Source: Oxalicibacterium solurbis (GTDB lineage: Bacteria > Pseudomonadota > Gammaproteobacteria > Burkholderiales > Burkholderiaceae_D). Taken from it: 64,000 nt of DNA. The position numbers and the translations under genes are program-made. The stretch is taken from contig NZ_BMDP01000002.1 of NCBI RefSeq assembly GCF_014635845.1, positions 248,001 to 312,000 on the forward strand, read 5' to 3'. This document shows, in pieces, positions 1-64,000 of the stretch; within the stretch, counting starts at the first letter, position 1; each line of letters opens with the position of its first letter. The notes under the pieces are model-generated. The model was not told the origin of the DNA. It worked only from the letters and a program-made list of their open reading frames with translations, and did not search any database.

Positions 1-362
1 CTTCTTTGTTGTTTCACTGGGTAGACATTGAGCGCGTCGTGCGTATCGAAGGACGCGTCGAGAAAGTGACGCCGGAAGAAAGCGATGCCTACTTTCATAG
101 CCGTCCGGTCAAGAGTCGTCTGGGTGCCATCGCTTCTTCGCAGAGTCGACCGATAGCCGACAGAGCTGAATTGGAAGCACGCTATGCGCAGGTCGAGGCG
201 CAGTATGGCGACAACCCGCCACGGCCGGATAACTGGGGGGGGTATCGTCTCAAGCCGGACTACATTGAATTCTGGCAAGGACGTCGTTCACGACTGCACG
301 ATCGTATTGCCTATATGCTGAACGAAAAAGGAAACTGGAAGAAAACCCGTTTGCAGCCTTGA
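1..362 (+). CDS. pdxH: Pyridoxamine 5'-phosphate oxidase, C-terminal part (5' end outside window)
   Basis: This is the C-terminal ~120 residues of PdxH, the FMN enzyme that oxidises pyridoxine or pyridoxamine 5'-phosphate to pyridoxal 5'-phosphate. The reading frame is open from the window edge (codons in phase with base 3), so the true start lies upstream. Family signatures are visible: YFHSRP, the Q(S)RPI region, [16 protein letters not shown] and a C-terminal RLHDRI...W..TRLQP, which match the FMN- and substrate-binding C-terminal half of E. coli PdxH. It ends with TGA at 360-362 and is followed by a 113-bp gap before the convergent tmRNA. Identification is firm; only completeness is limited. 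Confidence 0.95.
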
Positions 363-440
363 GGCTGGCAATACAAGGGATGAGCTATCAAGATTTCGAC
401 CGAGATCTTGAGCGAATCGAATTCGACGTTCGGAAATGAC

Positions 441-466
441 AAAGCCCGCAATGTATTGCGGGCTTT
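441..466. terminator. Rho-independent terminator of tmRNA (possibly bidirectional)
   Basis: A perfect 11-bp inverted repeat AAAGCCCGCAA / TTGCGGGCTTT with a 4-nt TGTA loop lies 10 bp past the tmRNA 3' end on the minus strand. The A-tract and T-tract are part of the stem, so it can also stop transcription arriving from pdxH. Confidence 0.85.
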
Positions 467-475
467 GCGAGTTAT

Positions 476-852
476 TGGTGGAGACGGCGGGAATCGAACC
501 CGCGTCCAGAAGCACTCTACAGACAGTTCTACATACTTAGCGCTGCCATTTGATTTGACCTGCACGACGCGGACGCGCACGCTGCGTACAGGCGAGCCAC
601 CTATTGTTTAACGCCATGCCAAGTGACCCGGCGCGACGCGATTCCCTGTGTATGACTCTACCGCCGTTGCCGGCCCACCCCAGGGAAGAGATGGTGTAGA
701 GCTAGAAAGTTCTTAGGTTCCTAGAGGTTTACGCTGCGAGAGCGTAAGATTCATCGTTTGCATTTAAGCATTTCCGGCTGTATTTACGAGGTAACCAGTC
801 CTCGGTATGCCCTGCGCTGCTTTGCAACCCCTGTCGAAACCAGGTCGTCCCC
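476..852 (-). ncRNA. ssrA: Transfer-messenger RNA (tmRNA)
   Basis: On the minus strand the RNA begins GGGGACGACCTGGTTTCGAC (852 downward) and ends with the tRNA-like GGTTCGATTCCCGCCGTCTCCACCA with encoded CCA at 478-476. The ends pair as an acceptor stem (GGGGACG with CGUCUCC, one G-U pair). The resume codon and tag frame lie at 761-729 and encode ANDESYALAA followed by TAA, a typical betaproteobacterial SsrA tag. The molecule rescues stalled ribosomes together with SmpB and marks the released peptide for proteolysis. It is a one-piece tmRNA of about 377 nt and no permutation is visible. Confidence 0.97.
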
Positions 853-929
853 AAAGCGTTGCCATTGTAACGCATTAGATGGGGCAAGCTCTTACCGATT
901 CAAGCCCGATGTGCGGTGATGTGCGGGAT

Positions 930-1586
930 TTATCCGAGCAACTCGGATAACTGCCGAGGCGATTCGAGCAGAACATCGGCATCCCACGTCGCAGGCAGAA
1001 CGTCACCGCAATAGCCCCAGCCCGCCGCAACCGTTTTCATGCCGGCGGCGCGCCCGGCTTGTATGTCGCGCAGGTCATCTCCTACATACCAGCAATGTTC
1101 GGGCAGGATGCCGATGCGTTTTGCCGCTTCGAGCAGCGGAGCGGGGTGCGGTTTTGGATAGGCCGTCGTATCGCCGCAGACGACACAAGCCGCATGATCC
1201 AGCCCGATTTGCGGAACGAGCAGGTTGGTGAGTTGTGTCACTTTATTCGTGACAATACCCCAGGCAATCCCTTTTTTCTGCAAGCTGCCGAGCAGTTCGG
1301 GAATGCCGTCGAACAGGCGGCTGTGGACGGCGATCGATGTTTCGTAACGTTTCAGAAACTCGTCACGCAGAACGGGATAATCGTCGTCCTGCGGTGTAAT
1401 GCCGAATGCGGCACCGATCAAGCCGCGTGCGCCGGCCGAAGCGACCGGGCGCAGTAGTGCATAGTCGACCGATTGCAGTCCGCGTGCGATACGCAGTTGG
1501 TTGACGGCGCCTGCGAGATCGGGAGCCGTGTCGGCCAGTGTGCCATCGAGATCGAAAAGTACGGCTTGTGGTGAGGGAAGTTTCAT
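930..1586 (-). CDS. gph: Phosphoglycolate phosphatase (HAD family)
   Basis: A 218-residue HAD-superfamily hydrolase that probably dephosphorylates 2-phosphoglycolate. HAD motif I is FDLDGTLADTAPDL near the N terminus (nucleophile and acid aspartates); motif II is the IVTNK stretch; motif III/IV is YPKPHPAPL followed by YVGDDLRDIQAGRAAGM. The ATG at 1586 is chosen because the domain begins at once; an in-frame ATG at 1631 would add 15 unrelated-looking residues. It lies 59 bp downstream of ubiG in the same direction, a pairing common in proteobacteria (ubiG-gph). The stop codon overlaps a 9-bp inverted repeat (930-950). Some gph-adjacent HADs act on other phosphates, so substrate is inferred from family and context. 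Confidence 0.9.
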   Translation of the reverse strand: MKLPSPQAVLFDLDGTLADTAPDLAGAVNQLRIARGLQSVDYALLRPVASAGARGLIGAAFGITPQDDDYPVLRDEFLKRYETSIAVHSRLFDGIPELLGSLQKKGIAWGIVTNKVTQLTNLLVPQIGLDHAACVVCGDTTAYPKPHPAPLLEAAKRIGILPEHCWYVGDDLRDIQAGRAAGMKTVAAGWGYCGDVLPATWDADVLLESPRQLSELLG

Positions 1587-1645
1587 GGAGATGGAGAGTG
1601 CAGCAGGCGAAAACCATGGTTTTCGCCGCATGCATCAGAAGGGAA

Positions 1646-2341
1646 TCATGCAGGCTTGGTACAGGCGACCAGATAATTGACACTGGTATCGCTGTTCAGC
1701 GAATAGATCTTGGTGAATGGATTGAAACCCATGCCTTTCAAGGCATCGACGGACAGTCCTGCCAAGCGCGTGAATTGTGCAAGTTCGGCTGGTGTGATGA
1801 ATTTGGCGTAATCGTGCGTTCCTTTCGGCAGTAGGCGCAGGATGTATTCGGCACCGATGACGGCATGCAGATAGGACTTCGGATTGCGGTTGATCGTCGA
1901 GAAGAAGATGCGGCCGCCCGGTTTGGCCAAGCGCGCGCAGGCTGCCACGATGGAGGCAGGATCGGGGACATGTTCCAGCATTTCCATGCAGGTGACGATG
2001 TCGAAACTGCCACTTTCTCTAGCTGCGAGGTCTTCCGCCGCAATCAGTTCGTAGCGTACATGTACGCCCGATTCGAGGCTGTGCAGGTCGGCGACCTTCA
2101 ACGCTTTTTCGGACAAATCGATGCCGGTAACGTCAGCACCTTTCTTTGCCATCGATTCCGCGAGAATACCGCCGCCGCAGCCAACATCGACGACCTTCTT
2201 GCCGGCCAGCGGTGCCTGGCTGTTGATCCAGTCGAGGCGTAACGGATTGATTTCGTGCAGTGGGCGAAACTCGGAGGTTGGGTCCCACCATTGATGGGCC
2301 AGATCGCTAAATTTTTTCAGTTCCAATGGGTCGGCATTCAT
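1646..2341 (-). CDS. ubiG: Ubiquinone biosynthesis O-methyltransferase
   Basis: A 231-residue SAM-dependent methyltransferase that performs both O-methylation steps of ubiquinone synthesis. Visible hallmarks: the N-terminal [25 protein letters not shown] block specific to UbiG, motif [15 protein letters not shown] for SAM binding, and the [11 protein letters not shown] motif. The ATG at 2341 ([11 protein letters not shown]) fits family starts; an in-frame ATG at 2353 is an alternative, and longer extensions would run through the terminator of the upstream ompA-like gene and are rejected. It precedes gph in an apparent operon. Confidence 0.95.
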
Positions 2342-2401
2342 AGGCTGAATCATAACTGGAAAGCAGGGAATCGGGGATGTTGCATCAGGTTGGTGCAGAC
2401 G

Positions 2402-2429
2402 AAAAAAAACCCCGCCGCAGCGGGGTTTT
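2402..2429 (-). terminator. Rho-independent terminator of the ompA-like gene
   Basis: Stem CCCCGC/GCGGGG (2410-2415 with 2420-2425), loop CGCA, followed on the minus strand by an uninterrupted run of eight T. It separates the ompA-like gene from ubiG. Confidence 0.9.
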
Positions 2430-2448
2430 GATATGCGCATGAAGCGAC

Positions 2449-3057
2449 TTACTTGCGGGTACCGACCACTTCGATTTCCACGCGACGGTTTTGAGCGCGG
2501 CCAGCTGCAGTTTTGTTGGTTGCAACCGGTTGTTTCTCGCCCTTGCCTTCGGTGTAGACGCGTTTTGCATCGACGCCTTTACCGACCAGGTAGCTCTTGA
2601 CCGCTTCAGCACGGCGAACCGACAGCTTCTGGTTGTAAGCGTCAGGACCGATCGAGTCGGTGTGGCCGACGGCGATGATGACTTCCAGGTTCAGGCCGTT
2701 CAGTTTCGACGCCAGATCATCCAGTTTGGCTTTGCCGTCCGGTTTCAGGACTGCCTTGTCGAAATCAAAGAAGGCGTCAGCAGCAAACGTGACTTTTTCC
2801 GAAGTCGGAACAGGCGCGACCACCGGAGCCGAGGCAGGAGCCGCTGCAACCAGGGCACCATCGCAACCCGGAACGGACGCAGCCGGGGTCCAGTAGCCGG
2901 TATGCCAGCACAGGCCGGTGGAGTTGCGAGCGATAACGCCACGACCATCTTGCAGGTATGCGCTGTTCGGGGTGCTGGCCTTGATGTCCGTTTGAGCGTG
3001 AGCAGACATTGCAACGACCGCGGATGCCGCGAAGACGAGTTTTGCTAATTTATTCAT
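2449..3057 (-). CDS. Small OmpA-family outer-membrane protein (copy 1)
   Basis: A 202-residue secreted protein with an Ala-rich signal peptide ending SAHAQ, a short N-terminal segment with a paired-Cys motif (LCWHTGYW...PGCDGAL), an Ala/Pro/Val linker ([14 protein letters not shown]) and a C-terminal OmpA domain. The peptidoglycan-binding residues are present: [15 protein letters not shown] (Asp) and the NRRVEIEV Arg. No eight-stranded barrel precedes the domain, so it is a short OmpA/Pal-like protein rather than true OmpA. The ATG at 3057 is set by a strong GAGGAG ribosome-binding site; a longer frame to 3102 lacks one. It is followed by its own terminator. The neighbouring gene is a diverged paralogue with the same N-terminal motif. 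Confidence 0.88.
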
Positions 3058-3362
3058 ATTTCTTTCTCCTCGAGTGAGATATCCGCAGATGAACTGCGCC
3101 AAAACTACCTAAATGACACAAAAATTAATGCGCGCCTCAACAACCGCATGCAACAAAATTTCCTACATGCAATAGTCAAAAACTTGTATCCATTTTGCCA
3201 TACACGGCGTTTCAGCGAACATCGCCAAATGGGCGAATTAACGTTTTTTTAAATCCGTTGTGTTTAAACAACGACAGCACGAAGAAATATTTCCACCTGC
3301 AAAACATTGACCTTTGGACATCCAAATCGTTCATGTAGTCGGCGGGAAATTTTTCTTTTTTG
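3058..3362. other. Gene-free stretch between the two ompA-like genes
   Basis: About 305 AT-rich bases. It must hold the promoter of copy 1, and the A/T-rich ribosome-binding leader is clear, but I find no convincing -35/-10 pair. It contains a short inverted repeat CGTTGT-GTTTAA-ACAACG near 3257-3274. No ORF or tRNA-like structure was seen. Confidence 0.5.
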
Positions 3363-4016
3363 TCATTTTTGTGTGCCATGCACCTGAATTTGAACGCGCC
3401 GATTTGGTGCGAGACAGGAAATCAGTTTGGTTCGGCTCATGCCGGCATGACAATTAACTAACGGCTGGGTTTCTCCGGCGCCATGAATGTTGATTGGGGC
3501 GGTTACGCCGTGCGATTTCAGGAAACTGGCCACGGAGGCGGCCCGTTTCTCGGAAAGATGTCGATTTGCTTCGGCTGCACCGATATTGTCGGTGTGGCCG
3601 GTAATTGTCAGGTCGGCAATCGATTGGCATTTGGCAAGTTGGGGCAGCACGGTGTCGGCCAAGCGTTTTTTTGCCTTTGCATTCAATGCGGCTTGGCCCG
3701 AGGCGAAGGTCTCTCCACTTTCCAGCGTAACCATGAAATCGCAAGGTTTGTCCATGGCTTCGCTTGCCAGGATGTTTTTTACTTCCGGAGCGATCGGATT
3801 CGGAATCGGCGGTTTCAGTGCGCCGTCGCATCCGGCAACGGCATCGGTAGCGGTCCAGCTGCCCGAACGCCAGCACAGACCAAATCCGCTGCGGGTGACG
3901 GCGCCGCGGCTGTCCTGATTGTACCCGTCGTTCTGAGGAGCTTGAATATCGGTTTGCGCAAAGGCGAAGGTGGAAGAAACGCCCATCAGTAATCCGAGGG
4001 CCAGTTTGTCGATCAT
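3363..4016 (-). CDS. Small OmpA-family outer-membrane protein (copy 2, diverged)
   Basis: A 217-residue paralogue of the adjacent gene. It has a signal peptide (ending AFAQ), the same QDSRGAVTRSGFGLCW...VAGCDGAL N-terminal signature, and a C-terminal OmpA domain with GHTDNIG and PNRRVQIQVHGTQK. Compared with copy 1 it lacks the long Ala/Pro linker and carries four additional Cys residues (KPCDF, LAKCQS, NCHAG, ISCLA), two of them in an insertion just before the final strand; these could form extra disulfides. Start ATG at 4016 has only a modest AAGAG ribosome-binding site. It may tether the outer membrane to peptidoglycan, but its specific role is unknown. Confidence 0.85.
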   Translation of the reverse strand: MIDKLALGLLMGVSSTFAFAQTDIQAPQNDGYNQDSRGAVTRSGFGLCWRSGSWTATDAVAGCDGALKPPIPNPIAPEVKNILASEAMDKPCDFMVTLESGETFASGQAALNAKAKKRLADTVLPQLAKCQSIADLTITGHTDNIGAAEANRHLSEKRAASVASFLKSHGVTAPINIHGAGETQPLVNCHAGMSRTKLISCLAPNRRVQIQVHGTQK

Positions 4017-4271
4017 GCTTTTCTCTTGGGTGGGTGTGCGGGGAGGGTTGCGGATAAGTTGCTACCGGTTTTCCAACAGACGGCATTTAAACATATTTGA
4101 CGCGGGTTGCGTCTTTGGCTTCTCTTTGGCTTCGGTATGCAGAGGTGTTTGGGGTTGTTGAAAGCAGGGAAGAGAGTCGCTCGGCGTGGTAAAATCTCCG
4201 ATTTGCCGGATCGCGCATTCAAACGGACGATTCTTCTTCATTAACATTCGCCAAGGATCTACGTACCGCCC

Positions 4272-6886
<2,615 letters not shown>

Positions 6887-6887
<1 letters not shown>

Positions 6888-7981
6888 TGAAGCGGCGCGT
6901 GTTTAACTTTTCGGCTGGTCCGGCTGCGTTGTCGAAAGAAGTCATTCAGCAAGCAGCAGATGAAATGATGGACTGGCGGGGAAGCGGGATGTCCGTGATG
7001 GAAATGAGCCATCGCGGCAAGGAGTTCACCGAGATTCTCGCGAACGCGAAAGCCGATCTGCGCGAACTGATGTCCATCCCGGACAACTACAAGATCCTGT
7101 TCATGCAGGGCGGGGCGATCGCCGAGAACGCCATCGTGCCGATGAATCTGATCGGTCGCAAACCGCAGCCTGCCACCATCGATTTCATCAACACCGGTCA
7201 CTGGTCGGTGCAGAGCATCGAGGAGGCGCACAAGTACGCCAAGGTCAACATTGCCGCATCGTCAGAAGATGCCGGTTTCACTTACGTTCCGGCGCGCGAT
7301 ACCTGGAAACTGTCGCAGGATGCCGCCTACGTGCACATCTGCACCAATGAAACCATCGGCGGCGTCGAATTCAATTACACGCCGGAAGTCGGTGATGTTC
7401 CGTTGGTGGCAGACATGTCTTCCAACATCCTGTCGCGCCAGATCGACGTGTCGAAATACGCCGTCATCTACGCCGGTGCGCAGAAGAACATCGGTCCGGC
7501 CGGTGTGACGATCGTCATCGTGCGCGACGACATGCTGGGTCATGCAGTACCCGCCTGTCCGTCAGCCTTCGACTGGAAGCAGGTCGCCGAGCACGACTCG
7601 ATGTACAACACGCCGCCGACCTATCCGATCTACATTGCCGGCCTGACGTTCCAGTGGTTGAAGCGCATCGGCGGCATTGCGGAAATCGAAAAGGTCAACG
7701 TTGCCAAGGCTAAACTGGTCTACGATTACCTGGATTCGACCGGTTTCTATATCAATCGCGTGCCGGTGGCCGATCGTTCCCGCATGAACGTGCCATTTGT
7801 GCTGCGCGACGAATCGCTGAATGCAAAGTTCCTGGCTGAAGCCGACGCCAACGGTCTGGTGCAGTTGAAGGGGCACAGCTCGGTCGGCGGCATGCGCGCT
7901 TCGATCTACAACGCCATGCCGCTCGAGGGTGTGCAGGATCTGGTGGCGTTCATGAAGGATTTCGAGAAGAAGTACGGTTGA
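6887..7981 (+). CDS. serC: Phosphoserine aminotransferase
   Basis: A 364-residue class V PLP aminotransferase converting 3-phosphohydroxypyruvate and glutamate to phosphoserine, and also serving pyridoxine synthesis. Visible motifs: N-terminal [11 protein letters not shown], the cofactor-binding [17 protein letters not shown] and the PLP lysine in [13 protein letters not shown], with the family-typical end [18 protein letters not shown]. Start ATG overlaps gyrA stop and has a good GGAGGAAG upstream. It is followed by a 9-bp hairpin before pheA. Confidence 0.97.
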
Positions 7982-7991
7982 CGTGACAGCA

Positions 7992-8013
7992 AGCCGGACG
8001 TTTTCGTCCGGCT
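7992..8013 (+). repeat. Hairpin between serC and pheA
   Basis: A perfect 9-bp inverted repeat AGCCGGACG / CGTCCGGCT with a TTTT loop, just after the serC stop. It lacks a 3' T-tract on the plus strand (AAAA follows), so it is not a normal intrinsic terminator. It may be an RNA processing or stability element. Confidence 0.5.
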
Positions 8014-8053
8014 AAAACGATTCAATGCAATCCAAGGCGATGACACGTATCGC

Positions 8054-9136
8054 ATGACCATGACGACGGACGACAAGCTCAAACCGCTGCGCCAGCAGAT
8101 CGACGCCATCGACACGCAAATCCTCGATTTGCTCAATCAGCGCGCACAGGTGGCGCAGCAAGTAGGTCATGTAAAGGCCGAGACCAACGCGCCGGTCTTC
8201 CGCCCCGAGCGCGAGGCGCAGGTGCTGCGTAACGCGGCCGAACGCAATCCCGGCCCGCTGCACGGCAGCGATATCCAGACCATCTACCGTGAAATCATGT
8301 CGGCTTGCCGTGCGCTGGAGCGTCGCGTGACCGTGGCTTTTCTCGGTCCGGTGGGTACCTTTAGCGAGCAAGCGGTCTATCAGCAGTTCGGCCATGCGGT
8401 CGAAGGCTTGGCCTGCGCTTCCATCGATGAAGTTTTTCGTGCGACTGAAGCCGGCTCTGCCGATTTCGGCGTGGTGCCGATCGAGAATTCGTCGGAAGGC
8501 GTCATCAATCGCACGCTGGATTTGCTGCTGCAGACGACGCTGACGATCAGCGGCGAAGTTGCGATCAAGGTGCATCACAGCCTGATGACGCGTAGCGGCT
8601 CGATGGATGGCATCAAGTCCATTCATGCCCATTCGCAGGCGCTGGCGCAATGCCAAGCCTGGCTGAACCAGCATTATCCGGACATCGAACGCGTGGCCGT
8701 CGCTTCCAACGGCGAGGCGGCGCGCCAGGCTGGCGAGGATGCGTCCATCGCCGCGATTGCCAGCGACATCGCGAGCCAGAAATACAGCCTGCAGATCGTC
8801 AACGCGCATATCCAGGACGATCCGCACAATCGCACGCGCTTTGCCGTGATCGGCCGCCTGCAGACGGAACCGAGCGGGTGTGACCAGACGTCGCTGGTGT
8901 TGTCGGTGCCGAACAAGGCGGGCGCCGTCTATAACCTGCTGGCGCCACTGGCCAAACATGGCGTATCAATGAGTCGATTCGAATCGCGCCCTGCGCGCAT
9001 GGGTACGTGGGAATACTATTTCTACGTCGACATCGAAGGCCATTTGAAAGATCGCAAGGTTGCCGATGCACTGGGCGAGCTGAAGGACAATGCAGCTTTC
9101 TTCAAGGTGCTGGGCTCGTATCCTTGCAGTCTGTGA
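8054..9136 (+). CDS. pheA: Bifunctional chorismate mutase / prephenate dehydratase
   Basis: A 360-residue P-protein that turns chorismate into prephenate and then phenylpyruvate. Residues ~8-95 are an AroQ-type chorismate mutase (LRQQIDAIDTQILDLLNQRAQVAQQVGHVK...FRPEREAQVL). The prephenate dehydratase domain follows (VAFLGPVGTFSEQA, GVVPIENSSEGVINRTLD, the NRTRFAVIG catalytic TRF motif). The C-terminal ACT domain contains ESRPARMGTWEYYFYVD, the ESRP phenylalanine-binding motif, so feedback inhibition by phenylalanine is expected. The start may be 8054 or the next ATG at 8060. It sits in the aromatic supraoperon between serC and hisC. Confidence 0.96.
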   Translation: MTMTTDDKLKPLRQQIDAIDTQILDLLNQRAQVAQQVGHVKAETNAPVFRPEREAQVLRNAAERNPGPLHGSDIQTIYREIMSACRALERRVTVAFLGPVGTFSEQAVYQQFGHAVEGLACASIDEVFRATEAGSADFGVVPIENSSEGVINRTLDLLLQTTLTISGEVAIKVHHSLMTRSGSMDGIKSIHAHSQALAQCQAWLNQHYPDIERVAVASNGEAARQAGEDASIAAIASDIASQKYSLQIVNAHIQDDPHNRTRFAVIGRLQTEPSGCDQTSLVLSVPNKAGAVYNLLAPLAKHGVSMSRFESRPARMGTWEYYFYVDIEGHLKDRKVADALGELKDNAAFFKVLGSYPCSL

Positions 9137-9242
9137 TGTGAGGCTCGCACGGCTCATTGCATCCTGATATGCCGGCAGTACGCTATCTGCGCTTTCTGTA
9201 ATACGCATTTATCCGCAACACGATTCATCCCGGGAATTTTTC

Positions 9243-10346
9243 ATGTCCATTCAGTTCGGCCCTGATTACATCCGTGCCATCGCGCCCTATCAGGGCGGCA
9301 AGCCGATCAGCGAGGTTGCGCGTGAATTCGGTCTCGACGAGACGAAGATCGTCAAACTTGCTTCCAACGAAAATCCGCTTGGTATGCCGGAATCGGCGCG
9401 CAAGGCGATGGCCAATGTGGCCGATGCCGGCCGCTATCCCGACGGCAACGGATTCGAACTGAAGGCCGCGCTGACCGCGAAATACGGTGTGCCGGCCGAA
9501 TACATTACGCTTGGCAATGGGAGTAACGATATCCTGGAACTTGCCGCGCACGCTTTCGTGCAGCCGGGACAGTCCGTCATCTATGCGCAATATTCGTTCG
9601 CCGTTTATCCGCTGGCGACGCAGGCCGTCGGCGGCCGTTCGCTGGTAGTGCCGGCCAAGGATTTCGGCCACGATCTCGATGCGATGATCGATGCGATCGA
9701 GGAAGACACGAAGCTGATTTTTGTCGCCAATCCGAACAATCCGACTGGCACCTTCATTCCGGGCGATGCAATCGAAGCATTCCTGCGCCGTGTGCCGTCG
9801 AACATCGTCGTCGTGCTCGACGAGGCATACACCGAATTTCTGCCGCAGGAACAGCAATACGATTCCATTGCGTGGGTAGCAAAATATCCGAACCTGCTGG
9901 TGTCGCGTTCGATGTCCAAGGTCTACGGACTGGCTGGCCTTCGCATCGGTTACGGCATTGCGCAGCTAGGCATTACCGATTTGTTGAACCGCATTCGCCA
10001 GCCGTTCAACGTCAATTCCTTCGCGCAGGCAGCGGCGATCGCCGCGCTGGCCGACGACGAATTCGTCAGCAGAAGCGCAAAGCTGAATGCGGACGGCTAT
10101 CGACAACTGACGCAGGTCTTCGATGAACTGGGCTTGCAATACGTGCCGTCGTACGGCAACTTCGTATTGGTCAAGGTCGGGGAAGACGACGGCGCCGGTG
10201 CGCGCATCAATCTGGCGTTGCTGAAGCAGGGTGTCATCGTGCGGCCGGTCGGTAACTACGGTTTGCCGCAATGGTTGCGCATCACGGTCGGATTGCCGGA
10301 AGAGAACGATGCCTTCATCGCTGCATTGAAGAAGGCATTGGCCTGA
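9243..10346 (+). CDS. hisC: Histidinol-phosphate / aromatic aminotransferase
   Basis: A 367-residue class I/II PLP aminotransferase of the HisC family. Motifs: KLASNENPLG, GNGSNDIL, the PNNPTGT loop and the PLP lysine in SMSKVYGLAGLRIGYG. Its position between pheA and tyrA suggests that it also transaminates phenylpyruvate or 4-hydroxyphenylpyruvate (or prephenate), a broad-specificity role known for HisC paralogues in this supraoperon. Whether a second hisC exists in the histidine operon cannot be seen here. The spacing of 106 bp after pheA is the largest gap in this part of the operon. Confidence 0.92.
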   Translation: MSIQFGPDYIRAIAPYQGGKPISEVAREFGLDETKIVKLASNENPLGMPESARKAMANVADAGRYPDGNGFELKAALTAKYGVPAEYITLGNGSNDILELAAHAFVQPGQSVIYAQYSFAVYPLATQAVGGRSLVVPAKDFGHDLDAMIDAIEEDTKLIFVANPNNPTGTFIPGDAIEAFLRRVPSNIVVVLDEAYTEFLPQEQQYDSIAWVAKYPNLLVSRSMSKVYGLAGLRIGYGIAQLGITDLLNRIRQPFNVNSFAQAAAIAALADDEFVSRSAKLNADGYRQLTQVFDELGLQYVPSYGNFVLVKVGEDDGAGARINLALLKQGVIVRPVGNYGLPQWLRITVGLPEENDAFIAALKKALA

Positions 10347-10383
10347 ATTCAAACTGACGAATCGATAACCATCTGGATTGATC

Positions 10384-11283
10384 GTGCTGAACAAAATCGT
10401 CATCTTCGGAACCGGCCTGATCGGCGGCTCGTTCGCCGCTGCCTTGCGCAAGGCGGGTGCGGTGCGCCAGATCGTCGGCATCGGCCGCACGGCAGCATCG
10501 CTGCAGCGGGCAAAGGAATTGGGCTTGATCGATACGATTGGCACGTCGATGGAAGAAGCGTTGCACGATGCCGATCTGGTGCTGCTGTCCGTTCCCGTCG
10601 CACAGACCGAATCGGTGCTGGTTGCGATCAAACCGTGGCTGCAGCCGCAGACGGTCGTTACCGATGCCGGCAGTATCAAGGGCGAGGTCGTTGCAGCAGC
10701 GGAGCGTGCGCTCGGTGAAAAATTCGCGCAATTCGTGCCGGGCCATCCGATTGCCGGTCGTGAACTGACCGGACCGGATGCGGCTGTCGCCGATCTGTAT
10801 GTCGGCAAAAAGGTCGTGCTGACACCGCTGCCGCAGAATGCTGCAGCCAGCGTGGCGCGTGTCGCAGACGCATGGCAGCAATGCGGCGCCGTCATCCATC
10901 GTCTGACTGTGGAGCAGCATGATGCGGTGTTCGCTGCAGTCAGCCATTTGCCGCATCTGCTGGCGTATGCGCTGGTCGACGATATTGCTTCCAAACCGCA
11001 CGCCGATTTGCTGTTCCAGTATGCGGCTAGCGGCTTCCGCGACTTCACCCGCATCGCCGGTTCGTCGCCGGAAATGTGGCGCGACATCAGCCTGGCGAAC
11101 CAGCCGGCGATATTGAACGAACTCGATGCCTACATCGCGCAATTGGCGCGCTTTCGCGCGCTGCTGGCGCAACGCGACGGCGATGCGATGCAGACGATGT
11201 TCTCCCGCGCGCAGCAGGCGCGCAGCGAATGGCTGCGCAGTCTGGAAGAAGCCGAGGCGCAATCACAGGATCGCAAGCAATGA
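10384..11283 (+). CDS. tyrA: Prephenate dehydrogenase
   Basis: A ~299-residue NAD(P)-dependent dehydrogenase converting prephenate to 4-hydroxyphenylpyruvate. It has the Rossmann motif [21 protein letters not shown] at the N terminus, the [10 protein letters not shown] segment, [11 protein letters not shown] (active-site His) and [10 protein letters not shown]. There is no C-terminal ACT domain. I choose GTG at 10384, which is preceded by TGGA with proper spacing; a TTG at 10378 would add two residues. It overlaps aroA (ATGA at 11280-11283). In Pseudomonas the tyrA and aroA genes are fused; here they are separate but overlapping. Confidence 0.93.
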
Positions 11284-12605
11284 AACACTATCCGCACCAT
11301 CTCGATCTCGCTCCTGCCATGCATGCGAAGGGCACTGTGCGTCTGCCGGGTTCGAAAAGCATCTCCAATCGCATGCTGCTGCTGGCCGCACTGGCCGATG
11401 GTGAAACGCATATCAAGGATTTGCTGGCATCGGACGACACGCATGTGATGCTGATGGCTTTGCAAAGTCTTGGCGTCAAATGGAAGCAGATCGGCGAATC
11501 GCAGGATTACATCGTGCATGGCGCCGGTGGCGCATTTCCGAACCACCATGCCGATCTGTTCATGGGTAATGCCGGCACGGCGATCCGTCCGCTGACGGCG
11601 GCGCTGGCGGTGACGGGCGGCGATTACACGCTGCACGGCATTCCGCGCATGCACGAACGTCCTATTGGAGATCTGGTCGATGCGCTGAACGATATCGGTG
11701 CCGACATCGAATACACCGGTCAGCCGGGCTATCCGCCGCTGCGTATCCGCCGCAGCCGTATCCGTGCGGAACGATTGAAAGTGCGCGGCAATGTTTCCAG
11801 CCAGTTCCTGACCGCACTGCTGATGGCGGCGCCGTTGATGGCGGCGGAACGCGATGTGACGATCGATGTCGTCGGCGAACTGATTTCCAAGCCTTACATC
11901 GAAATCACGCTGAACCTGATGCGCCGTTTCGGCGTGGAAGTGCAGCGCGACGGCTGGCAGTCGTTTACGGTGACGACCGGCCAGCGCTATCGCAGTCCGG
12001 GCACGATACATGTCGAAGGCGATGCGTCGTCGGCATCGTATTTCCTGGCGGCCGGCGCGATTGCTGGTGGACCGGTGCGTGTTGAGGGCGTGGGCCGCGA
12101 CAGCATCCAGGGCGATGTGCGTTTCGTCGAATCGCTGCAGCAGATGGGTGCGACCGTCACGATGGGCGACAACTGGATCGAAGCGCAATCCAACGGTGCG
12201 CTGCATGCGATCAATGCGGATTTCAATCACATTCCCGATGCGGCGATGACGATCGCGGTGGCGGCGCTGTATGCCGACGGTCCAAGCATCTTGCGCAATA
12301 TCGGCAGCTGGCGCGTCAAGGAAACCGATCGCATCGCCGCGATGGCGACGGAACTGCGCAAGCTGGGTGCGATCGTGGAAGAGGGCGACGATTACCTGCG
12401 CGTGACGCCGCCGGCTGTCATCCAGTCCGCCGCCATCGATACCTACGACGATCACCGGATGGCGATGTGTTTTTCGCTGGCAACGCTGGATGGCGCGGCG
12501 CGGCGGGGAAACCGCATCCGCATCAACGATCCGCAATGCGTGGCCAAGACTTTTCCTGAGTATTTCGAAGCCTTTGCAGGCGTGACGGAAGAAAGCCTGT
12601 TCTGA
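11280..12605 (+). CDS. aroA: 3-phosphoshikimate 1-carboxyvinyltransferase (EPSP synthase)
   Basis: A 441-residue enzyme joining shikimate 3-phosphate and phosphoenolpyruvate in the shikimate pathway. Hallmarks are [37 protein letters not shown] (the class I NAGTAxRPL signature), the [10 protein letters not shown] stretch, and [26 protein letters not shown]; the catalytic YDDHRMAM lies near the C terminus. The ATG overlaps the tyrA stop (ATGA), implying translational coupling; longer frames upstream are tyrA-overlapping artefacts. Class I signatures suggest ordinary herbicide sensitivity, which I cannot test. Confidence 0.97.
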
Positions 12606-12674
12606 CGCTGCCGGTTCGTGGCCGGTTTGCCGGCTGCAACATATTCGCTCCACTTTTCCAAATGGATTCCTGAC

Positions 12675-13346
12675 ATGACTTCATCGCACGCCATTCCCGT
12701 CATCACGATCGACGGGCCGACTGCATCGGGAAAAGGAACGGTGGCGCAACTGGTCGCGGAACGACTCGGCTTTCATTATCTGGATTCGGGCGCGCTGTAT
12801 CGATTGACGGCGTTGTCTGCCTTGCAGGCGGAAACGCCACTGGACGACGAACAGGCGTTGGCCAAGCTGGCCGGGGAGTTGCATTGCAGTTTCAGCAATG
12901 GCGCGATTTTCCTGAACGGCGAAGATGTCTCGATGGCGATCCGTGCCGAAAAAGTTGGCAATGCAGCATCGAAAGTCGCCGCCTTGCCGGCACTCCGCCG
13001 GGCGCTGGTCGAGTTGCAACTGCGATTTGCACAGGTGCCGGGACTGGTGGCTGACGGGCGCGACATGGGCACCGTGATTTTCCCCGATGCCTGTCTGAAA
13101 GTCTTCTTGACGGCAAGTGTGGAAGCGCGCGCGGAAAGACGATATAAGCAATTGATTGACAAGGGATTTTCTGCTAATATGCACGACCTTCTGAAGGATT
13201 TGAACGAACGTGACGCGCGCGATTCCAATCGCGCCATCGCACCGCTCAAGCCGGCCGAGGGGGCGTATTTGCTGGATACCTCGAATCTCACCGTGAATCA
13301 GGCGGTGGAACAGGTGCTCGGCTGGTATGCCGCTGTAAAAAAGTAA
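12675..13346 (+). CDS. cmk: Cytidylate kinase
   Basis: A 223-residue kinase that phosphorylates CMP and dCMP. The P-loop GPTASGKGT lies at residues ~14-22 in [38 protein letters not shown] and the [17 protein letters not shown] motif (with catalytic Arg/Asp) follow, and the end [15 protein letters not shown] is typical. The ATG at 12675 begins directly before the nucleotide-binding strand; the upstream in-frame ATG at 12618 would add an unlikely tail. cmk next to rpsA is conserved in most proteobacteria. Confidence 0.95.
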
Positions 13347-13501
13347 GCAAGAGTTGTAGTTGTTGTACCCGGTGTCCGGGCTGGCGCAAAGCCTGAACGG
13401 ACTATGATGAACCCAACCCAGTTTTCCGTACGTACTGCATCCTGCATTTGCGGGGCCGACAGACGATTGAAGCGGACTCTGGTCAAACCTGTTCAAATTT
13501 T

Positions 13502-15211
13502 ATGTCTACTGCTGTTACCTCCCAAGATTCCGGTATGGAAAGCTTTGCCGCCCTGTTTGAAGAATCGCTGTCGCGTCAGGACATGCGTTCGGGCGAAGTG
13601 ATTTCCGCTGAAGTCGTTCGTATCGATCACAATTTCGTGATCGTCAACGCCGGCCTGAAATCGGAAGCATTCATCCCTATCGACGAATTCAAGAACGACA
13701 GCGGCGAGCTGGAAGTCAACGTCGGTGACTTCATCTCCGTTGCGATCGAATCGCTGGAAAACGGTTTCGGCGACACCATCCTGTCGCGCGACAAGGCCAA
13801 GCGTCTGGCATCGTGGCTCTCGCTGGAAAAAGCGATGGAGTCCGGCGAGATCGTCACCGGCACCGTCAACGGCAAGGTCAAGGGCGGCCTGACCGTTCTG
13901 ACCAATGGCATCCGCGCCTTCCTGCCGGGTTCGCTGGTCGATACCCGTCCGGTCAAGGACACCACGCCGTTCGAAGGCAAGACCCTCGAATTCAAGGTCA
14001 TCAAGCTGGACCGCAAGCGTAACAACGTCGTGCTGTCGCGTCGCGCCGTCATCGAAGCATCGATGGGCGAAGAGCGTGCGAAGCTGATGGAAACGCTGAA
14101 GGAAGGCACGATCGTCAACGGTATCGTCAAGAACATCACCGACTACGGTGCGTTCGTCGATCTGGGCGGCATCGACGGCCTGCTGCACATCACCGATCTG
14201 GCATGGCGCCGTGTGCGTCATCCGTCGGAAGTGCTCACTGTCGGCCAGGAAATCACTGCCAAGGTCCTCAAGTACGATCAAGAGAAGAATCGCGTTTCGC
14301 TGGGCGTCAAGCAACTGGGCGACGATCCGTGGACCGGTCTGTCGCGTCGTTACCCGCAAAGCACCCGCCTGTTCGGTAAAGTCACCAACCTGACCGACTA
14401 CGGCGCATTCGTCGAAGTCGAGCAAGGTATCGAAGGCCTGGTGCACGTTTCCGAAATGGACTGGACCAACAAGAACGTTGCACCGAACAAGGTCGTTCAA
14501 CTGGGCGACGAAGTCGAAGTCATGGTTCTGGAAATCGACGAAGAGCGTCGTCGTATCAGTCTCGGCATGAAGCAATGCAAGGCCAACCCTTGGGACGACT
14601 TTGCCGTTACCCACAAGAAGGGCGACAAGGTCAAGGGCGCGATCAAGTCGATCACCGACTTCGGCGTGTTCATCGGCCTGCCGGGCAACATCGACGGTCT
14701 GGTTCACCTGTCCGACCTGTCCTGGACCGAAGCTGGCGAAGAAGCCGTGCGCAAGTTCAAGAAGGGCGACGAACTGGAAGCAGTCGTGCTGGCAATCGAC
14801 GTCGAACGCGAGCGGGTTTCGCTGGGCGTCAAGCAGCTGGAAGGCGACCCGTTCAACAACTACGCTGCAATGAACGACAAGGGCGCACTGGTTACCGGTA
14901 CGGTCAAGGCAGTCGAGCCGAAAGGCGCTGTGATCCAGTTGTCCGATGAAGTCGAAGGCTATCTGCGCGCTTCCGAAATCTCCCGCGATCGCGTGGAAGA
15001 TGCCGGTACGCACCTGAAAGTCGGTGATTCCGTTGAAGCCATGGTCATCAACGTCGATCGCAAATCGCGCAGCATCCAGCTGTCGATCAAGGCGAAAGAC
15101 AACGTTGAAACGCAGGAAGCGATGCAGAAGATGTCGGCTGACTCCAACGCGGCTTCCGGCACGACCAGCCTGGGCGCACTGCTCAAGGCCAAGCTCGACA
15201 ACAAGAACTAA
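13502..15211 (+). CDS. rpsA: 30S ribosomal protein S1
   Basis: A 569-residue mRNA-binding ribosomal protein made of six S1 (OB-fold) repeats; the third to fifth are especially clear by the recurring (V)[28 protein letters not shown] blocks ([36 protein letters not shown]) and RISLGxKQ ends. The N-terminal block ([11 protein letters not shown]) binds ribosomal protein S2. The ATG at 13502 matches family starts; the longer frame from 13448 lies in the leader. The 155-bp leader after cmk has a small CCCGG-TGT-CCGGG hairpin and a long untranslated stretch, as expected for the autogenously controlled rpsA leader. Confidence 0.97.
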
Positions 15212-15222
15212 GTTCATCGTCA

Positions 15223-15528
15223 ATGACCAAGTCGGAGCTGATTGCCCGTCTGGCCGAGCGTTATCCGCAGCTGGTTGCAAAGGATGCGGATTTCGCTGTC
15301 AAGACCATCCTTGATGCGATGTCCGACGCGCTGGCGAACGGACAGCGCATCGAGATCCGTGGTTTCGGCAGCTTTGCGCTCAACAGCCGTCCGCCACGCA
15401 TCGGCCGCAATCCGAAGTCGGGCGACAAGGTGATGGTCCCGGAAAAACGGGTGCCGCACTTCAAGCCCGGCAAGCAATTGCGGGAGCGCGTGGATGCGAT
15501 GGTGGGGCAGCCGATCATCGATGACTGA
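15223..15528 (+). CDS. ihfB: Integration host factor subunit beta
   Basis: A 101-residue DNA-bending HU/IHF-family protein. It shows [13 protein letters not shown] at the N terminus, and the DNA-arm signature [44 protein letters not shown] with the intercalating proline region. It forms a heterodimer with IhfA. It lies 11 bp after rpsA, the usual location, and is followed by a strong terminator that ends the supraoperon. Confidence 0.96.
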
Positions 15529-15550
15529 GTGGTTTGCAATGAATAATGGA

Positions 15551-15577
15551 ACGGCATCTTCGGATGCCGTTTTTTTT
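15551..15577 (+). terminator. Rho-independent terminator after ihfB
   Basis: A perfect 8-bp stem ACGGCATC/GATGCCGT with a TTCG tetraloop, followed by T7. It ends the gyrA-to-ihfB transcription unit, so lapAB must have its own promoter. Confidence 0.92.
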
Positions 15578-15629
15578 CACGTACAATTCTGACGTTCCGC
15601 TCCCATCTACGATAAGGGGAATCCCTGCC

Positions 15630-15944
15630 ATGAAAATCCTGTTCAGAATATTCGCCGTGATTCTTTTTATCGTGTTCTTCGGCTTCGCCCTGAAGAACAC
15701 TCAGGAAATCAGCCTTCAGCTCTTCATGGGGTACGAAATTCGCGGTCCGTTGGTATTGTTGCTGCTTGGTTTTTTCGTGGTTGGCGCGGTACTCGGCGTG
15801 CTTGGAATGGCGCCGACGCTGTTCCGCTATCGCCGTGAAGCAGCAAGGCACAAGAAGACCATCGTCGCGATGGAAAAGAACGCGCAGGAGCAGGCTCTGG
15901 CGCGGTCGCAGCCGCCGCAGCCGGAAACGATGGCGCATCTGTGA
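15630..15944 (+). CDS. lapA: Lipopolysaccharide assembly protein A domain protein (DUF1049)
   Basis: A 104-residue inner-membrane protein with two hydrophobic segments (residues ~3-19 and ~38-60) and a charged cytoplasmic tail (RYRREAARHKKTIVAMEKNAQEQ). This fits LapA/YciS, the partner of LapB in control of lipopolysaccharide synthesis through FtsH and LpxC. The start ATG at 15630 is set by AAGGGG nearby; a longer frame from 15546 would begin inside the ihfB terminator. It is followed 38 bp later by lapB. Confidence 0.85.
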   Translation: MKILFRIFAVILFIVFFGFALKNTQEISLQLFMGYEIRGPLVLLLLGFFVVGAVLGVLGMAPTLFRYRREAARHKKTIVAMEKNAQEQALARSQPPQPETMAHL

Positions 15945-15982
15945 TGCGCTTGGATAGTTGATTCTCACCGATACGATATTTC

Positions 15983-17158
15983 ATGGAATTTGAAACCTGG
16001 TGGCTGCTGGCGATCCCGGCCTTTTTCACGCTGGGCTGGCTGGCCGCGCGTGTGGATATCAAACAGCTGGTCTCCGAATCGCGCAGCCTGCCGCGCGGCT
16101 ACTTCAGAGGATTGAATTTCCTGCTGAACGAGCAGCCGGACAAGGCGATCGATGCCTTCATCGAAATCGTCAAGCTGGATCCGGAAACGGTCGAACTGCA
16201 TTTTGCACTGGGTAACCTGTTTCGCCGCCGTGGCGAGACCGAGCGCGCAATCCGCGTTCACCAGAATCTGCTGTCGCGTCCGGATCTGCCGCAAGACCAG
16301 AAGGTGCATGCGCAATATGAGCTTGGTCAGGATTACCTGAATGCGGGCCTGCTGGATCGCGCGGAAGAAACCTTCAACCAGCTTGTCGATACGCAATATG
16401 GCGCGCAGGCACGTCGTGCCTTGCTGGAAATCTACCAGCGCGAGAAAGAATGGATGCGCGCCATCGAAGCAGCGCAAGCGTTGCAGGAATCCGGTGCAGG
16501 CGGTCGTCAGACCGAGATCGCGCAGTTCTATTGCGAACTGGCGCAGGATGAACTTGTGCATACGCATCCGGATGCCGCCATCACGTTGCTGGACAAGGCG
16601 CTGGCTGCTGACCGCACCAGCGTGCGCGCAACCATCCTGATGGGCGATGCGCTGCTGGCCAAAAATGATATCGAGGCGGCATTGATGGCGTGGCGTCGCG
16701 TCGAGCATCAGAGCGTGCCGCATGTCGCCCTTGTGGCACAACGCCTGATGGACGGTTATCGTGCGGTCGGACGTCCGCAGGAAGGATTGAAGCTGCTGCG
16801 CTTCTATCTCGGTGAAGCATCGTCGATCGATCTGATCGAAGTGGTGTTCAAGGCCGTACTGGAACTCGAAGGCGTAGATGCCGCGAATCAACTGGTCAGC
16901 GATGAATTGCGCCGTACGCCGACGCTGCTCGGACTCGACAAGTTGCTGGAGGCTCGCCTGATGGATGCGCCGCCGGAAATGCGCTCCGAACTGTCGATGG
17001 TCAAGAATCTGGTGCATGGCTATACGCAGAAACTGGCCCGCTATCAATGCAGCCATTGCGGCTTCAAGGCGCGCCAATACTATTGGCAATGTCCAGGCTG
17101 CAGCAAATGGGAAACCTATCCGCCGCGCAGGACGGAAGAGCTGAATGTCATGAACTGA
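15983..17158 (+). CDS. lapB: Lipopolysaccharide assembly protein B (TPR and rubredoxin-like metal domain)
   Basis: A 391-residue membrane-anchored protein with an N-terminal transmembrane helix (WWLLAIPAFFTLGWLAA), the RGYFRGLNFLLNEQPDKAID block, a series of TPR repeats, and a C-terminal rubredoxin-type zinc or iron site CSHCGF...WQCPGCSKWETYPP (two CxxC pairs). This is the architecture of LapB/YciM, which adapts LpxC to FtsH proteolysis and so limits LPS synthesis. All four metal cysteines are present. Confidence 0.93.
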   Translation: MEFETWWLLAIPAFFTLGWLAARVDIKQLVSESRSLPRGYFRGLNFLLNEQPDKAIDAFIEIVKLDPETVELHFALGNLFRRRGETERAIRVHQNLLSRPDLPQDQKVHAQYELGQDYLNAGLLDRAEETFNQLVDTQYGAQARRALLEIYQREKEWMRAIEAAQALQESGAGGRQTEIAQFYCELAQDELVHTHPDAAITLLDKALAADRTSVRATILMGDALLAKNDIEAALMAWRRVEHQSVPHVALVAQRLMDGYRAVGRPQEGLKLLRFYLGEASSIDLIEVVFKAVLELEGVDAANQLVSDELRRTPTLLGLDKLLEARLMDAPPEMRSELSMVKNLVHGYTQKLARYQCSHCGFKARQYYWQCPGCSKWETYPPRRTEELNVMN

Positions 17159-17164
17159 TTCACC

Positions 17165-17187
17165 ATCCGCCGTTAAGGCGGATTTTT
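17165..17187 (+). terminator. Rho-independent terminator after lapB
   Basis: ATCCGCC - GTTAA - GGCGGAT with following TTTTC, starting 7 bp after the lapB stop. Confidence 0.8.
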
Positions 17188-17333
17188 CTTTCCTCTTTCT
17201 CTTCTTTTCAATTCCCCGTTTTTATGGGATGTCGGCTGGCACGATTTATTGATACCTTGCTCACGATTTCTTTTGTCTTGTTGTCAAGAAATCGACATGC
17301 TCATCAATATCAATCAATGGGAAGGAGAAAGTC

Positions 17334-17672
17334 ATGTTGAAGAAATGGTTGCTGGCAATCGCTTCGGTACTGGTAATCGGTACAGCATTTGCAGGCGTCG
17401 ATGTGAACAAGGCGGATCAGGCAGCATTGGATAGCGTGCGCGGTATCGGCCCGACGATGTCGAAAGCCATTCTGGAGGAGCGCAAGAAGGGTAATTTCAA
17501 GGACTGGAATGACCTGCAGACGCGCGTCAAGGGAATCGGCGACAAGAGCTCCGAGAAATTTTCGCAAGCAGGCCTGACTGTCAACGGCGCTTCCAAGCCG
17601 GGCGTGAAGCCTGCGAAGCAGGAACCAGCGGTCGCATCGGCACAAGTCAAGGCGGGTAGCACAAAGAAATAA
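17334..17672 (+). CDS. ComEA-like helix-hairpin-helix protein, exported
   Basis: A 112-residue protein with a cleavable signal peptide (LLAIASVLVIGTAFAG), then a ComEA-type HhH domain: VDVNKADQAALDSVRGIGPTMSKAILEERKKGNFKDWNDLQTRVKGIGDKS, containing two GIG hairpins that bind DNA backbone. The Lys/Ala/Pro-rich tail is probably disordered. Proteins of this type act as periplasmic DNA receptors in natural transformation, but many single-gene ComEA-like proteins are uncharacterised. AAGGAG sits just before the ATG. It is flanked by terminators, so is monocistronic. Confidence 0.85.
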   Translation: MLKKWLLAIASVLVIGTAFAGVDVNKADQAALDSVRGIGPTMSKAILEERKKGNFKDWNDLQTRVKGIGDKSSEKFSQAGLTVNGASKPGVKPAKQEPAVASAQVKAGSTKK

Positions 17673-17705
17673 ACGCCTGATCAAACAGGCGATTGATCGT
17701 CTTCA

Positions 17706-17730
17706 AAGCCCCGGCACGCCGGGGCTTTTT
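17706..17730 (+). terminator. Rho-independent terminator after the ComEA-like gene
   Basis: AAAGCCCCGG - CACG - CCGGGGCTTTTT, a strong GC stem followed by T5. Confidence 0.92.
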
Positions 17731-17804
17731 CATTTGGAGAGCAAAGATACGCTGTCAGGCATCGTCGATTAAAATGGCATTTTTCAGGAAGCGGATTCAA
17801 TTTC

Positions 17805-18707
17805 ATGCAATACATGACGATCGAAGACACTATCGGCAATACGCCGCTGGTGCAACTCAAGCGCTTGAACGGAGAAGACACGGCGCGCCGCAACAATGTC
17901 ATCCTCGGCAAGCTGGAAGGCAACAATCCGGCCGGTTCGGTCAAGGACAGGCCGGCGTTGTCGATGATCAAGCATGCGGAAGCGCGCGGCGACATCAAGC
18001 CGGGCGACACGTTGATTGAAGCGACCAGCGGGAATACTGGTATTGCATTGGCGATGGTAGCTGCGATGCGTGGCTACAAGATGGTCCTGCTGATGCCGGA
18101 AAACTTGAGCGAAGAGCGACGTCAGAGCATGGCCGCTTATGGCGCCAAGATCGTGCTGACGCCGAAAGCTGGTGGCATGGAATATGCCCGTGATCTGGCG
18201 GAACAGATGCAGAAGAACGGCGAGGGCATCATCCTTGACCAGTTCGGCAATCCCGACAATCCGCTGGCGCATTACGAAAGCACGGGGCCGGAATTGTGGC
18301 AGCAGACGGAAGGCCGTATTACCCATTTCGTTAGTGCGATGGGAACGACCGGCACCATCATGGGCGTATCGCGCTATCTGAAAGAAAAGAATCCGGAGAT
18401 CCAGGTCATTGGCGCACAGCCCGAAGAAGGTTCGCAGATTCCCGGCATTCGCAAATGGCCGGAAGCCTATCTGCCGAAAATCTACGATGCGGCGCGCGTC
18501 GACCAGCTCGAATACGTAAGCCAAGCCGCAGCGGAGCAAATGGCCCGCCGGCTGGCAATCGAGGAAGGAATCTTCTGCGGAATTTCCGCAGCAGGAGCAT
18601 GCGAGGTTGCCTTGCGCATCTCGCAAACGGTCGAGAACGCGACCATCGTCTTCATCGTCTGCGATCGTGGCGATCGCTATCTATCTACCGGCGTGTTCCC
18701 GGCCTGA
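17805..18707 (+). CDS. cysM: Cysteine synthase B (O-acetylserine sulfhydrylase)
   Basis: A 300-residue fold-type II PLP enzyme forming cysteine from O-acetylserine and sulfide or thiosulfate. Motifs: IGNTPLVQLKRL, the PLP lysine in NPAGSVKDRPALSMI, EATSGNTGIALAM, and SAMGTTGTIMG. The length, the R-D (rather than Y) after the SVKDR motif and the end IVFIVCDRGDRYLSTGVFP match CysM rather than CysK. The start is either 17805 or the ATG at 17814. It is monocistronic, and the following gene is convergent. Confidence 0.93.
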   Translation: MQYMTIEDTIGNTPLVQLKRLNGEDTARRNNVILGKLEGNNPAGSVKDRPALSMIKHAEARGDIKPGDTLIEATSGNTGIALAMVAAMRGYKMVLLMPENLSEERRQSMAAYGAKIVLTPKAGGMEYARDLAEQMQKNGEGIILDQFGNPDNPLAHYESTGPELWQQTEGRITHFVSAMGTTGTIMGVSRYLKEKNPEIQVIGAQPEEGSQIPGIRKWPEAYLPKIYDAARVDQLEYVSQAAAEQMARRLAIEEGIFCGISAAGACEVALRISQTVENATIVFIVCDRGDRYLSTGVFPA

Positions 18708-18725
18708 TATCTCTCCGACGGACGT

Positions 18726-18754
18726 TGAAAAACAGCCGGATTATTCCGGCTGTT
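18726..18754 (-). terminator. Terminator of the HTH-type regulator gene
   Basis: AACAGCCGGA - ATAA - TCCGGCTGTT followed by TTTCAA on the minus strand. The gene's TAA stop is inside the loop side of the hairpin. On the plus strand it lies just after cysM but lacks a T-run. Confidence 0.75.
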
Positions 18755-19094
18755 CCACCGCAGTATTGACTGACGGTGCGGCGTCCTTGTCCTTCGGTTT
18801 GAACTGCTTGTCGCTGATACGGAATTTATCGCGACGGTCTCCCATCAGGATGCGCAGATCACGAATGCTCAGGTCGCTGACTTCGTGCATGCGAATCAGC
18901 AGCGAGGCGCCGACCGGCAGACGACGGTGGCGGATCTTGCTGATGACGGGCGGTGCAACTTCCAGTGCGCGCGACAAAGCTGCATCGTTTTTCAGATGCA
19001 GTTTTTCGATCAGCGAATCCAGCAGGTGGTTGGGATCGTAGTTGACCTGATCGGCCAGTCGGTTGCTCGTGGTTTGAGTGTCCATAGTAGTCAT
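18741..19094 (-). CDS. Small HTH-type (Cro/XRE-like) DNA-binding protein
   Basis: A 117-residue cytoplasmic protein. Residues ~23-75 (LLDSLIEKLHLKNDAALSRALEVAPPVISKIRHRRLPVGASLLIRMHEVSDLSIRDLRILMG) fit a lambda-repressor/XRE-type helix-turn-helix, with AALSRALEVAPPVISKIRHR as the likely HTH. The rest of the C terminus is charged and Pro/Asp-rich. No effector domain is visible, so the signal and targets are unknown. The region upstream carries a large inverted repeat (19202-19249) that is a candidate operator. Start ATG at 19094 has GAAGAA upstream; an ATG at 19085 is an alternative. Confidence 0.7.
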   Translation of the reverse strand: MTTMDTQTTSNRLADQVNYDPNHLLDSLIEKLHLKNDAALSRALEVAPPVISKIRHRRLPVGASLLIRMHEVSDLSIRDLRILMGDRRDKFRISDKQFKPKDKDAAPSVNTAVEQPE

Positions 19095-19473
19095 AATTTC
19101 TTCGATGTCAAAAAATCAAACAAGGATCGGGACGAATCTTGCCGTGCGAATCATCATGGCGATCATTGGCTACTGATTGGAGTCTTGTCACATTGGTAAA
19201 GTTGCAAATGGTGACGTTTTTTCGATAAAGAAAAGTTGTCACCATGCAATCCAATATAGCAAAGAGTCCCAGGAAAGCAATTAAAGCCCCGAATGCTTTG
19301 GGTCAACGGTTCGAGCCTGCCCTTTTGGCCGGAGTTCCCATTATGCAAACGTTTTTACCAAATAAAGTTGCAAAGAATTCATCTTTATTCAGATATTTGC
19401 CGACAGACAATGTCTATTGGACATCCCCATTATATGGGATGTTTGAGAATAGCGTAAAAAACAGGCAACAGAA
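19095..19473. other. Gene-free stretch upstream of the HTH-type regulator
   Basis: About 380 AT-rich bases between the start of the regulator (minus) and the end of the DUF1415 gene (minus). It holds the inverted repeat described separately. Short open frames exist on both strands (for example 19244-19492 plus) but have no recognisable domain, odd composition and no ribosome-binding site. Confidence 0.5.
19202..19249. repeat. Long imperfect inverted repeat, candidate operator
   Basis: Left arm TTGCAAATGGTGAC (19202-19215) and right arm GTCACCATGCAA (19238-19249) are inverse complements except for extra A residues in the left arm. The inner part TTTTC/GAAAA also pairs. A direct half-site TTGTCACATT occurs at 19185-19194, similar to TTGTCACCAT at 19236-19245. 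It lies ~110 bp upstream of the HTH gene. Confidence 0.6.
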
Positions 19474-20040
19474 TCATTGCTTATGGGTATGAAGCTGCAA
19501 TGCTTTCCAGCCTTGTTGTCCGAGCCGGCGCAAGGTCTCCATGTTTTTCTCGAAGATGCTTTCGGCTTCCGGATAGGCTTCCACTGCGCGGTCGATGCTG
19601 GATTCGCGCAGCAGATGCAGGATGGGGTAAGGCGAACGGTTCGTGTAGTTTTCGATATCGTCCGGCAGGCTGTCGGCAAACTGATAGTCCGGATGAAAAC
19701 TTGCGATCTGGATTTCACCCCGCAAGCCGCAAGTATCGACCAGCGCATCGGCGGCATCCAGAAAGTGGTTGTAGTCGAGAAAATCTTCCAGTATGTCGGT
19801 CAGGATCAGCAAGGTCGTATCGACTTGCTGCGGATCGCTTCCCTGCAGATGATGCAGCTCGCTTTGCAGTTCGGCCAGCAGGGTATCGGCATCGGCGGCA
19901 GTACTGACGATGTAGCGAATCTGCTGCTTGACGTACACCGCTTTGGCAAACGGGCAGAGATTGAGCCCGATGACGGCTTTCTCTATCCACTGTTGTGTGG
20001 CAGCGATGGCGGTTTCGGAGGAAGTTTGCGGCATGGTCAT
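19474..20040 (-). CDS. DUF1415 family protein
   Basis: A 188-residue cytoplasmic protein matching the DUF1415 family by its N-terminal WIEKAVIGLNLCPFAKAVYVKQQIRYIVS (the LNLCPFAK motif is diagnostic), the central LLILTDILEDFLDYNHFLDAAD, and the RSPYPILHLLRESSIDRAVE block. Function is not known; conserved Cys, His and acidic residues hint at an enzyme. The ATG at 20040 gives the family-typical N terminus; the longer frame is not supported. Confidence 0.85.
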   Translation of the reverse strand: MTMPQTSSETAIAATQQWIEKAVIGLNLCPFAKAVYVKQQIRYIVSTAADADTLLAELQSELHHLQGSDPQQVDTTLLILTDILEDFLDYNHFLDAADALVDTCGLRGEIQIASFHPDYQFADSLPDDIENYTNRSPYPILHLLRESSIDRAVEAYPEAESIFEKNMETLRRLGQQGWKALQLHTHKQ

Positions 20041-20181
20041 GAGGTCTAAGAGGCAGTTCCAGGCGCTCATTCTAATACCCGGCATGCTGCAGCCGTAAAA
20101 GATGGAAGTGTCTGCAGCTTCTATCCACACGATCCCACGCTTCCCTTACAATCCCGCCTTCGCTGACAGAAAGATGCTCGC

Positions 20182-20733
20182 ATGGCACTCAAATCCACTA
20201 TCTTCAAAGCCGATCTGCAGATTGCCGACATGGATCGCGGTTACTACGGTACGCACGCATTGACGATTGCCCGTCATCCGTCCGAGACCGACGAGCGGAT
20301 GATGGTGCGGATACTGGCCTTTGCCTTGCACGCCGATCCGGCGCTGGCATTCGGCAAGGGCCTGAGTTCCGACGATGAACCGGATCTGTGGCAGAAGGAT
20401 CTGACCGGCGCGATCGATCTGTGGATGGAAGTCGGCCAGCCGGACGAGCGGCGCATCCTGAAAGCCTGCGGCCGTGCCGGACGCGTGGTTGTCTATAGCT
20501 ATAGCAGCGCCAGCGCAATCTGGTGGAATCAGATCGCGGGAAAGCTGGAGCGCGCGAAGAATCTCGACGTCTTCAATCTGCCTGCCGAAACTTGCCAGGC
20601 GCTGGCCGGGTTGGCCAAACGCGGCATGCAGCTGCAATGCACGATCCAGGACGGTGAAGCGTGGATCAGCAGCGACGAAGGCAGTGTGCAGATCCAGCCT
20701 GTGGCATGGAAGATGACTGGCGGCGGCCGGTGA
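20182..20733 (+). CDS. yaeQ: YaeQ family protein
   Basis: A 183-residue protein of the YaeQ family, whose structures show a PD-(D/E)xK nuclease-like fold. Visible features: ALKSTIFKADLQIADMDRGYYGTHALTIARHPSETDERMMVRILAFAL at the N terminus, LSSDDEPDLWQKDLTGAIDLWMEVGQPDERRI in the middle (the catalytic-like D/E...E region), and YSYSSASAIWW. The cellular role is undetermined (linked in E. coli to RfaH suppression). Divergent from the DUF1415 gene. Confidence 0.9.
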   Translation: MALKSTIFKADLQIADMDRGYYGTHALTIARHPSETDERMMVRILAFALHADPALAFGKGLSSDDEPDLWQKDLTGAIDLWMEVGQPDERRILKACGRAGRVVVYSYSSASAIWWNQIAGKLERAKNLDVFNLPAETCQALAGLAKRGMQLQCTIQDGEAWISSDEGSVQIQPVAWKMTGGGR

Positions 20734-20784
20734 TGACAGTGCAGGTGCTGATGCTGCTCCGTCAATCCAGCCGCTGACAGACGA

Positions 20785-21894
20785 TTATTGCACCCGCGCC
20801 GAACGTATGGCGCGGCTCAGGTCGATGACAGACATCGCGTAGAAAAAACTGCGGTTGTACTGCGTGATCGCGAAGAAGTTGTTCGCACCCAGCCAGTAAT
20901 CGGTCGGTCCGTCGCCATTCTGCAGATCGACCAGACCGTACGACATGTCGGCCGGCGGTTCCGAGGTCGGTATTACCCCGGCCGATTTCAATTCTTCCAG
21001 ACTGAATTTCGCTGTCAGTCCCTGATTCAGGAAGCGTTGCCAGTCGTTGCGCGTCGGATCGACGACGACGGGAAACGCCAGCGGTTCACCATGCCGCCAG
21101 CCGTGTTCGACGAGAAAGTGGGCCACGCTGCCAATTGCATCGACCGGCGAGTTGCGCAGATCGATATGGCCGTTGCCGTCGAAATCGACCGCGTACTTGC
21201 GGATGCTGCCCGGCATGAATTGCGGCCAGCCGATTGCGCCCGCGTAGGAGCCCAGCAGCGAGAACGGATCGATGCGTTCATCGCGCGCGAACAGTAGCGT
21301 GTTTTCCAGTTCGCGGCGGAAGTAGGCCATGCGCGCGGTGCGATTCGGCGTATCCGGATAGGCGAAGGCGAGCGTGGCGATGGCGTCCATCACGCGGAAG
21401 TTGCCGGTATTGCGGCCGTAGATGGTTTCGACACCGAGGATGGCGACGATGATTTCGGCCGGCACGCCATATTGCGTTTCGGCGCGTGACAGTGCATCCG
21501 CGTAGGTATTCCAGAAGGCGACGCCGGCATCGATGCGCACCGGTTCGACGAAGCGGCTGCGATAGGCGGTCCAGTTCTTCGGCTTGCCGGGCGGCGCCGG
21601 CATCATCAGCTGGACGGCACGTTCGACATACTGCGTCTGGTCCAGCGTGGCCTGCAATTCTGCGCGGTCGAAACCGTTGCGCGCGACCATATCGTCGATG
21701 AAGGCATCGATGTCGCTGCGCTGGCTGAAATCGGTGAATGCTTCGCCCTGAACGGGTTTGACGGCTTTCTTCGTCTTGGCCTGCGGCGCAGCTTTGCGGC
21801 CGGATTCGCCGGCGGTGGCGCAGCCGGCCAGAGCGAGGATGGAGGAGAGGGCCAGCAGCGAAACGGTCTTTCTTCTGGAAAAGGAAAATTTCAT
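20785..21894 (-). CDS. mltB: Membrane-bound lytic murein transglycosylase B
   Basis: A 369-residue lipoprotein with a lipobox LALAGC near residue 20, cleaving peptidoglycan with formation of 1,6-anhydromuramic acid ends. The GH103/SLT_2 domain shows the RFVEPVRIDAGVAFWNTYADAL segment, the catalytic glutamate in ILGVETIYGRNTGNFRVMDAIATLAF, and GAIGWPQFMPGSIRKYAVDFDGNGHIDL. The start ATG (21894) overlaps the stop of the upstream transglutaminase gene, placing it last in the MoxR-DUF58-TgpA operon, an unusual but informative partner for cell-wall remodelling. Confidence 0.92.
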   Translation of the reverse strand: MKFSFSRRKTVSLLALSSILALAGCATAGESGRKAAPQAKTKKAVKPVQGEAFTDFSQRSDIDAFIDDMVARNGFDRAELQATLDQTQYVERAVQLMMPAPPGKPKNWTAYRSRFVEPVRIDAGVAFWNTYADALSRAETQYGVPAEIIVAILGVETIYGRNTGNFRVMDAIATLAFAYPDTPNRTARMAYFRRELENTLLFARDERIDPFSLLGSYAGAIGWPQFMPGSIRKYAVDFDGNGHIDLRNSPVDAIGSVAHFLVEHGWRHGEPLAFPVVVDPTRNDWQRFLNQGLTAKFSLEELKSAGVIPTSEPPADMSYGLVDLQNGDGPTDYWLGANNFFAITQYNRSFFYAMSVIDLSRAIRSARVQ

Positions 21895-23948
21895 CGAATC
21901 TGGTTCAGCAGGGTTTTGAGTTGCGACAGCGTATCCGGTTGCGACAATGCCGGATGGCCGTAGCGCGTTTGTTCATACAGCGACAGAAAATGTTGCAGCG
22001 CTTCCTGCATTACGGGTGTCAGCGCAGGACCGTTCAGCAGCCGTCTTGCATAGGTGCGCGGTCCTTCATGCGGACTATGCGGAAAACCGCGGCGTTCCAT
22101 CCGCCTGCGCAATGACGCATACAGTGCTTCGACCGGATCGTTGTCGCGGCGTCGTCCAGCGAGCAGCGGCACGGCGATGATCAACGTCACGATCGCACCT
22201 GCTACGCACATCAGCAGCGCCATCGTCTGCCAGCCGATGTTACCGAAGCCCAGAGACTGCAGCAAATTCTTTTGTCTTTCCGGCGTGTAATTCAATACCC
22301 ACTGGTTCCAGCCGTTGTCCAGCGCATCCCAGCGGAAGCGCAGTGCAGCGATCCATGAATCGCGTCCGGTATTGAAGTTGATCAAGCCACCGAGCATCGG
22401 TTCCGTTGTCGGGGCGATGGCGACGCTGCGTTCGATGCGAGCGGGTGAGACTGCTGCAGTCGGATCGACGCGCACCCAGCCGCGCTGCGGCAGCCAGACT
22501 TCGGCCCATGCGTGGGCATCGGATTGCCGCACGGTCATGAAACCGTCGACCGGATTGATTTCGCCGCCCTGATAGCCGGTGACGACGCGCGCCGGAATGC
22601 CCATCGCGCGCATGATGACGGTGAAGGCGCCTGCATAGTGTTCGCAGAAGCCGGCGCGTGTGACGAACAGGAATTCATCGATGCCGTTGCGGCCCAGCAG
22701 CGGCGGCTCCAGCGTGTAGCGGAAGCCGTATTTATTGTCGCGGAAAAAAGCCAGCACGGTGGCAATGCGTTCCGCATCGCCGGCCACGGAGCGGCGCAAT
22801 TTTGCGGCGAATTGCAGCGTGCGCGGGTTGTAGCCGGACGGCAATGCCAGCCATGGCTGCAGTTCGGCTTTGGCAAGTTCGGGCTGCAGCATGTAGCGCG
22901 GTGTGGAAACGACGTCGTAACGAACGCGCGCATCGATCGGGCGGCGCGCCAGCAGCTGCATGTCCTGTGTCAGGCGTACCGGATTGTCGGGCAACTGTGG
23001 TGCGGCTTGCGGCATGTCGAGCGCAAACAGCCACGGACGCGAACCGGGTTCCTGCGTGATGCGGTAGTGCAGCGGATTGCCTTGCGCAGTCAGTGTGCCG
23101 GCCGTGTGTTGTTCGTCGTAACGCATCGGGCGGTGTGTCCGATGTTGTGTCTGGTAATGCGTCCATGTCTTGCCGTCGAAGCGGTCGAGCACGATGCCGC
23201 GCCAGTAGAGCGCCGAGTTCGGTGGCACGGCATCTGAAAACTGCGCGCGAAACGCGATGTCCTGCGACATCGCCAGCTTGGCGATATTGCCGGGTGACAT
23301 CTGGTCGGACAGGCCGGTGCGGCCGGCATTGGCATCGCTCGGCAAGCCCCATAGCGGTCCCTGGATACGCGGAAACAGCAGAAACAGCACGACGGTCAGC
23401 GGCGCAGCCAGCGCGACAATGAGTGCACCGGAGCGGAAACGGCGCGCCAGCGATGGTACGGTACCGGTGTACTGGAACGACAGTTGCGCGGTGAGCATCG
23501 TGACGATTGCAGCGATCATCAGCAGCGCGGTTGCAATGTTCTGCGTGTAGAGGAAATTGGCGAGGATCAGAAAAAAGCCAAGAAACACGACGACGAACAG
23601 GTCGCGCTTCGCATGCATTTCCAGCAGCTTGAAGATCAGCAGCAGCGTCAGCATCGCGACGCCGGCGTCCTGCCCGAGCAGGGTCTTGAAGTTCAGGTAG
23701 ATGCCGCCCATCGCCAGCGCTGCCAGCGGCAACAGCAGCCAGCGTGACGGCAGGCGGTTGCCACGGAAGGTGATCCAGCCGCGCCAGAACAGCAGAATGG
23801 CACCGATACCCGTCACCCACAGCGGCAGATGCACGGCATGCGGCGCCAGCACCAGAAAGCAGGCCAGCAACAGCAGCAGCGTATCGGCCTTGTCGCGTGA
23901 CATGGGACGCGCATTGCGACCGGCAAAGAACCGGACGAGCGTCTTCAT
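21891..23948 (-). CDS. TgpA-type membrane transglutaminase (DUF3488 + transglutaminase-like)
   Basis: A 685-residue inner-membrane protein. The first ~180 residues hold about six transmembrane helices (DUF3488), followed by a periplasmic transglutaminase-like domain with the Cys-His-Asp triad (GFCEHYAG, SDAHAWAEV, VRVDPTAAV). One more transmembrane helix (ALLMCVAGAIVTLIIAVPLLAG) and a short DUF4129-like cytoplasmic tail end the protein. The ATG at 23948 overlaps the stop of the DUF58 gene by ATGA; the longer frame to 24242 overlaps that gene and is rejected. In Pseudomonas the homologous TgpA is essential, but its substrate is uncertain. Confidence 0.9.
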   Translation of the reverse strand: MKTLVRFFAGRNARPMSRDKADTLLLLLACFLVLAPHAVHLPLWVTGIGAILLFWRGWITFRGNRLPSRWLLLPLAALAMGGIYLNFKTLLGQDAGVAMLTLLLIFKLLEMHAKRDLFVVVFLGFFLILANFLYTQNIATALLMIAAIVTMLTAQLSFQYTGTVPSLARRFRSGALIVALAAPLTVVLFLLFPRIQGPLWGLPSDANAGRTGLSDQMSPGNIAKLAMSQDIAFRAQFSDAVPPNSALYWRGIVLDRFDGKTWTHYQTQHRTHRPMRYDEQHTAGTLTAQGNPLHYRITQEPGSRPWLFALDMPQAAPQLPDNPVRLTQDMQLLARRPIDARVRYDVVSTPRYMLQPELAKAELQPWLALPSGYNPRTLQFAAKLRRSVAGDAERIATVLAFFRDNKYGFRYTLEPPLLGRNGIDEFLFVTRAGFCEHYAGAFTVIMRAMGIPARVVTGYQGGEINPVDGFMTVRQSDAHAWAEVWLPQRGWVRVDPTAAVSPARIERSVAIAPTTEPMLGGLINFNTGRDSWIAALRFRWDALDNGWNQWVLNYTPERQKNLLQSLGFGNIGWQTMALLMCVAGAIVTLIIAVPLLAGRRRDNDPVEALYASLRRRMERRGFPHSPHEGPRTYARRLLNGPALTPVMQEALQHFLSLYEQTRYGHPALSQPDTLSQLKTLLNQIR

Positions 23949-24958
23949 GCGCCTGCTCCATCGTCGCCGGCATGCAATCCATGCAGCGCGAGCGCCTGCA
24001 GGCACGCTGCCTGATGCGCCGGGCCGACCGCTGGTGGAAAGTGTAGATTGTCGAGCCGGAACGCATACGGCAATCCGCGCGCCTCGGCCATCAGCACCCA
24101 GCGCGTCATGCGCGACAGGCGCAGTTCCACATCCATCGTGCGCGGCAGGCGTGCGAAGTCGAGCGACAGTTCGCTGCTGGCGCCGCCTTCGAACTGCTTG
24201 GCGATCAGTGCGCTGCTTTCGGTCCGCGCGATCTGCCGCCATGCCAGCAGGCGCGGCGAATCGCCGGCCTGATAGGGGCGGATGCCGGCGAAATCGTCAT
24301 GGCCGGCGGCGCCACGCCCGTCTTCGCGTTCACCCTGCATGAGCGGAAGCGGCGGCGCATCGTCTTCCGGATGCGGATAGACCAGCGCGCGCAGATCCGG
24401 TTTCCAGTAACTCCATGCACGCATCAGTCCCAACGGGAAACGCGTCTGCAGCCGGATGCGCGGTGCCGGCATCCAACCGCGTTCGTGCGTCGATGCACTG
24501 AGCGTGACGTTGCTCGCAGCGTGCGCTGCGACGTCGATCGCGTGTTCGATCGCATTATCCGTATCGATGAAGCCGAGCAGAATCGCGTAGCGGTCGTGTG
24601 CACGGCGATTGTGCAGATGCAGTTCGAACTGTGCTTCTTCGCCGGCGAATACGGGTGCTGTGCGGCCGGGCGACAGATGCAGCTGCGCGAGATTGCGATG
24701 CGTCAGATGCATGTCGATGACGGCGCAGCCGGCGAGCAGGAAGGTCAGGATGAATCCCAGGCCCAGGTTGTAGTTGACCGATGCGATGAAGAGTACGACC
24801 AGCATGACGCCGAACACGAGGCCGGCACGCGTCGGCAGGATGAAGACACGGCGCTGGTTCAGCACGACTTCGCCTGGCTCGGCATCGCGCAGCTTCAGCA
24901 GCCGGCGCGCGAATCGCTGGCGGAATCGGCGGAAGAAGATTGCCACGGAGGTTGCCAA
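23945..24958 (-). CDS. DUF58 domain protein with two transmembrane helices
   Basis: A 337-residue protein with an N-terminal membrane hairpin (GLVFGVMLVVLFIASVNY and GLGFILTFLLAGCAVIDMHL) and the DUF58 signature DDFAGIRPYQAGDSPRLLAWRQIARTESSALIAKQFEGG, the part of the family related to von Willebrand factor A folds. It works with a MoxR ATPase, probably as its substrate or adaptor. It overlaps the downstream transglutaminase gene by four bases and lies 13 bp after the MoxR gene. Confidence 0.88.
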   Translation of the reverse strand: MATSVAIFFRRFRQRFARRLLKLRDAEPGEVVLNQRRVFILPTRAGLVFGVMLVVLFIASVNYNLGLGFILTFLLAGCAVIDMHLTHRNLAQLHLSPGRTAPVFAGEEAQFELHLHNRRAHDRYAILLGFIDTDNAIEHAIDVAAHAASNVTLSASTHERGWMPAPRIRLQTRFPLGLMRAWSYWKPDLRALVYPHPEDDAPPLPLMQGEREDGRGAAGHDDFAGIRPYQAGDSPRLLAWRQIARTESSALIAKQFEGGASSELSLDFARLPRTMDVELRLSRMTRWVLMAEARGLPYAFRLDNLHFPPAVGPAHQAACLQALALHGLHAGDDGAGA

Positions 24959-24971
24959 GAGACTCAGTGTC

Positions 24972-25892
<921 letters not shown>

Positions 25893-26048
25893 GCGATCTT
25901 CCATGGAGAGGCGCGCATGCGGCGCGCACGGTTGAATGGAACGACAGTGAGTGAACGGCAAGGCGTGAATCCGAAGCAGACAGATTCTATGCGAGAACGG
26001 CGCGTTGCGGGAGCGTGCAAATATGGGATGGAAGGAACGGAACCGAGG

Positions 26049-27065
26049 TCAGTCTTTCTGCTTGCGCAGTACAACCCAGAACGCAATGACGGTGAAGGCG
26101 GCGACGATGCCGACCACGATCCAGAAACCGTGTGCATGCTCGGCCAGCGGCACACCGCCGACATTCATGCCGAGCAGGCCGGCAATGATGTTGATCGGCA
26201 GCGCCAGCACGGTGACGATGGTCAGCACGTACAGGCTGCGATTGTTTTCCTCGTTGACCTGCGCGGCGATTTCTTCCTGCAGCAGCTTGATGCGTTCCTG
26301 CAGTGAACTCATGTCGTTCAGCACGACGGAAAATTCTTCGGTCGATTGCCGCAGTTCCTGCAGGTCTTCTTCGGCCATCCATGCCGGCGGTCGCTGCAGC
26401 AGGCGGAACAGCGCGGCAGGTTCCGGCGCCAGCAGGCGCTGCAGCCGCACCAGTACGCGGCGCAGTGCGCCGAGATCGGCGCGCCGCTCGGTCAGGCGGC
26501 CGGCCAGCAGGTTGTCCTCGACGCGATCGACACGCGCGACGGCATCGCGCACGATGTTGACCAGCACGTCGGCCTGGTCATGGAACAGGTGAATCAGCAG
26601 TTCCACCGACGAGCGTACGGCATCGCCCGTTGCCACGGCATGGCGCAGGCGGTCGATGGATTTGAGCGGCGTGCGGCGTGCGCTGACGACGACGCGCCGC
26701 GATACGTTCAGCCACAACGTGGCGATGTCGGCCGAATCCAGCGAAAAGTTGTGCAATACATCGTTGACGACGGCGACCAGCGTATCGTTCGCCAGTTCGA
26801 TGCGGGTGGAGCGCGAACCGTCGTGCAGCGCTTCGACGAATTCATCGGCGACGCCGCCGTGTTCGATCATCCATTTTTCGCTGGCGGTATTGCTCAGGTT
26901 GAAATGCAGCCAGAGAAATTCGTTGTCCGAAGAGGAGGGCTGCGCCAGCCATTCCGCGGCTTCCTGCGAACCGATCTGGATGGCGGAGGTATCGCGGCCG
27001 AACAGGAATCCCCAGATCAGGCCGGACGGGTCCGAACCGTAGTTGCCGAATGCAGCAGTGGACAT
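26049..27065 (-). CDS. zntB: CorA/ZntB-family metal ion transporter
   Basis: A 338-residue homopentameric-type cation channel or transporter. The large cytoplasmic N-terminal domain (IWGFLFGRDTSAIQI..., LWLHFNLSNTASEKWM) leads to a long helix and two C-terminal transmembrane helices (LYVLTIVTVLALPINIIAGLLGMNVGGVP, GFWIVVGIVAAFTVIAFWVVL). The GMN motif is intact. The N-terminal LHFNLS..., GGV...EF features resemble ZntB (zinc) rather than magnesium CorA, but metal choice cannot be read from sequence with certainty. Its stop is ~155 bp from the moxR start, in the same direction; probably a separate unit. Confidence 0.85.
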   Translation of the reverse strand: MSTAAFGNYGSDPSGLIWGFLFGRDTSAIQIGSQEAAEWLAQPSSSDNEFLWLHFNLSNTASEKWMIEHGGVADEFVEALHDGSRSTRIELANDTLVAVVNDVLHNFSLDSADIATLWLNVSRRVVVSARRTPLKSIDRLRHAVATGDAVRSSVELLIHLFHDQADVLVNIVRDAVARVDRVEDNLLAGRLTERRADLGALRRVLVRLQRLLAPEPAALFRLLQRPPAWMAEEDLQELRQSTEEFSVVLNDMSSLQERIKLLQEEIAAQVNEENNRSLYVLTIVTVLALPINIIAGLLGMNVGGVPLAEHAHGFWIVVGIVAAFTVIAFWVVLRKQKD

Positions 27066-27310
27066 GGGGAATGTGGAAACGATACGGAAAGGCTGGCGGA
27101 GCGGCCTGCTCGTGAGATGGCCGCTCCGGAATCTGGTCGGGATCCTTTATGCGCCGGATCCCGTCGGCGCTGGCAGCCGCTATTCTGCGCAAGCGATGTG
27201 ACATCCGTGTGACAAGCGTCCGGGAATGCAGGGGAGAAGCGGCCGAGCAGGTAGAATAGCGGCTCGCTTCATCAGAGAATTCGCAGAGAAATCCGCAGAA
27301 AGAGTCACGC

Positions 27311-28222
27311 ATGTCCATCCAATGGTTCCCCGGTCACATGAACGCCGCCCGCAAGAGGGCGGCGGAAGCCATGGAGAAGACCGATCTGGTGATCGAGGTG
27401 CTGGACGCACGCGTGCCGCAGGCCAGCCGCAATCCGATGATCGAGGAGTTGCGAACGTTCCGTCAGCGCCCCTGCCTGAAAATCCTGAACAAGGCCGATC
27501 TGGCCGATCCGGTGGCGACGAAGCTGTGGATCGATTTCTACAACGCGCAGAAAAATGTCCATGCGGTTGCGCTCAGCTGCAAGAAACCGGCCGACGTCGC
27601 CAAGGTGCCAGGCCTGGCGATGAAGATCGCGCCGCATCGCGGCACCGCGCTGAAGCCGCTGCGCATCATGATCATGGGCATTCCGAACGTCGGCAAATCG
27701 ACGCTGATGAATGCGCTGCTGAAAAAACGCGTTGCCCAGGTCGGCGACGAGCCGGCCGTGACGAAGACGCAGCAGCGCCTTTATCTCGGCAACAACATCG
27801 TGCTGACCGACACGCCCGGCATGATGTGGCCGAAGATCGAACATCCGACCGACGGCCTGATGCTGGCCGCCAGCCATGCGATCGGCAGCAATGCCTTGAT
27901 CGAGGAAGAAGTCGCGACCTTCCTTGCCGATATCCTGCTGCAGCGTTATCCGCAACTGCTGGCGGCGCGTTACGCGCTCAAGACCGACGGCATGGATGGC
28001 GTGGCTGTTGTTGAAGGCGTGGCACAGAAACGCGCCTTCCGCATCAAGGGCGGCGACTTCGATCTGGAAAAGGCCGCGCACACCTTCCTGCAGGATTACC
28101 GCAGCGGCGCGCTCGGCCGTATCAGCCTGGAGACGCCGGAAAGCCGCGCCGCGCTGCTGGCCAGCTACCAGCCGCCGGAATCGCTGAGCGACGTGCAGGC
28201 CGACGACGCGGAAGAGGGCTGA
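27311..28222 (+). CDS. ylqF: Ribosome biogenesis GTPase YlqF/RbgA
   Basis: A 303-residue circularly permuted GTPase: the G4 motif NKADL (residue ~57) and G5 precede G1 (GIPNVGKSTLMNALL, ~122) and G3 (DTPG, ~162), the hallmark of the YlqF/RbgA family that matures the 50S subunit. N-terminal IQWFPGHMNAARKRAAEAMEKTDLVIEVLDARVP is typical. Monocistronic, divergent from zntB. Confidence 0.93.
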   Translation: MSIQWFPGHMNAARKRAAEAMEKTDLVIEVLDARVPQASRNPMIEELRTFRQRPCLKILNKADLADPVATKLWIDFYNAQKNVHAVALSCKKPADVAKVPGLAMKIAPHRGTALKPLRIMIMGIPNVGKSTLMNALLKKRVAQVGDEPAVTKTQQRLYLGNNIVLTDTPGMMWPKIEHPTDGLMLAASHAIGSNALIEEEVATFLADILLQRYPQLLAARYALKTDGMDGVAVVEGVAQKRAFRIKGGDFDLEKAAHTFLQDYRSGALGRISLETPESRAALLASYQPPESLSDVQADDAEEG

Positions 28223-28232
28223 AAGGCCCGCC

Positions 28233-29753
28233 TCATTTCGACGCCGTCATCTCGCGCACTTTGCGCCGCAGTTCACGTTCGCGTCGTTGTTCTTCATTCC
28301 AGTCGTGCCGGATGGCCGACCACAGGGCGATCACCATCAGCACGATCACGATGGTGAACGGCAACGCAAAAACGATGGTTGCCGTCTGAACGGCCTGCAG
28401 GCCGCCGGCCAGAAGCAGGCTGATGGCGATGCCGGCCACCAGCAGACCCCATATCGTCTTGATTCGTGCCGAAGGATCGGGATTTCCGCCTGAACTCATG
28501 ATGCCGAGCACGAGCGTCGCCGAATCGCCGGAGGTCACGAAAAATACCAGCACCAGTATCGTGGCGACGATCGACATCAGCAATCCCAGCGGCATGGCAT
28601 TAAACATGGCGAACAACGCGGTTGAGACATCGCTGGTGACTGCCTCGCTGATAGGCACGCCTTGCCAGATTTCCATGTGCAACGCCGTGCCGCCAAACAC
28701 GGAGAACCACAGGAAAGCGGCAAACGTCGGCGCCAGCACGGTACCGAGGATGAATTCGCGTATCGTGCGGCCGCGCGATACGCGCGCGATGAACAGGCCG
28801 ACGAACGGCGACCACGAAATCCACCAGGCCCAATAGAACAGCGTCCAGCCGCCTACCCATTGTGTTTCGCGAAAAGGTGTCATGCGCAGGCTCATGCGAA
28901 TGAATTCGCTCAGGTAGGAGCCCAGCGTGTTGGTCAGCGTGTCGATGATGGTGATGGTCGGACCGAGAAGAAACACGGTCAGCGCCAGCAGCACAGCCAA
29001 TATCATGTTGAAATTGGAAAGCAGCCGGATGCCCTTGTCCACGCCGCTGACTGCCGAGGTAATGAACAATGCCGTCGTCACGACGATGATGCAGACTTGT
29101 GCGGTTGTGCCTATGGGTACGCCGAGGACGGTATGCAAGCCGCTGTTAATCTGCAGCGCGCCCATGCCGAGCGAGGCGGCGACGCCGAACGCGGTGGCAA
29201 TCACCGCCAGCACATTGAACAGGCTGGACATCCGCTGGATCGGCCGCCATGGCAGGGTGCGCGTGGATTCGCTGATCAGCGCGGCACTGCCGCGCCGATA
29301 TTGGAAGAAGGCGATCGCCAGCGCGACCACGCCGTAAATGGCCCACGGATGCAGGCCCCAATGGAAGAAGCTGTAGCGCATTGCAGCGTTGGCGGCTTCC
29401 GGTGTACTGGGAATGATGCCGGGCGGCGCAATCAGATAATGCGAAACGGGTTCGGCCACGCCCCAGAACACCAGGCCGATGCCCATGCCGGCCGAAAACA
29501 GCATGGCGAACCACGAGTGCAGTGAAAACTCGGGATCGTCGTCTTCTCCGCCGAGTTTCAGATTGCCGTATCGGCTGCAGGCAAGGAAGAGTGCAAAAAC
29601 GACCAGCGCCAGCACCAGCCACAAATACAGCCATCCGAAATTCTTGGTCGTGATTGCCAGCGCCGAATCGAAGAACCTGCCGAGCGACGACGGCGAAAAG
29701 ATGCCCCACAGGACGACGATGAGTATGGATCCAGCCGAAAAGATCAGTTGCAT
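28233..29753 (-). CDS. BCCT-family (betaine/carnitine/choline) transporter
   Basis: A 506-residue, ~12-helix transporter. The family landmarks are SAGMGIGLVFWGVAEPVSHY (glycine-rich substrate/ion segment), and the aromatic-box stretch GGWTLFYWAWWISWSPFVGLFIARVSRGRTIREFI with the repeated Trp residues that cradle quaternary ammonium groups. The protein brings in compatible solutes or carnitine-like compounds; the particular solute is not determined by sequence. AAGGA precedes the ATG. It lies 65 bp after the porin gene in the same direction, a probable two-gene unit. Confidence 0.9.
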   Translation of the reverse strand: MQLIFSAGSILIVVLWGIFSPSSLGRFFDSALAITTKNFGWLYLWLVLALVVFALFLACSRYGNLKLGGEDDDPEFSLHSWFAMLFSAGMGIGLVFWGVAEPVSHYLIAPPGIIPSTPEAANAAMRYSFFHWGLHPWAIYGVVALAIAFFQYRRGSAALISESTRTLPWRPIQRMSSLFNVLAVIATAFGVAASLGMGALQINSGLHTVLGVPIGTTAQVCIIVVTTALFITSAVSGVDKGIRLLSNFNMILAVLLALTVFLLGPTITIIDTLTNTLGSYLSEFIRMSLRMTPFRETQWVGGWTLFYWAWWISWSPFVGLFIARVSRGRTIREFILGTVLAPTFAAFLWFSVFGGTALHMEIWQGVPISEAVTSDVSTALFAMFNAMPLGLLMSIVATILVLVFFVTSGDSATLVLGIMSSGGNPDPSARIKTIWGLLVAGIAISLLLAGGLQAVQTATIVFALPFTIVIVLMVIALWSAIRHDWNEEQRRERELRRKVREMTASK

Positions 29754-29818
29754 GGATTTTCCTTTCTTTTTATGCGGACATGCCTGCGACGACAGCGTGC
29801 GTGCTTCTCCGGCGACGA

Positions 29819-30841
29819 TCAGAACGAATAGGTCATGCCGATGGCCATCCCCTTGTATCGTTCCGTCCGATGATCTTGATACAGGTCGACATAGGTCGTG
29901 ACGTTGCGAGAGAAAGCATAGACATAGCCGGCACTGAGCTTGTGATCGCCGTTGAGACGATTATGCCCATACCCGGCACGGATCGTATGCCGATCGACGG
30001 TATAGGTGCCTGCCAGCACGCAGGTATCTTCCGGTTCGCTCCCGCGCAGGCGGTTGCGTGCGCAGGAACCCATGATTTCGGTGGGGCCGATGAGATAGCG
30101 CGCGCCCAGCAGCCGGATGTCGTCGCGATGCGCGTTTCTTTCGTAGGCGAAGACCGCGCGCAGCGGACCGGTAGTGTAACGGATCGCCCCGCCGACGGGG
30201 CGGCTATCGGCCGCCGCGTCCGTTTCGAGCTTGACGGCGGTCTGTACGTTCATGCCGTAAAAATCCGGTGTGCCGTAGAACAGCGCATCGCCGAAACGGG
30301 AGAAATCTGCATAGCCCAATTCCGCATCATGGATGCCGTCGCTGGTGTAGCGGCCGGTTTGATAGGCAGCCAGCGAAGCGTTGAAACCGCTGTTCATCCA
30401 TGGTTCGTATTCCCACACGTTCTGCCATAAAGGCGTCATGGCACGTCCCAATCGCAGTCTGCCGAAGCGTTCGCCCTTGAGTCCAACTGTCGTCTCGCCT
30501 TGCCAATAGGTTTTCGGTCGTTCCTGTTCGCCGGTATCGAGATCGAACCGGGTTTCGAGAACGAAGGTGGTGGCCAGCCCGGCGGATAGCTTTTCTTCTC
30601 CCTTCAGTCCCAGCCAGTTGTTGAAGCCGCGATCGACACGTGTCGCTGAACCGCTTTCCCTGGCGATACCCAGATCGAAATAGCCGTAAGGTACAACGCT
30701 GGTCTGGGCGGCGAGCGGGGTGGAAACCGTGGCAGCGACCAGCATGATCGAAACACGGCGGTGCGTCAGCGGCGTACGTTGCGTTCGTTCGCTTGCGGAA
30801 GAATGAATGGAGATTCGTGTCGGCAAGTGCTTCCTCCCCAT
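29819..30841 (-). CDS. Gram-negative general porin
   Basis: A ~340-residue outer-membrane beta-barrel of the betaproteobacterial porin_4/OmpC-like type: mature start TSVVPYGYFDLGIARESG, GFNNWLGLKGEEKL, the characteristic AGLATTFVLETRFDLDTGE...GLKGERFGRLRLGRAMTP, and a terminal phenylalanine (GMAIGMTYSF) needed for BAM insertion. The signal peptide is unusually positioned, with a long charged N region before IMLVAATVSTPLAAQ, so the true start may be ATG 30841, or ATG 30745, neither with a good ribosome-binding site. Followed by the BCCT transporter. Confidence 0.82.
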   Translation of the reverse strand: MGRKHLPTRISIHSSASERTQRTPLTHRRVSIMLVAATVSTPLAAQTSVVPYGYFDLGIARESGSATRVDRGFNNWLGLKGEEKLSAGLATTFVLETRFDLDTGEQERPKTYWQGETTVGLKGERFGRLRLGRAMTPLWQNVWEYEPWMNSGFNASLAAYQTGRYTSDGIHDAELGYADFSRFGDALFYGTPDFYGMNVQTAVKLETDAAADSRPVGGAIRYTTGPLRAVFAYERNAHRDDIRLLGARYLIGPTEIMGSCARNRLRGSEPEDTCVLAGTYTVDRHTIRAGYGHNRLNGDHKLSAGYVYAFSRNVTTYVDLYQDHRTERYKGMAIGMTYSF

Positions 30842-30913
30842 GCAGTAAGAAAGAAACCTGCTACAGCGGCGACACCATGATCGCCTGCGATACAGAGGAA
30901 CATGATTTACGAC

Positions 30914-30956
30914 AAAAAACAAGCCCGCAAGTTTTACCTTGCGGGCTTGTTTTTGC
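30914..30956 (-). terminator. Rho-independent terminator of groESL
   Basis: CAAGCCCGCAAG / CTTGCGGGCTTG stem (12 bp, TTTTAC loop) with A- and T-tracts on both sides, 43 bp past the groEL stop. The symmetric tracts would let it act in both directions. Confidence 0.9.
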
Positions 30957-30998
30957 AAAAGACGGGAAGCCGGAAGCCGGCTTCCGCTGGTGCAGCAA

Positions 30999-32663
<1,665 letters not shown>

Positions 32664-32763
32664 TTAAATGCGCTTGCGCTGAGTGATTGATGTGCAATCA
32701 CCGATCCGCGTGGCGGAGAGGATGCAGTCCGCTCGATGCTGTGCATGCAAGCGGAAACCGGCA

Positions 32764-33054
32764 TCACTTTTGTACGATTGCGAGAATTTCGTCTTCTTTA
32801 ATAACAAGCAGTTCTTCGCCTTGGTACTTAACAGATTGAACGCCGTACTTTTGAAACAGGACGCGATCGCCGACTTTGACGTCGAGCGGGCGAACCTTGC
32901 CGTCTTCGAGGATCTTGCCGTTGCCGACTGCCAGCACTTCACCCTGGTCCGGTTTTTCTGCTGCCGCTTCAGGGATGATGAGGCCGGACGCAGTTTTGGT
33001 TTCCTGGTCGAGGCGCTTGACGATGACGCGATCGTGCAAGGGACGAAGGTTCAT
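32764..33054 (-). CDS. groES: 10 kDa co-chaperonin GroES
   Basis: A 96-residue GroES lid: [35 protein letters not shown] with the mobile loop, GEVLAVG and VLFQKYG...[21 protein letters not shown] precedes the ATG at 33054. First gene of the groESL operon. Confidence 0.98.
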
Positions 33055-33167
33055 ACAAACTCCTTAATTATCAGTAAGTTAGGTGATTTTCACGGCGAGG
33101 CCGCTGCCGTGCGGTTGTGTTCACTGCAAGCCTGCCGCACTGGAAAGTGGGATCGGTGCAGAGGGTT

Positions 33168-33194
33168 TTAGCACTCTACCCCGGCGAGTGCTAA
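33168..33194. promoter_or_regulatory. CIRCE operator (HrcA binding site)
   Basis: A perfect TTAGCACTC - N9 - GAGTGCTAA inverted repeat, 114 bp upstream of groES. This is the consensus CIRCE element bound by the HrcA repressor, which releases on heat shock. It directly abuts the -10 box. Confidence 0.97.
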
Positions 33195-33222
33195 GTATAT
33201 GGATGCTTGTCTTTTAATTCAA
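33194..33222 (-). promoter_or_regulatory. groESL promoter (sigma70-like; possible overlapping sigma32)
   Basis: On the minus strand TTGAAT (33222-33217), a 17-bp spacer, then TATACT (33199-33194), ending where CIRCE begins. The context CCTTGAA ... ATCCATATA also resembles a heat-shock sigma32 promoter. Confidence 0.75.
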
Positions 33223-33500
33223 GGGACGATGCAAAAAGATAAGCGCCTTGTTAAAAACGGTACTCGAAGCGTCGCCCGCTCCTTGTGCATGAAGGGCAGC
33301 GCTTCACTGAATGCCACCGCGGATGATGCGCTTCGCGCACTTCTTCCCGGTCGTGCCGCACCATTCGTACCAACGCTATCGCGCAAATTCGCGGTGTCGG
33401 CGCCTTCTGACTTGATGACGCGGCATAGTCTGACGAGAAGATGCGGCCGGATGCTTATAGACTTTGCGTCAATTGCCAATGTGACCACAAGGAGCATGCA
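33195..33500. other. Gene-free divergent region groES / DUF2231 operon
   Basis: Besides the groESL promoter, this ~300-bp stretch must contain the promoter of the PQQ-related operon on the plus strand. AAGGAG at 33489-33494 precedes the first gene. Open frames across it are shadows with no domain. Confidence 0.5.
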
Positions 33501-33935
33501 ATGCCACTGTCCGCCTCGTCCAGCCTTACCTATTATTCCCCTCCCGGTCCTCTGCACGCGATTCTGGTCGCCGGTTCCGTTTCGCTGTTTCTGGGCGCGC
33601 TGCTGAGCGATATCGCTTATTACAAGTCGTACGAGATCCAGTGGAGTAACTTCGCTTCCTGGCTGACTGCCGGTGCCTTGCTTTTCGGCGGACTGGCGCT
33701 GCTGTTTGCGCTTGTCAATCTCGTCACGGCGGACAGAAAGGCGGGGCAACCCGTCTGGTATGTGCTGCTGCTGGCAGTGACCTGGGTGCTCGGACTGATC
33801 AATGCCTTCCAGCATGCGAAGGATGCATGGGCGGTCATGCCGCTCGGTCTTGTGCTGTCGGTCATCGTCGCGGTGTTGAGCTGCGCGTCGGCCTGGATCG
33901 GATTGCGTGGCCCGCTCGTGGGAGGTGTGCGATGA
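33501..33935 (+). CDS. DUF2231 membrane protein
   Basis: A 144-residue inner-membrane protein with four predicted helices (HAILVAGSVSLFLGALLSDIAYY, FASWLTAGALLFGGLALLFALVNLV, VWYVLLLAVTWVLGLINAF, GLVLSVIVAVLSCASAWIGL), matching DUF2231. HAIL, SDIAYY, WSNFASWL and N.FQH.KDAW are family features; conserved histidines may bind heme, but this is not established. Start ATG at 33501 is set by AAGGAG. It overlaps the next gene by ATGA and is thus translationally coupled to the dehydrogenase-like lipoprotein, for which it could be a membrane electron-transfer partner. Confidence 0.8.
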   Translation: MPLSASSSLTYYSPPGPLHAILVAGSVSLFLGALLSDIAYYKSYEIQWSNFASWLTAGALLFGGLALLFALVNLVTADRKAGQPVWYVLLLAVTWVLGLINAFQHAKDAWAVMPLGLVLSVIVAVLSCASAWIGLRGPLVGGVR

Positions 33936-35224
33936 AACGCTTCAGCATAGTGACCTGCATGAGCGTCGCGCTGCTTTTGAGCGCATGCGGCGGCAAGGGC
34001 GATGAGACGCAGGCACGCGGGCCGGACCCCAAATTGCCCGAGCCCCAGCGCGGCCTGTTACCCAACATGAAGATCGCCGAACCCGCTGCGTGGGGCGACC
34101 AGAAACCGACAGTGCCGGACGGTTACACCATTACGGCGATCGCCACCGATCTGAAGATTCCACGCCAGACGCTGGTGCTGCCCAATGGCGACATCATCGT
34201 GGCGGAAGGTCGTGGCGGTAATGCGGCAAAGCTGAAACCCAAGGATGTGATCGCCGGCTATATCAAGGCGCAAGGCAATACCAAGGTCAAGGGCGGCAAC
34301 CGCCTGACGTTGCTGCGGGATGCCGATGGCGACGGCACGTATGAAATGAAGACGGTCTTCGCCGAAAACCTCAACGCTCCTTACGGCCTGGCGTTTGACG
34401 GCAGCAAGCTGTATGTCGCCAACCAGGATGAACTCGTCAGTTTCGATTACAAGGAAGGCCAGACCAAGGCCAGCGGTCCGCCAGTGTCGATCACGCAGCT
34501 TCCTTCGGAAGTGAACCATCACTGGACGAAATCGATGACGCTCAGCCCCGATGGCCGTTTTCTCTATGTCGGTATCGGCTCGAACAGCAACATCACCGAG
34601 CGCGGCATGGAGGTCGAACTGGATCGGGCGCAAGTGTGGCAGATCGACGTGAAGACCGGCGCTCACAGGGTTTATGCGACCGGCCTGCGCAATCCGACGG
34701 CATTGGCGATGCAGCCGGAAACAGGGCAGCTGTGGGTCGTCGTCAATGAACGCGACGAACTGGGCCCGGATCTGGTGCCGGATTATCTGACTTCGGTGCG
34801 CGAAGGGGCGTTTTACGGCTGGCCGTACAGCTACTGGGGACAGAACGTCGATACCCGCGTCAAGCCGCAGAATCCCGAGAAAGTGGCCGCTGCCGTCAAG
34901 CCGGATTACGGTTTGGGATCGCACGTCGCTGCGCTCGGCCTGAGCTTTTCCCAACCGTCCATGGGAGAGAAATTTGCGAACGGCGCATTCGTCGGTGAGC
35001 ACGGCAGCTGGAATCGTCCCAACCCTGTGGGCTACAAGGTGATTTTCGTCCCGTTCAGTAACGGCCGTCCTGCTGGCGAGCCCATCGATTTTGCGACGGG
35101 CTTTCGTGACGACGACGGCAAAACCCGCGGGCGACCTGTAGGCGTCACAGTCGATCCGCGCGGAGCGCTGATCATCGCGGACGATCTGTCGAATACCGTC
35201 TGGAGAGTCACTCGCAATCGTTGA
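33932..35224 (+). CDS. Sorbosone/aldose sugar dehydrogenase-like lipoprotein (PQQ beta-propeller)
   Basis: A 430-residue lipoprotein with lipobox LLLSAC (residues ~15-20), then a six-bladed beta-propeller of the GSDH/L-sorbosone dehydrogenase type. Support: YTITAIATDLKIPRQTLVLPNGDIIVAEG, HHWTKSMTLSPDGRFLYVGIGS, TGLRNPTALAMQ (the Arg-Asn pair equals the PQQ-contacting pair of soluble glucose dehydrogenase), REGAFYGWPYSYW, FVGEHGSWNR and RPVGVTVDPRGALIIADD. The expected action is periplasmic oxidation of an aldose or aldehyde with PQQ; substrate unknown. GGAGG precedes the overlapping ATG. It is in an operon with a PqqU-like receptor. Confidence 0.82.
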   Translation: MKRFSIVTCMSVALLLSACGGKGDETQARGPDPKLPEPQRGLLPNMKIAEPAAWGDQKPTVPDGYTITAIATDLKIPRQTLVLPNGDIIVAEGRGGNAAKLKPKDVIAGYIKAQGNTKVKGGNRLTLLRDADGDGTYEMKTVFAENLNAPYGLAFDGSKLYVANQDELVSFDYKEGQTKASGPPVSITQLPSEVNHHWTKSMTLSPDGRFLYVGIGSNSNITERGMEVELDRAQVWQIDVKTGAHRVYATGLRNPTALAMQPETGQLWVVVNERDELGPDLVPDYLTSVREGAFYGWPYSYWGQNVDTRVKPQNPEKVAAAVKPDYGLGSHVAALGLSFSQPSMGEKFANGAFVGEHGSWNRPNPVGYKVIFVPFSNGRPAGEPIDFATGFRDDDGKTRGRPVGVTVDPRGALIIADDLSNTVWRVTRNR

Positions 35225-35244
35225 ATCCCGGGCCGGAGGAGCTT

Positions 35245-37401
35245 TTGTCGACGCAATCGATGTGCGGCCATTGCCGCGCAATGCAGAGCAATCGTGTCGA
35301 ACACTATGCTCTTGCATTCAAGCCCTCCTGTCCGCTCACGCTGCTTGCGCTGATTGCATCGCTGTCCACCGCGCATGCACAGGAATCGGCGTCTCCGTCA
35401 ACGCTACCGGAAATTGTCGTCAGCGCGAGCCGTTCCGAACAGAATCGCTTTGATGCGCCTGCTGCAATCGATGTCGTGCAGGTCGACGATTTCCGTGCGC
35501 AATCGCCGCTGGTCAACATGTCCGAATTGCTGGGAACGGTACCTGGTGTCCAGGTGCGCGAGCGGCAGAATTATGCGCAGGATTTGCAGATTTCGGTGCG
35601 CGGTTTCGGCACGCGTTCCACCTTTGGCGTTCGTGGCGTGCGCATCCTGGTCGATGGAATTCCGGCGACGATGCCGGATGGGCAAGGGCAGGCGTCGACC
35701 GCCAGCCTGTCATCCGCCAGCCGCATCGAAGTGTTGCGTGGGCCGATGGCGCAGTTGTACGGCAATGCCGCCGGCGGTGTGGTGCAAGTCTTCACCAGGG
35801 AGCCGCCGATGAAGCCTGAAGCATCGTTGTCGCTGGGAGCTGGTTCCGACGATCAACGCTTGTTTGGCGTTTCTGCCGGCGGCGGCAATGAAACGGTGGC
35901 CGGCTTCATCGATGCCAGCCAGTATTCGACCGACGGCTACCGCGATCACAGTGCCGCGCGACGCACCACCATCAACGCCAAGCTCGTGGCGCGGCCTTCG
36001 AGCGACACCAGGATCACCGCCATTCTCAACAGTTTCGATCAGCCCTTGTCGCAAGACCCGCTGGGGCTGACGCGCGCCGATTTCGAAAGTAATCCGCGTC
36101 AGGTCACACCGCGTGCCATCATGTTCGATACACGAAAAACGATCACGCAGCAGCAGATTGGCATCCTGCTCGAACAGCGCTTGGGCGACAACGATAGGTT
36201 GAGCGCCCGCGTATACGGCGGCACGCGCAAGGTATTCCAGTCCCTGGCGTTTCCCGGCGATGAGAATGTTCAAGCCGGCGGCATCATCGATCTGGATCGC
36301 GGTTACGGTGGCGTCGGCTTGAACTGGATGCACGAGACCAGGGTGAACGGCTTGCCGCTGAACTGGACGTTGGGTGTGGAAGCCGATTCCTTGAGCGAGC
36401 GTCGCCAGGGCTTCGTGAATAACGGTGGCACTCCGGGCGCGTTGCGTCGCGATGAAAACGATCATGCGAAAAATACCGACGTGTTTGCCCAGATTGACTG
36501 GACCTTCGCGCCGCAATGGCGCGCCACGGCCGGTGTGCGCATGAGCCGTGTCAGGCTGTCGGTCGACGACGATTACATCGTGCCGAATCCTGATCCCGCG
36601 TTAAACAATCCGGACGACAGCGGCAGCGTCGAATACAAGCAGACCAGCCCTGTTATCGGATTGGTATGGAGTGCGAACGACAACGTCAACATCTATGCCA
36701 ACATCGGCAAGGGTTTCGAAACGCCGACACTGGCGGAAGCTGCCTACCGTGCCGACGGCACTGGCCCCAATCTTGGTCTGCGCGCATCGACCAGCGTGCA
36801 GGCCGAGATCGGCACCAAGATCAAAAGCGGCCATCACCTGATGGATTTCGCCATATTCAATTCGCGCAGCAAGAATGAAATCGTGCAGGAGCAATCGCTG
36901 TTCGGCCGTGCCATCTTCCAGAATGTCGATGATGTCGAGCGTCGCGGCATCGAAGCGTCGTTACGCAGCGACTGGAACAGCCGGTTATCGACCAGCGTTG
37001 CCTACACATGGCTGGATGCGCGATTTGATAAATCGTTCAGCAGTGCCAACGGCACGATCGACTCCGGCAATCGACTTCCTGGCGCGCCGGAACACAGCCT
37101 GTACACGGAGTTGCAATACCGTTGGCAAAACGCCGTGACAACGGCAGTGGAGATGCGTGCCGACTCCAAGGCCTATGTCAATGACATCAACAGCGACGCT
37201 GCCGGCGGTTACGCCGTATTCAATCTGAGAGCCGGTTATGAATTCAATGCCGGCCCGGCGAAGATGATGCTGTTCGGTCGCATCGACAATGTATTCGACC
37301 GCGCCTATGCGGGATCGGTCATCGTCAACGATGGCAACCAGCGGTTCTTTGAACCTGCACCGGGGCGGCGCCTGTACGTAGGAATGCGGACACAGTTCTG
37401 A
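35245..37401 (+). CDS. pqqU: TonB-dependent receptor resembling the PQQ importer PqqU/YncD
   Basis: A ~718-residue outer-membrane receptor: signal sequence (LTLLALIASLSTAHAQ), plug domain and 22-strand barrel ending YVGMRTQF. Against E. coli YncD (PqqU) as remembered, the plug shares long blocks: RQNYAQDLQISVRGFGTRST, GVRGVRILVDGIPATMPDGQ, and in the barrel HGYRDHSGA-like DGYRDHSAARR, GFETPTLAEAAYRADG and YAGSVIVNDGNQRFFEPAPG. PqqU imports pyrroloquinoline quinone. The TTG at 35245 is chosen because GGAGGAG lies at 35235-35241; TTG at 35221 overlaps the upstream stop and lacks a site. Confidence 0.85.
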   Translation: MSTQSMCGHCRAMQSNRVEHYALAFKPSCPLTLLALIASLSTAHAQESASPSTLPEIVVSASRSEQNRFDAPAAIDVVQVDDFRAQSPLVNMSELLGTVPGVQVRERQNYAQDLQISVRGFGTRSTFGVRGVRILVDGIPATMPDGQGQASTASLSSASRIEVLRGPMAQLYGNAAGGVVQVFTREPPMKPEASLSLGAGSDDQRLFGVSAGGGNETVAGFIDASQYSTDGYRDHSAARRTTINAKLVARPSSDTRITAILNSFDQPLSQDPLGLTRADFESNPRQVTPRAIMFDTRKTITQQQIGILLEQRLGDNDRLSARVYGGTRKVFQSLAFPGDENVQAGGIIDLDRGYGGVGLNWMHETRVNGLPLNWTLGVEADSLSERRQGFVNNGGTPGALRRDENDHAKNTDVFAQIDWTFAPQWRATAGVRMSRVRLSVDDDYIVPNPDPALNNPDDSGSVEYKQTSPVIGLVWSANDNVNIYANIGKGFETPTLAEAAYRADGTGPNLGLRASTSVQAEIGTKIKSGHHLMDFAIFNSRSKNEIVQEQSLFGRAIFQNVDDVERRGIEASLRSDWNSRLSTSVAYTWLDARFDKSFSSANGTIDSGNRLPGAPEHSLYTELQYRWQNAVTTAVEMRADSKAYVNDINSDAAGGYAVFNLRAGYEFNAGPAKMMLFGRIDNVFDRAYAGSVIVNDGNQRFFEPAPGRRLYVGMRTQF

Positions 37402-37403
37402 TT

Positions 37404-37445
37404 ATCGTATGCATGCCGATACCACCGTATCGGCATGCATACGAT
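37404..37445. terminator. Long perfect hairpin between convergent genes
   Basis: A perfect 19-bp inverted repeat (37404-37422 with 37427-37445) with only a 4-nt loop, between the convergent pqqU-like and FAD/Fe-S oxidase genes. No T-run follows on either strand, so it may act as a bidirectional terminator or as a stabilising or processing structure. Confidence 0.7.
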
Positions 37446-37485
37446 TTATGTCGCGGCTTTATGCAGCGAGGGAAAACGCTACGGC

Positions 37486-40400
37486 TTAAGCGCTCGCCGG
37501 TGCGTCGGCCGGCGTATCGACTGATGCATTGGTTAATGCATCGGCCAGCACACGGGCGACATGCAGCGGTTGCTGTTGCGTGCCGTCCGTGATCTGGTGG
37601 CGGCAACTGGTGCCGTCGGCAACGAACAGCGTGCCTGCTTCCGCCTTGCGGATCGCCGGGAACAGCGACAGTTCGCCCATCGCCTGCGATGCTTCGTAAT
37701 GCTCGGCTTCGTAGCCGAAACTGCCAGCCATGCCGCAGCACGAGGATTCGATGACGGAGACTTCCAGTTGCGGAATCCATTTCAGCACCGTCTGCACCGG
37801 CCGCACGGCATCGAAGGCTTTCTGGTGGCAATGGCCATGCACCATCGCTTGCGACGCGGCCAGCGGTTTCAGGTTCAGCGCCAGCCGTCCGGCTGCATGT
37901 TCGTGTACCAGGAACTCCTCGAACAGGAAGGCGCTGTCGGCCAGCTTCCTAGCTTCGTCGCCGTAACCGTAGCCGAGAAATTCGTCGCGCAGCGACAGCA
38001 GGCAAGACGGTTCCAGTCCGACGATGGCGACACCGCGCTTGACGTAGGGCATCAGTGCATCCAGCGTGCGGCGCGCTTCTTCCTTCGCTTCCTTCACCAT
38101 GCCGGCCGACAGGAAGGTGCGGCCGCAGCATAGCGGACGCTCGCCTTCGCGCATGTTGAAATGCACGGTATAGCCGGCCGCTTCCAGCACGCGCTGTGCG
38201 GCACGCGCGTTTTCCGGTTCCATGCTGTTGTTGAAGGTATCGACGAACAGCAGAACTTCCTTGTCGCCGTCGCCGGTTTGCGCTGCATGAGTTGTCGTAT
38301 TGCTGCCGTCGAAGAACGGGTGCACGAAGCGTGGGAACAGGCGTTGCGGCGCGAGGCCGAGGCGTCGCTTGATCCAGCCGGTGCCGGGCAGTTTTTCCGC
38401 GGCGGCCAGCAAGCCGCCGATGCGCGCCGCCTGCGCTGCATAGCGCGGCAGGAAGCCGACCAGCTTATCGCGCAGCGTGTGCCCATGGCGATCGGCCCAG
38501 GCGGCGCGCGCCTCGATCTTGAAGCGTGCCATATCGACGCCGGTGGGGCAGTCGCGCTTGCAACCCTTGCACGAGACGCACAGGTCCAGCGTCGCTTTTA
38601 CGTCCGGATCGGCGAGGCCGTCGCTGCCGAGCTGGCCCGATACGGCGAGGCGCAACGTGTTGGCGCGGCCGCGCGTCAGATGCTGTTCGTCCTTCGTGAT
38701 GCGATAGCTGGGGCACATCGTGTCGGCGTCGAACTTGCGGCAGTGGCCGTTGTTGTTGCACATCTCGACCGCCTTTGCGAGGCCGCCGCTCAGATCGTCG
38801 CCGCTGCCGGGCGCGGATTCCTCGCCGCTGACCGGATCGCGTTTGACGTTCCATGCCGACCAGTCCAGCTTGGGTTCGATTTGCAGTTCGCGATAGCCGG
38901 GCGCGAAGCGGAAATTGCTTTTCTCGTCCATCTTCGGCGGCCGCACGATCTTGTCCGGATTGAAGCGGTTGTCCGGATCGAACAATTGCTTGATCTCGCC
39001 GAACGCGCGATTCAGTTGCGGGCCGTATTGCCATGCCACCCATTCGCCGCGGCACAGGCCGTCGCCGTGTTCGCCGGAATAGGCGCCCTTGTATTCGCGC
39101 ACCAGTGCAGCCGCTTCTTCGGCGATGCCGCGCATGCGCACCGCGCCGTCGCGCCGCATGTCGAGAATCGGACGCACGTGCAGCGTGCCGACACTGGCGT
39201 GCGCGTACCACGTGCCTTTTGTGCCGAACCGTGCGAACACCTCGGTCAGTCTTGACGTGTATTCGGCCAGATGTTCGAGCGGCACAGCGCAATCCTCGAT
39301 GAAGGAGACCGGTTTTCCGTCGCCCTTCATGCTCATCATGATGTTCAGGCCGGCCTTGCGCACATCCCACAGCGCCTTCTGTTCTGCGGCATCGGTCATG
39401 CCGACGATCAGGTCGGGCAGGTTCAGGTCGCGCATCAGGTCGTTCAGCGCTTCCAGTCGTTCGGTGAGAACGGTCTTGTCGTCGCCGGAGAACTCCACCA
39501 GCAGCATCGCCTGCGGATCGCCGATCAATGCCTTGCGGATAACGGGACGGAAGGACGGATTGTTCAGCGACAGATCGATCATCGTGCGATCGACCAGCTC
39601 GACCGCAGTCGGCCCCAGCTTGACGATGTGTTGCGACGAATCCATCGCCTGATAGAAAGTCGGGAAATTGATGACGCCCAGCACCTTGTTTTTCGGCAGC
39701 GGCACGAGCTTCAGCGTGATCTGCCGGCTGTAGGCCAGCGTGCCTTCGGAGCCGACCAGCAGATGTGCAAGATTGGCCGAGCCATCGTCGGTGTAGGCGC
39801 GCGGATTCTGGCAGTCGAACAGGTCGATGTTGTAGCCGGCGACGCGGCGCAGCACTTTCGGCACGCGTTCGACGATCTCGTCGTGTTCGCGTTGCGCGAT
39901 CTGCTGTACCTGCTGCACGATCTGCTGCAGGCGCGGCGTCTGCGCCATGCGCTCCAGTGTCTCGAAGCGGGCTTGCGTGCCGTCGGCGAGAACTGCGTCG
40001 ATACCCAGCACGTTGTGCACCATGTTGCCGTATTCGATCGAGCGCGAGCCGCAGGAGTTGTTGCCGGTCATACCGCCTATCGTGCATTGCGCGCCGGTGG
40101 AGACGTCGACCGGAAACCACAGGCCGTGCGGTTTCAGCCACGCGTTCAGGTGATCGAGCACGAGACCCGGTTCGACGGTGATGGTGCGCGCGACCGGATC
40201 GAAATCGATGATGTTGTTCAGCCACTTGCTGTTGTCGATGACCAGCGCTTCGCCGACGGTCTGGCCGCACTGGCTGGTGCCGCCGCCGCGCGCCAGCAGC
40301 GGGATTTTTTCCGAACGCGCGATGTCGAGGCACAGCAGCAGGTCGTCCTGGTCGTGCGGCACGACGACGCCGACCGGCAGGATCTGGTAAATCGATGCAT

Positions 40401-40551
40401 CGGTCGCATAGCGGCCGCGATCGGCGCGGCTGAACAGCACGTCGCCGCGCAGTTCGGCAGCTAGCCGGCGCGCCAGCGGGCTGCCGTCGGTGCGCTTGCC
40501 GGGCGCGAAGTGGATGGGCTTGACGGTCATCGTTCCGGACATTCTTTGCAT
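37486..40551 (-). CDS. FAD-linked oxidase / (Fe-S) D-2-hydroxyacid dehydrogenase (YdiJ-like)
   Basis: A ~1021-residue three-part enzyme. The N-terminal FAD_binding_4 domain has RGGGTSQCGQTVGEALVIDNS and STGAQCTIGGMTGNNSCGSRSIEYGNM; the FAD-oxidase C-terminal domain follows; then a 4Fe-4S ferredoxin region (CNNNGHCRKFD...MCPSY and CVSCKGCKRDCPTGVD), and CCG domains including ESSCCGMAGSFGYE. The architecture is that of YdiJ-type D-2-hydroxyglutarate/D-lactate dehydrogenases and GlcD-GlcF fusions. Probably it passes electrons from a D-2-hydroxyacid to the quinone pool. It is the third gene of the GntR-linked aminotransferase operon. Start could be 40551, 40542 or 40530. Confidence 0.88.
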   Translation of the reverse strand: MQRMSGTMTVKPIHFAPGKRTDGSPLARRLAAELRGDVLFSRADRGRYATDASIYQILPVGVVVPHDQDDLLLCLDIARSEKIPLLARGGGTSQCGQTVGEALVIDNSKWLNNIIDFDPVARTITVEPGLVLDHLNAWLKPHGLWFPVDVSTGAQCTIGGMTGNNSCGSRSIEYGNMVHNVLGIDAVLADGTQARFETLERMAQTPRLQQIVQQVQQIAQREHDEIVERVPKVLRRVAGYNIDLFDCQNPRAYTDDGSANLAHLLVGSEGTLAYSRQITLKLVPLPKNKVLGVINFPTFYQAMDSSQHIVKLGPTAVELVDRTMIDLSLNNPSFRPVIRKALIGDPQAMLLVEFSGDDKTVLTERLEALNDLMRDLNLPDLIVGMTDAAEQKALWDVRKAGLNIMMSMKGDGKPVSFIEDCAVPLEHLAEYTSRLTEVFARFGTKGTWYAHASVGTLHVRPILDMRRDGAVRMRGIAEEAAALVREYKGAYSGEHGDGLCRGEWVAWQYGPQLNRAFGEIKQLFDPDNRFNPDKIVRPPKMDEKSNFRFAPGYRELQIEPKLDWSAWNVKRDPVSGEESAPGSGDDLSGGLAKAVEMCNNNGHCRKFDADTMCPSYRITKDEQHLTRGRANTLRLAVSGQLGSDGLADPDVKATLDLCVSCKGCKRDCPTGVDMARFKIEARAAWADRHGHTLRDKLVGFLPRYAAQAARIGGLLAAAEKLPGTGWIKRRLGLAPQRLFPRFVHPFFDGSNTTTHAAQTGDGDKEVLLFVDTFNNSMEPENARAAQRVLEAAGYTVHFNMREGERPLCCGRTFLSAGMVKEAKEEARRTLDALMPYVKRGVAIVGLEPSCLLSLRDEFLGYGYGDEARKLADSAFLFEEFLVHEHAAGRLALNLKPLAASQAMVHGHCHQKAFDAVRPVQTVLKWIPQLEVSVIESSCCGMAGSFGYEAEHYEASQAMGELSLFPAIRKAEAGTLFVADGTSCRHQITDGTQQQPLHVARVLADALTNASVDTPADAPASA

Positions 40552-40618
40552 GGCGTCGCGAGAAGTTGTGAGGGTTGTACCGGCATCAGGTCGCAATCAA
40601 ATCAGCATCAGACGAGCA

Positions 40619-41383
40619 TTAAACGAGCATCAAGCGCACCGGCGGCAGATTGCCGACGCGCCCGGTCACGGTTTCCACCGTGTCGGGAAAGTGCATGCCG
40701 ACGTAGGAACCGGTCGTGATCGGGTGGCCGGCGGGAAGCGGTACGCCTTGTGTGCTGCAATGGTTGACGATCCACGGCAGCAGGCGGCGCGGATCGCCGG
40801 CCGGATTGGTGCCGGGGCCGATAAAGGCCGTGCGTTCGTCGATGTGCAATTCGACGTCGGGGGCGGCGAAGGAAAAATCGGGATCGACGGGAACCATCAC
40901 GCCGAGGATCAGCGCGCCGTGATTCTGCATGTCGGCCAGCTGGATCAGCTTGCCGGTATCGGGCCAGCCGGCGACGCGGCTGCTGACGATCTCGATCGAT
41001 GCAGCCATCAGCGCCAGGCTTTCCATGACTTCTTCGTCGCTGTAGCCGTCGGGGCGCGGCTCGAACGTGCGCGAGAAGGCGAACGCAAGTTCGAGTTCCA
41101 GGCCCAGCACGGAAAAATCGCGGCGTGCCAGATAGGCCGGTTCCGGCACCACGCAATCCGACGGCAGGGCGGCACCGTGGCGCGGCGCCAGTGGCGATTT
41201 GGCGCCGACCTTCCAGCCGGCGATGCGTTCGCCGCGCGCCGCGATCAACGCATGCTGGATCGCGTAAGCATCCGCCGCGCACGCCGGCTCCAGTCCGGCG
41301 GGTACCGCTACGGTTCTGCCATCGCGATGTGCCTGCAACAGCAGGGTGCAGAGCGCGTCGTCGATGGCGGGGTTGGCGGACAT
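40619..41383 (-). CDS. 2-keto-4-pentenoate hydratase family enzyme (MhpD/HpcG-like)
   Basis: A 254-residue member of the 2-oxo-4-ene acid hydratase / fumarylacetoacetase-related family. Landmarks: RIAGWKVGAKSPLAPR, PEPAYLARRDFSVLGLELELAFAF (metal-binding acidic residues), EVMESLALMAASIEIVSSRVAGW and GALILGVMVP, with GTNPAGDPRRLLPWIVNH near the end. These enzymes hydrate 2-oxo-pent-4-enoate type products of meta-cleavage, or decarboxylate oxalocrotonate. No ring-cleavage genes surround it, so an alternative substrate is likely here. It lies between the class V aminotransferase and the FAD/Fe-S oxidase, with ~60-bp gaps. Confidence 0.8.
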   Translation of the reverse strand: MSANPAIDDALCTLLLQAHRDGRTVAVPAGLEPACAADAYAIQHALIAARGERIAGWKVGAKSPLAPRHGAALPSDCVVPEPAYLARRDFSVLGLELELAFAFSRTFEPRPDGYSDEEVMESLALMAASIEIVSSRVAGWPDTGKLIQLADMQNHGALILGVMVPVDPDFSFAAPDVELHIDERTAFIGPGTNPAGDPRRLLPWIVNHCSTQGVPLPAGHPITTGSYVGMHFPDTVETVTGRVGNLPPVRLMLV

Positions 41384-41444
41384 GCTGGCGTCGGCTGGCG
41401 TGGTCGTTGCGCGATATATCGTCGATGATCCCGTCGACGTTCGA

Positions 41445-42662
41445 TCAGGCGGCGACTTTCAATGCGGGCACTTTCTGTCCGGCGAGGAAATCCATCGCTG
41501 CGGCGACACCGCTGCCGGCGACCTTGATGCCGGCCAGCTTCAGGCCCATTTCGCAACCGGCCAGCGTGGCCATCAGCGTCAGGTCGTTGGCTTCGCCTAG
41601 GTGGCCGATGCGGAACATGCGGCCTTTCATCTTGCCGAGGCCGGTACCGAGCGACATGTCGAAACGTTCGTAGATCAGCTTGCGTACGGCATCGGCGTCG
41701 ATGCCTTCCGGCGTCATCACACCGGTCAGTACCGGTGAATAGACGGCTGGATCGGCGCACTGGATTTCCAGTCCCCAGGCCTTGACTGCCAGACGGCAGG
41801 CAGCAGCGAGGCGGTTGTGGCGTGCGAACACGTTGTCCAGGCCTTCGCCGAGGATCATGTCGAGCGCTTCATGCAGGCCGTACAGCAGGTTGGTATTCGG
41901 CGTGTACGGCCAGTAGCCGCTCTTGTTCATTTCGATGATTTCGCCCCAGGCCCAGAACGAGCGCGGCAGCTTGGCGTTCTTGCTGGCTTCGATCGCCTTT
42001 TGCGACGGCACGTTGAAGCTGATGCCCGGCGGCAGCATCAGGCCTTTCTGCGAACCGGAAACGGTGACGTCCACGCCCCATTCGTCGTGGCGATAGTCGG
42101 CGGAAGCGAGGCCGGAAATCGTATCGACCATCAGCAGTGCCGGATGGTCGGCGGCATCGATCGCGCGGCGCACCGACGCGATGTCGGAGGTGACGCCGGT
42201 CGACGTTTCGTTATGCACGACGCAGACGGCCTTGATCGAGTGGTTCTTGTCCTCGCGCAGGCGGGCTTCGATCATGTCTGCCTGTACGCCGCGACGCCAG
42301 CCTTCGATGCCGGGCAGGCCGATGAATTCCGGTTTCAGGGTGAGGGCTTCTGCCATCTTTTTCCACAACGTGGCGAAATGGCCGGTTTCATACATCAGCA
42401 CGTGATCGCCGGGCGACAGCGTGTTTGACAGTGCGGCTTCCCAGGCACCGGTGCCGGATGCCGGATAGATGACGACCGGCTGGTTCGTCTTGAAAATTTT
42501 CTTGATGCCGGCCAGTACGTGCAGTCCCAGCGCGCCGAACTCCGGGCCGCGATGGTCGATGGTCGGGTAGCTCATCGCACGCAGGATGCGATCCGGCACC
42601 GGGCTGGGGCCCGGAATCTGCAGGAAATGGCGGCCGGCTGGATGAAAATCGAGCTTCAACAT
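41445..42662 (-). CDS. Class V aminotransferase (serine/alanine-aspartate-glyoxylate type)
   Basis: A 405-residue PLP aminotransferase of the serine-glyoxylate / alanine-glyoxylate family. Key parts: GPSPVPDRILRAM, IDHRGPEF, the ASGTGAWEAALSN cofactor loop, VVHNETSTGV, MVDTISGL and the PLP lysine K206 in VSGSQKGLMLPPG. Such enzymes transfer amino groups from serine, alanine or aspartate to glyoxylate. It is first in a minus-strand operon with a hydratase-family enzyme and an FAD/Fe-S oxidase. AGGAG precedes the ATG. A promoter and putative GntR operator lie just upstream (separate entries). Confidence 0.87.
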   Translation of the reverse strand: MLKLDFHPAGRHFLQIPGPSPVPDRILRAMSYPTIDHRGPEFGALGLHVLAGIKKIFKTNQPVVIYPASGTGAWEAALSNTLSPGDHVLMYETGHFATLWKKMAEALTLKPEFIGLPGIEGWRRGVQADMIEARLREDKNHSIKAVCVVHNETSTGVTSDIASVRRAIDAADHPALLMVDTISGLASADYRHDEWGVDVTVSGSQKGLMLPPGISFNVPSQKAIEASKNAKLPRSFWAWGEIIEMNKSGYWPYTPNTNLLYGLHEALDMILGEGLDNVFARHNRLAAACRLAVKAWGLEIQCADPAVYSPVLTGVMTPEGIDADAVRKLIYERFDMSLGTGLGKMKGRMFRIGHLGEANDLTLMATLAGCEMGLKLAGIKVAGSGVAAAMDFLAGQKVPALKVAA

Positions 42663-42691
42663 GGGGGTCTCCTAAGGAACGGCGTACAATT

Positions 42692-42711
42692 GAATATTGA
42701 ATACAAAATAC
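42692..42711. promoter_or_regulatory. Putative GntR operator, copy 1
   Basis: GAATATTGAATACAAAATAC, whose first 15 bases are identical to the copy at 47056. It has the partial palindrome TTG-NATA-CAA typical of GntR/FCD operators, overlaps the end of the -10 box of the aminotransferase promoter and covers its expected start point. Confidence 0.7.
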
Positions 42712-42738
42712 TGTAGCAGCCGAATCAGGACAAGTAAA
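42710..42738 (-). promoter_or_regulatory. Probable aminotransferase operon promoter
   Basis: On the minus strand TTTACT (42738-42733), a 17-bp spacer and TACAGT (42715-42710), each four of six consensus bases. The putative operator follows directly, suggesting repression by occlusion of the start site. Confidence 0.5.
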
Positions 42739-42920
42739 GGCTTTCTTGCCGCTGAATTGGCCGATAAGCGGAAATGTCGGCAATCGCAGGAAATTGTTGT
42801 TTTCATGGCTGGATTGCCATGGTTCCGTCATCAACCGCACGAAAGCGGATTGCCGGTGGAGCAATAGGTTGTAGCAGGGTAATTGGATTAAAATACGCCA
42901 AATCGAGAATCGGACTTAGC

Positions 42921-43649
42921 ATGCAAAATACATTGATGAGTAGCGATAACGGCGGCGCTGCGCCGGCACTTCCGCGTCTGGAACGCCAGCGTCTGCACGA
43001 TACGGTGGTCGAACATCTGCAGAACCTGATCATCGAAGGCGTGCTGGCGCCGGGAATGAAATTGAACGAACGCGAGGTATGCGAGCGCCTGGGCATTTCG
43101 CGCACGCCGTTGCGCGAGGCGATGAAGGTGCTGGCGTCGGAAGGGTTGATCGATATCGAACCGAATCGCGGCGCCTTCGTTTCGAAGATGACGGATACCG
43201 AGATCTGGGAAGCCTTCGAGATGATGAGCGGCCTGGAAGCGCTGTCCGGTGAACTGGCGGCGGAACGCATCTCGCCGGCCGAGATCGCCGTTATCAAGGA
43301 GCTGCACGAAGCGATGATCGTCTGCCGCGCGCAGAACGATCTGCCGGGCTACTACAGCCGCAACCAGACGATTCACAACAAGATCAACGAAGCGGCGCGC
43401 AATTCGGTGCTGCGCCAGATCTATCTGTCGATCAATCGTCGCTTGCTGGCGCTGCGCTTCAAGTCGAACTTCCGCGAAAGCAAATGGGATCGCGCGATCC
43501 ATGAGCATGAAGAAATGATCGAGGCGCTGGAAACGCGCGACGGCAAGCGGCTGGCCGGCATCCTGCGCCAGCATTTGCTGGACAAGCGCGATTCGGTGAT
43601 GGCCGATCTGCGCGAGGCCGCGGCGAAGGCGGCAGCAGCGAAGGAATAA
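42921..43649 (+). CDS. GntR-family transcriptional regulator (FCD domain)
   Basis: A 242-residue regulator with an N-terminal winged HTH (DTVVEHLQNLIIEGVLAPGMKLNEREVCERLGISRTPLREAMKVLASEGLIDIEPNRGAFV) and a C-terminal FCD ligand-binding domain (residues ~90-230: EAFEMMSGLEALSGELAAE..., FHxxI-type NQTIHNKINEAARN, HEHEEMIEALETRDG). Metal/ligand-binding histidines and acidic residues of FCD are present. It lies divergently from the aminotransferase operon and convergent to tctA, so probably controls both, repressing until a carboxylate inducer binds. The ATG at 42921 is chosen over the longer upstream frame because the HTH starts soon after; ATG at 42936 is possible. Confidence 0.88.
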   Translation: MQNTLMSSDNGGAAPALPRLERQRLHDTVVEHLQNLIIEGVLAPGMKLNEREVCERLGISRTPLREAMKVLASEGLIDIEPNRGAFVSKMTDTEIWEAFEMMSGLEALSGELAAERISPAEIAVIKELHEAMIVCRAQNDLPGYYSRNQTIHNKINEAARNSVLRQIYLSINRRLLALRFKSNFRESKWDRAIHEHEEMIEALETRDGKRLAGILRQHLLDKRDSVMADLREAAAKAAAAKE

Positions 43650-43717
43650 GCCTGCCAGCATTCGCACAGCGACGCATGCTCGATGAGCTTCAGCAAATAA
43701 CGATAGCGTCGACAACA

Positions 43718-43745
43718 AAAAAGCCCGGAACGATCCGGGCTTTTT
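43718..43745. terminator. Bidirectional terminator between gntR and tctA
   Basis: AAAAAGCCCGGA - ACGA - TCCGGGCTTTTT; A- and T-runs on both sides make it effective for both convergent genes. Confidence 0.92.
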
Positions 43746-43779
43746 CTTTTGCTGCGTACTTCTTCAATCGGGTTGTTCG

Positions 43780-45300
43780 TTATGCGTTGGCATGCGATTT
43801 GTTGAGAAAGCGCTGGCGCAGGATATTGGACAGTCCGCTGATCAGCGGCCACAACAGAGCGATCATGCCCAGCGTCATGATGGTGCCGACCAGGCCGTTG
43901 CTCCAGAAGATGCCGAGTGCGCCCTTGGAGCCGACCATCGTCTGGCGGAACGCATCTTCCGCACGATCGCCCAGCACCAGTGCCAGCACCAGCGGCGCCA
44001 GCGGATAGTTGAGCTTCTTGAAGATGTAGCCGATCACGCCGAAGACCACCATCAGCCAGATGTCGAACTGCGCGTTGTGTACCGTGTAGGCACCGATCGC
44101 GCAGACCACCATGATGGACGGGGCGATGATCGAGAACGGAATGCGCAGGATGGCGGCGAACAGCGGCACCGTCGACAGCACCACCAGCAGGCCGGCGATA
44201 TTGCCGAGGTACATGCTGGCGATCAGGCCCCAGACGAATTCCTTCTGCTCGACGAACAGCATCGGTCCTGGCTGCAGGCCCCAGATCATCAGGCCGCCCA
44301 GTAGCACGGCGGCGGTTGCCGAACCGGGAATGCCGAGCGCCAGCATCGGCAGCAGGGCGCTGGTGCCGGCTGCATGCGCAGCGGTTTCCGGTGCCAGCAC
44401 GCCTTCCATGTTGCCCTTGCCGAACGAATCCGGATCGCGCGAGAAACGTTTTGCCATGCCGTAGCCCATGAAGGATGCGGCGGTGGCACCACCCGGCGTG
44501 ATGCCGAGCCAGCAGCCGATGACGGACGAGCGCAGCAGCGTCATCCAGTAGCGTGGCAGCATGGCCCAGGTCTTCAGCACGACTTTCAGGTCGATCTTGG
44601 CTTTCTTGCCCTTGAACGCCAGACCTTCTTCCATCGTCAGCAGGATCTCGCTGATGCCGAACAGGCCGATCACGGCGACCAGGAAATCGAAGCCGCGCAA
44701 AAGCTCGGGGAAGTCGTAGGTCATGCGCAGCTGGCCGGAGACGGTATCCATGCCGACCGCTGCCAGCAGGAAGCCGACGCACATCGAGATGATGATCTTG
44801 GCCTTCGGTTCCTTGCCCATGCCGATGAAGCTGCAGAAGGTGAGGAAGTAGACGGCGAAGAATTCCGGTGGCCCGAAGCGCAACGCAAACTTCGCCACCA
44901 GCGGCGCGAGGAAGGTGATGATGACGACACCGAACAGCGCGCCGATGCAGGAGCCGGTGAAAGCGCTGGTCAGCGCCTGCCCGGCCTTGCCCTGTTGCGC
45001 CAGCGGATAGCCGTCGAAGGTTGTCGCGACCGACCACGCCTCACCGGGAATGTTGAACAGCACCGACGTGATGGCACCGCCGAACAATGCGCCCCAGTAG
45101 ATGCACGACAGCAGGATGATGGCCGACGTCGGATGCATCGAAAACGTCAGCGGCAGCAGGATGGCGACGCCGTTCGGGCCGCCGAGACCGGGCAGCACGC
45201 CGACGACGATGCCGAGCAAAATGCCGATGAACATCAGGCCGATGTTCTGAAAGCTGAGAACGTGGCCGAAGCCGGTCATGAGCGAGTTGAGTTCTTCCAT
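43780..45300 (-). CDS. tctA: Tripartite tricarboxylate transporter, large membrane subunit TctA
   Basis: A 506-residue, ~11-helix protein of the TctA family: VGVLPGLGGPNGVAILLPLTFSM, IYWGALFGGAITSVLFNIPGEAWSVATTFDGYPLAQQGKAGQAL and GITPGGATAASFMGYGMAKRF contain the conserved glycine-rich motifs of both repeats. With TctB and the periplasmic TctC it imports a carboxylate using an ion gradient. Order tctC-tctB-tctA on the minus strand, tctA last. Confidence 0.93.
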   Translation of the reverse strand: MEELNSLMTGFGHVLSFQNIGLMFIGILLGIVVGVLPGLGGPNGVAILLPLTFSMHPTSAIILLSCIYWGALFGGAITSVLFNIPGEAWSVATTFDGYPLAQQGKAGQALTSAFTGSCIGALFGVVIITFLAPLVAKFALRFGPPEFFAVYFLTFCSFIGMGKEPKAKIIISMCVGFLLAAVGMDTVSGQLRMTYDFPELLRGFDFLVAVIGLFGISEILLTMEEGLAFKGKKAKIDLKVVLKTWAMLPRYWMTLLRSSVIGCWLGITPGGATAASFMGYGMAKRFSRDPDSFGKGNMEGVLAPETAAHAAGTSALLPMLALGIPGSATAAVLLGGLMIWGLQPGPMLFVEQKEFVWGLIASMYLGNIAGLLVVLSTVPLFAAILRIPFSIIAPSIMVVCAIGAYTVHNAQFDIWLMVVFGVIGYIFKKLNYPLAPLVLALVLGDRAEDAFRQTMVGSKGALGIFWSNGLVGTIMTLGMIALLWPLISGLSNILRQRFLNKSHANA

Positions 45301-45310
45301 GCGTATCTCC

Positions 45311-45829
45311 TCAATAGCCCAGCCAACTTTCCAGCGGGCCCTTGGGCAGCGGCACGCGGAACTGGAGTTCGAAAATGTAGAAAAAGGCGATCATCGTCAG
45401 CGCGGATACGCCGATCGATTTCCACCAGGAGAACTTGCCCAGCACGTACATGAAGACGCCGATGAAGATGGCCGACGACACGTAGATGCCCAGCCACTTG
45501 ATGCCGAACACGTAGACGATCAGTGGCAGCAGGATCACCGCCACCAGTTTCGCCTGAGCGATTTCCAGGAAAGGTGTGCGGTCGTTGTCGCGCAATGCGT
45601 GAAATACCACGAAGCCGCTGGCGATCAGGATGATGATGCCGAGCCGCATCGGGAAATAGCCGGGTTCGGGACCGTAGGAGCTCCAGCCTGAACCGAGCTG
45701 GTAATTGCTCCACATGGTAATGAGGGAAGCCACCGCGAGTGCGAGTGCGACGATGAGTTCCATCGCGCGGACTGTGATGACGGTGCGAGAGGAGACCCGC
45801 TCTTCCGCGGTATGTTCAGGGTGATTCAT
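45311..45829 (-). CDS. tctB: Tripartite tricarboxylate transporter, small membrane subunit TctB
   Basis: A 172-residue protein with four hydrophobic segments (AMELIVALALAVASLITMWSNY, GIIILIASGFVVFHAL, LVAVILLPLIVYVFGIKWLGIYVSSAIFIGVFMYVL, SIGVSALTMIAFFYIFEL), as in TctB. It lies between tctC and tctA with short gaps (10 and 59 bp). N terminus is acidic and His-containing without known meaning. Confidence 0.88.
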   Translation of the reverse strand: MNHPEHTAEERVSSRTVITVRAMELIVALALAVASLITMWSNYQLGSGWSSYGPEPGYFPMRLGIIILIASGFVVFHALRDNDRTPFLEIAQAKLVAVILLPLIVYVFGIKWLGIYVSSAIFIGVFMYVLGKFSWWKSIGVSALTMIAFFYIFELQFRVPLPKGPLESWLGY

Positions 45830-45888
45830 GTTCGCGTTCCTGATGGGGACGCGGCAGGCACCGGCGTGCCGCGTCCGGGTGAAAAGAA

Positions 45889-46893
45889 TTACTTCTTCTT
45901 GGCGAGGAAGCCGGCCTCCTGCATGATGGTCTGGTGCAGTTTTTCATCCTTGACCAGGAAATCCGTCAGCGCGTTGCCGGAGATGAATGCAGGCGTCAGC
46001 GCATTGCGTTCCAGATACGCTTTCCATTCCGGCGTCTCGGTGACTTTTTTCATCAGATCGACGTAGAACTGCGTCTGTTCCGGCTTGACGCCGCCCGGCA
46101 ACAGGAAGATGCGGATCATTTCGTAGCTGACGTCGAGCCCCTTTTCCTTGCAGGTCGGGATGTCGGACCAGGCTTGTGTCGACGTCACTTTTGCCGTGTA
46201 GGAGAGACGTTTTTCGGCAAACACGCACAGTGCAGTGTGTTCGCCTGCGCGCCATTGCGAGACGGATTCGGAAGGATTGTTGGTATTGGAATCGATGTGG
46301 CCGCCGGAGAGCTGCGTGGCCGCCTCGCCGCCGCCTTTATACGGAATGTAGAGGAACTTGGCGCCGGTCTGCTTCTCGATCATCGTCGTGATCATGTGAT
46401 CTTCGCGCTTGGAGCTGGTGCCGCCCATCTTGAAGGTATCCGGCTTCTTCTTGACGGCGTCGATGTAGTCCATCGGCGTCTTGTAGCCGGCCTGTGAATT
46501 TGTCCACAGTACGAAGGCATCCATGGCGATGACCGCAACCGGCGTCAGATCGCGCCAGTGGAACGGCAGGTTGGTCGTCAGCGGTGTCGTGTACAGCGAA
46601 GACGAAGTCACGATGATCTTGTTGGGATCGCCCTGCGAAGCCTTCATGTCCAGCAGACCTTCGGCGCCGCTGGCACCCGCCTTGTTGGTCACGATGATCG
46701 GCTGCTTCATCAGGTTGTGCTTGGCGATGATGCCCTGGATGGAGCGTGCCATCTGGTCGGAAGCACCGCCTGCGCTGAACGGCACGACGAGTTCGACCGG
46801 TTTGGTCGGCTCCCATGCCGATGCGCTGAGTGCCCAGCACATCGTGGCGGCGAAGAGGCCGAGTTTGATCGGGCGGGATGTTTTTTTCTGCAT
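45889..46893 (-). CDS. tctC: Tripartite tricarboxylate transporter substrate-binding protein (Bug/TctC)
   Basis: A 334-residue periplasmic receptor with a signal peptide (LGLFAATMCWALSASA) and the Bug fold: PVELVVPFSAGGASDQMAR, VTNKAGASGAEGLLDM, and FLYIPYKGGGEAATQLSGGHID. It binds the imported carboxylate; Bug proteins are too diverse to predict the ligand. A 267-bp intergenic region separates it from the divergent aldolase-like gene and holds an operator copy. Confidence 0.9.
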   Translation of the reverse strand: MQKKTSRPIKLGLFAATMCWALSASAWEPTKPVELVVPFSAGGASDQMARSIQGIIAKHNLMKQPIIVTNKAGASGAEGLLDMKASQGDPNKIIVTSSSLYTTPLTTNLPFHWRDLTPVAVIAMDAFVLWTNSQAGYKTPMDYIDAVKKKPDTFKMGGTSSKREDHMITTMIEKQTGAKFLYIPYKGGGEAATQLSGGHIDSNTNNPSESVSQWRAGEHTALCVFAEKRLSYTAKVTSTQAWSDIPTCKEKGLDVSYEMIRIFLLPGGVKPEQTQFYVDLMKKVTETPEWKAYLERNALTPAFISGNALTDFLVKDEKLHQTIMQEAGFLAKKK

Positions 46894-47055
46894 GATGCTG
46901 TCTCCTTTGTGTGGGCGAACCCTTTGACGTCACCGTTTCGGACGCACGGTGTTGCCGTCCGGATCGGCTGTGGATAAAGCCTCGGCCTCTGCGTGCCTTC
47001 AGCCTTATGCATTCATGAAAACAATTTCGTTACCGCTATTCCAAATGGTCATTTA

Positions 47056-47075
47056 GAATATTGAATACAATATAC
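47056..47075. promoter_or_regulatory. Putative GntR operator, copy 2
   Basis: GAATATTGAATACAATATAC, containing the better palindrome ATATTG-AATA-CAATAT. It differs from copy 1 by a single base. It lies 163 bp upstream of tctC and 86 bp upstream of the aldolase-like gene. A second small inverted repeat TTGAC-N6-GTCAA follows at 47079-47094. Confidence 0.7.
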
Positions 47076-47160
47076 ACTTTGACGGAAATGTCAATCGCCG
47101 AGCCGATGGTTTTTGCGGCGACGATATTCCTCTATATACATGGCGCAATCGGGAGAATGC

Positions 47161-48315
47161 ATGGCCGAAGACTTGGGGCTGTACGTACCGCCAGCGGCGC
47201 GGATCGGCGATCCGCTGCAACGGGTGGGCACGCCGTCGCTGGTACTGGATCTGGATGCTTTTGAATTCAATATAGAGCGCATGGCTGCGCTGGCTGCGGC
47301 GCACGGCATCGCGCTGCGGCCGCACGCCAAGGCGCACAAGTCGACGGCAATTGCCGCGGCTCAGCTGGCGGCCGGTGCCGTCGGCGTCTGTTGTCAAAAG
47401 CTCAGCGAAGTCTATCCGTTCGTGCGGCAGGGCATACGCGATATTCATTTGAGCAACGAAGTCGTCGGCGCCGACAAGATGGCGATGGCAGCCGAGCTGG
47501 CGCGTCATGCGCGGTTGAGCATCTGCGCCGACCACGTCGCGCAGATCGATGCGCTCGGCGCGGCCGCCGCGCAGGCGGGCACGCGCATCACGGTGCTGCC
47601 GGAAGTGGATATCGGCCAGGGCCGTTGCGGCGTGACCGGCAGCGACGAACTGATGGCGCTGGTCGAACGTATTGCGCGCTACGGCAGCCTGCGTTTCGGT
47701 GGGCTGCAGGCGTATCACGGCGGTATTCAGCATCTGGCGACATGGAACGAGCGGCGCGATGCCGCCCTGCGTTCGGCCGAGAAGGCGGCGCAGCACGTGC
47801 GCCATCTGGAAGCGCGCGGCATCGCTTGCTCGGTGGTGACAGGTGGTGGCACCGGCACCGTTGAATTCGATGTCGAAAGCGGCGTGTTCACCGAGGTGCA
47901 GCCGGGTTCTTATGTCTTCATGGATGGCCATTACGGTTCCAACGAGTGGGGCGGCACGCTGAAGCTGCAGCATAGCCTGTTCATTGCCACAACAGTGATG
48001 AGCACGGCCAAGCACGGCATGGCGGTGTGCGATGTCGGCCTGAAGGGCGTGGCGGTCGATTCCGGATTGCCGCGCGTGCGCCCCGGCGACGATGACGCTC
48101 TGCGCTACACGGCGGCCAACGACGAACACGGCATCCTGCGCATCGCCGACGGCGACGAGGATGACGGTGATGTGCGTGACCGCCTGGGCGAACGCCTGAT
48201 GCTGATTCCCGGCCACTGCGATCCGACGGCCAATCTGTACCGGCAATACGTCTGCTATCGCGGCGATACCGTGGAAGCGCTGTGGGACATCGATGCCAGC
48301 GGCCTGAGCCGTTGA
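47161..48315 (+). CDS. D-threonine aldolase / D-3-hydroxyaspartate aldolase-like PLP enzyme
   Basis: A 384-residue fold-type III PLP enzyme of the alanine racemase N-terminal/D-serine dehydratase-like family. TPSLVLDLDAFEFNIERM and RPHAKAHKS (PLP lysine K57) mark the barrel; the C-terminal PGHCDPT gives the metal-binding H352/D354 of D-threonine aldolase and hydroxyaspartate aldolase. Such enzymes cleave D-beta-hydroxy amino acids to glycine and an aldehyde or glyoxylate. Start ATG 47161 is set by GGGAGA; earlier ATG at 47140 is in frame. First gene of the plus-strand operon and near an operator copy. Confidence 0.83.
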   Translation: MAEDLGLYVPPAARIGDPLQRVGTPSLVLDLDAFEFNIERMAALAAAHGIALRPHAKAHKSTAIAAAQLAAGAVGVCCQKLSEVYPFVRQGIRDIHLSNEVVGADKMAMAAELARHARLSICADHVAQIDALGAAAAQAGTRITVLPEVDIGQGRCGVTGSDELMALVERIARYGSLRFGGLQAYHGGIQHLATWNERRDAALRSAEKAAQHVRHLEARGIACSVVTGGGTGTVEFDVESGVFTEVQPGSYVFMDGHYGSNEWGGTLKLQHSLFIATTVMSTAKHGMAVCDVGLKGVAVDSGLPRVRPGDDDALRYTAANDEHGILRIADGDEDDGDVRDRLGERLMLIPGHCDPTANLYRQYVCYRGDTVEALWDIDASGLSR

Positions 48316-48365
48316 ACCGAGCGTGCTGTTGAATTGAGCTACTGCGGCAAGAAAAGGAGCAGAGG

Positions 48366-49157
48366 ATGAGCGAGCAAGACAATACGCAAGGCAGCGTACA
48401 TCTGACGATCGTCGACGGCATTGCCGCCGTCGTGTTCGATCGGCCGCAGGCGCGCAATGCGATGACGTGGACGATGTACGAGCAACTGGGCGAGATCTGC
48501 GAACGGCTGCGTGGTGAGCGCGCCGTGCGTGCCGTCACCTTCCGTGGCGTGGGCGGCGAAGCCTTCGTTGCCGGCACCGACATCGCGCAGTTCCGCGATT
48601 TCCGTTCGGGCGAGGACGGTATTGCTTACGAGCGCACCGTCAACGAACGCATCGCGCAGGTCGAATCGTTGCCGATGCCGACACTGGCCATCGTCGAAGG
48701 CTGGGCCACCGGCGGCGGGCTGGCGATCGCGACTGCCTGCGATTTCCGTATCGCCACGCCGGATGCACGCTTCGGCCTGCCGATCGCGCGCACGCTGGGC
48801 AACTGCATCTCGATGGCAAACATGGCGCGCGTGATGGCGGCCTTCGGCATCAATCGTGCCAAGCGCATGCTGCTGCTGGCGGAGAATCTGCCGGCCGACG
48901 AATTGCTGGCGGCTGGCTACCTGACCGCAGTGGTGCCGCCGGCCGAACTGGAGGCGACGGCGGCATCGTTGTGCAGCAAGCTGGCAGCGCATGCGCCGAT
49001 CACGATGCGGGCGTCGAAGGAAGCGATCAGCCGCCTGATCCAGTCCGATCTGCCGGACGGCAGCGACCTGATCCGCGCCTGCTACGGCAGCCGCGATTTC
49101 CATGAAGGGATCGAAGCCTTTCTTGCCAAGCGGCGTCCTGCATGGAGCGGCGAATGA
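48366..49157 (+). CDS. Crotonase-fold (enoyl-CoA hydratase/isomerase-like) protein with altered active site
   Basis: A 263-residue crotonase-superfamily protein: FDRPQARNAMTWTMYEQL, AFVAGTDIAQF (oxyanion hole) and VEGWATGGGLAIATACDFRIATPDARFGLPIARTLG. Aligned by eye to rat enoyl-CoA hydratase, the positions of Glu144 and Glu164 are Ala120 and Ile140, so the normal hydratase acid/base pair is missing. It may be an isomerase, a hydrolase or another crotonase activity on a CoA ester. AGGAG precedes the ATG. It overlaps the CoA-transferase gene by four bases. Confidence 0.82.
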   Translation: MSEQDNTQGSVHLTIVDGIAAVVFDRPQARNAMTWTMYEQLGEICERLRGERAVRAVTFRGVGGEAFVAGTDIAQFRDFRSGEDGIAYERTVNERIAQVESLPMPTLAIVEGWATGGGLAIATACDFRIATPDARFGLPIARTLGNCISMANMARVMAAFGINRAKRMLLLAENLPADELLAAGYLTAVVPPAELEATAASLCSKLAAHAPITMRASKEAISRLIQSDLPDGSDLIRACYGSRDFHEGIEAFLAKRRPAWSGE

Positions 49158-50404
49158 GCGCGGCGAACGAAAAACGCAGCGGCCCGCTGGCCGGCATGCG
49201 CGTCATCGAACTGGCGCACATCATGTCCGGCCCGATCTGCGGCATGATGCTGGCCGACATGGGCGCCGATGTGATCAAGGTCGAGAAGACGCCGGACGGC
49301 GACGATTCCCGCCGATTCGCGCCGCTGCTGGCGTGCGGCGAATCGGCGTCGTTCATGGTCGTCAACCGCAACAAACGCGGCATCGGCCTGAACCTGAAGA
49401 CCGAAGGCGGGCGCGAGGTATTGCGCCGTCTATTGAAGGATGCCGATGTCGTCATCGAAAACTACCGCGCCGGCACGATGGAAAAATTCGGCCTCGGCTA
49501 CGACGTGCTGAAGGAAATGAATCCGGGCCTGATCTACTGTTCGATCTCCGGCTTTGGCCGCACTGGCCCGTATGCGGACAAGGGCGGATTCGACCTGATC
49601 GCGCAGGGCATGAGCGGCATGATGAGCATGACCGGGGAGGAAGGACAGGCACCGATCAAGGCCGGCTCACCGGTGGCCGACATCAATGCCGGCATCCTTG
49701 CCGCGCTCGGCATCGCTGCTGCGTATGCGAACAAGCTGCAAACCGGGCAAGGGCAGATCGTCGATACTTCGCTGTTCGAGGCGGCGCTGCAGCAGATGTA
49801 CTGGCCGGCCGCCAACTATTTTGCCGACGGTACCATCCTGCCGAAGATGGGTTCGGCCAACTCCACCAGCGCGCCGTATCAGGTCTTCCGTACACAGGAT
49901 GGCTGGATCAACATCGGTGCCGCCAACCAGAGCAATTACGAACGGATGCTGCAGGTGGTGCAGATGCCGGAGCTGGCCGGCGATCCGCGCTTTGCCACCA
50001 ATGCGGGCCGCATGGAAAATCGCGCAGCGCTGGTCGAACTGCTGACGGGCAAGCTGGTCACGCGCACGACCGACGAGTGGTTGCGCGAATTCGACGCGGT
50101 CGGCTTGCCAGTCGGTCCGGTGCTGGATATTTCGCAGGCACTGGCGCATGAACAAGCGCTGGCGCGCGGCATGACGGTTTCCAGCGAACATCCGCTGGCT
50201 GGCGCCGTTGGCGGTATCGGCTTGCCGATCCGTTTTTCGAATGGCGCTGCCGGCGAGGAAACACGCCGCCCGCCGCCGCTGCTGGGCGAACATACGCGCG
50301 AAGTGTTGCACGATCTGGGTTACGCCGAAGAAGAGATCGCGGCGTTGCAGCAACAGCAGGCGATCCTCGTCGGCCCGGCCGTTGCCATGCGTCATCACGG
50401 TTAG
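49154..50404 (+). CDS. CaiB/BaiF family (class III) CoA-transferase
   Basis: A 416-residue class III CoA-transferase. Hallmarks: GPLAGMRVIELAHIMSGPICGMMLADMGADVIKVE, LNLKTEGGREVLRRLLKDADVVIENYRAGTMEKFGLG, SGFGRTGPY, and AGSPVADINAG with the probable nucleophile D176. These enzymes move CoA onto carboxylic acids (carnitine, oxalate, mesaconate, itaconate and others) through an anhydride intermediate. It is coupled to the crotonase-like gene (ATGA overlap) and thus probably activates the acid imported by TctCBA. Confidence 0.88.
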   Translation: MSAANEKRSGPLAGMRVIELAHIMSGPICGMMLADMGADVIKVEKTPDGDDSRRFAPLLACGESASFMVVNRNKRGIGLNLKTEGGREVLRRLLKDADVVIENYRAGTMEKFGLGYDVLKEMNPGLIYCSISGFGRTGPYADKGGFDLIAQGMSGMMSMTGEEGQAPIKAGSPVADINAGILAALGIAAAYANKLQTGQGQIVDTSLFEAALQQMYWPAANYFADGTILPKMGSANSTSAPYQVFRTQDGWINIGAANQSNYERMLQVVQMPELAGDPRFATNAGRMENRAALVELLTGKLVTRTTDEWLREFDAVGLPVGPVLDISQALAHEQALARGMTVSSEHPLAGAVGGIGLPIRFSNGAAGEETRRPPPLLGEHTREVLHDLGYAEEEIAALQQQQAILVGPAVAMRHHG

Positions 50405-50481
50405 TTAACCAGCGCACATACTTTTTCGACATCGCCGCTTACAGTCTAAGGCATTCCGCATGGAAGGCAGGAGACCGGACA

Positions 50482-51705
50482 TTGAAGCAGCGATGGATAG
50501 GCGGCAACAGCATAGACCTGCTCGAAAACGGCGAGGAATTCTTCCCGCGCGTGTTCGAAGCGATCGCTGCTGCGCAACGCGAAGTGCTGCTGGAAACCTT
50601 CATCCTGTTCGACGACAAGGTCGGGCGAGAACTGCATGATGTGCTGATCGCGGCCGCGCAACGCGGCGTGCAGGTGGACCTGACGGTGGACGGCTGGGGC
50701 TCGCCCGATCTGTCCGAAGAATTCATCGCGACGCTGGTGTCGGCGGGCGTGCGCATGCATGTGTTCGATCCCGCACCCAGCCTGTTTCGCCGCCTGAGCC
50801 TGTTCCGTCGCCTGCATCGCAAGCTGCTGGTTGTTGATGGCGAGCTGGCTTTCATCGGCGGCATCAATTTCTCCGCCGATCATCTGGCCGATTTCGGTCC
50901 CGAAGCCAAGCAGGATTATTCGATCGCAATTCGCGGCCCGCTGGTCGAGCACATCCGCACGTTTGCATTGGCAGCGGTACAGCGCACGCGCGAGCGGCGG
51001 CGCTGGTTTCGTCGCAGGCAAGCGACCTTGTCGCAATCGGCACATGCCGAGGGCGCCGTTGCGGCCTTCGTCTGGCGCGACAACGGGCGCAACAAGACCG
51101 ATATCGAGCGTCATTATCGGATGGCGATCCGTCTGGCGCGTGAACGCGTGACGATCGCCAATGCCTATTTCTTTCCCGGTTATGCCTTTCTGCGGGAACT
51201 GCGCAAGGCGGCACGGCGCGGCGTGTGCGTGTCGCTGATCCTGCAGGGCAATCCGGACATGCCGATCGTGCAGACCGCGGCCGGCATGCTGTATCACTAT
51301 CTGCTGAGCGCGGGCGTGCGCATCTATGAATATTGCGAACGGCCGCTGCACGGCAAGGTAGCGATTGTCGACGAAGAATGGGCGACCGTCGGTTCCAGCA
51401 ATCTCGATCCGCTGAGCCTGTCGCTGAACCTGGAAGCGAACGTGATGATCCGCGACCGTGATTTCAATACGCGGCTGGCGGAAAAACTGCAGGGATTGAT
51501 CGACAACAGCTGCAAGGAAATCGATATTCGCGAATTGAAGGAATCCAGCTGGTGGCGCCTGATGCGCAGCTTCGTGCTGTTCCATTTCCTGCGGCGTTAT
51601 CCGGCATGGATAGGCTGGTTGCCGGCACATAAACCGCGTGTGAAGCCGGCGCAGGAAGTGGCAGCCATTGATGTGCAGACGATGGATGGCGAGGCATACC
51701 GATGA
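50482..51705 (+). CDS. clsB: Cardiolipin synthase ClsB (phospholipase D family)
   Basis: A 407-residue membrane-associated phospholipid synthase with two HKD motifs: HRKLLVVDGELAFIGGINFSADH and HGKVAIVDEEWATVGSSNLDPLSLSLNLEAN. This fits the ClsB/YbhO group by length and pairing with a YbhN-like gene. It condenses phosphatidylglycerols (or other phospholipids) into cardiolipin. It begins with TTG at 50482; no better ATG precedes it. It overlaps the next gene by ATGA. Confidence 0.9.
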   Translation: MKQRWIGGNSIDLLENGEEFFPRVFEAIAAAQREVLLETFILFDDKVGRELHDVLIAAAQRGVQVDLTVDGWGSPDLSEEFIATLVSAGVRMHVFDPAPSLFRRLSLFRRLHRKLLVVDGELAFIGGINFSADHLADFGPEAKQDYSIAIRGPLVEHIRTFALAAVQRTRERRRWFRRRQATLSQSAHAEGAVAAFVWRDNGRNKTDIERHYRMAIRLARERVTIANAYFFPGYAFLRELRKAARRGVCVSLILQGNPDMPIVQTAAGMLYHYLLSAGVRIYEYCERPLHGKVAIVDEEWATVGSSNLDPLSLSLNLEANVMIRDRDFNTRLAEKLQGLIDNSCKEIDIRELKESSWWRLMRSFVLFHFLRRYPAWIGWLPAHKPRVKPAQEVAAIDVQTMDGEAYR

Positions 51706-52733
51706 GCGGGCTGTCGAGCGCCGCCAGCCGTGCCAGACAGACTGAGGCTGCAGCGCGCGCAGGCGGGCATGGCACGTCCTTCTGGCGGCGCAGCTGGCCT
51801 TGGCTCAAGCGGATTACGCAGACGGCATTCTTTCTAGTCGTCGCGTGGCTGATTGTGACGCAGGCGCGCACGATCGCGTGGGACGAGGTATTCGAAGCGA
51901 TGCGCCGCCAGTCTCCGCAATGGCTGTGGCTGGCGATTCTGCCGGCCGTGGCCAGCCATGCGCTGTACAGCTGCTTCGATCTGCTGGGACGGCATCTGAC
52001 GCGGCACGGCCTGGCGTGGCCGACGGTGATGGCCATCAATTTCATCAGCTATGCCTTCAACATCAATCTCGGTTCGCTGATCGGCGCGGCGATGTTGCGT
52101 TATCGCCTGTATGCGCGGCATGGTTTGCAGACCGATGCGATCGCCCGCATCATCGGCACCAGTATTTTCACGAACTGGTTCGGCTATCTGGCACTGGCCG
52201 GTGCAGTATTCCTTGTTAGTCCGCTGCAGTTGCCGCCGCAATGGAAGATCGGTGGCGCCGGCCTGCATGTGCTGGGTGCCGCGCTGCTGTCGACTGCGCT
52301 CGCCTATCTGGCGATATGTGCTTTTTTCAGTGAGCGCCGTCTCAGTTTTCGTGGTCATGTGGTGACGATACAAAGACTGCGGTTTGCCTTGCTGCAGTTG
52401 GCGATGTCCTGCGCCAACTGGATGCTGATGGCTTGCGTGATCTATCTGTTGCTGGAGCGACAGATTGCCTATACGGATGTGTTGTGCGTGCTGCTGATCG
52501 CCGTCGTCGCCGGTGTGATCGTGCATGTGCCGGCCGGGTTGGGCGTGGTGGAGGCGGTGTTCGTGGCGTTGCTGTCGTACCGGCTTGCTGCCAGCGAATT
52601 GCTGGCAGCATTGCTGACGTATCGCTTTCTTTATTACCTGGTGCCGCTGGTGCCGGCGGCGCTCGGCTGGCTGGCTATCGAAGTGCGTACCCGCGGGGAA
52701 AACAAGCGCAAGAAAAATACGCGCCGCAGGTGA
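51702..52733 (+). CDS. YbhN/UPF0104-like membrane protein (LPG synthase TM domain family)
   Basis: A 343-residue integral membrane protein with about eight helices, matching the lysylphosphatidylglycerol synthase transmembrane domain/UPF0104 family: VMAINFISYAFNINLGSLIGAAMLRYRLYARHGL, IIGTSIFTNWFGYLALAG and VIVHVPAGLGVVEAVFVALL are the conserved regions. It follows clsB in a translationally coupled pair, the arrangement seen in E. coli (ybhN-clsB). It may flip or present lipids; no enzyme domain is attached. Confidence 0.83.
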   Translation: MSGLSSAASRARQTEAAARAGGHGTSFWRRSWPWLKRITQTAFFLVVAWLIVTQARTIAWDEVFEAMRRQSPQWLWLAILPAVASHALYSCFDLLGRHLTRHGLAWPTVMAINFISYAFNINLGSLIGAAMLRYRLYARHGLQTDAIARIIGTSIFTNWFGYLALAGAVFLVSPLQLPPQWKIGGAGLHVLGAALLSTALAYLAICAFFSERRLSFRGHVVTIQRLRFALLQLAMSCANWMLMACVIYLLLERQIAYTDVLCVLLIAVVAGVIVHVPAGLGVVEAVFVALLSYRLAASELLAALLTYRFLYYLVPLVPAALGWLAIEVRTRGENKRKKNTRRR

Positions 52734-52885
52734 GCTGAACATCGACATGATCTGATTGCCCTGATTGTCGGGCCGCGACGATTGATGTTCTTGATGTTGC
52801 TGGTACGATGCTCGCCGGCAGGAAAACGGCATGACTGCTATCATCGCCTTCCCTCCCGATGCCGGGAGCACGTACGTCACTGTCC

Positions 52886-54097
52886 ATGCCTTCATCCCCT
52901 CCGACTCCTCCTTCGGCATCGTCCGCCAATCGCGGCCTCGATGCTTCCGTTCTGCTGCTGATGGCAATCGCTTCCGGCCTGTGCGCCGGCGGCAATTACT
53001 TCAATCAGCCGCTGCTGCATTCGATTGCGCTGGATTTCGGCGTCAGTGAAACCACGGCGGCACTGACCGTCACGGCGGCGCAGGTTTCCTATGCTTGCGG
53101 ACTGGTGCTGCTGGTGCCGCTGGGCGACAAGTTCGAGCGACGCCGGCTGGCGGTGACGCTGATGCTGCTGGCCGGACTCGGCCAATTCATCAGCGGGTTT
53201 GCCGCCAGCATCCATTTCCTGTTCGCCGGCATCATGATGGCCGGCATGTTTTCGGTGGCGGCGCAGATCCTGGTGCCGCTGGCAGCCATCCTGTCGGATC
53301 CGTCGCGCAGCGGCCGTGCCGTCGGGCTGGTGATGAGCGGCCTGCTGCTCGGGATTCTGGCAGCGCGCAGCGTGGCGGGCATCCTGTCCAGCCTTGGCGG
53401 CTGGCATACCGTGTATCGACTTTCCAGTATCACGATGGTGGTGGTCGCACTGCTGCTGTGGCGCAAGCTGCCGACGTCACGCAATCCGGCACAGGTTAGT
53501 TACGGCGAGGTGCTGCGTTCGATGGGCGTGCTGATGCGTCGCCATCCGCGTTTGCTCAGTCGTGCATTGATGAGCGCGCTGGCGTTCGCTTCGGTCAGTG
53601 CCTTGTTTTCGACGATGGCCTTGCTGCTGTCGGGGCCGTCGCATGGATTGAGCGATGCCAGCATCGGGCTGGTAGGGCTGGCTGGTGTGGCCGGTGCATT
53701 GATGGCGAATGTGGCTGGCCGCTGCGCCGACCGTGGCTGGACGCGCGAGGCGGGTGTTGCCTGCGTGCTGTTGCTGCTGGCCGGATGGGGCTGTTTCTGG
53801 CTGGGAGAGACCAGTCTTGCCTGGTTCATCGTCGGCATGCTGGTTATCGATCTTGGTCTGCAGGGACTGCACATCACGAACCAGCACATCGTCTTCGAAC
53901 TGGAGCCGGAAGCGCGCTCGCGAATGAATGCCGTCTACATGACAACGTATTTCATCGGCGCCGCATCGGGATCTGCACTCGGTTCGCTGGCCTGGCTGCA
54001 CGGCGGTTGGCCGACGATCTGCGTGTTGGGTATCGTGCTGGCGTTGCTGTGCGGCGCTTTGCTGATCCGTGATGAGAGGTCGGTTGCGGCCCGATAA
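52886..54097 (+). CDS. Major facilitator superfamily transporter
   Basis: A ~403-residue, 12-helix MFS protein: GGNYFNQPLLHSIALDFGVSETTAALTVTAAQVSYACGLVLLVPLGDKFERRRL (helices 1-3 with the loop 2-3 motif GDKFERR), and the AVGLVMSGLLLGILAARSVAGI stretch typical of proton antiporters. Resembles drug or sugar efflux MFS proteins (YgaY-type), but the substrate is unknown. The start is uncertain (52886 or 52859), neither with a clear ribosome-binding site. Confidence 0.8.
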   Translation: MPSSPPTPPSASSANRGLDASVLLLMAIASGLCAGGNYFNQPLLHSIALDFGVSETTAALTVTAAQVSYACGLVLLVPLGDKFERRRLAVTLMLLAGLGQFISGFAASIHFLFAGIMMAGMFSVAAQILVPLAAILSDPSRSGRAVGLVMSGLLLGILAARSVAGILSSLGGWHTVYRLSSITMVVVALLLWRKLPTSRNPAQVSYGEVLRSMGVLMRRHPRLLSRALMSALAFASVSALFSTMALLLSGPSHGLSDASIGLVGLAGVAGALMANVAGRCADRGWTREAGVACVLLLLAGWGCFWLGETSLAWFIVGMLVIDLGLQGLHITNQHIVFELEPEARSRMNAVYMTTYFIGAASGSALGSLAWLHGGWPTICVLGIVLALLCGALLIRDERSVAAR

Positions 54098-54121
54098 GTT
54101 CTCTCTATAATATAGAAGGGC

Positions 54122-54162
54122 AAAAAAAAAGGGTTGCGGCATTTCTGCCGCAACCCTTTTTT
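54122..54162. terminator. Bidirectional terminator between the two MFS genes
   Basis: GGGTTGCGGCA - TTTC - TGCCGCAACCC flanked by A9 and T6; a strong 11-bp stem between convergent genes. Confidence 0.93.
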
Positions 54163-54175
54163 CAGATCGAGAGAA

Positions 54176-55501
54176 TCAGTTCCGGATTTCCAGCGCCCGG
54201 TTCAGACTCAGTGCCGCCAGCGAGCCGACTGCGCCTGACAGTAGGTAGAGGCTGACGTAACCCAGGCCGAAGTGCGCCGACAGGCCCAGCGCCACCAGCG
54301 GTGCGAAGGCGGCGCCGACCAGCCAGGCCAGATCCGACGTCAGGGCAGCACCGGTGTAACGATACTTCGGCAGGAAGTTGGCGGAAACCGCGCCGGCAGC
54401 CTGGCCGTAGGACAGGCCCAGCAGGCCGAAGCCGACCATGATGAAGATATCCTGGCCCAGATCGCCGCCATCCATCAGCGTCGGCACGAAGCCGCTGAAG
54501 ACTGCGATCAGCACGGCCAGCGTACCCAGCGTGGTGCGGCGGCCGAAGCGGTCGGCGACGATGCCGGACAGCACGATGCCGACCATCGCGATCGCGGCGC
54601 CCATCATCTGCACCACCAGGAAGTGGCTGAGCGAGCGCGTCGAATACAGGTTGATCCACGACAGCGGGAACACCGTGACCAAGTGGAACAGCGCATAGCT
54701 GGCGAGAGCTGCCAGTGCACCGATGGCCACGTTGCGGCCTTGCGACTGTGTCATTTCAACAATATTGGTCGGCTGCAGTTCCCGATCGTCCAGCAGATGG
54801 GTGTATTCTGGCGTCGAAATCAGACGCAGGCGCGCGAACAGCGCGACTACGTTGATGGCGAAGGCCACATAGAACGGATAGCGCCAGCCCCATTCGAGGA
54901 AGTCTTGCTGCGACAGTTCCAGCAGCAGGTAGGAAAACAGGCCGGCAGCGATGATGAAGCCGGTCGGTGCGCCGAGCTGGCCCAGCATTGCGTACCAGCC
55001 GCGCTTGTTCGGCGGTGCATTCAGCGCCAGCAGCGACGGCAGGCCGTCCCAGGCGCCGCCGAGCGCAATGCCCTGGCCGATGCGCAGTAATGACAACATG
55101 ATAATGGCCGTCACGCCGAGATCGGCATAAGCCGGCAGGAAGGCGATGCCCGCCGTGGAGCCGCCCAGCAGGAACAGCGCGATGGTCAGCTTGGCTTCGC
55201 GGCTGAGCCGTTTCTGCGCTTCCATGAAGAGGACTGTGCCGAACGGCCGCGCCAGAAAGGCGAAAGAGAAGATCGTGAAGGCATACAGCGTGCCTTCCAG
55301 CTTGTCCGCGAACGGGAAGAAGACCGCCGGGAACACGAGCACCGAGGCGATCGCGTAGACGAAGAAGTCGAAATATTCGGAAGTGCGCCCGATAATGACG
55401 CCGATGGCGATTTCACCGGGGGCGATGTGGGTATTCCGGGTATTCAGGTTCCGGGGGCCGTCGCCAATGTCATGCTGTGCTGCATCGTAGGTGGTAGCCA
55501 T
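54176..55501 (-). CDS. MFS transporter, metabolite:H+ symporter (MHS)-like
   Basis: A ~441-residue 12-helix MFS protein with the MHS-like features GRTSEYFDFFVYAIASVLVFPAVFFP, FAFLARPFGTVLF, LLRIGQGIALGGAWDGLPSLLALNAPPNKRGWYAMLGQLGAPTGF and SGIVADRFGRRTTL. It probably imports an organic acid or amphipathic solute by proton symport. Start ATG at 55501 is set by GGAGG eight bases upstream; a longer frame is unlikely. Divergent from the cyo operon. Confidence 0.85.
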   Translation of the reverse strand: MATTYDAAQHDIGDGPRNLNTRNTHIAPGEIAIGVIIGRTSEYFDFFVYAIASVLVFPAVFFPFADKLEGTLYAFTIFSFAFLARPFGTVLFMEAQKRLSREAKLTIALFLLGGSTAGIAFLPAYADLGVTAIIMLSLLRIGQGIALGGAWDGLPSLLALNAPPNKRGWYAMLGQLGAPTGFIIAAGLFSYLLLELSQQDFLEWGWRYPFYVAFAINVVALFARLRLISTPEYTHLLDDRELQPTNIVEMTQSQGRNVAIGALAALASYALFHLVTVFPLSWINLYSTRSLSHFLVVQMMGAAIAMVGIVLSGIVADRFGRRTTLGTLAVLIAVFSGFVPTLMDGGDLGQDIFIMVGFGLLGLSYGQAAGAVSANFLPKYRYTGAALTSDLAWLVGAAFAPLVALGLSAHFGLGYVSLYLLSGAVGSLAALSLNRALEIRN

Positions 55502-55650
55502 GGTGTTCGCCTCCATTTCGTTATTATCTAACGCGTCGAAACCCTTGCTGTACAACGGTTTCGGCCGGGGTAGGACAAAACGTCCAATCGGCAAAACGCG
55601 TCATTGACGTTACAGTAGCACGATCCTTCAACCTCTGTTAATGCACCCGC

Positions 55651-56679
55651 ATGATTTCCATGATAACTCGTCGCGGATTGTTACTCTTGCCACTACTGGT
55701 ACTGCTCGCAGGATGCGACACGGTGGTAATGAATCCATCAGGCGACATTGCCGTCCAGCAGGCAAATCTCATCGTGATCTCCACGCTGCTGATGCTGCTG
55801 ATCATCGTTCCCGTGATCGCCCTGGTAATCATCTTTGCATGGCGCTACCGGAAAAACAATACCTCCGCCAAATACGATCCGGAATGGGATCATTCCACCA
55901 AGCTGGAACTGATCATCTGGGGCGCGCCGCTGCTGATCATCATTGTGCTGGGCCTGATCACCTGGGTCTACACGCACAAGCTGGATCCGTATCGCCCGCT
56001 GGACCGTATCGACGAGAACCGTCCGATTTCGTCGGCCGCCAAGCCGCTGACCATCCAGGTCGTCGCGCTCGACTGGAAATGGCTGTTCATCTATCCGGAG
56101 CAGGGCATCGCAACCGTGAACGAACTGGCGACGCCGATCGACGTGCCGGTGCGTTTCGAGATCACGGCTTCGACGGTGATGAACTCGTTCTACATTCCTG
56201 AACTGGCCGGCCAGATCTACGCGATGCCGGGCATGGAAACGCGACTGAACGCCGTCATCAACAAGCCGGTCGAGTCGGAAGGCTTCTCGGCGAACTACAG
56301 CGGCGCCGGCTTCTCGCACATGCGCTTCAAGTATCACGGCATGGATATCGCCGACTTCGACCGCTGGGTCAATGAAGCCAAGGCCAACGGCGCAACGCTG
56401 GACCGCGCGGTCTATACCGAACTGGAAAAGCCGAGCACCCGCGAGCCGGTGACCTACTACGGTACCGTGGCGTCCGATCTGTATCACGCGATCCTCAACC
56501 GCTGCGTCGCCGAGGGCACTGTCTGCATGGACAAGATGATGTCCGACGATGCGAAACGCATCAAGATCGATGCCGAGGCACGCAACTTCCTCGACAACAA
56601 ATCCGCACCACGCATTGCACAAATCGATGCGCAACTGTGCACTTCTTCCAATTCATTGAAGAACAACGATGCAAACTGA
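55651..56679 (+). CDS. cyoA: Cytochrome bo ubiquinol oxidase subunit II
   Basis: A 342-residue lipoprotein subunit with lipobox LLAGC, two transmembrane helices ([23 protein letters not shown] and [21 protein letters not shown]) and a periplasmic cupredoxin fold ([53 protein letters not shown]). Typically no CuA ligands occur in quinol oxidases; the site's usual CxxxC pattern is absent here as expected. It overlaps cyoB by a few bases. Confidence 0.95.
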
Positions 56680-58666
56680 TCTGACGAAGCTCATCTTCGG
56701 TCGCCTGAGCTGGGAGGCGATTCCCCTTCATGAACCGATCCTGATCGCCACGTTCCTCGGTGTGGCAGTCGGCGGCATTGCGGTTCTTGCCCTGCTGACC
56801 AAGTACCGCCTGTGGGGCCCGCTGTGGCGCGACTGGATCACCAGCATCGACCACAAGAAGATCGGCATCATGTACATGATCCTCGGTCTCGTCATGCTGC
56901 TGCGCGGCTTTGCCGATGCGCTGATGATGCGTGCACAGCAGGCAGTTGCGTTCGGCGACAACGCCGGCTTTCTGCCGCCGCACCACTATGACCAGATCTT
57001 CACGGCGCACGGCGTCATCATGATCTTCTTCGTGGCGATGCCGTTCGTCACCGGTCTGATGAACTACGTGGTGCCGCTGCAGATCGGCGCGCGCGACGTG
57101 GCGTTTCCGTTCCTGAACAACTTCAGCTTCTGGATGACGACCTTCGGCGCCTTGCTGGTGATGGCTTCGCTGTTCGTCGGCGAATTTGCCAAGACCGGCT
57201 GGCTGGCGTATCCGCCGTTGTCCGGCATCCTGCACAGTCCCGACGTCGGCGTCGACTATTACATCTGGGCATTGCAGGTCGCCGGTGTGGGAACGCTGCT
57301 GTCCGGTGTCAACTTGATCGTGACCATCGTCAAGATGCGTGCACCGGGCATGGACATGATGAAGATGCCGGTGTTCAGCTGGACCGCACTGTGCACCAAC
57401 GTGCTGATCGTCGCTGCCTTCCCGGTGCTGACCGCTGTGCTGGCGATGCTGTCGCTGGATCGCATTTTCGATACCAACTTCTTCACGAACGATCTGGGCG
57501 GCAACGCCATGATGTATGTGAACCTGATCTGGATCTGGGGTCACCCTGAGGTCTACATTCTGGTTCTGCCGGTCTTCGGCGTGTTCTCCGAAATCGTTTC
57601 CACCTATTCGGGCAAGCGTCTGTTCGGCTACACCTCGATGGTGTACGCGACCGTCGTCATCACGATCCTGTCGTACCTGGTCTGGCTGCACCACTTCTTC
57701 ACGATGGGTTCGGGCGCAAGCGTGAACTCGTTCTTCGGCATCACGACGATGATCATCTCGATCCCGACCGGTGCGAAGATCTTCAACTGGCTGTTCACGA
57801 TGTACCGCGGCCGTATCCGCTTCGAACTGCCGATGATGTGGACCATTGCCTTCATGATCACCTTCGTGATTGGCGGTATGACGGGCGTGCTGCTGGCAGT
57901 GCCGCCGGCCGACTTCGTGCTGCACAACTCGCTGTTCCTGATCGCGCACTTCCATAACGTGATCATCGGCGGTGTGGTGTTCGGCGTGTTCGCCGCGATC
58001 AACTACTGGTTCCCGAAAGCATTCGGCTACAAGCTCGATCCGTTCTGGGGCAAGTGCTCGTTCTGGTTCTGGGTGATCGGCTTCTATCTCGCCTTCATGC
58101 CGCTGTACGTGCTGGGCCTGATGGGCGTGACCCGCCGCATGAGCCACTTCACCGATCCGTCGCTGCAGATCTGGTTCCAGATCGCTGCCGTCGGCGCCGT
58201 GCTGATCGCACTGGGCATCGCATCGATGATCATCCAGTTCGGCGTCAGCTTCCTGCGCCGCGACAAGCTGCGCGACGTGACCGGCGATCCGTGGAACGGC
58301 CGTACGCTGGAATGGTCGACCTCGTCGCCGCCGCCTGACTACAACTTCGCATTCACGCCGCGGGTATACGATACCGACACCTGGGCCGACATGAAGAAGC
58401 AGGGCTACAAGCGTCCGCTGTCCGGCTTCACCGCGATCCACATGCCGAAGAACACCGGCGCCGGCTTCATCATCGCTGCCTTGAGCGCGCTGGTCGGCTT
58501 CGGACTGATCTGGCACATGTGGCTGGTGGCTGGTGCCGGCTTCTTCGTGATGCTGGCTGCAATCATCATCCACACCTTCAATTACAACCGCGATTACTAC
58601 ATCCCGGCGGAAGAAGTCGTCCGTACCGAAGATGCTCGCACCCGTATGCTGGAAAGCCATGTCTGA
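56669..58666 (+). CDS. cyoB: Cytochrome bo ubiquinol oxidase subunit I
   Basis: A 665-residue heme-copper oxidase subunit with ~15 helices. It has [37 protein letters not shown], the catalytic [24 protein letters not shown] (His-Tyr crosslink site), WLHHFFTMG (CuB histidines), and [16 protein letters not shown] (heme ligands). It reduces oxygen to water and pumps protons in the inner membrane. Follows cyoA with overlapping ends. Confidence 0.97.
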
Positions 58667-59294
58667 GATCACTGCACAATCTGCCGGCGCCATGAGCGCT
58701 GACCCGAGCGCACGTTTCTACGTGCATGAGCATCACCCGGAACAAGGTACGCTGCTGGGTTTCTGGCTCTACCTGATGAGCGACTGCCTGGTGTTCGCCT
58801 GCCTGTTCGCGGCGTACGCCGTGCTGGGCCGCAACTATGCAGGCGGCCCCACCGGTGCCGAGCTGTTCGACCTGTCGCTGGTGGCGATCAACACCGCCTT
58901 CCTGCTGCTGTCGTCGATAACCTACGGCTTCGCGATGCTCGAATCGCAACGCAACAAACTGAAGAGCACGATGGTCTGGCTGGTCATCACCGGCCTGTTC
59001 GGTTTGGCCTTCCTGGCGCTGGAACTGTACGAGTTCCATCACCTGATCCATGAAGGTGCAGGTCCGCAGCGCAGCGGCTTCCTGACCTCGTTCTTCGCAC
59101 TGGTCGCTACCCACGGTCTGCACGTGACTTTTGGCACCATCTGGCTGGTGACGCTGCTGTTCCAGTTGAACCGCCACGGCCTGAGCCAGGCAAACCACCG
59201 TCGCCTGATGTGCCTGTCGATGTTCTGGCACTTCCTGGACGTGATCTGGATCGGCGTCTTCACCTTTGTCTACCTGATGGGAGTTCTGCCATGA
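58659..59294 (+). CDS. cyoC: Cytochrome bo ubiquinol oxidase subunit III
   Basis: A 211-residue, five-helix subunit: [100 protein letters not shown] and [21 protein letters not shown]. The ATG at 58659 has TGGAAAG upstream and overlaps the cyoB end. Confidence 0.95.
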
Positions 59295-59722
59295 GCGCGC
59301 ATCACAACCACGATCATGGCCATGACCACGGACACGGCCATCACGACGATCACGCCAGTCACGGCACGCTGAAAAGCTACGCGATCGGTTTCATCCTGTC
59401 CGTCATCCTGACCGCGATTCCATTCTGGCTGGTGATGGGCAAGGTGATCGAGAACTCGAGCACGACGGCCATCGTCATTCTCGGCTTCGCGGCAGTGCAG
59501 GTGGTCGTGCACATGATCTACTTCCTGCACATGAACTCGAAGGTCGAAGGCGGCTGGTCGATGCTGGCCATGGTGTTCACCATCGTCGTCGTTGTCATCA
59601 TGCTGGCAGGTTCGATCTGGGTCATGTACCACCTGAACCACAACATGATGCCGCACATGATGTCCGACCCGACGCATGAAATGCACATGCCGAGCAATCA
59701 CACGATGTCCGACATGCCATGA
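59291..59722 (+). CDS. cyoD: Cytochrome bo ubiquinol oxidase subunit IV with His/Met-rich ends
   Basis: A 143-residue subunit with three helices (LKSYAIGFILSVILTAIPFWLV, AIVILGFAAVQVVVHMIYFLHMN and MVFTIVVVVIMLAGSIWVMYHL). Unlike E. coli CyoD, it has a His-rich N terminus (HNHDHGHDHGHGHHDDHASH) and a long Met/His-rich C terminus past YHLNHNMM (about 25 residues with repeated M, H and P). These look like metal-binding tails and may handle copper. The start overlaps the cyoC stop. Confidence 0.93.
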   Translation: MSAHHNHDHGHDHGHGHHDDHASHGTLKSYAIGFILSVILTAIPFWLVMGKVIENSSTTAIVILGFAAVQVVVHMIYFLHMNSKVEGGWSMLAMVFTIVVVVIMLAGSIWVMYHLNHNMMPHMMSDPTHEMHMPSNHTMSDMP

Positions 59723-60570
59723 CAGGCACCCTGGAACGCGACGGCACGGCTTCTCACGAAATCGAACGCCGTCCGCGTTCCCTGGCCGTGCGGCTGACGC
59801 TTGTCGCGACGGCCGTTGTATTGTTTGCCGGGTTTCTCGCACTGGGAACCTGGCAGATCTACCGGCTGCAATGGAAGCTGGCGTTGATCGAACGTGTCGA
59901 GACACGCGTTCATGCCGCACCGGTGCAGGCGCCCGGCCCCGAGCGCTGGCCGCAGGTCACTGCGGCATCCGACGAATACCGCCATGTCCGTCTGACAGGT
60001 GTCTATCTTCCCGAACTTTCCGTAAAAGTACAGGCTTCTACCGAGCTTGGCGCCGGCTATTGGCTGCTGACGCCGTTGCGCACAGAGGAGGGCACGGTCG
60101 TGCTGGTCAACCGCGGCTTCATCTTCCCGAATGTGGATGCGGCGCGCAGTGCTGCAGTCGATGGCGCGGTGACGATCAGCGGGCTGCTGCGCATCAGCGA
60201 ACCGGGAGGCGGTTTCCTGCGCCACAACGATCCTGCCGGCGACCGCTGGTATTCGCGCGATGTTGCGGCGATTGCTGCTTCGCGTAGCCTGACGGCTGTC
60301 GCGCCGTTCTTCGTCGATGCCGATGCCGGCATGGAACCGCCGGCAGCAAATGGTGCAGTTCGTCCGGTCGGCGGCCTCACGGTCATCCGTTTTCACAACA
60401 GCCATCTGGTCTATGCGCTTACTTGGTATGCTTTAGCCTTGATGGTGGCGGGCGCCGCCTTCTGGGTCACGCGCGACGAGCGCCGTGCCCGGCGCACCGC
60501 CGATCGGCAGGATCGTGGAACCGAGGATCACAGCGAAGATGGCAGTCACGACCGACATTCCAGTCACTGA
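59719..60570 (+). CDS. SURF1 family oxidase biogenesis protein
   Basis: A 283-residue protein with an N-terminal helix (LTLVATAVVLFAGFLALGTWQIYRLQWK) and a C-terminal helix (SHLVYALTWYALALMVAGAAFWV), with WLLTPLRTEEGTVVLVNRGFI and HLVYALTWYALAL identifying the SURF1 family that assists heme delivery to terminal oxidases. It overlaps cyoD by four bases, so it belongs to the cyo operon. The C-terminal tail is charged and His-rich. Confidence 0.88.
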   Translation: MTGTLERDGTASHEIERRPRSLAVRLTLVATAVVLFAGFLALGTWQIYRLQWKLALIERVETRVHAAPVQAPGPERWPQVTAASDEYRHVRLTGVYLPELSVKVQASTELGAGYWLLTPLRTEEGTVVLVNRGFIFPNVDAARSAAVDGAVTISGLLRISEPGGGFLRHNDPAGDRWYSRDVAAIAASRSLTAVAPFFVDADAGMEPPAANGAVRPVGGLTVIRFHNSHLVYALTWYALALMVAGAAFWVTRDERRARRTADRQDRGTEDHSEDGSHDRHSSH

Positions 60571-61885
60571 AAAAAAAATAGCCGGGCCATGGAGCGCGCC
60601 CAAGGGCGAAGCTGCGGCCGGCCACAAGAACATGCGGCTGCTGATCCAGCTGCGCTGGATCGCCGTCATCGGCCAGATCACGACGATCGCCGTCGTCACG
60701 ATGGGCTACGGTATAGAACTACCGGTGCGCCACATGCTGGAAGTGCTGGTCTGCCTGATCGCCTTCAATGTCGGTAGCCAGTTGCGCTGGCACGAGCGCC
60801 GCATCGTCACCAACAACGAAGTCTTCCTCGCGCTGCTGATCGACGTCGCGATCCTGACGGCGCAGCTGTATCTGAGCGGCGGCACCACCAATCCTTTCGC
60901 CTTTCTTTATCTGCTGCAGGTGATTCTGGGCGCGGTCCTGCTGGAAGCATGGTCTACCTGGATCATCGTCGGGGTCACCAGCCTGTGCCTGGCCGGGCTC
61001 GCCAAGTTTTCCGCGCCGCTGGTGCTGTCGTACCAAGACAGCGACAGTTATCTGAGCCTGTACGTGCAGGGCACGCTGCTGTGCTTCGCGATCAACGCGG
61101 CGCTGCTGGTCTTCTTCATCACGCGTATCGGTCGCAATCTGCGCGCCGGCTACGCGCAACTCTCCGACCTGCGCCAGCGTGCAGCCGAGGAGGAACATAT
61201 CGTGCGCATGGGCTTGCTGGCATCCGGTGCCGCGCATGAACTCGGTACGCCGCTGTCGACGCTGTCGGTGATTCTCGGCGACTGGCGCCGCATGCCGGAG
61301 TTCGCGAACAATCCCGAACTGCGCGAGGAAATCGGCGAGATGCAGACGCAGGTGCTGCGCTGCAAAGCCATCGTCAGCGGCATTCTGCTGTCGGCAGGCG
61401 AAGCGCGCGGCGAATCGTCGGTGAAGACGACGATCAATACCTTCCTGAACGAACTGGCCGACGAGTGGCGCGAAAGCCGTCCCGTCGTCGCGTTCGACTA
61501 CGACAACCGCATCGAACGCGATCAGCCGGTCGTCTTCGATTCGGCACTGAAACAGATGATCTGCAACGTGCTCGACAACGCGCTGGAAGCATCGCCGCGC
61601 TGGCTGGCGATGAAGGCGGAATGCGAAGCCGATCTGCTGCGGCTGACGGTAACCGATTCCGGTTCGGGCTTCGCACCGGCGATGCTGGCGCAGTTCGGCA
61701 AGCCGTACCAATCGACAAAGGGCAGGCCAGGCGGTGGGCTTGGCCTGTTTCTGTCCGTCAATGTTGCGCGTACGCTGGGTGGTACCGTGACCGCGCATAA
61801 TCGCGAAGAGGGCGGCGCGCAGGTGCAGATCACGTTGCCGCTGGCGACGATCGCGATCGAGGAGGACGATATCCATGCAGTCTGA
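60539..61885 (+). CDS. regB: RegB/PrrB-type redox-sensing histidine kinase
   Basis: A 448-residue membrane kinase with about six N-terminal helices. GGTTNPF at residues 114-120 is the RegB quinone-binding heptapeptide; the H-box is AAHELGTPLSTLSVILGDW with H233, and Cys275 in QVLRCKAIVS matches the redox-active cysteine of Rhodobacter RegB. The ATPase part has NVLDNALEAS and GGLGLFLS. It senses quinone/redox state and phosphorylates the RegA-like regulator. ATG at 60539 is inside the SURF1 gene end; the family N-terminal membrane domain (LLIQLRW) begins soon after, so the exact start is uncertain. Confidence 0.9.
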   Translation: MAVTTDIPVTEKKIAGPWSAPKGEAAAGHKNMRLLIQLRWIAVIGQITTIAVVTMGYGIELPVRHMLEVLVCLIAFNVGSQLRWHERRIVTNNEVFLALLIDVAILTAQLYLSGGTTNPFAFLYLLQVILGAVLLEAWSTWIIVGVTSLCLAGLAKFSAPLVLSYQDSDSYLSLYVQGTLLCFAINAALLVFFITRIGRNLRAGYAQLSDLRQRAAEEEHIVRMGLLASGAAHELGTPLSTLSVILGDWRRMPEFANNPELREEIGEMQTQVLRCKAIVSGILLSAGEARGESSVKTTINTFLNELADEWRESRPVVAFDYDNRIERDQPVVFDSALKQMICNVLDNALEASPRWLAMKAECEADLLRLTVTDSGSGFAPAMLAQFGKPYQSTKGRPGGGLGLFLSVNVARTLGGTVTAHNREEGGAQVQITLPLATIAIEEDDIHAV

Positions 61886-62417
61886 AGAGCCGCGCCTGCT
61901 GCTGATCATCGAAGACGATGCAGCGTTTGCGCGTACGCTGGTGCGCTCGTTCGAGCGTCGTAACTATCGCGTGTTGCATGCATCCAGCCAGGATGAAGCA
62001 ACAGCCTTGCTGGAAGAACATTCGCCCGGCTACGCCGTGGTCGATCTGAAGCTGCACGGCAATACCTCGGGGCTGGCCTGCGTACAGATGCTGCACCAGT
62101 ACGATCCGGAGATGCTGATCGTCGTGCTGACGGGTTTCGCCAGCATCAACACGGCGGTCGAAGCGATCAAATTGGGCGCCATTCAATATCTGGCGAAACC
62201 GTCCAATACCGATGACATCGAGGCGGCCTTTGCTCACGTCGCCGGCAACACGGAAGTCGAACTGACCAATCGCTCCACGTCGATCAAGACGCTGGAATGG
62301 GAGCGTATCCACGCGGTGCTGGCGGAAACCGATTTCAACATCTCCGAAGCGGCACGCCGGCTCGGCATGCATCGCCGCACGCTGGCGCGCAAGCTGGAAA
62401 AACAGCGCGTCAAGTAA
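61875..62417 (+). CDS. regA: RegA/PrrA-type response regulator
   Basis: A 180-residue regulator: receiver domain with LLLIIEDDAAFARTL (acidic pocket), phospho-acceptor Asp in YAVVDLKLHGNTSGLA, VVLTGFASINTAVEAIKLGA and the lysine in YLAKPS; then a Fis-type HTH (ERIHAVLAETDFNISEAARRLGMHRRTLARKLEKQ) matching RegA. It overlaps regB by ~11 bp. Its location after the cyo operon suggests direct control of terminal oxidase expression. Confidence 0.92.
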   Translation: MQSEEPRLLLIIEDDAAFARTLVRSFERRNYRVLHASSQDEATALLEEHSPGYAVVDLKLHGNTSGLACVQMLHQYDPEMLIVVLTGFASINTAVEAIKLGAIQYLAKPSNTDDIEAAFAHVAGNTEVELTNRSTSIKTLEWERIHAVLAETDFNISEAARRLGMHRRTLARKLEKQRVK

Positions 62418-62430
62418 CGCACATCAGCCT

Positions 62431-62445
62431 ATCGGCCGTGCCGAT
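62431..62445. terminator. Weak hairpin between convergent regA and PNPOx-like genes
   Basis: ATCGGC - CGT - GCCGAT with no T-run. Possible weak or factor-dependent terminator. Confidence 0.35.
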
Positions 62446-63392
62446 CATCGCCAATGGCCGATGTGCGCCAGGGCCGGCGATTCTTCCTTCAACGTCCAGC
62501 GTAACGGGATTGCATGCGTCGTGTGCTGCATGCGTTGCACATGGAAACGCCACAGGCGCTCCGCCCCGTCGAAGCGTTCCTCTTCCGGTACCTTCCACAC
62601 GATCTCTGCATGGCCTTGCAAATGCAGCAGGTTGCCATTCGAGAAATCGACGAACAGCAAGGCGGCGCGATCATCCACCAGCAAATTGCCCAGCGTATTG
62701 AAATAGCGGTTGCCGACGAAATCGGGGATCGTCAACGTATTGCCATCGATACGCACAAAGCCCGGATGGCCGCCCTTGTGCGAGACATCGACGCCGCCTT
62801 CGGTTTTCTGCATGTCGACACCGCTGGCGACGAAGAAGGTATCGGCGTGCGCAATCATGTCGAACGCCGATGCATCCAGTTGATCGGCAACGCGTGTTGC
62901 GCCGATGGTTGTCGCATTTTCCTGAGCATGTTCGACATCGCGTACCTGGATGTATTTCGGACAATTTCCGAACGATTGCGTGACCTGCAGTTCGATACCG
63001 TGCGCATCGATGCGGCGAACGACGCCGTTTGCGCGGTTGCGCCGACGATTGCCGAGATCGATGCCGAGCAGGCCGACCGGTTTGCCGGGTTGCAGCAATG
63101 CCAGCACATCCGGTTGCCAGTGTGCGCGTTCGTCGATATGCAGGAGCTGCGCATCCGGTGCATCGATGAATCCCGCAGGGCCGGTCACGATGGTGGCGAC
63201 AGGTGCGCCATCCGCATCCGTCGTTGCCAGCATCACGTATTGCAGCATCGAGAAAAAGTCGCGATGCTGATCCGGCATCGCGTCGCGTATCGCGAATCCG
63301 GGCGGGCCGCCGCCAGCGAGTTCGTGGGCGCGCAATTCACCGGCGTGAAATGGCACCTCCTTGCGCACGGGGACGATCGTCGCGGTATTCAT
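62445..63392 (-). CDS. FMN-binding pyridoxamine 5'-phosphate oxidase-related protein
   Basis: A 315-residue protein with two PNPOx-like split-barrel halves: HRDFFSMLQYVMLATTDADGAPVATIVTGPAGFIDAPDA (N half) and GHPGFVRIDGNTLTIPDFVGNRYFNTLGNLLVDDRAALLFVDFSNGNLLHLQGHAEI (C half), with QSFGNCPKYIQ between. Related proteins are predicted FMN oxidoreductases; the substrate is unknown. It overlaps the upstream GST gene by ATGA. Confidence 0.8.
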   Translation of the reverse strand: MNTATIVPVRKEVPFHAGELRAHELAGGGPPGFAIRDAMPDQHRDFFSMLQYVMLATTDADGAPVATIVTGPAGFIDAPDAQLLHIDERAHWQPDVLALLQPGKPVGLLGIDLGNRRRNRANGVVRRIDAHGIELQVTQSFGNCPKYIQVRDVEHAQENATTIGATRVADQLDASAFDMIAHADTFFVASGVDMQKTEGGVDVSHKGGHPGFVRIDGNTLTIPDFVGNRYFNTLGNLLVDDRAALLFVDFSNGNLLHLQGHAEIVWKVPEEERFDGAERLWRFHVQRMQHTTHAIPLRWTLKEESPALAHIGHWR

Positions 63393-64000
63393 GATGCGGC
63401 AGTCACGCTGGAAGCAGGCAAGGGCGACGTCGGCATTGCACGAAAATGCGGCAACGATTCCACACGCTGCAACCAGGCGCGAATGGCCGGATACGCTTCC
63501 AGCGAAAGGCGGCCTTCCGAAGCGTGGGCGATATACGAATAGCAGGCCAGATCCGCGATGGTGGAATTTTGTGTCGCCAGCCATTGGCGCTGCGCCAGAT
63601 GGCTCTCCATCATGCGGAACAAACGCGTAGCGATTTTTTCCGCAAGCGTCGGATCGACTTCACCCGGCGCATTCCACAGCGCCGTCATGCGTGCGCTCGC
63701 CGGGCCGTAGCGCACTTCACCGGCTGCGATCGACAGCCAGCGCTGCACATGGGCGACGGCGACCGCTTCGGTCGGATACCAGTGGCTTTGTGCGGCATAG
63801 CGCGTGCTGAGATAGGTCAGGATCGCATTGCTGTCGCTGAGTACCAGATCGCCGTCGATCAGCACCGGAATCTGTCCCAGCGGATTGAGTTTCAGGAACG
63901 CTTCGGAACGGCGTACGTCTGCGCCGGCCTCGATGAATTCATGCGGCAGCTGCAGCATGTCGAGCAGCAGGGCGACGCGATGGCAATGGCCGGACAGGGG
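63389..64000 (-). CDS. Glutathione S-transferase family protein (5' end outside window)
   Basis: The C-terminal ~203 residues of a GST. The frame is open to the window edge with GHCHRVALLLDMLQLPHEF, the thioredoxin-like N-terminal strand/helix; AFLKLNPLGQIPVLIDGDLVLSDSNAILTYLS (cis-Pro and GSH-binding S) and a helical C domain (WLATQNSTIADLACYSYIAHASEGRL) follow. Substrate unknown. Operon with the PNPOx-like gene. Confidence 0.85.
   Translation of the reverse strand, partial: PLSGHCHRVALLLDMLQLPHEFIEAGADVRRSEAFLKLNPLGQIPVLIDGDLVLSDSNAILTYLSTRYAAQSHWYPTEAVAVAHVQRWLSIAAGEVRYGPASARMTALWNAPGEVDPTLAEKIATRLFRMMESHLAQRQWLATQNSTIADLACYSYIAHASEGRLSLEAYPAIRAWLQRVESLPHFRAMPTSPLPASSVTAAS

Follow-up and report, generated by a model that had tools for sequence, protein, structure and literature searches.

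A putative GntR regulon of Oxalicibacterium solurbis with a D-threonine-aldolase-type enzyme and a possible link to glyoxylate and glycine

The locus raises the question whether ten neighbouring genes of Oxalicibacterium solurbis serve one pathway and, if so, what that pathway consumes. The genes lie at 37486..50404 of the window, the stretch of 64,000 nucleotides analysed here (contig NZ_BMDP01000002.1, positions 248,001 to 312,000). No description of the gene set was found among the literature matches listed, in which few subscription journals were covered, and the passages of PMC8305402 consulted hold nothing on this cluster. We tentatively read the cluster as a single catabolic regulon under GntR(FCD) control, which would feed the glyoxylate/glycine node, with a D-2-hydroxy dicarboxylate and/or a 3-hydroxy-D-amino acid as our best guess for the substrate. 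Because the natural job of D-threonine aldolase is largely unknown, the enzyme would gain one here if this reading were true.

Results

Gene content of the cluster

All ten reading frames are open and, as assessed by Pfam, NCBIfam and PDB comparison, every gene lies where a preliminary description of this DNA had placed it and belongs to the family named there (Table 1).

Table 1. Genes and putative regulatory sites of the cluster, in window positions
Feature	Position	Strand	Basis and remarks
FADox, FAD-linked D-2-hydroxyacid oxidase fused to 4Fe-4S and CCG domains	37486..40596	-	Pfam FAD_binding_4, FAD-oxidase_C, Fer4_8, CCG
Hyd, 2-keto-4-pentenoate hydratase-like (FAH superfamily)	40619..41383	-	weak NCBIfam and MhpD similarity; optional
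AT, class V aminotransferase, BhcA-like but under the BhcA cut-off	41445..42662	-	NCBIfam BhcA, PDB 6pk1
Operator-like site 1, GAATATTGAATACAAAATAC, putative, AT/gntR divergent promoter	42692..42711	+	
GntR regulator, FCD subfamily	42924..43649	+	Pfam GntR and FCD; start uncertain, frame open from 42774
TctA	43780..45300	-	Pfam TctA, 498.5 bits
TctB	45311..45829	-	Pfam TctB, 78.2 bits
TctC, periplasmic receptor	45889..46893	-	Pfam TctC, 113.3 bits; PDB relatives
Operator-like site 2, GAATATTGAATACAATATAC, putative, tctC/DTA divergent promoter	47056..47075	+	
DTA, D-threonine-aldolase-type PLP enzyme	47113..48315	+	PDB 4v15; true start possibly ATG 47140, 47157 or 47161
Ech, crotonase-family protein without both hydratase glutamates	48366..49157	+	Pfam ECH_1, PRK06144; optional
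CoAT, class III CoA-transferase	49142..50404	+	Pfam CoA_transf_3, 425 bits; optional

TctA, TctB and TctC are adjacent and all exceed their Pfam cut-offs, as in tripartite tricarboxylate transporters, and the nearest solved structures of this TctC and of the TRAP receptor of locus L073 indicate no single ligand. CoAT far exceeds the class III model (cut-off 23.3 bits), and no substrate-named equivalog model in NCBIfam matches it at cut-off. Hyd resembles MhpD (PDB 1sv6/2wqt, E 2.4e-6), with conservation of the Glu-x-Glu...Glu residues that we take to be metal ligands, but profile searches returned no Pfam match and a dmpE match in NCBIfam that is under cut-off (E 3.1e-9). Ech is crotonase-like by Pfam and falls in the PRK06144 subfamily (380 bits, cut-off 272), but at the two positions aligned with glutamates of 5z7r, the catalytic residues of a classical enoyl-CoA hydratase, it has Ala and Ile. 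An assignment of Ech to the hydroxycinnamoyl-CoA-lyase type was dropped after these glutamate positions had been reassigned.

A conserved core with optional parts

Orthologues do cluster in other genomes, which excludes a grouping never met elsewhere. Among 80 named loci found through AT, many of which end at contig ends and whose flanks stop at 10 kb, an oxidase gene (at least 50% identity) adjoins AT in 66 and a GntR gene (at least 40% identity) in 58; the arrangement therefore exceeds chance. GntR, the class V aminotransferase and the FAD/Fe-S oxidase make up the conserved core of these loci; the kind of transporter, the aldolase, the hydratase and the crotonase/CoA-transferase pair differ between lineages. 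Hyd is found in 22 of them and in two of ten other loci of the host genus. DTA occurs within reach of AT only in the host genus, G035 and Caballeronia, and in one of the 80 named loci, and is absent from most loci holding FADox and AT. The crotonase, CoA-transferase and hydratase, earlier counted as pathway members alongside the rest, are thus optional and not part of the core.

A rare site shared by both divergent promoters

The two divergent promoters contain a near-identical 20-base operator-like sequence, and an 18-base form of it, searched with up to three mismatches, matches the 3.04 Mb genome at these two places only. This genome-wide search took in eight of the 13 genomes of the host genus, and the site was found again in all ten other genus loci fetched. 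Of 74 loci in which a GntR gene is divergent from AT, 70 have the core of the site, TTGNATNCAA, upstream of the AT gene, compared with 1.6% of random windows; the count covers loci that contain AT and have at least 200 bases upstream, L023, L053 and L055 excepted. AT, DTA and FADox are present together in the same 11 of 13 genus genomes, and the same two genomes have none of the three. To judge from the sequence, then, all ten genes look like one probable GntR(FCD) regulon. The single regulon proposed in the preliminary description thus has strong sequence support, from a site that is unique at up to three mismatches and conserved in the genus, and from synteny.

An aldolase of the D-threonine type

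DTA is 51% identical to AxDTA, the D-threonine aldolase of Alcaligenes xylosoxidans (PDB 4v15), and scores higher against this structure (395.7 bits) than against BhcC (6qkb, 276 bits). The metal ligands of AxDTA and its His193 are described in PMC4401734. In our alignment, Lys59, Arg157, Tyr187, His193, His347 and Asp349 of AxDTA are all kept, and DTA has the PLP lysine, the His/Asp metal ligands and the His base of a D-threonine aldolase. AxDTA shares a wider 22-row group with DTA in the tree (support 92/99), in which several branches are long, whereas the module-linked aldolases form a clade of their own (support 100/100) of 16 rows, which represent 15 genes, as the L027 gene is present as two rows. 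Of the earlier label, a PLP enzyme like D-hydroxyaspartate/threonine aldolases, bit scores, residues and tree favour the second half: DTA is of the D-threonine-aldolase type, and not a hydroxyaspartate aldolase proper.

Around aldolase copies outside the module, none of ten stretches (L139-L148) contains AT, a CoA-transferase/crotonase pair or C2 markers. A CoA-transferase relative is present in L148 (35%), and an oxidase relative in L144 (25%).

Aminotransferase, oxidase and their neighbours

The nearest relatives of AT in NCBIfam and PDB are glyoxylate-using class V enzymes, namely a serine-glyoxylate aminotransferase (6pk1, 379 bits) and BhcA, for which AT reaches 454.4 of the 650 bits required. 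In other genomes, AT or the module is found next to bhcDCBA, to gcl-hyi-glxR, glcCDE or glcG, and to hydantoin/purine genes. C2 markers are weakly enriched, being present at 16 of 118 loci and one of 40 controls (p 0.039; wider markers, p 0.073), with thresholds set after neighbour genes had been inspected; the 16 loci represent about seven lineages, the 118 include five whose AT relative is just 49-57% identical, and the controls come from eight genomes (pool of eleven), all of the window's own order, whereas the 118 also hold other classes. These neighbours lend moderate support to glyoxylate as the AT substrate, and raise the link to a glyoxylate/glycine node above the guess that it had been. 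Glyoxylate carboligase (gcl) is encoded on contig 4 of the same genome, so AT is not needed for glyoxylate disposal. Malate synthase G, the only malate synthase covered, was absent from all six genomes searched.

FADox is most like YdiJ, the D-2-hydroxyglutarate dehydrogenase of Escherichia coli, in which an FAD domain is likewise fused to Fe-S/CCG domains and the stretch LHVRP recurs. Nevertheless, the two are 28% identical, and FADox scores 495.5 of 1350 bits against the YdiJ model, its nearest in NCBIfam. A YdiJ-like relative in L156 has VHARI in place of LHVRP.

Discussion

In the regulon reading, GntR would control both divergent promoters and respond to the carboxylate or its product, and TctCBA would import a small hydroxylated dicarboxylate or hydroxyamino acid. 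FADox may convert a D-2-hydroxy dicarboxylate into the corresponding 2-oxo acid, handing the electrons on via its own Fe-S domain. DTA would cleave a (2R)-3-hydroxy amino acid, at best guess 3-hydroxy-D-aspartate, to glycine and an aldehyde. Since the cluster encodes no aldehyde dehydrogenase detectable by Pfam and NCBIfam profile search, and AT could take glyoxylate, glyoxylate is the simplest aldehyde and our best guess. AT might then convert glyoxylate to glycine with an L-amino acid donor, any surplus going to the carboligase encoded elsewhere, and Hyd and the CoAT/Ech pair would be optional side entries. A narrower proposal, which we consider possible but rather unlikely, is that the DTA clade of the host genus, G035 and Caballeronia is a dedicated step of this GntR-controlled pathway, splitting a 3-hydroxy-D-amino acid, probably 3-hydroxy-D-aspartate, into glycine and glyoxylate that is aminated on the spot, with no need of a dehydratase or an iminosuccinate reductase.

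Two further known systems invite comparison. The beta-hydroxyaspartate cycle (bhcABCD of Paracoccus and roseobacters) shares with the cluster BhcA-like and BhcC-like proteins, here side by side, and the glyoxylate/glycine theme. However, both curated models are missed by far (DTA reaches 371.6 of 690 bits for BhcC), and the oxidase, Tct transporter and CoA enzymes are additions. The absence of bhcB and bhcD, noted earlier for the window, extends to the whole genome, where BhcD has no match and the best BhcB match is a 529-aa frame at 31%, read from its size as a threonine deaminase; the complete cycle therefore fails, in line with the earlier view that no known complete pathway fits. Moreover, the regulator is GntR, not the IclR-type BhcR (PMC11323563), and in Tateyamaria the module adjoins a separate, complete bhcDCBA. 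The cluster is thus, on these comparisons, not this cycle, and even a partial version is exceedingly improbable. A glycolate module, in which FADox would be a one-polypeptide glycolate oxidase, AT would turn glyoxylate into glycine and the other genes would be extras, has in its favour the GntR/FCD regulator (31% identical to E. coli GlcC), the FAD and Fe-S chemistry shared with glcCDEFG, glcG-like neighbours of AT in Polynucleobacter and others, and glcC/glcD/glcE adjoining the module in Halomonas/Vreelandella. On the other hand, FADox is one fused polypeptide in a cluster without GlcE, scores 190.5 of 567.9 bits against the glcD model, is 25-31% identical to GlcD in two pieces and has LHVRP where GlcD has MHPLI. 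Contig 4 carries, besides gcl, a glcE (53%) with adjoining glcD- and glcF-like frames, and all 16 genomes searched have glcE, whether or not they carry the module. According to PMC3308952, glycolate was not assimilated by Polynucleobacter QLW-P1DMWA-1 and was assimilated by only two of 19 further strains, all of which may or may not carry the module. Glycolate, one of the candidate acids listed earlier, is disfavoured because glycolate-oxidase and glyoxylate-carboligase genes lie elsewhere in the genome, and we regard this module as improbable.

A tartrate route would use FADox, AT and DTA in series, from a tartrate isomer to oxaloglycolate, to 3-hydroxyaspartate, and to glycine plus glyoxylate. 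The dicarboxylate-type motif of FADox would suit it, and in two Caballeronia plasmids a tartrate dehydrogenase is annotated ~5 kb away from DTA, but with several unrelated genes in between. Class V aminotransferases yield L-amino acids and D-threonine-type aldolases act on D-amino acids, and it is thus not evident that DTA could use the product of AT; with DTA missing from most FADox and AT loci as well, the route is distinctly unlikely. Alternatively, the substrate of FADox might be a carboxymethyl ether or an N-substituted glycine, oxidised at its alpha carbon; Hyd would split the hemiacetal or hemiaminal so formed, and AT would aminate the glyoxylate released. Such a route would account for the joint occurrence of AT and FAH-type proteins in hydantoin/purine clusters too, in which derivatives of glyoxylate are to be expected, but it makes essential a hydratase that most loci do without, and a literature search for a precedent of such an activity yielded none; we rate it very improbable. 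Finally, two or more independent catabolic units might lie side by side by chance, given that Ech with CoAT, Hyd and DTA vary in presence independently of the core and that DTA relatives occur elsewhere without it. Against this stand the rare site in both promoters and the joint presence or absence of AT, DTA and FADox in 13 of 13 genus genomes, and we consider it unlikely.

Under the regulon reading, one D-threonine-aldolase clade would be linked to a defined regulon whose site is given here, so that the natural role of the clade becomes a testable question. The AT/oxidase/GntR core is found also in Halomonas, Polynucleobacter and Alphaproteobacteria, with generic names only in the annotated records examined, and identifying a single substrate would provide an annotation for the core in each of these groups.

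Gene content and a shared operator-like site

All ten genes named in the preliminary description of this cluster have open frames, and family searches confirmed the stated families. The window covers positions 248001-312000 of contig 2 in a genome of 3.04 Mb (7 contigs). Two blocks run leftward, one encoding a class V aminotransferase (AT), a keto-acid-hydratase-like protein (Hyd) and an FAD/Fe-S D-2-hydroxyacid oxidase (FADox), the other the carboxylate transporter (tctCBA). A D-threonine-aldolase-type enzyme (DTA), a crotonase-family protein (Ech) and a class III CoA-transferase (CoAT) form a rightward block, and gntR is also rightward, divergent from AT. Because of this strand arrangement, two divergent promoter regions can serve all the genes.

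Comparison of 12 AT/GntR and 11 TctC/DTA promoter regions, window included, revealed a single stretch common to both promoter types. Allowing up to three mismatches, its two occurrences are the sole matches in the window, with none in 100 shuffles, and at the same tolerance an 18-base form matches only these two places in the whole genome, one of them on both strands. Of the 10 other genus loci fetched, all 10 have a perfect copy in the TctC/DTA promoter and all 10 a copy with at most two mismatches in the AT promoter. In G004 and G012, the two members of the genus that lack AT, DTA and FADox, every match has two to three mismatches; further genus genomes also gave a few additional three-mismatch matches to the 18-base form (eight genus genomes searched in all). 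In 71/107 loci, the 250 bp preceding AT contain the palindromic core TTGNATNCAA; for loci with an adjacent divergent GntR gene the figure is 70/74, against a background of 35/2140 random 250-bp windows. We infer that the GntR/FCD protein recognizes this site. A rare site common to both divergent promoters and kept across genus loci thus favors the original proposal of one probable regulon. Judged from sequence, the gene set is a real, conserved catabolic regulon, probably under GntR control, no description of which was found in the literature searched.

Features in the window and in fetched loci
Locus	Coordinates	Strand	Feature
Window	476-852	-	tmRNA gene, tag ANDESYALAA
Window	33827-37401		PQQ-type sugar dehydrogenase-like and TonB-receptor-like proteins just beyond the cluster, judged by eye
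Window	~42663-42923		Divergent promoter region
Window	42692-42711		Operator-like site, GAATATTGAATACAAAATAC
Window	~46894-47112		Divergent promoter region
Window	47056-47075		Operator-like site, GAATATTGAATACAATATAC
L022, Caballeronia plasmid	18053-19138		Tartrate dehydrogenase, ~5 kb past aldolase
L054, Caballeronia plasmid	17864-18961		Tartrate dehydrogenase, ~5 kb past aldolase
L055, Paraburkholderia caribensis plasmid	3775-9886		DSD1-type enzyme, class V aminotransferase, diaminopropionate ammonia-lyase, class II aldolase; another pathway
L073, Vreelandella	712-14231		Within 14 kb: glcD, glcC-like GntR, GntR, GlcG/HbpS-like, TRAP, crotonase, CoA-transferase, AT, FADox
L137, Polaromonas plasmid	2676-7759		D-threonine-aldolase-type gene adjoining D-serine ammonia-lyase, TctC-type receptor, amidase; looks like D-amino-acid use
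L150, Tateyamaria omphalii plasmid	1790-16505		Module directly abutting bhcDCBA-bhcR; malonyl-CoA synthase/TRAP cluster on opposite side

Conservation and variants of the module

AT is found at ≥83% in 11/13 genus genomes and at just 24% in G004 and G012 (60 relatives searched). DTA and FADox occur in the same 11 genomes (31 and 13 genomes searched, respectively), and in G004 and G012 they are absent or matched only by distant paralogues. FADox, AT, GntR, TctA and DTA are each present in 10/10 other genus loci, Hyd in 2/10 and Ech with CoAT in 1/10. The grouping seen in the window recurs in other genomes. In named loci gathered by AT alignment (the best 80 of 590 confirmed), FADox adjoins AT in 66/80, GntR in 58/80 and both in 52/80. 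Near AT in these best 80 of 590 are Hyd-like genes (22), Ech with CoAT (15), MFS carriers (20), TctA (5) and DTA (1); bhcB or bhcD was found near AT in none. A TRAP-type set (DctP and DctM identified from family membership, the small subunit from its position) takes the place of Tct in L039, L042, L073, L086 and others. The order is GntR-FADox-AT-TRAP-Ech-CoAT in Limimaricola and GntR-CoAT-Ech-symporter-AT, without FADox, in Acidiphilium; Caballeronia M1242 has the complete set, together with an MFS carrier. Four Polynucleobacter loci (L118, L122, L126 and L127) carry just GntR, FADox, AT and a glcG-like gene, with no module transporter or CoA genes found alongside, possibly a minimal form of the module.

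A crotonase accompanies CoAT in 15/15 named loci (within the best 80 of 590); Caballeronia grimmiae L022 has CoAT without one. In alignment, Ech has Ala and Ile at the positions of two glutamates of 5z7r, both of which are also lost in the crotonases of L036, L073, L090, L108 and L110, with the L041 type retaining one. This loss makes it unlikely that Ech is a simple hydratase. Hyd, aligned with MhpD, retains the Glu-x-Glu...Glu residues of that enzyme.

Candidate substrates

The nearest AT relatives, by family models and solved structures, are glyoxylate-using class V enzymes. Module neighbors elsewhere agree, pointing to glyoxylate as an AT substrate: bhcDCBA in Tateyamaria, gcl, hyi and glxR in Pseudomonas abietaniphila (L061), glcD and glcE in four Halomonas/Vreelandella loci (L073, L076, L083 and L092; glcC in three), and glcG-like genes adjoining AT in Polynucleobacter and others. 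At set thresholds, C2 genes occur in 16/118 loci versus 1/40 random stretches (one-sided Fisher p 0.039); with ureide and glycine-cleavage genes added, the counts are 22/118 versus 3/40 (p 0.073). Because the 16 loci represent about seven lineages, this enrichment is support, not proof. The link of the regulon to glyoxylate and glycine is moderately supported. AT relatives at 76-81% lie within hydantoinase/amidase/racemase clusters (L098, L100, L107, L109 and L155), and others at 63% have purine genes nearby (L153 and L154). In L098, L100, L107, L109, L153 and L155, amidase, hydantoinase or Asp/Glu-hydantoin racemase, FAH-type or TRAP genes accompany the AT relative; L153 also has a hydroxyisourate hydrolase gene.

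In Tateyamaria omphalii, the module (GntR-FADox-AT-TRAP) adjoins a complete set of β-hydroxyaspartate cycle genes, bhcDCBA. That cluster has its own BhcA, so AT is not simply a renamed BhcA. The reported absence of bhcB and bhcD from the window extends to the whole genome: with a BhcB from an annotated plasmid cluster as reference, the best match was 31% in a 529-aa frame, which we read as threonine deaminase, plus one weaker match, and the BhcD search matched nothing. The gene set is not the β-hydroxyaspartate cycle: the BhcA and BhcC models, too, scored below cut-off (454 bits against a cut-off of 650, and 372 against 690).

Glycolate alone is disfavored as the substrate. Contig 4 of the same genome carries gcl and a glcE (53%) flanked by glcD- and glcF-like frames. 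glcE is present in 16/16 genomes searched, G004 and G012 among them, and gcl in 6/6. FADox has an LHVRP stretch as in E. coli YdiJ, where GlcD has MHPLI, which we read as indicating that the substrate bears a second carboxylate; at this position the YdiJ-like protein of L156, whose gene lies next to a DUF1338 gene, reads VHARI. An excerpt of PMC3308952 records that glycolate was not assimilated by a Polynucleobacter strain and was assimilated by three Cupriavidus strains.

The best solved relative of DTA is the D-threonine aldolase of Alcaligenes xylosoxidans (AxDTA, 4v15), which scored 396 bits; BhcC (6qkb) reached 276 bits and D-threo-3-hydroxyaspartate dehydratase (3wqg) 126 bits. In alignment, DTA keeps Lys59, Arg157 and Tyr187 of AxDTA, the first two of which have functional roles. 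Also kept are His347 and Asp349, metal ligands, and His193, the base, as given in an excerpt of PMC4401734. In a 37-row tree, module-linked aldolases of the genus, G035 (outside the genus) and Caballeronia form a 16-row clade (15 genes; support 100/100), which AxDTA and some non-module copies join only in a 22-row group (92/99), whereas BhcC is separate.
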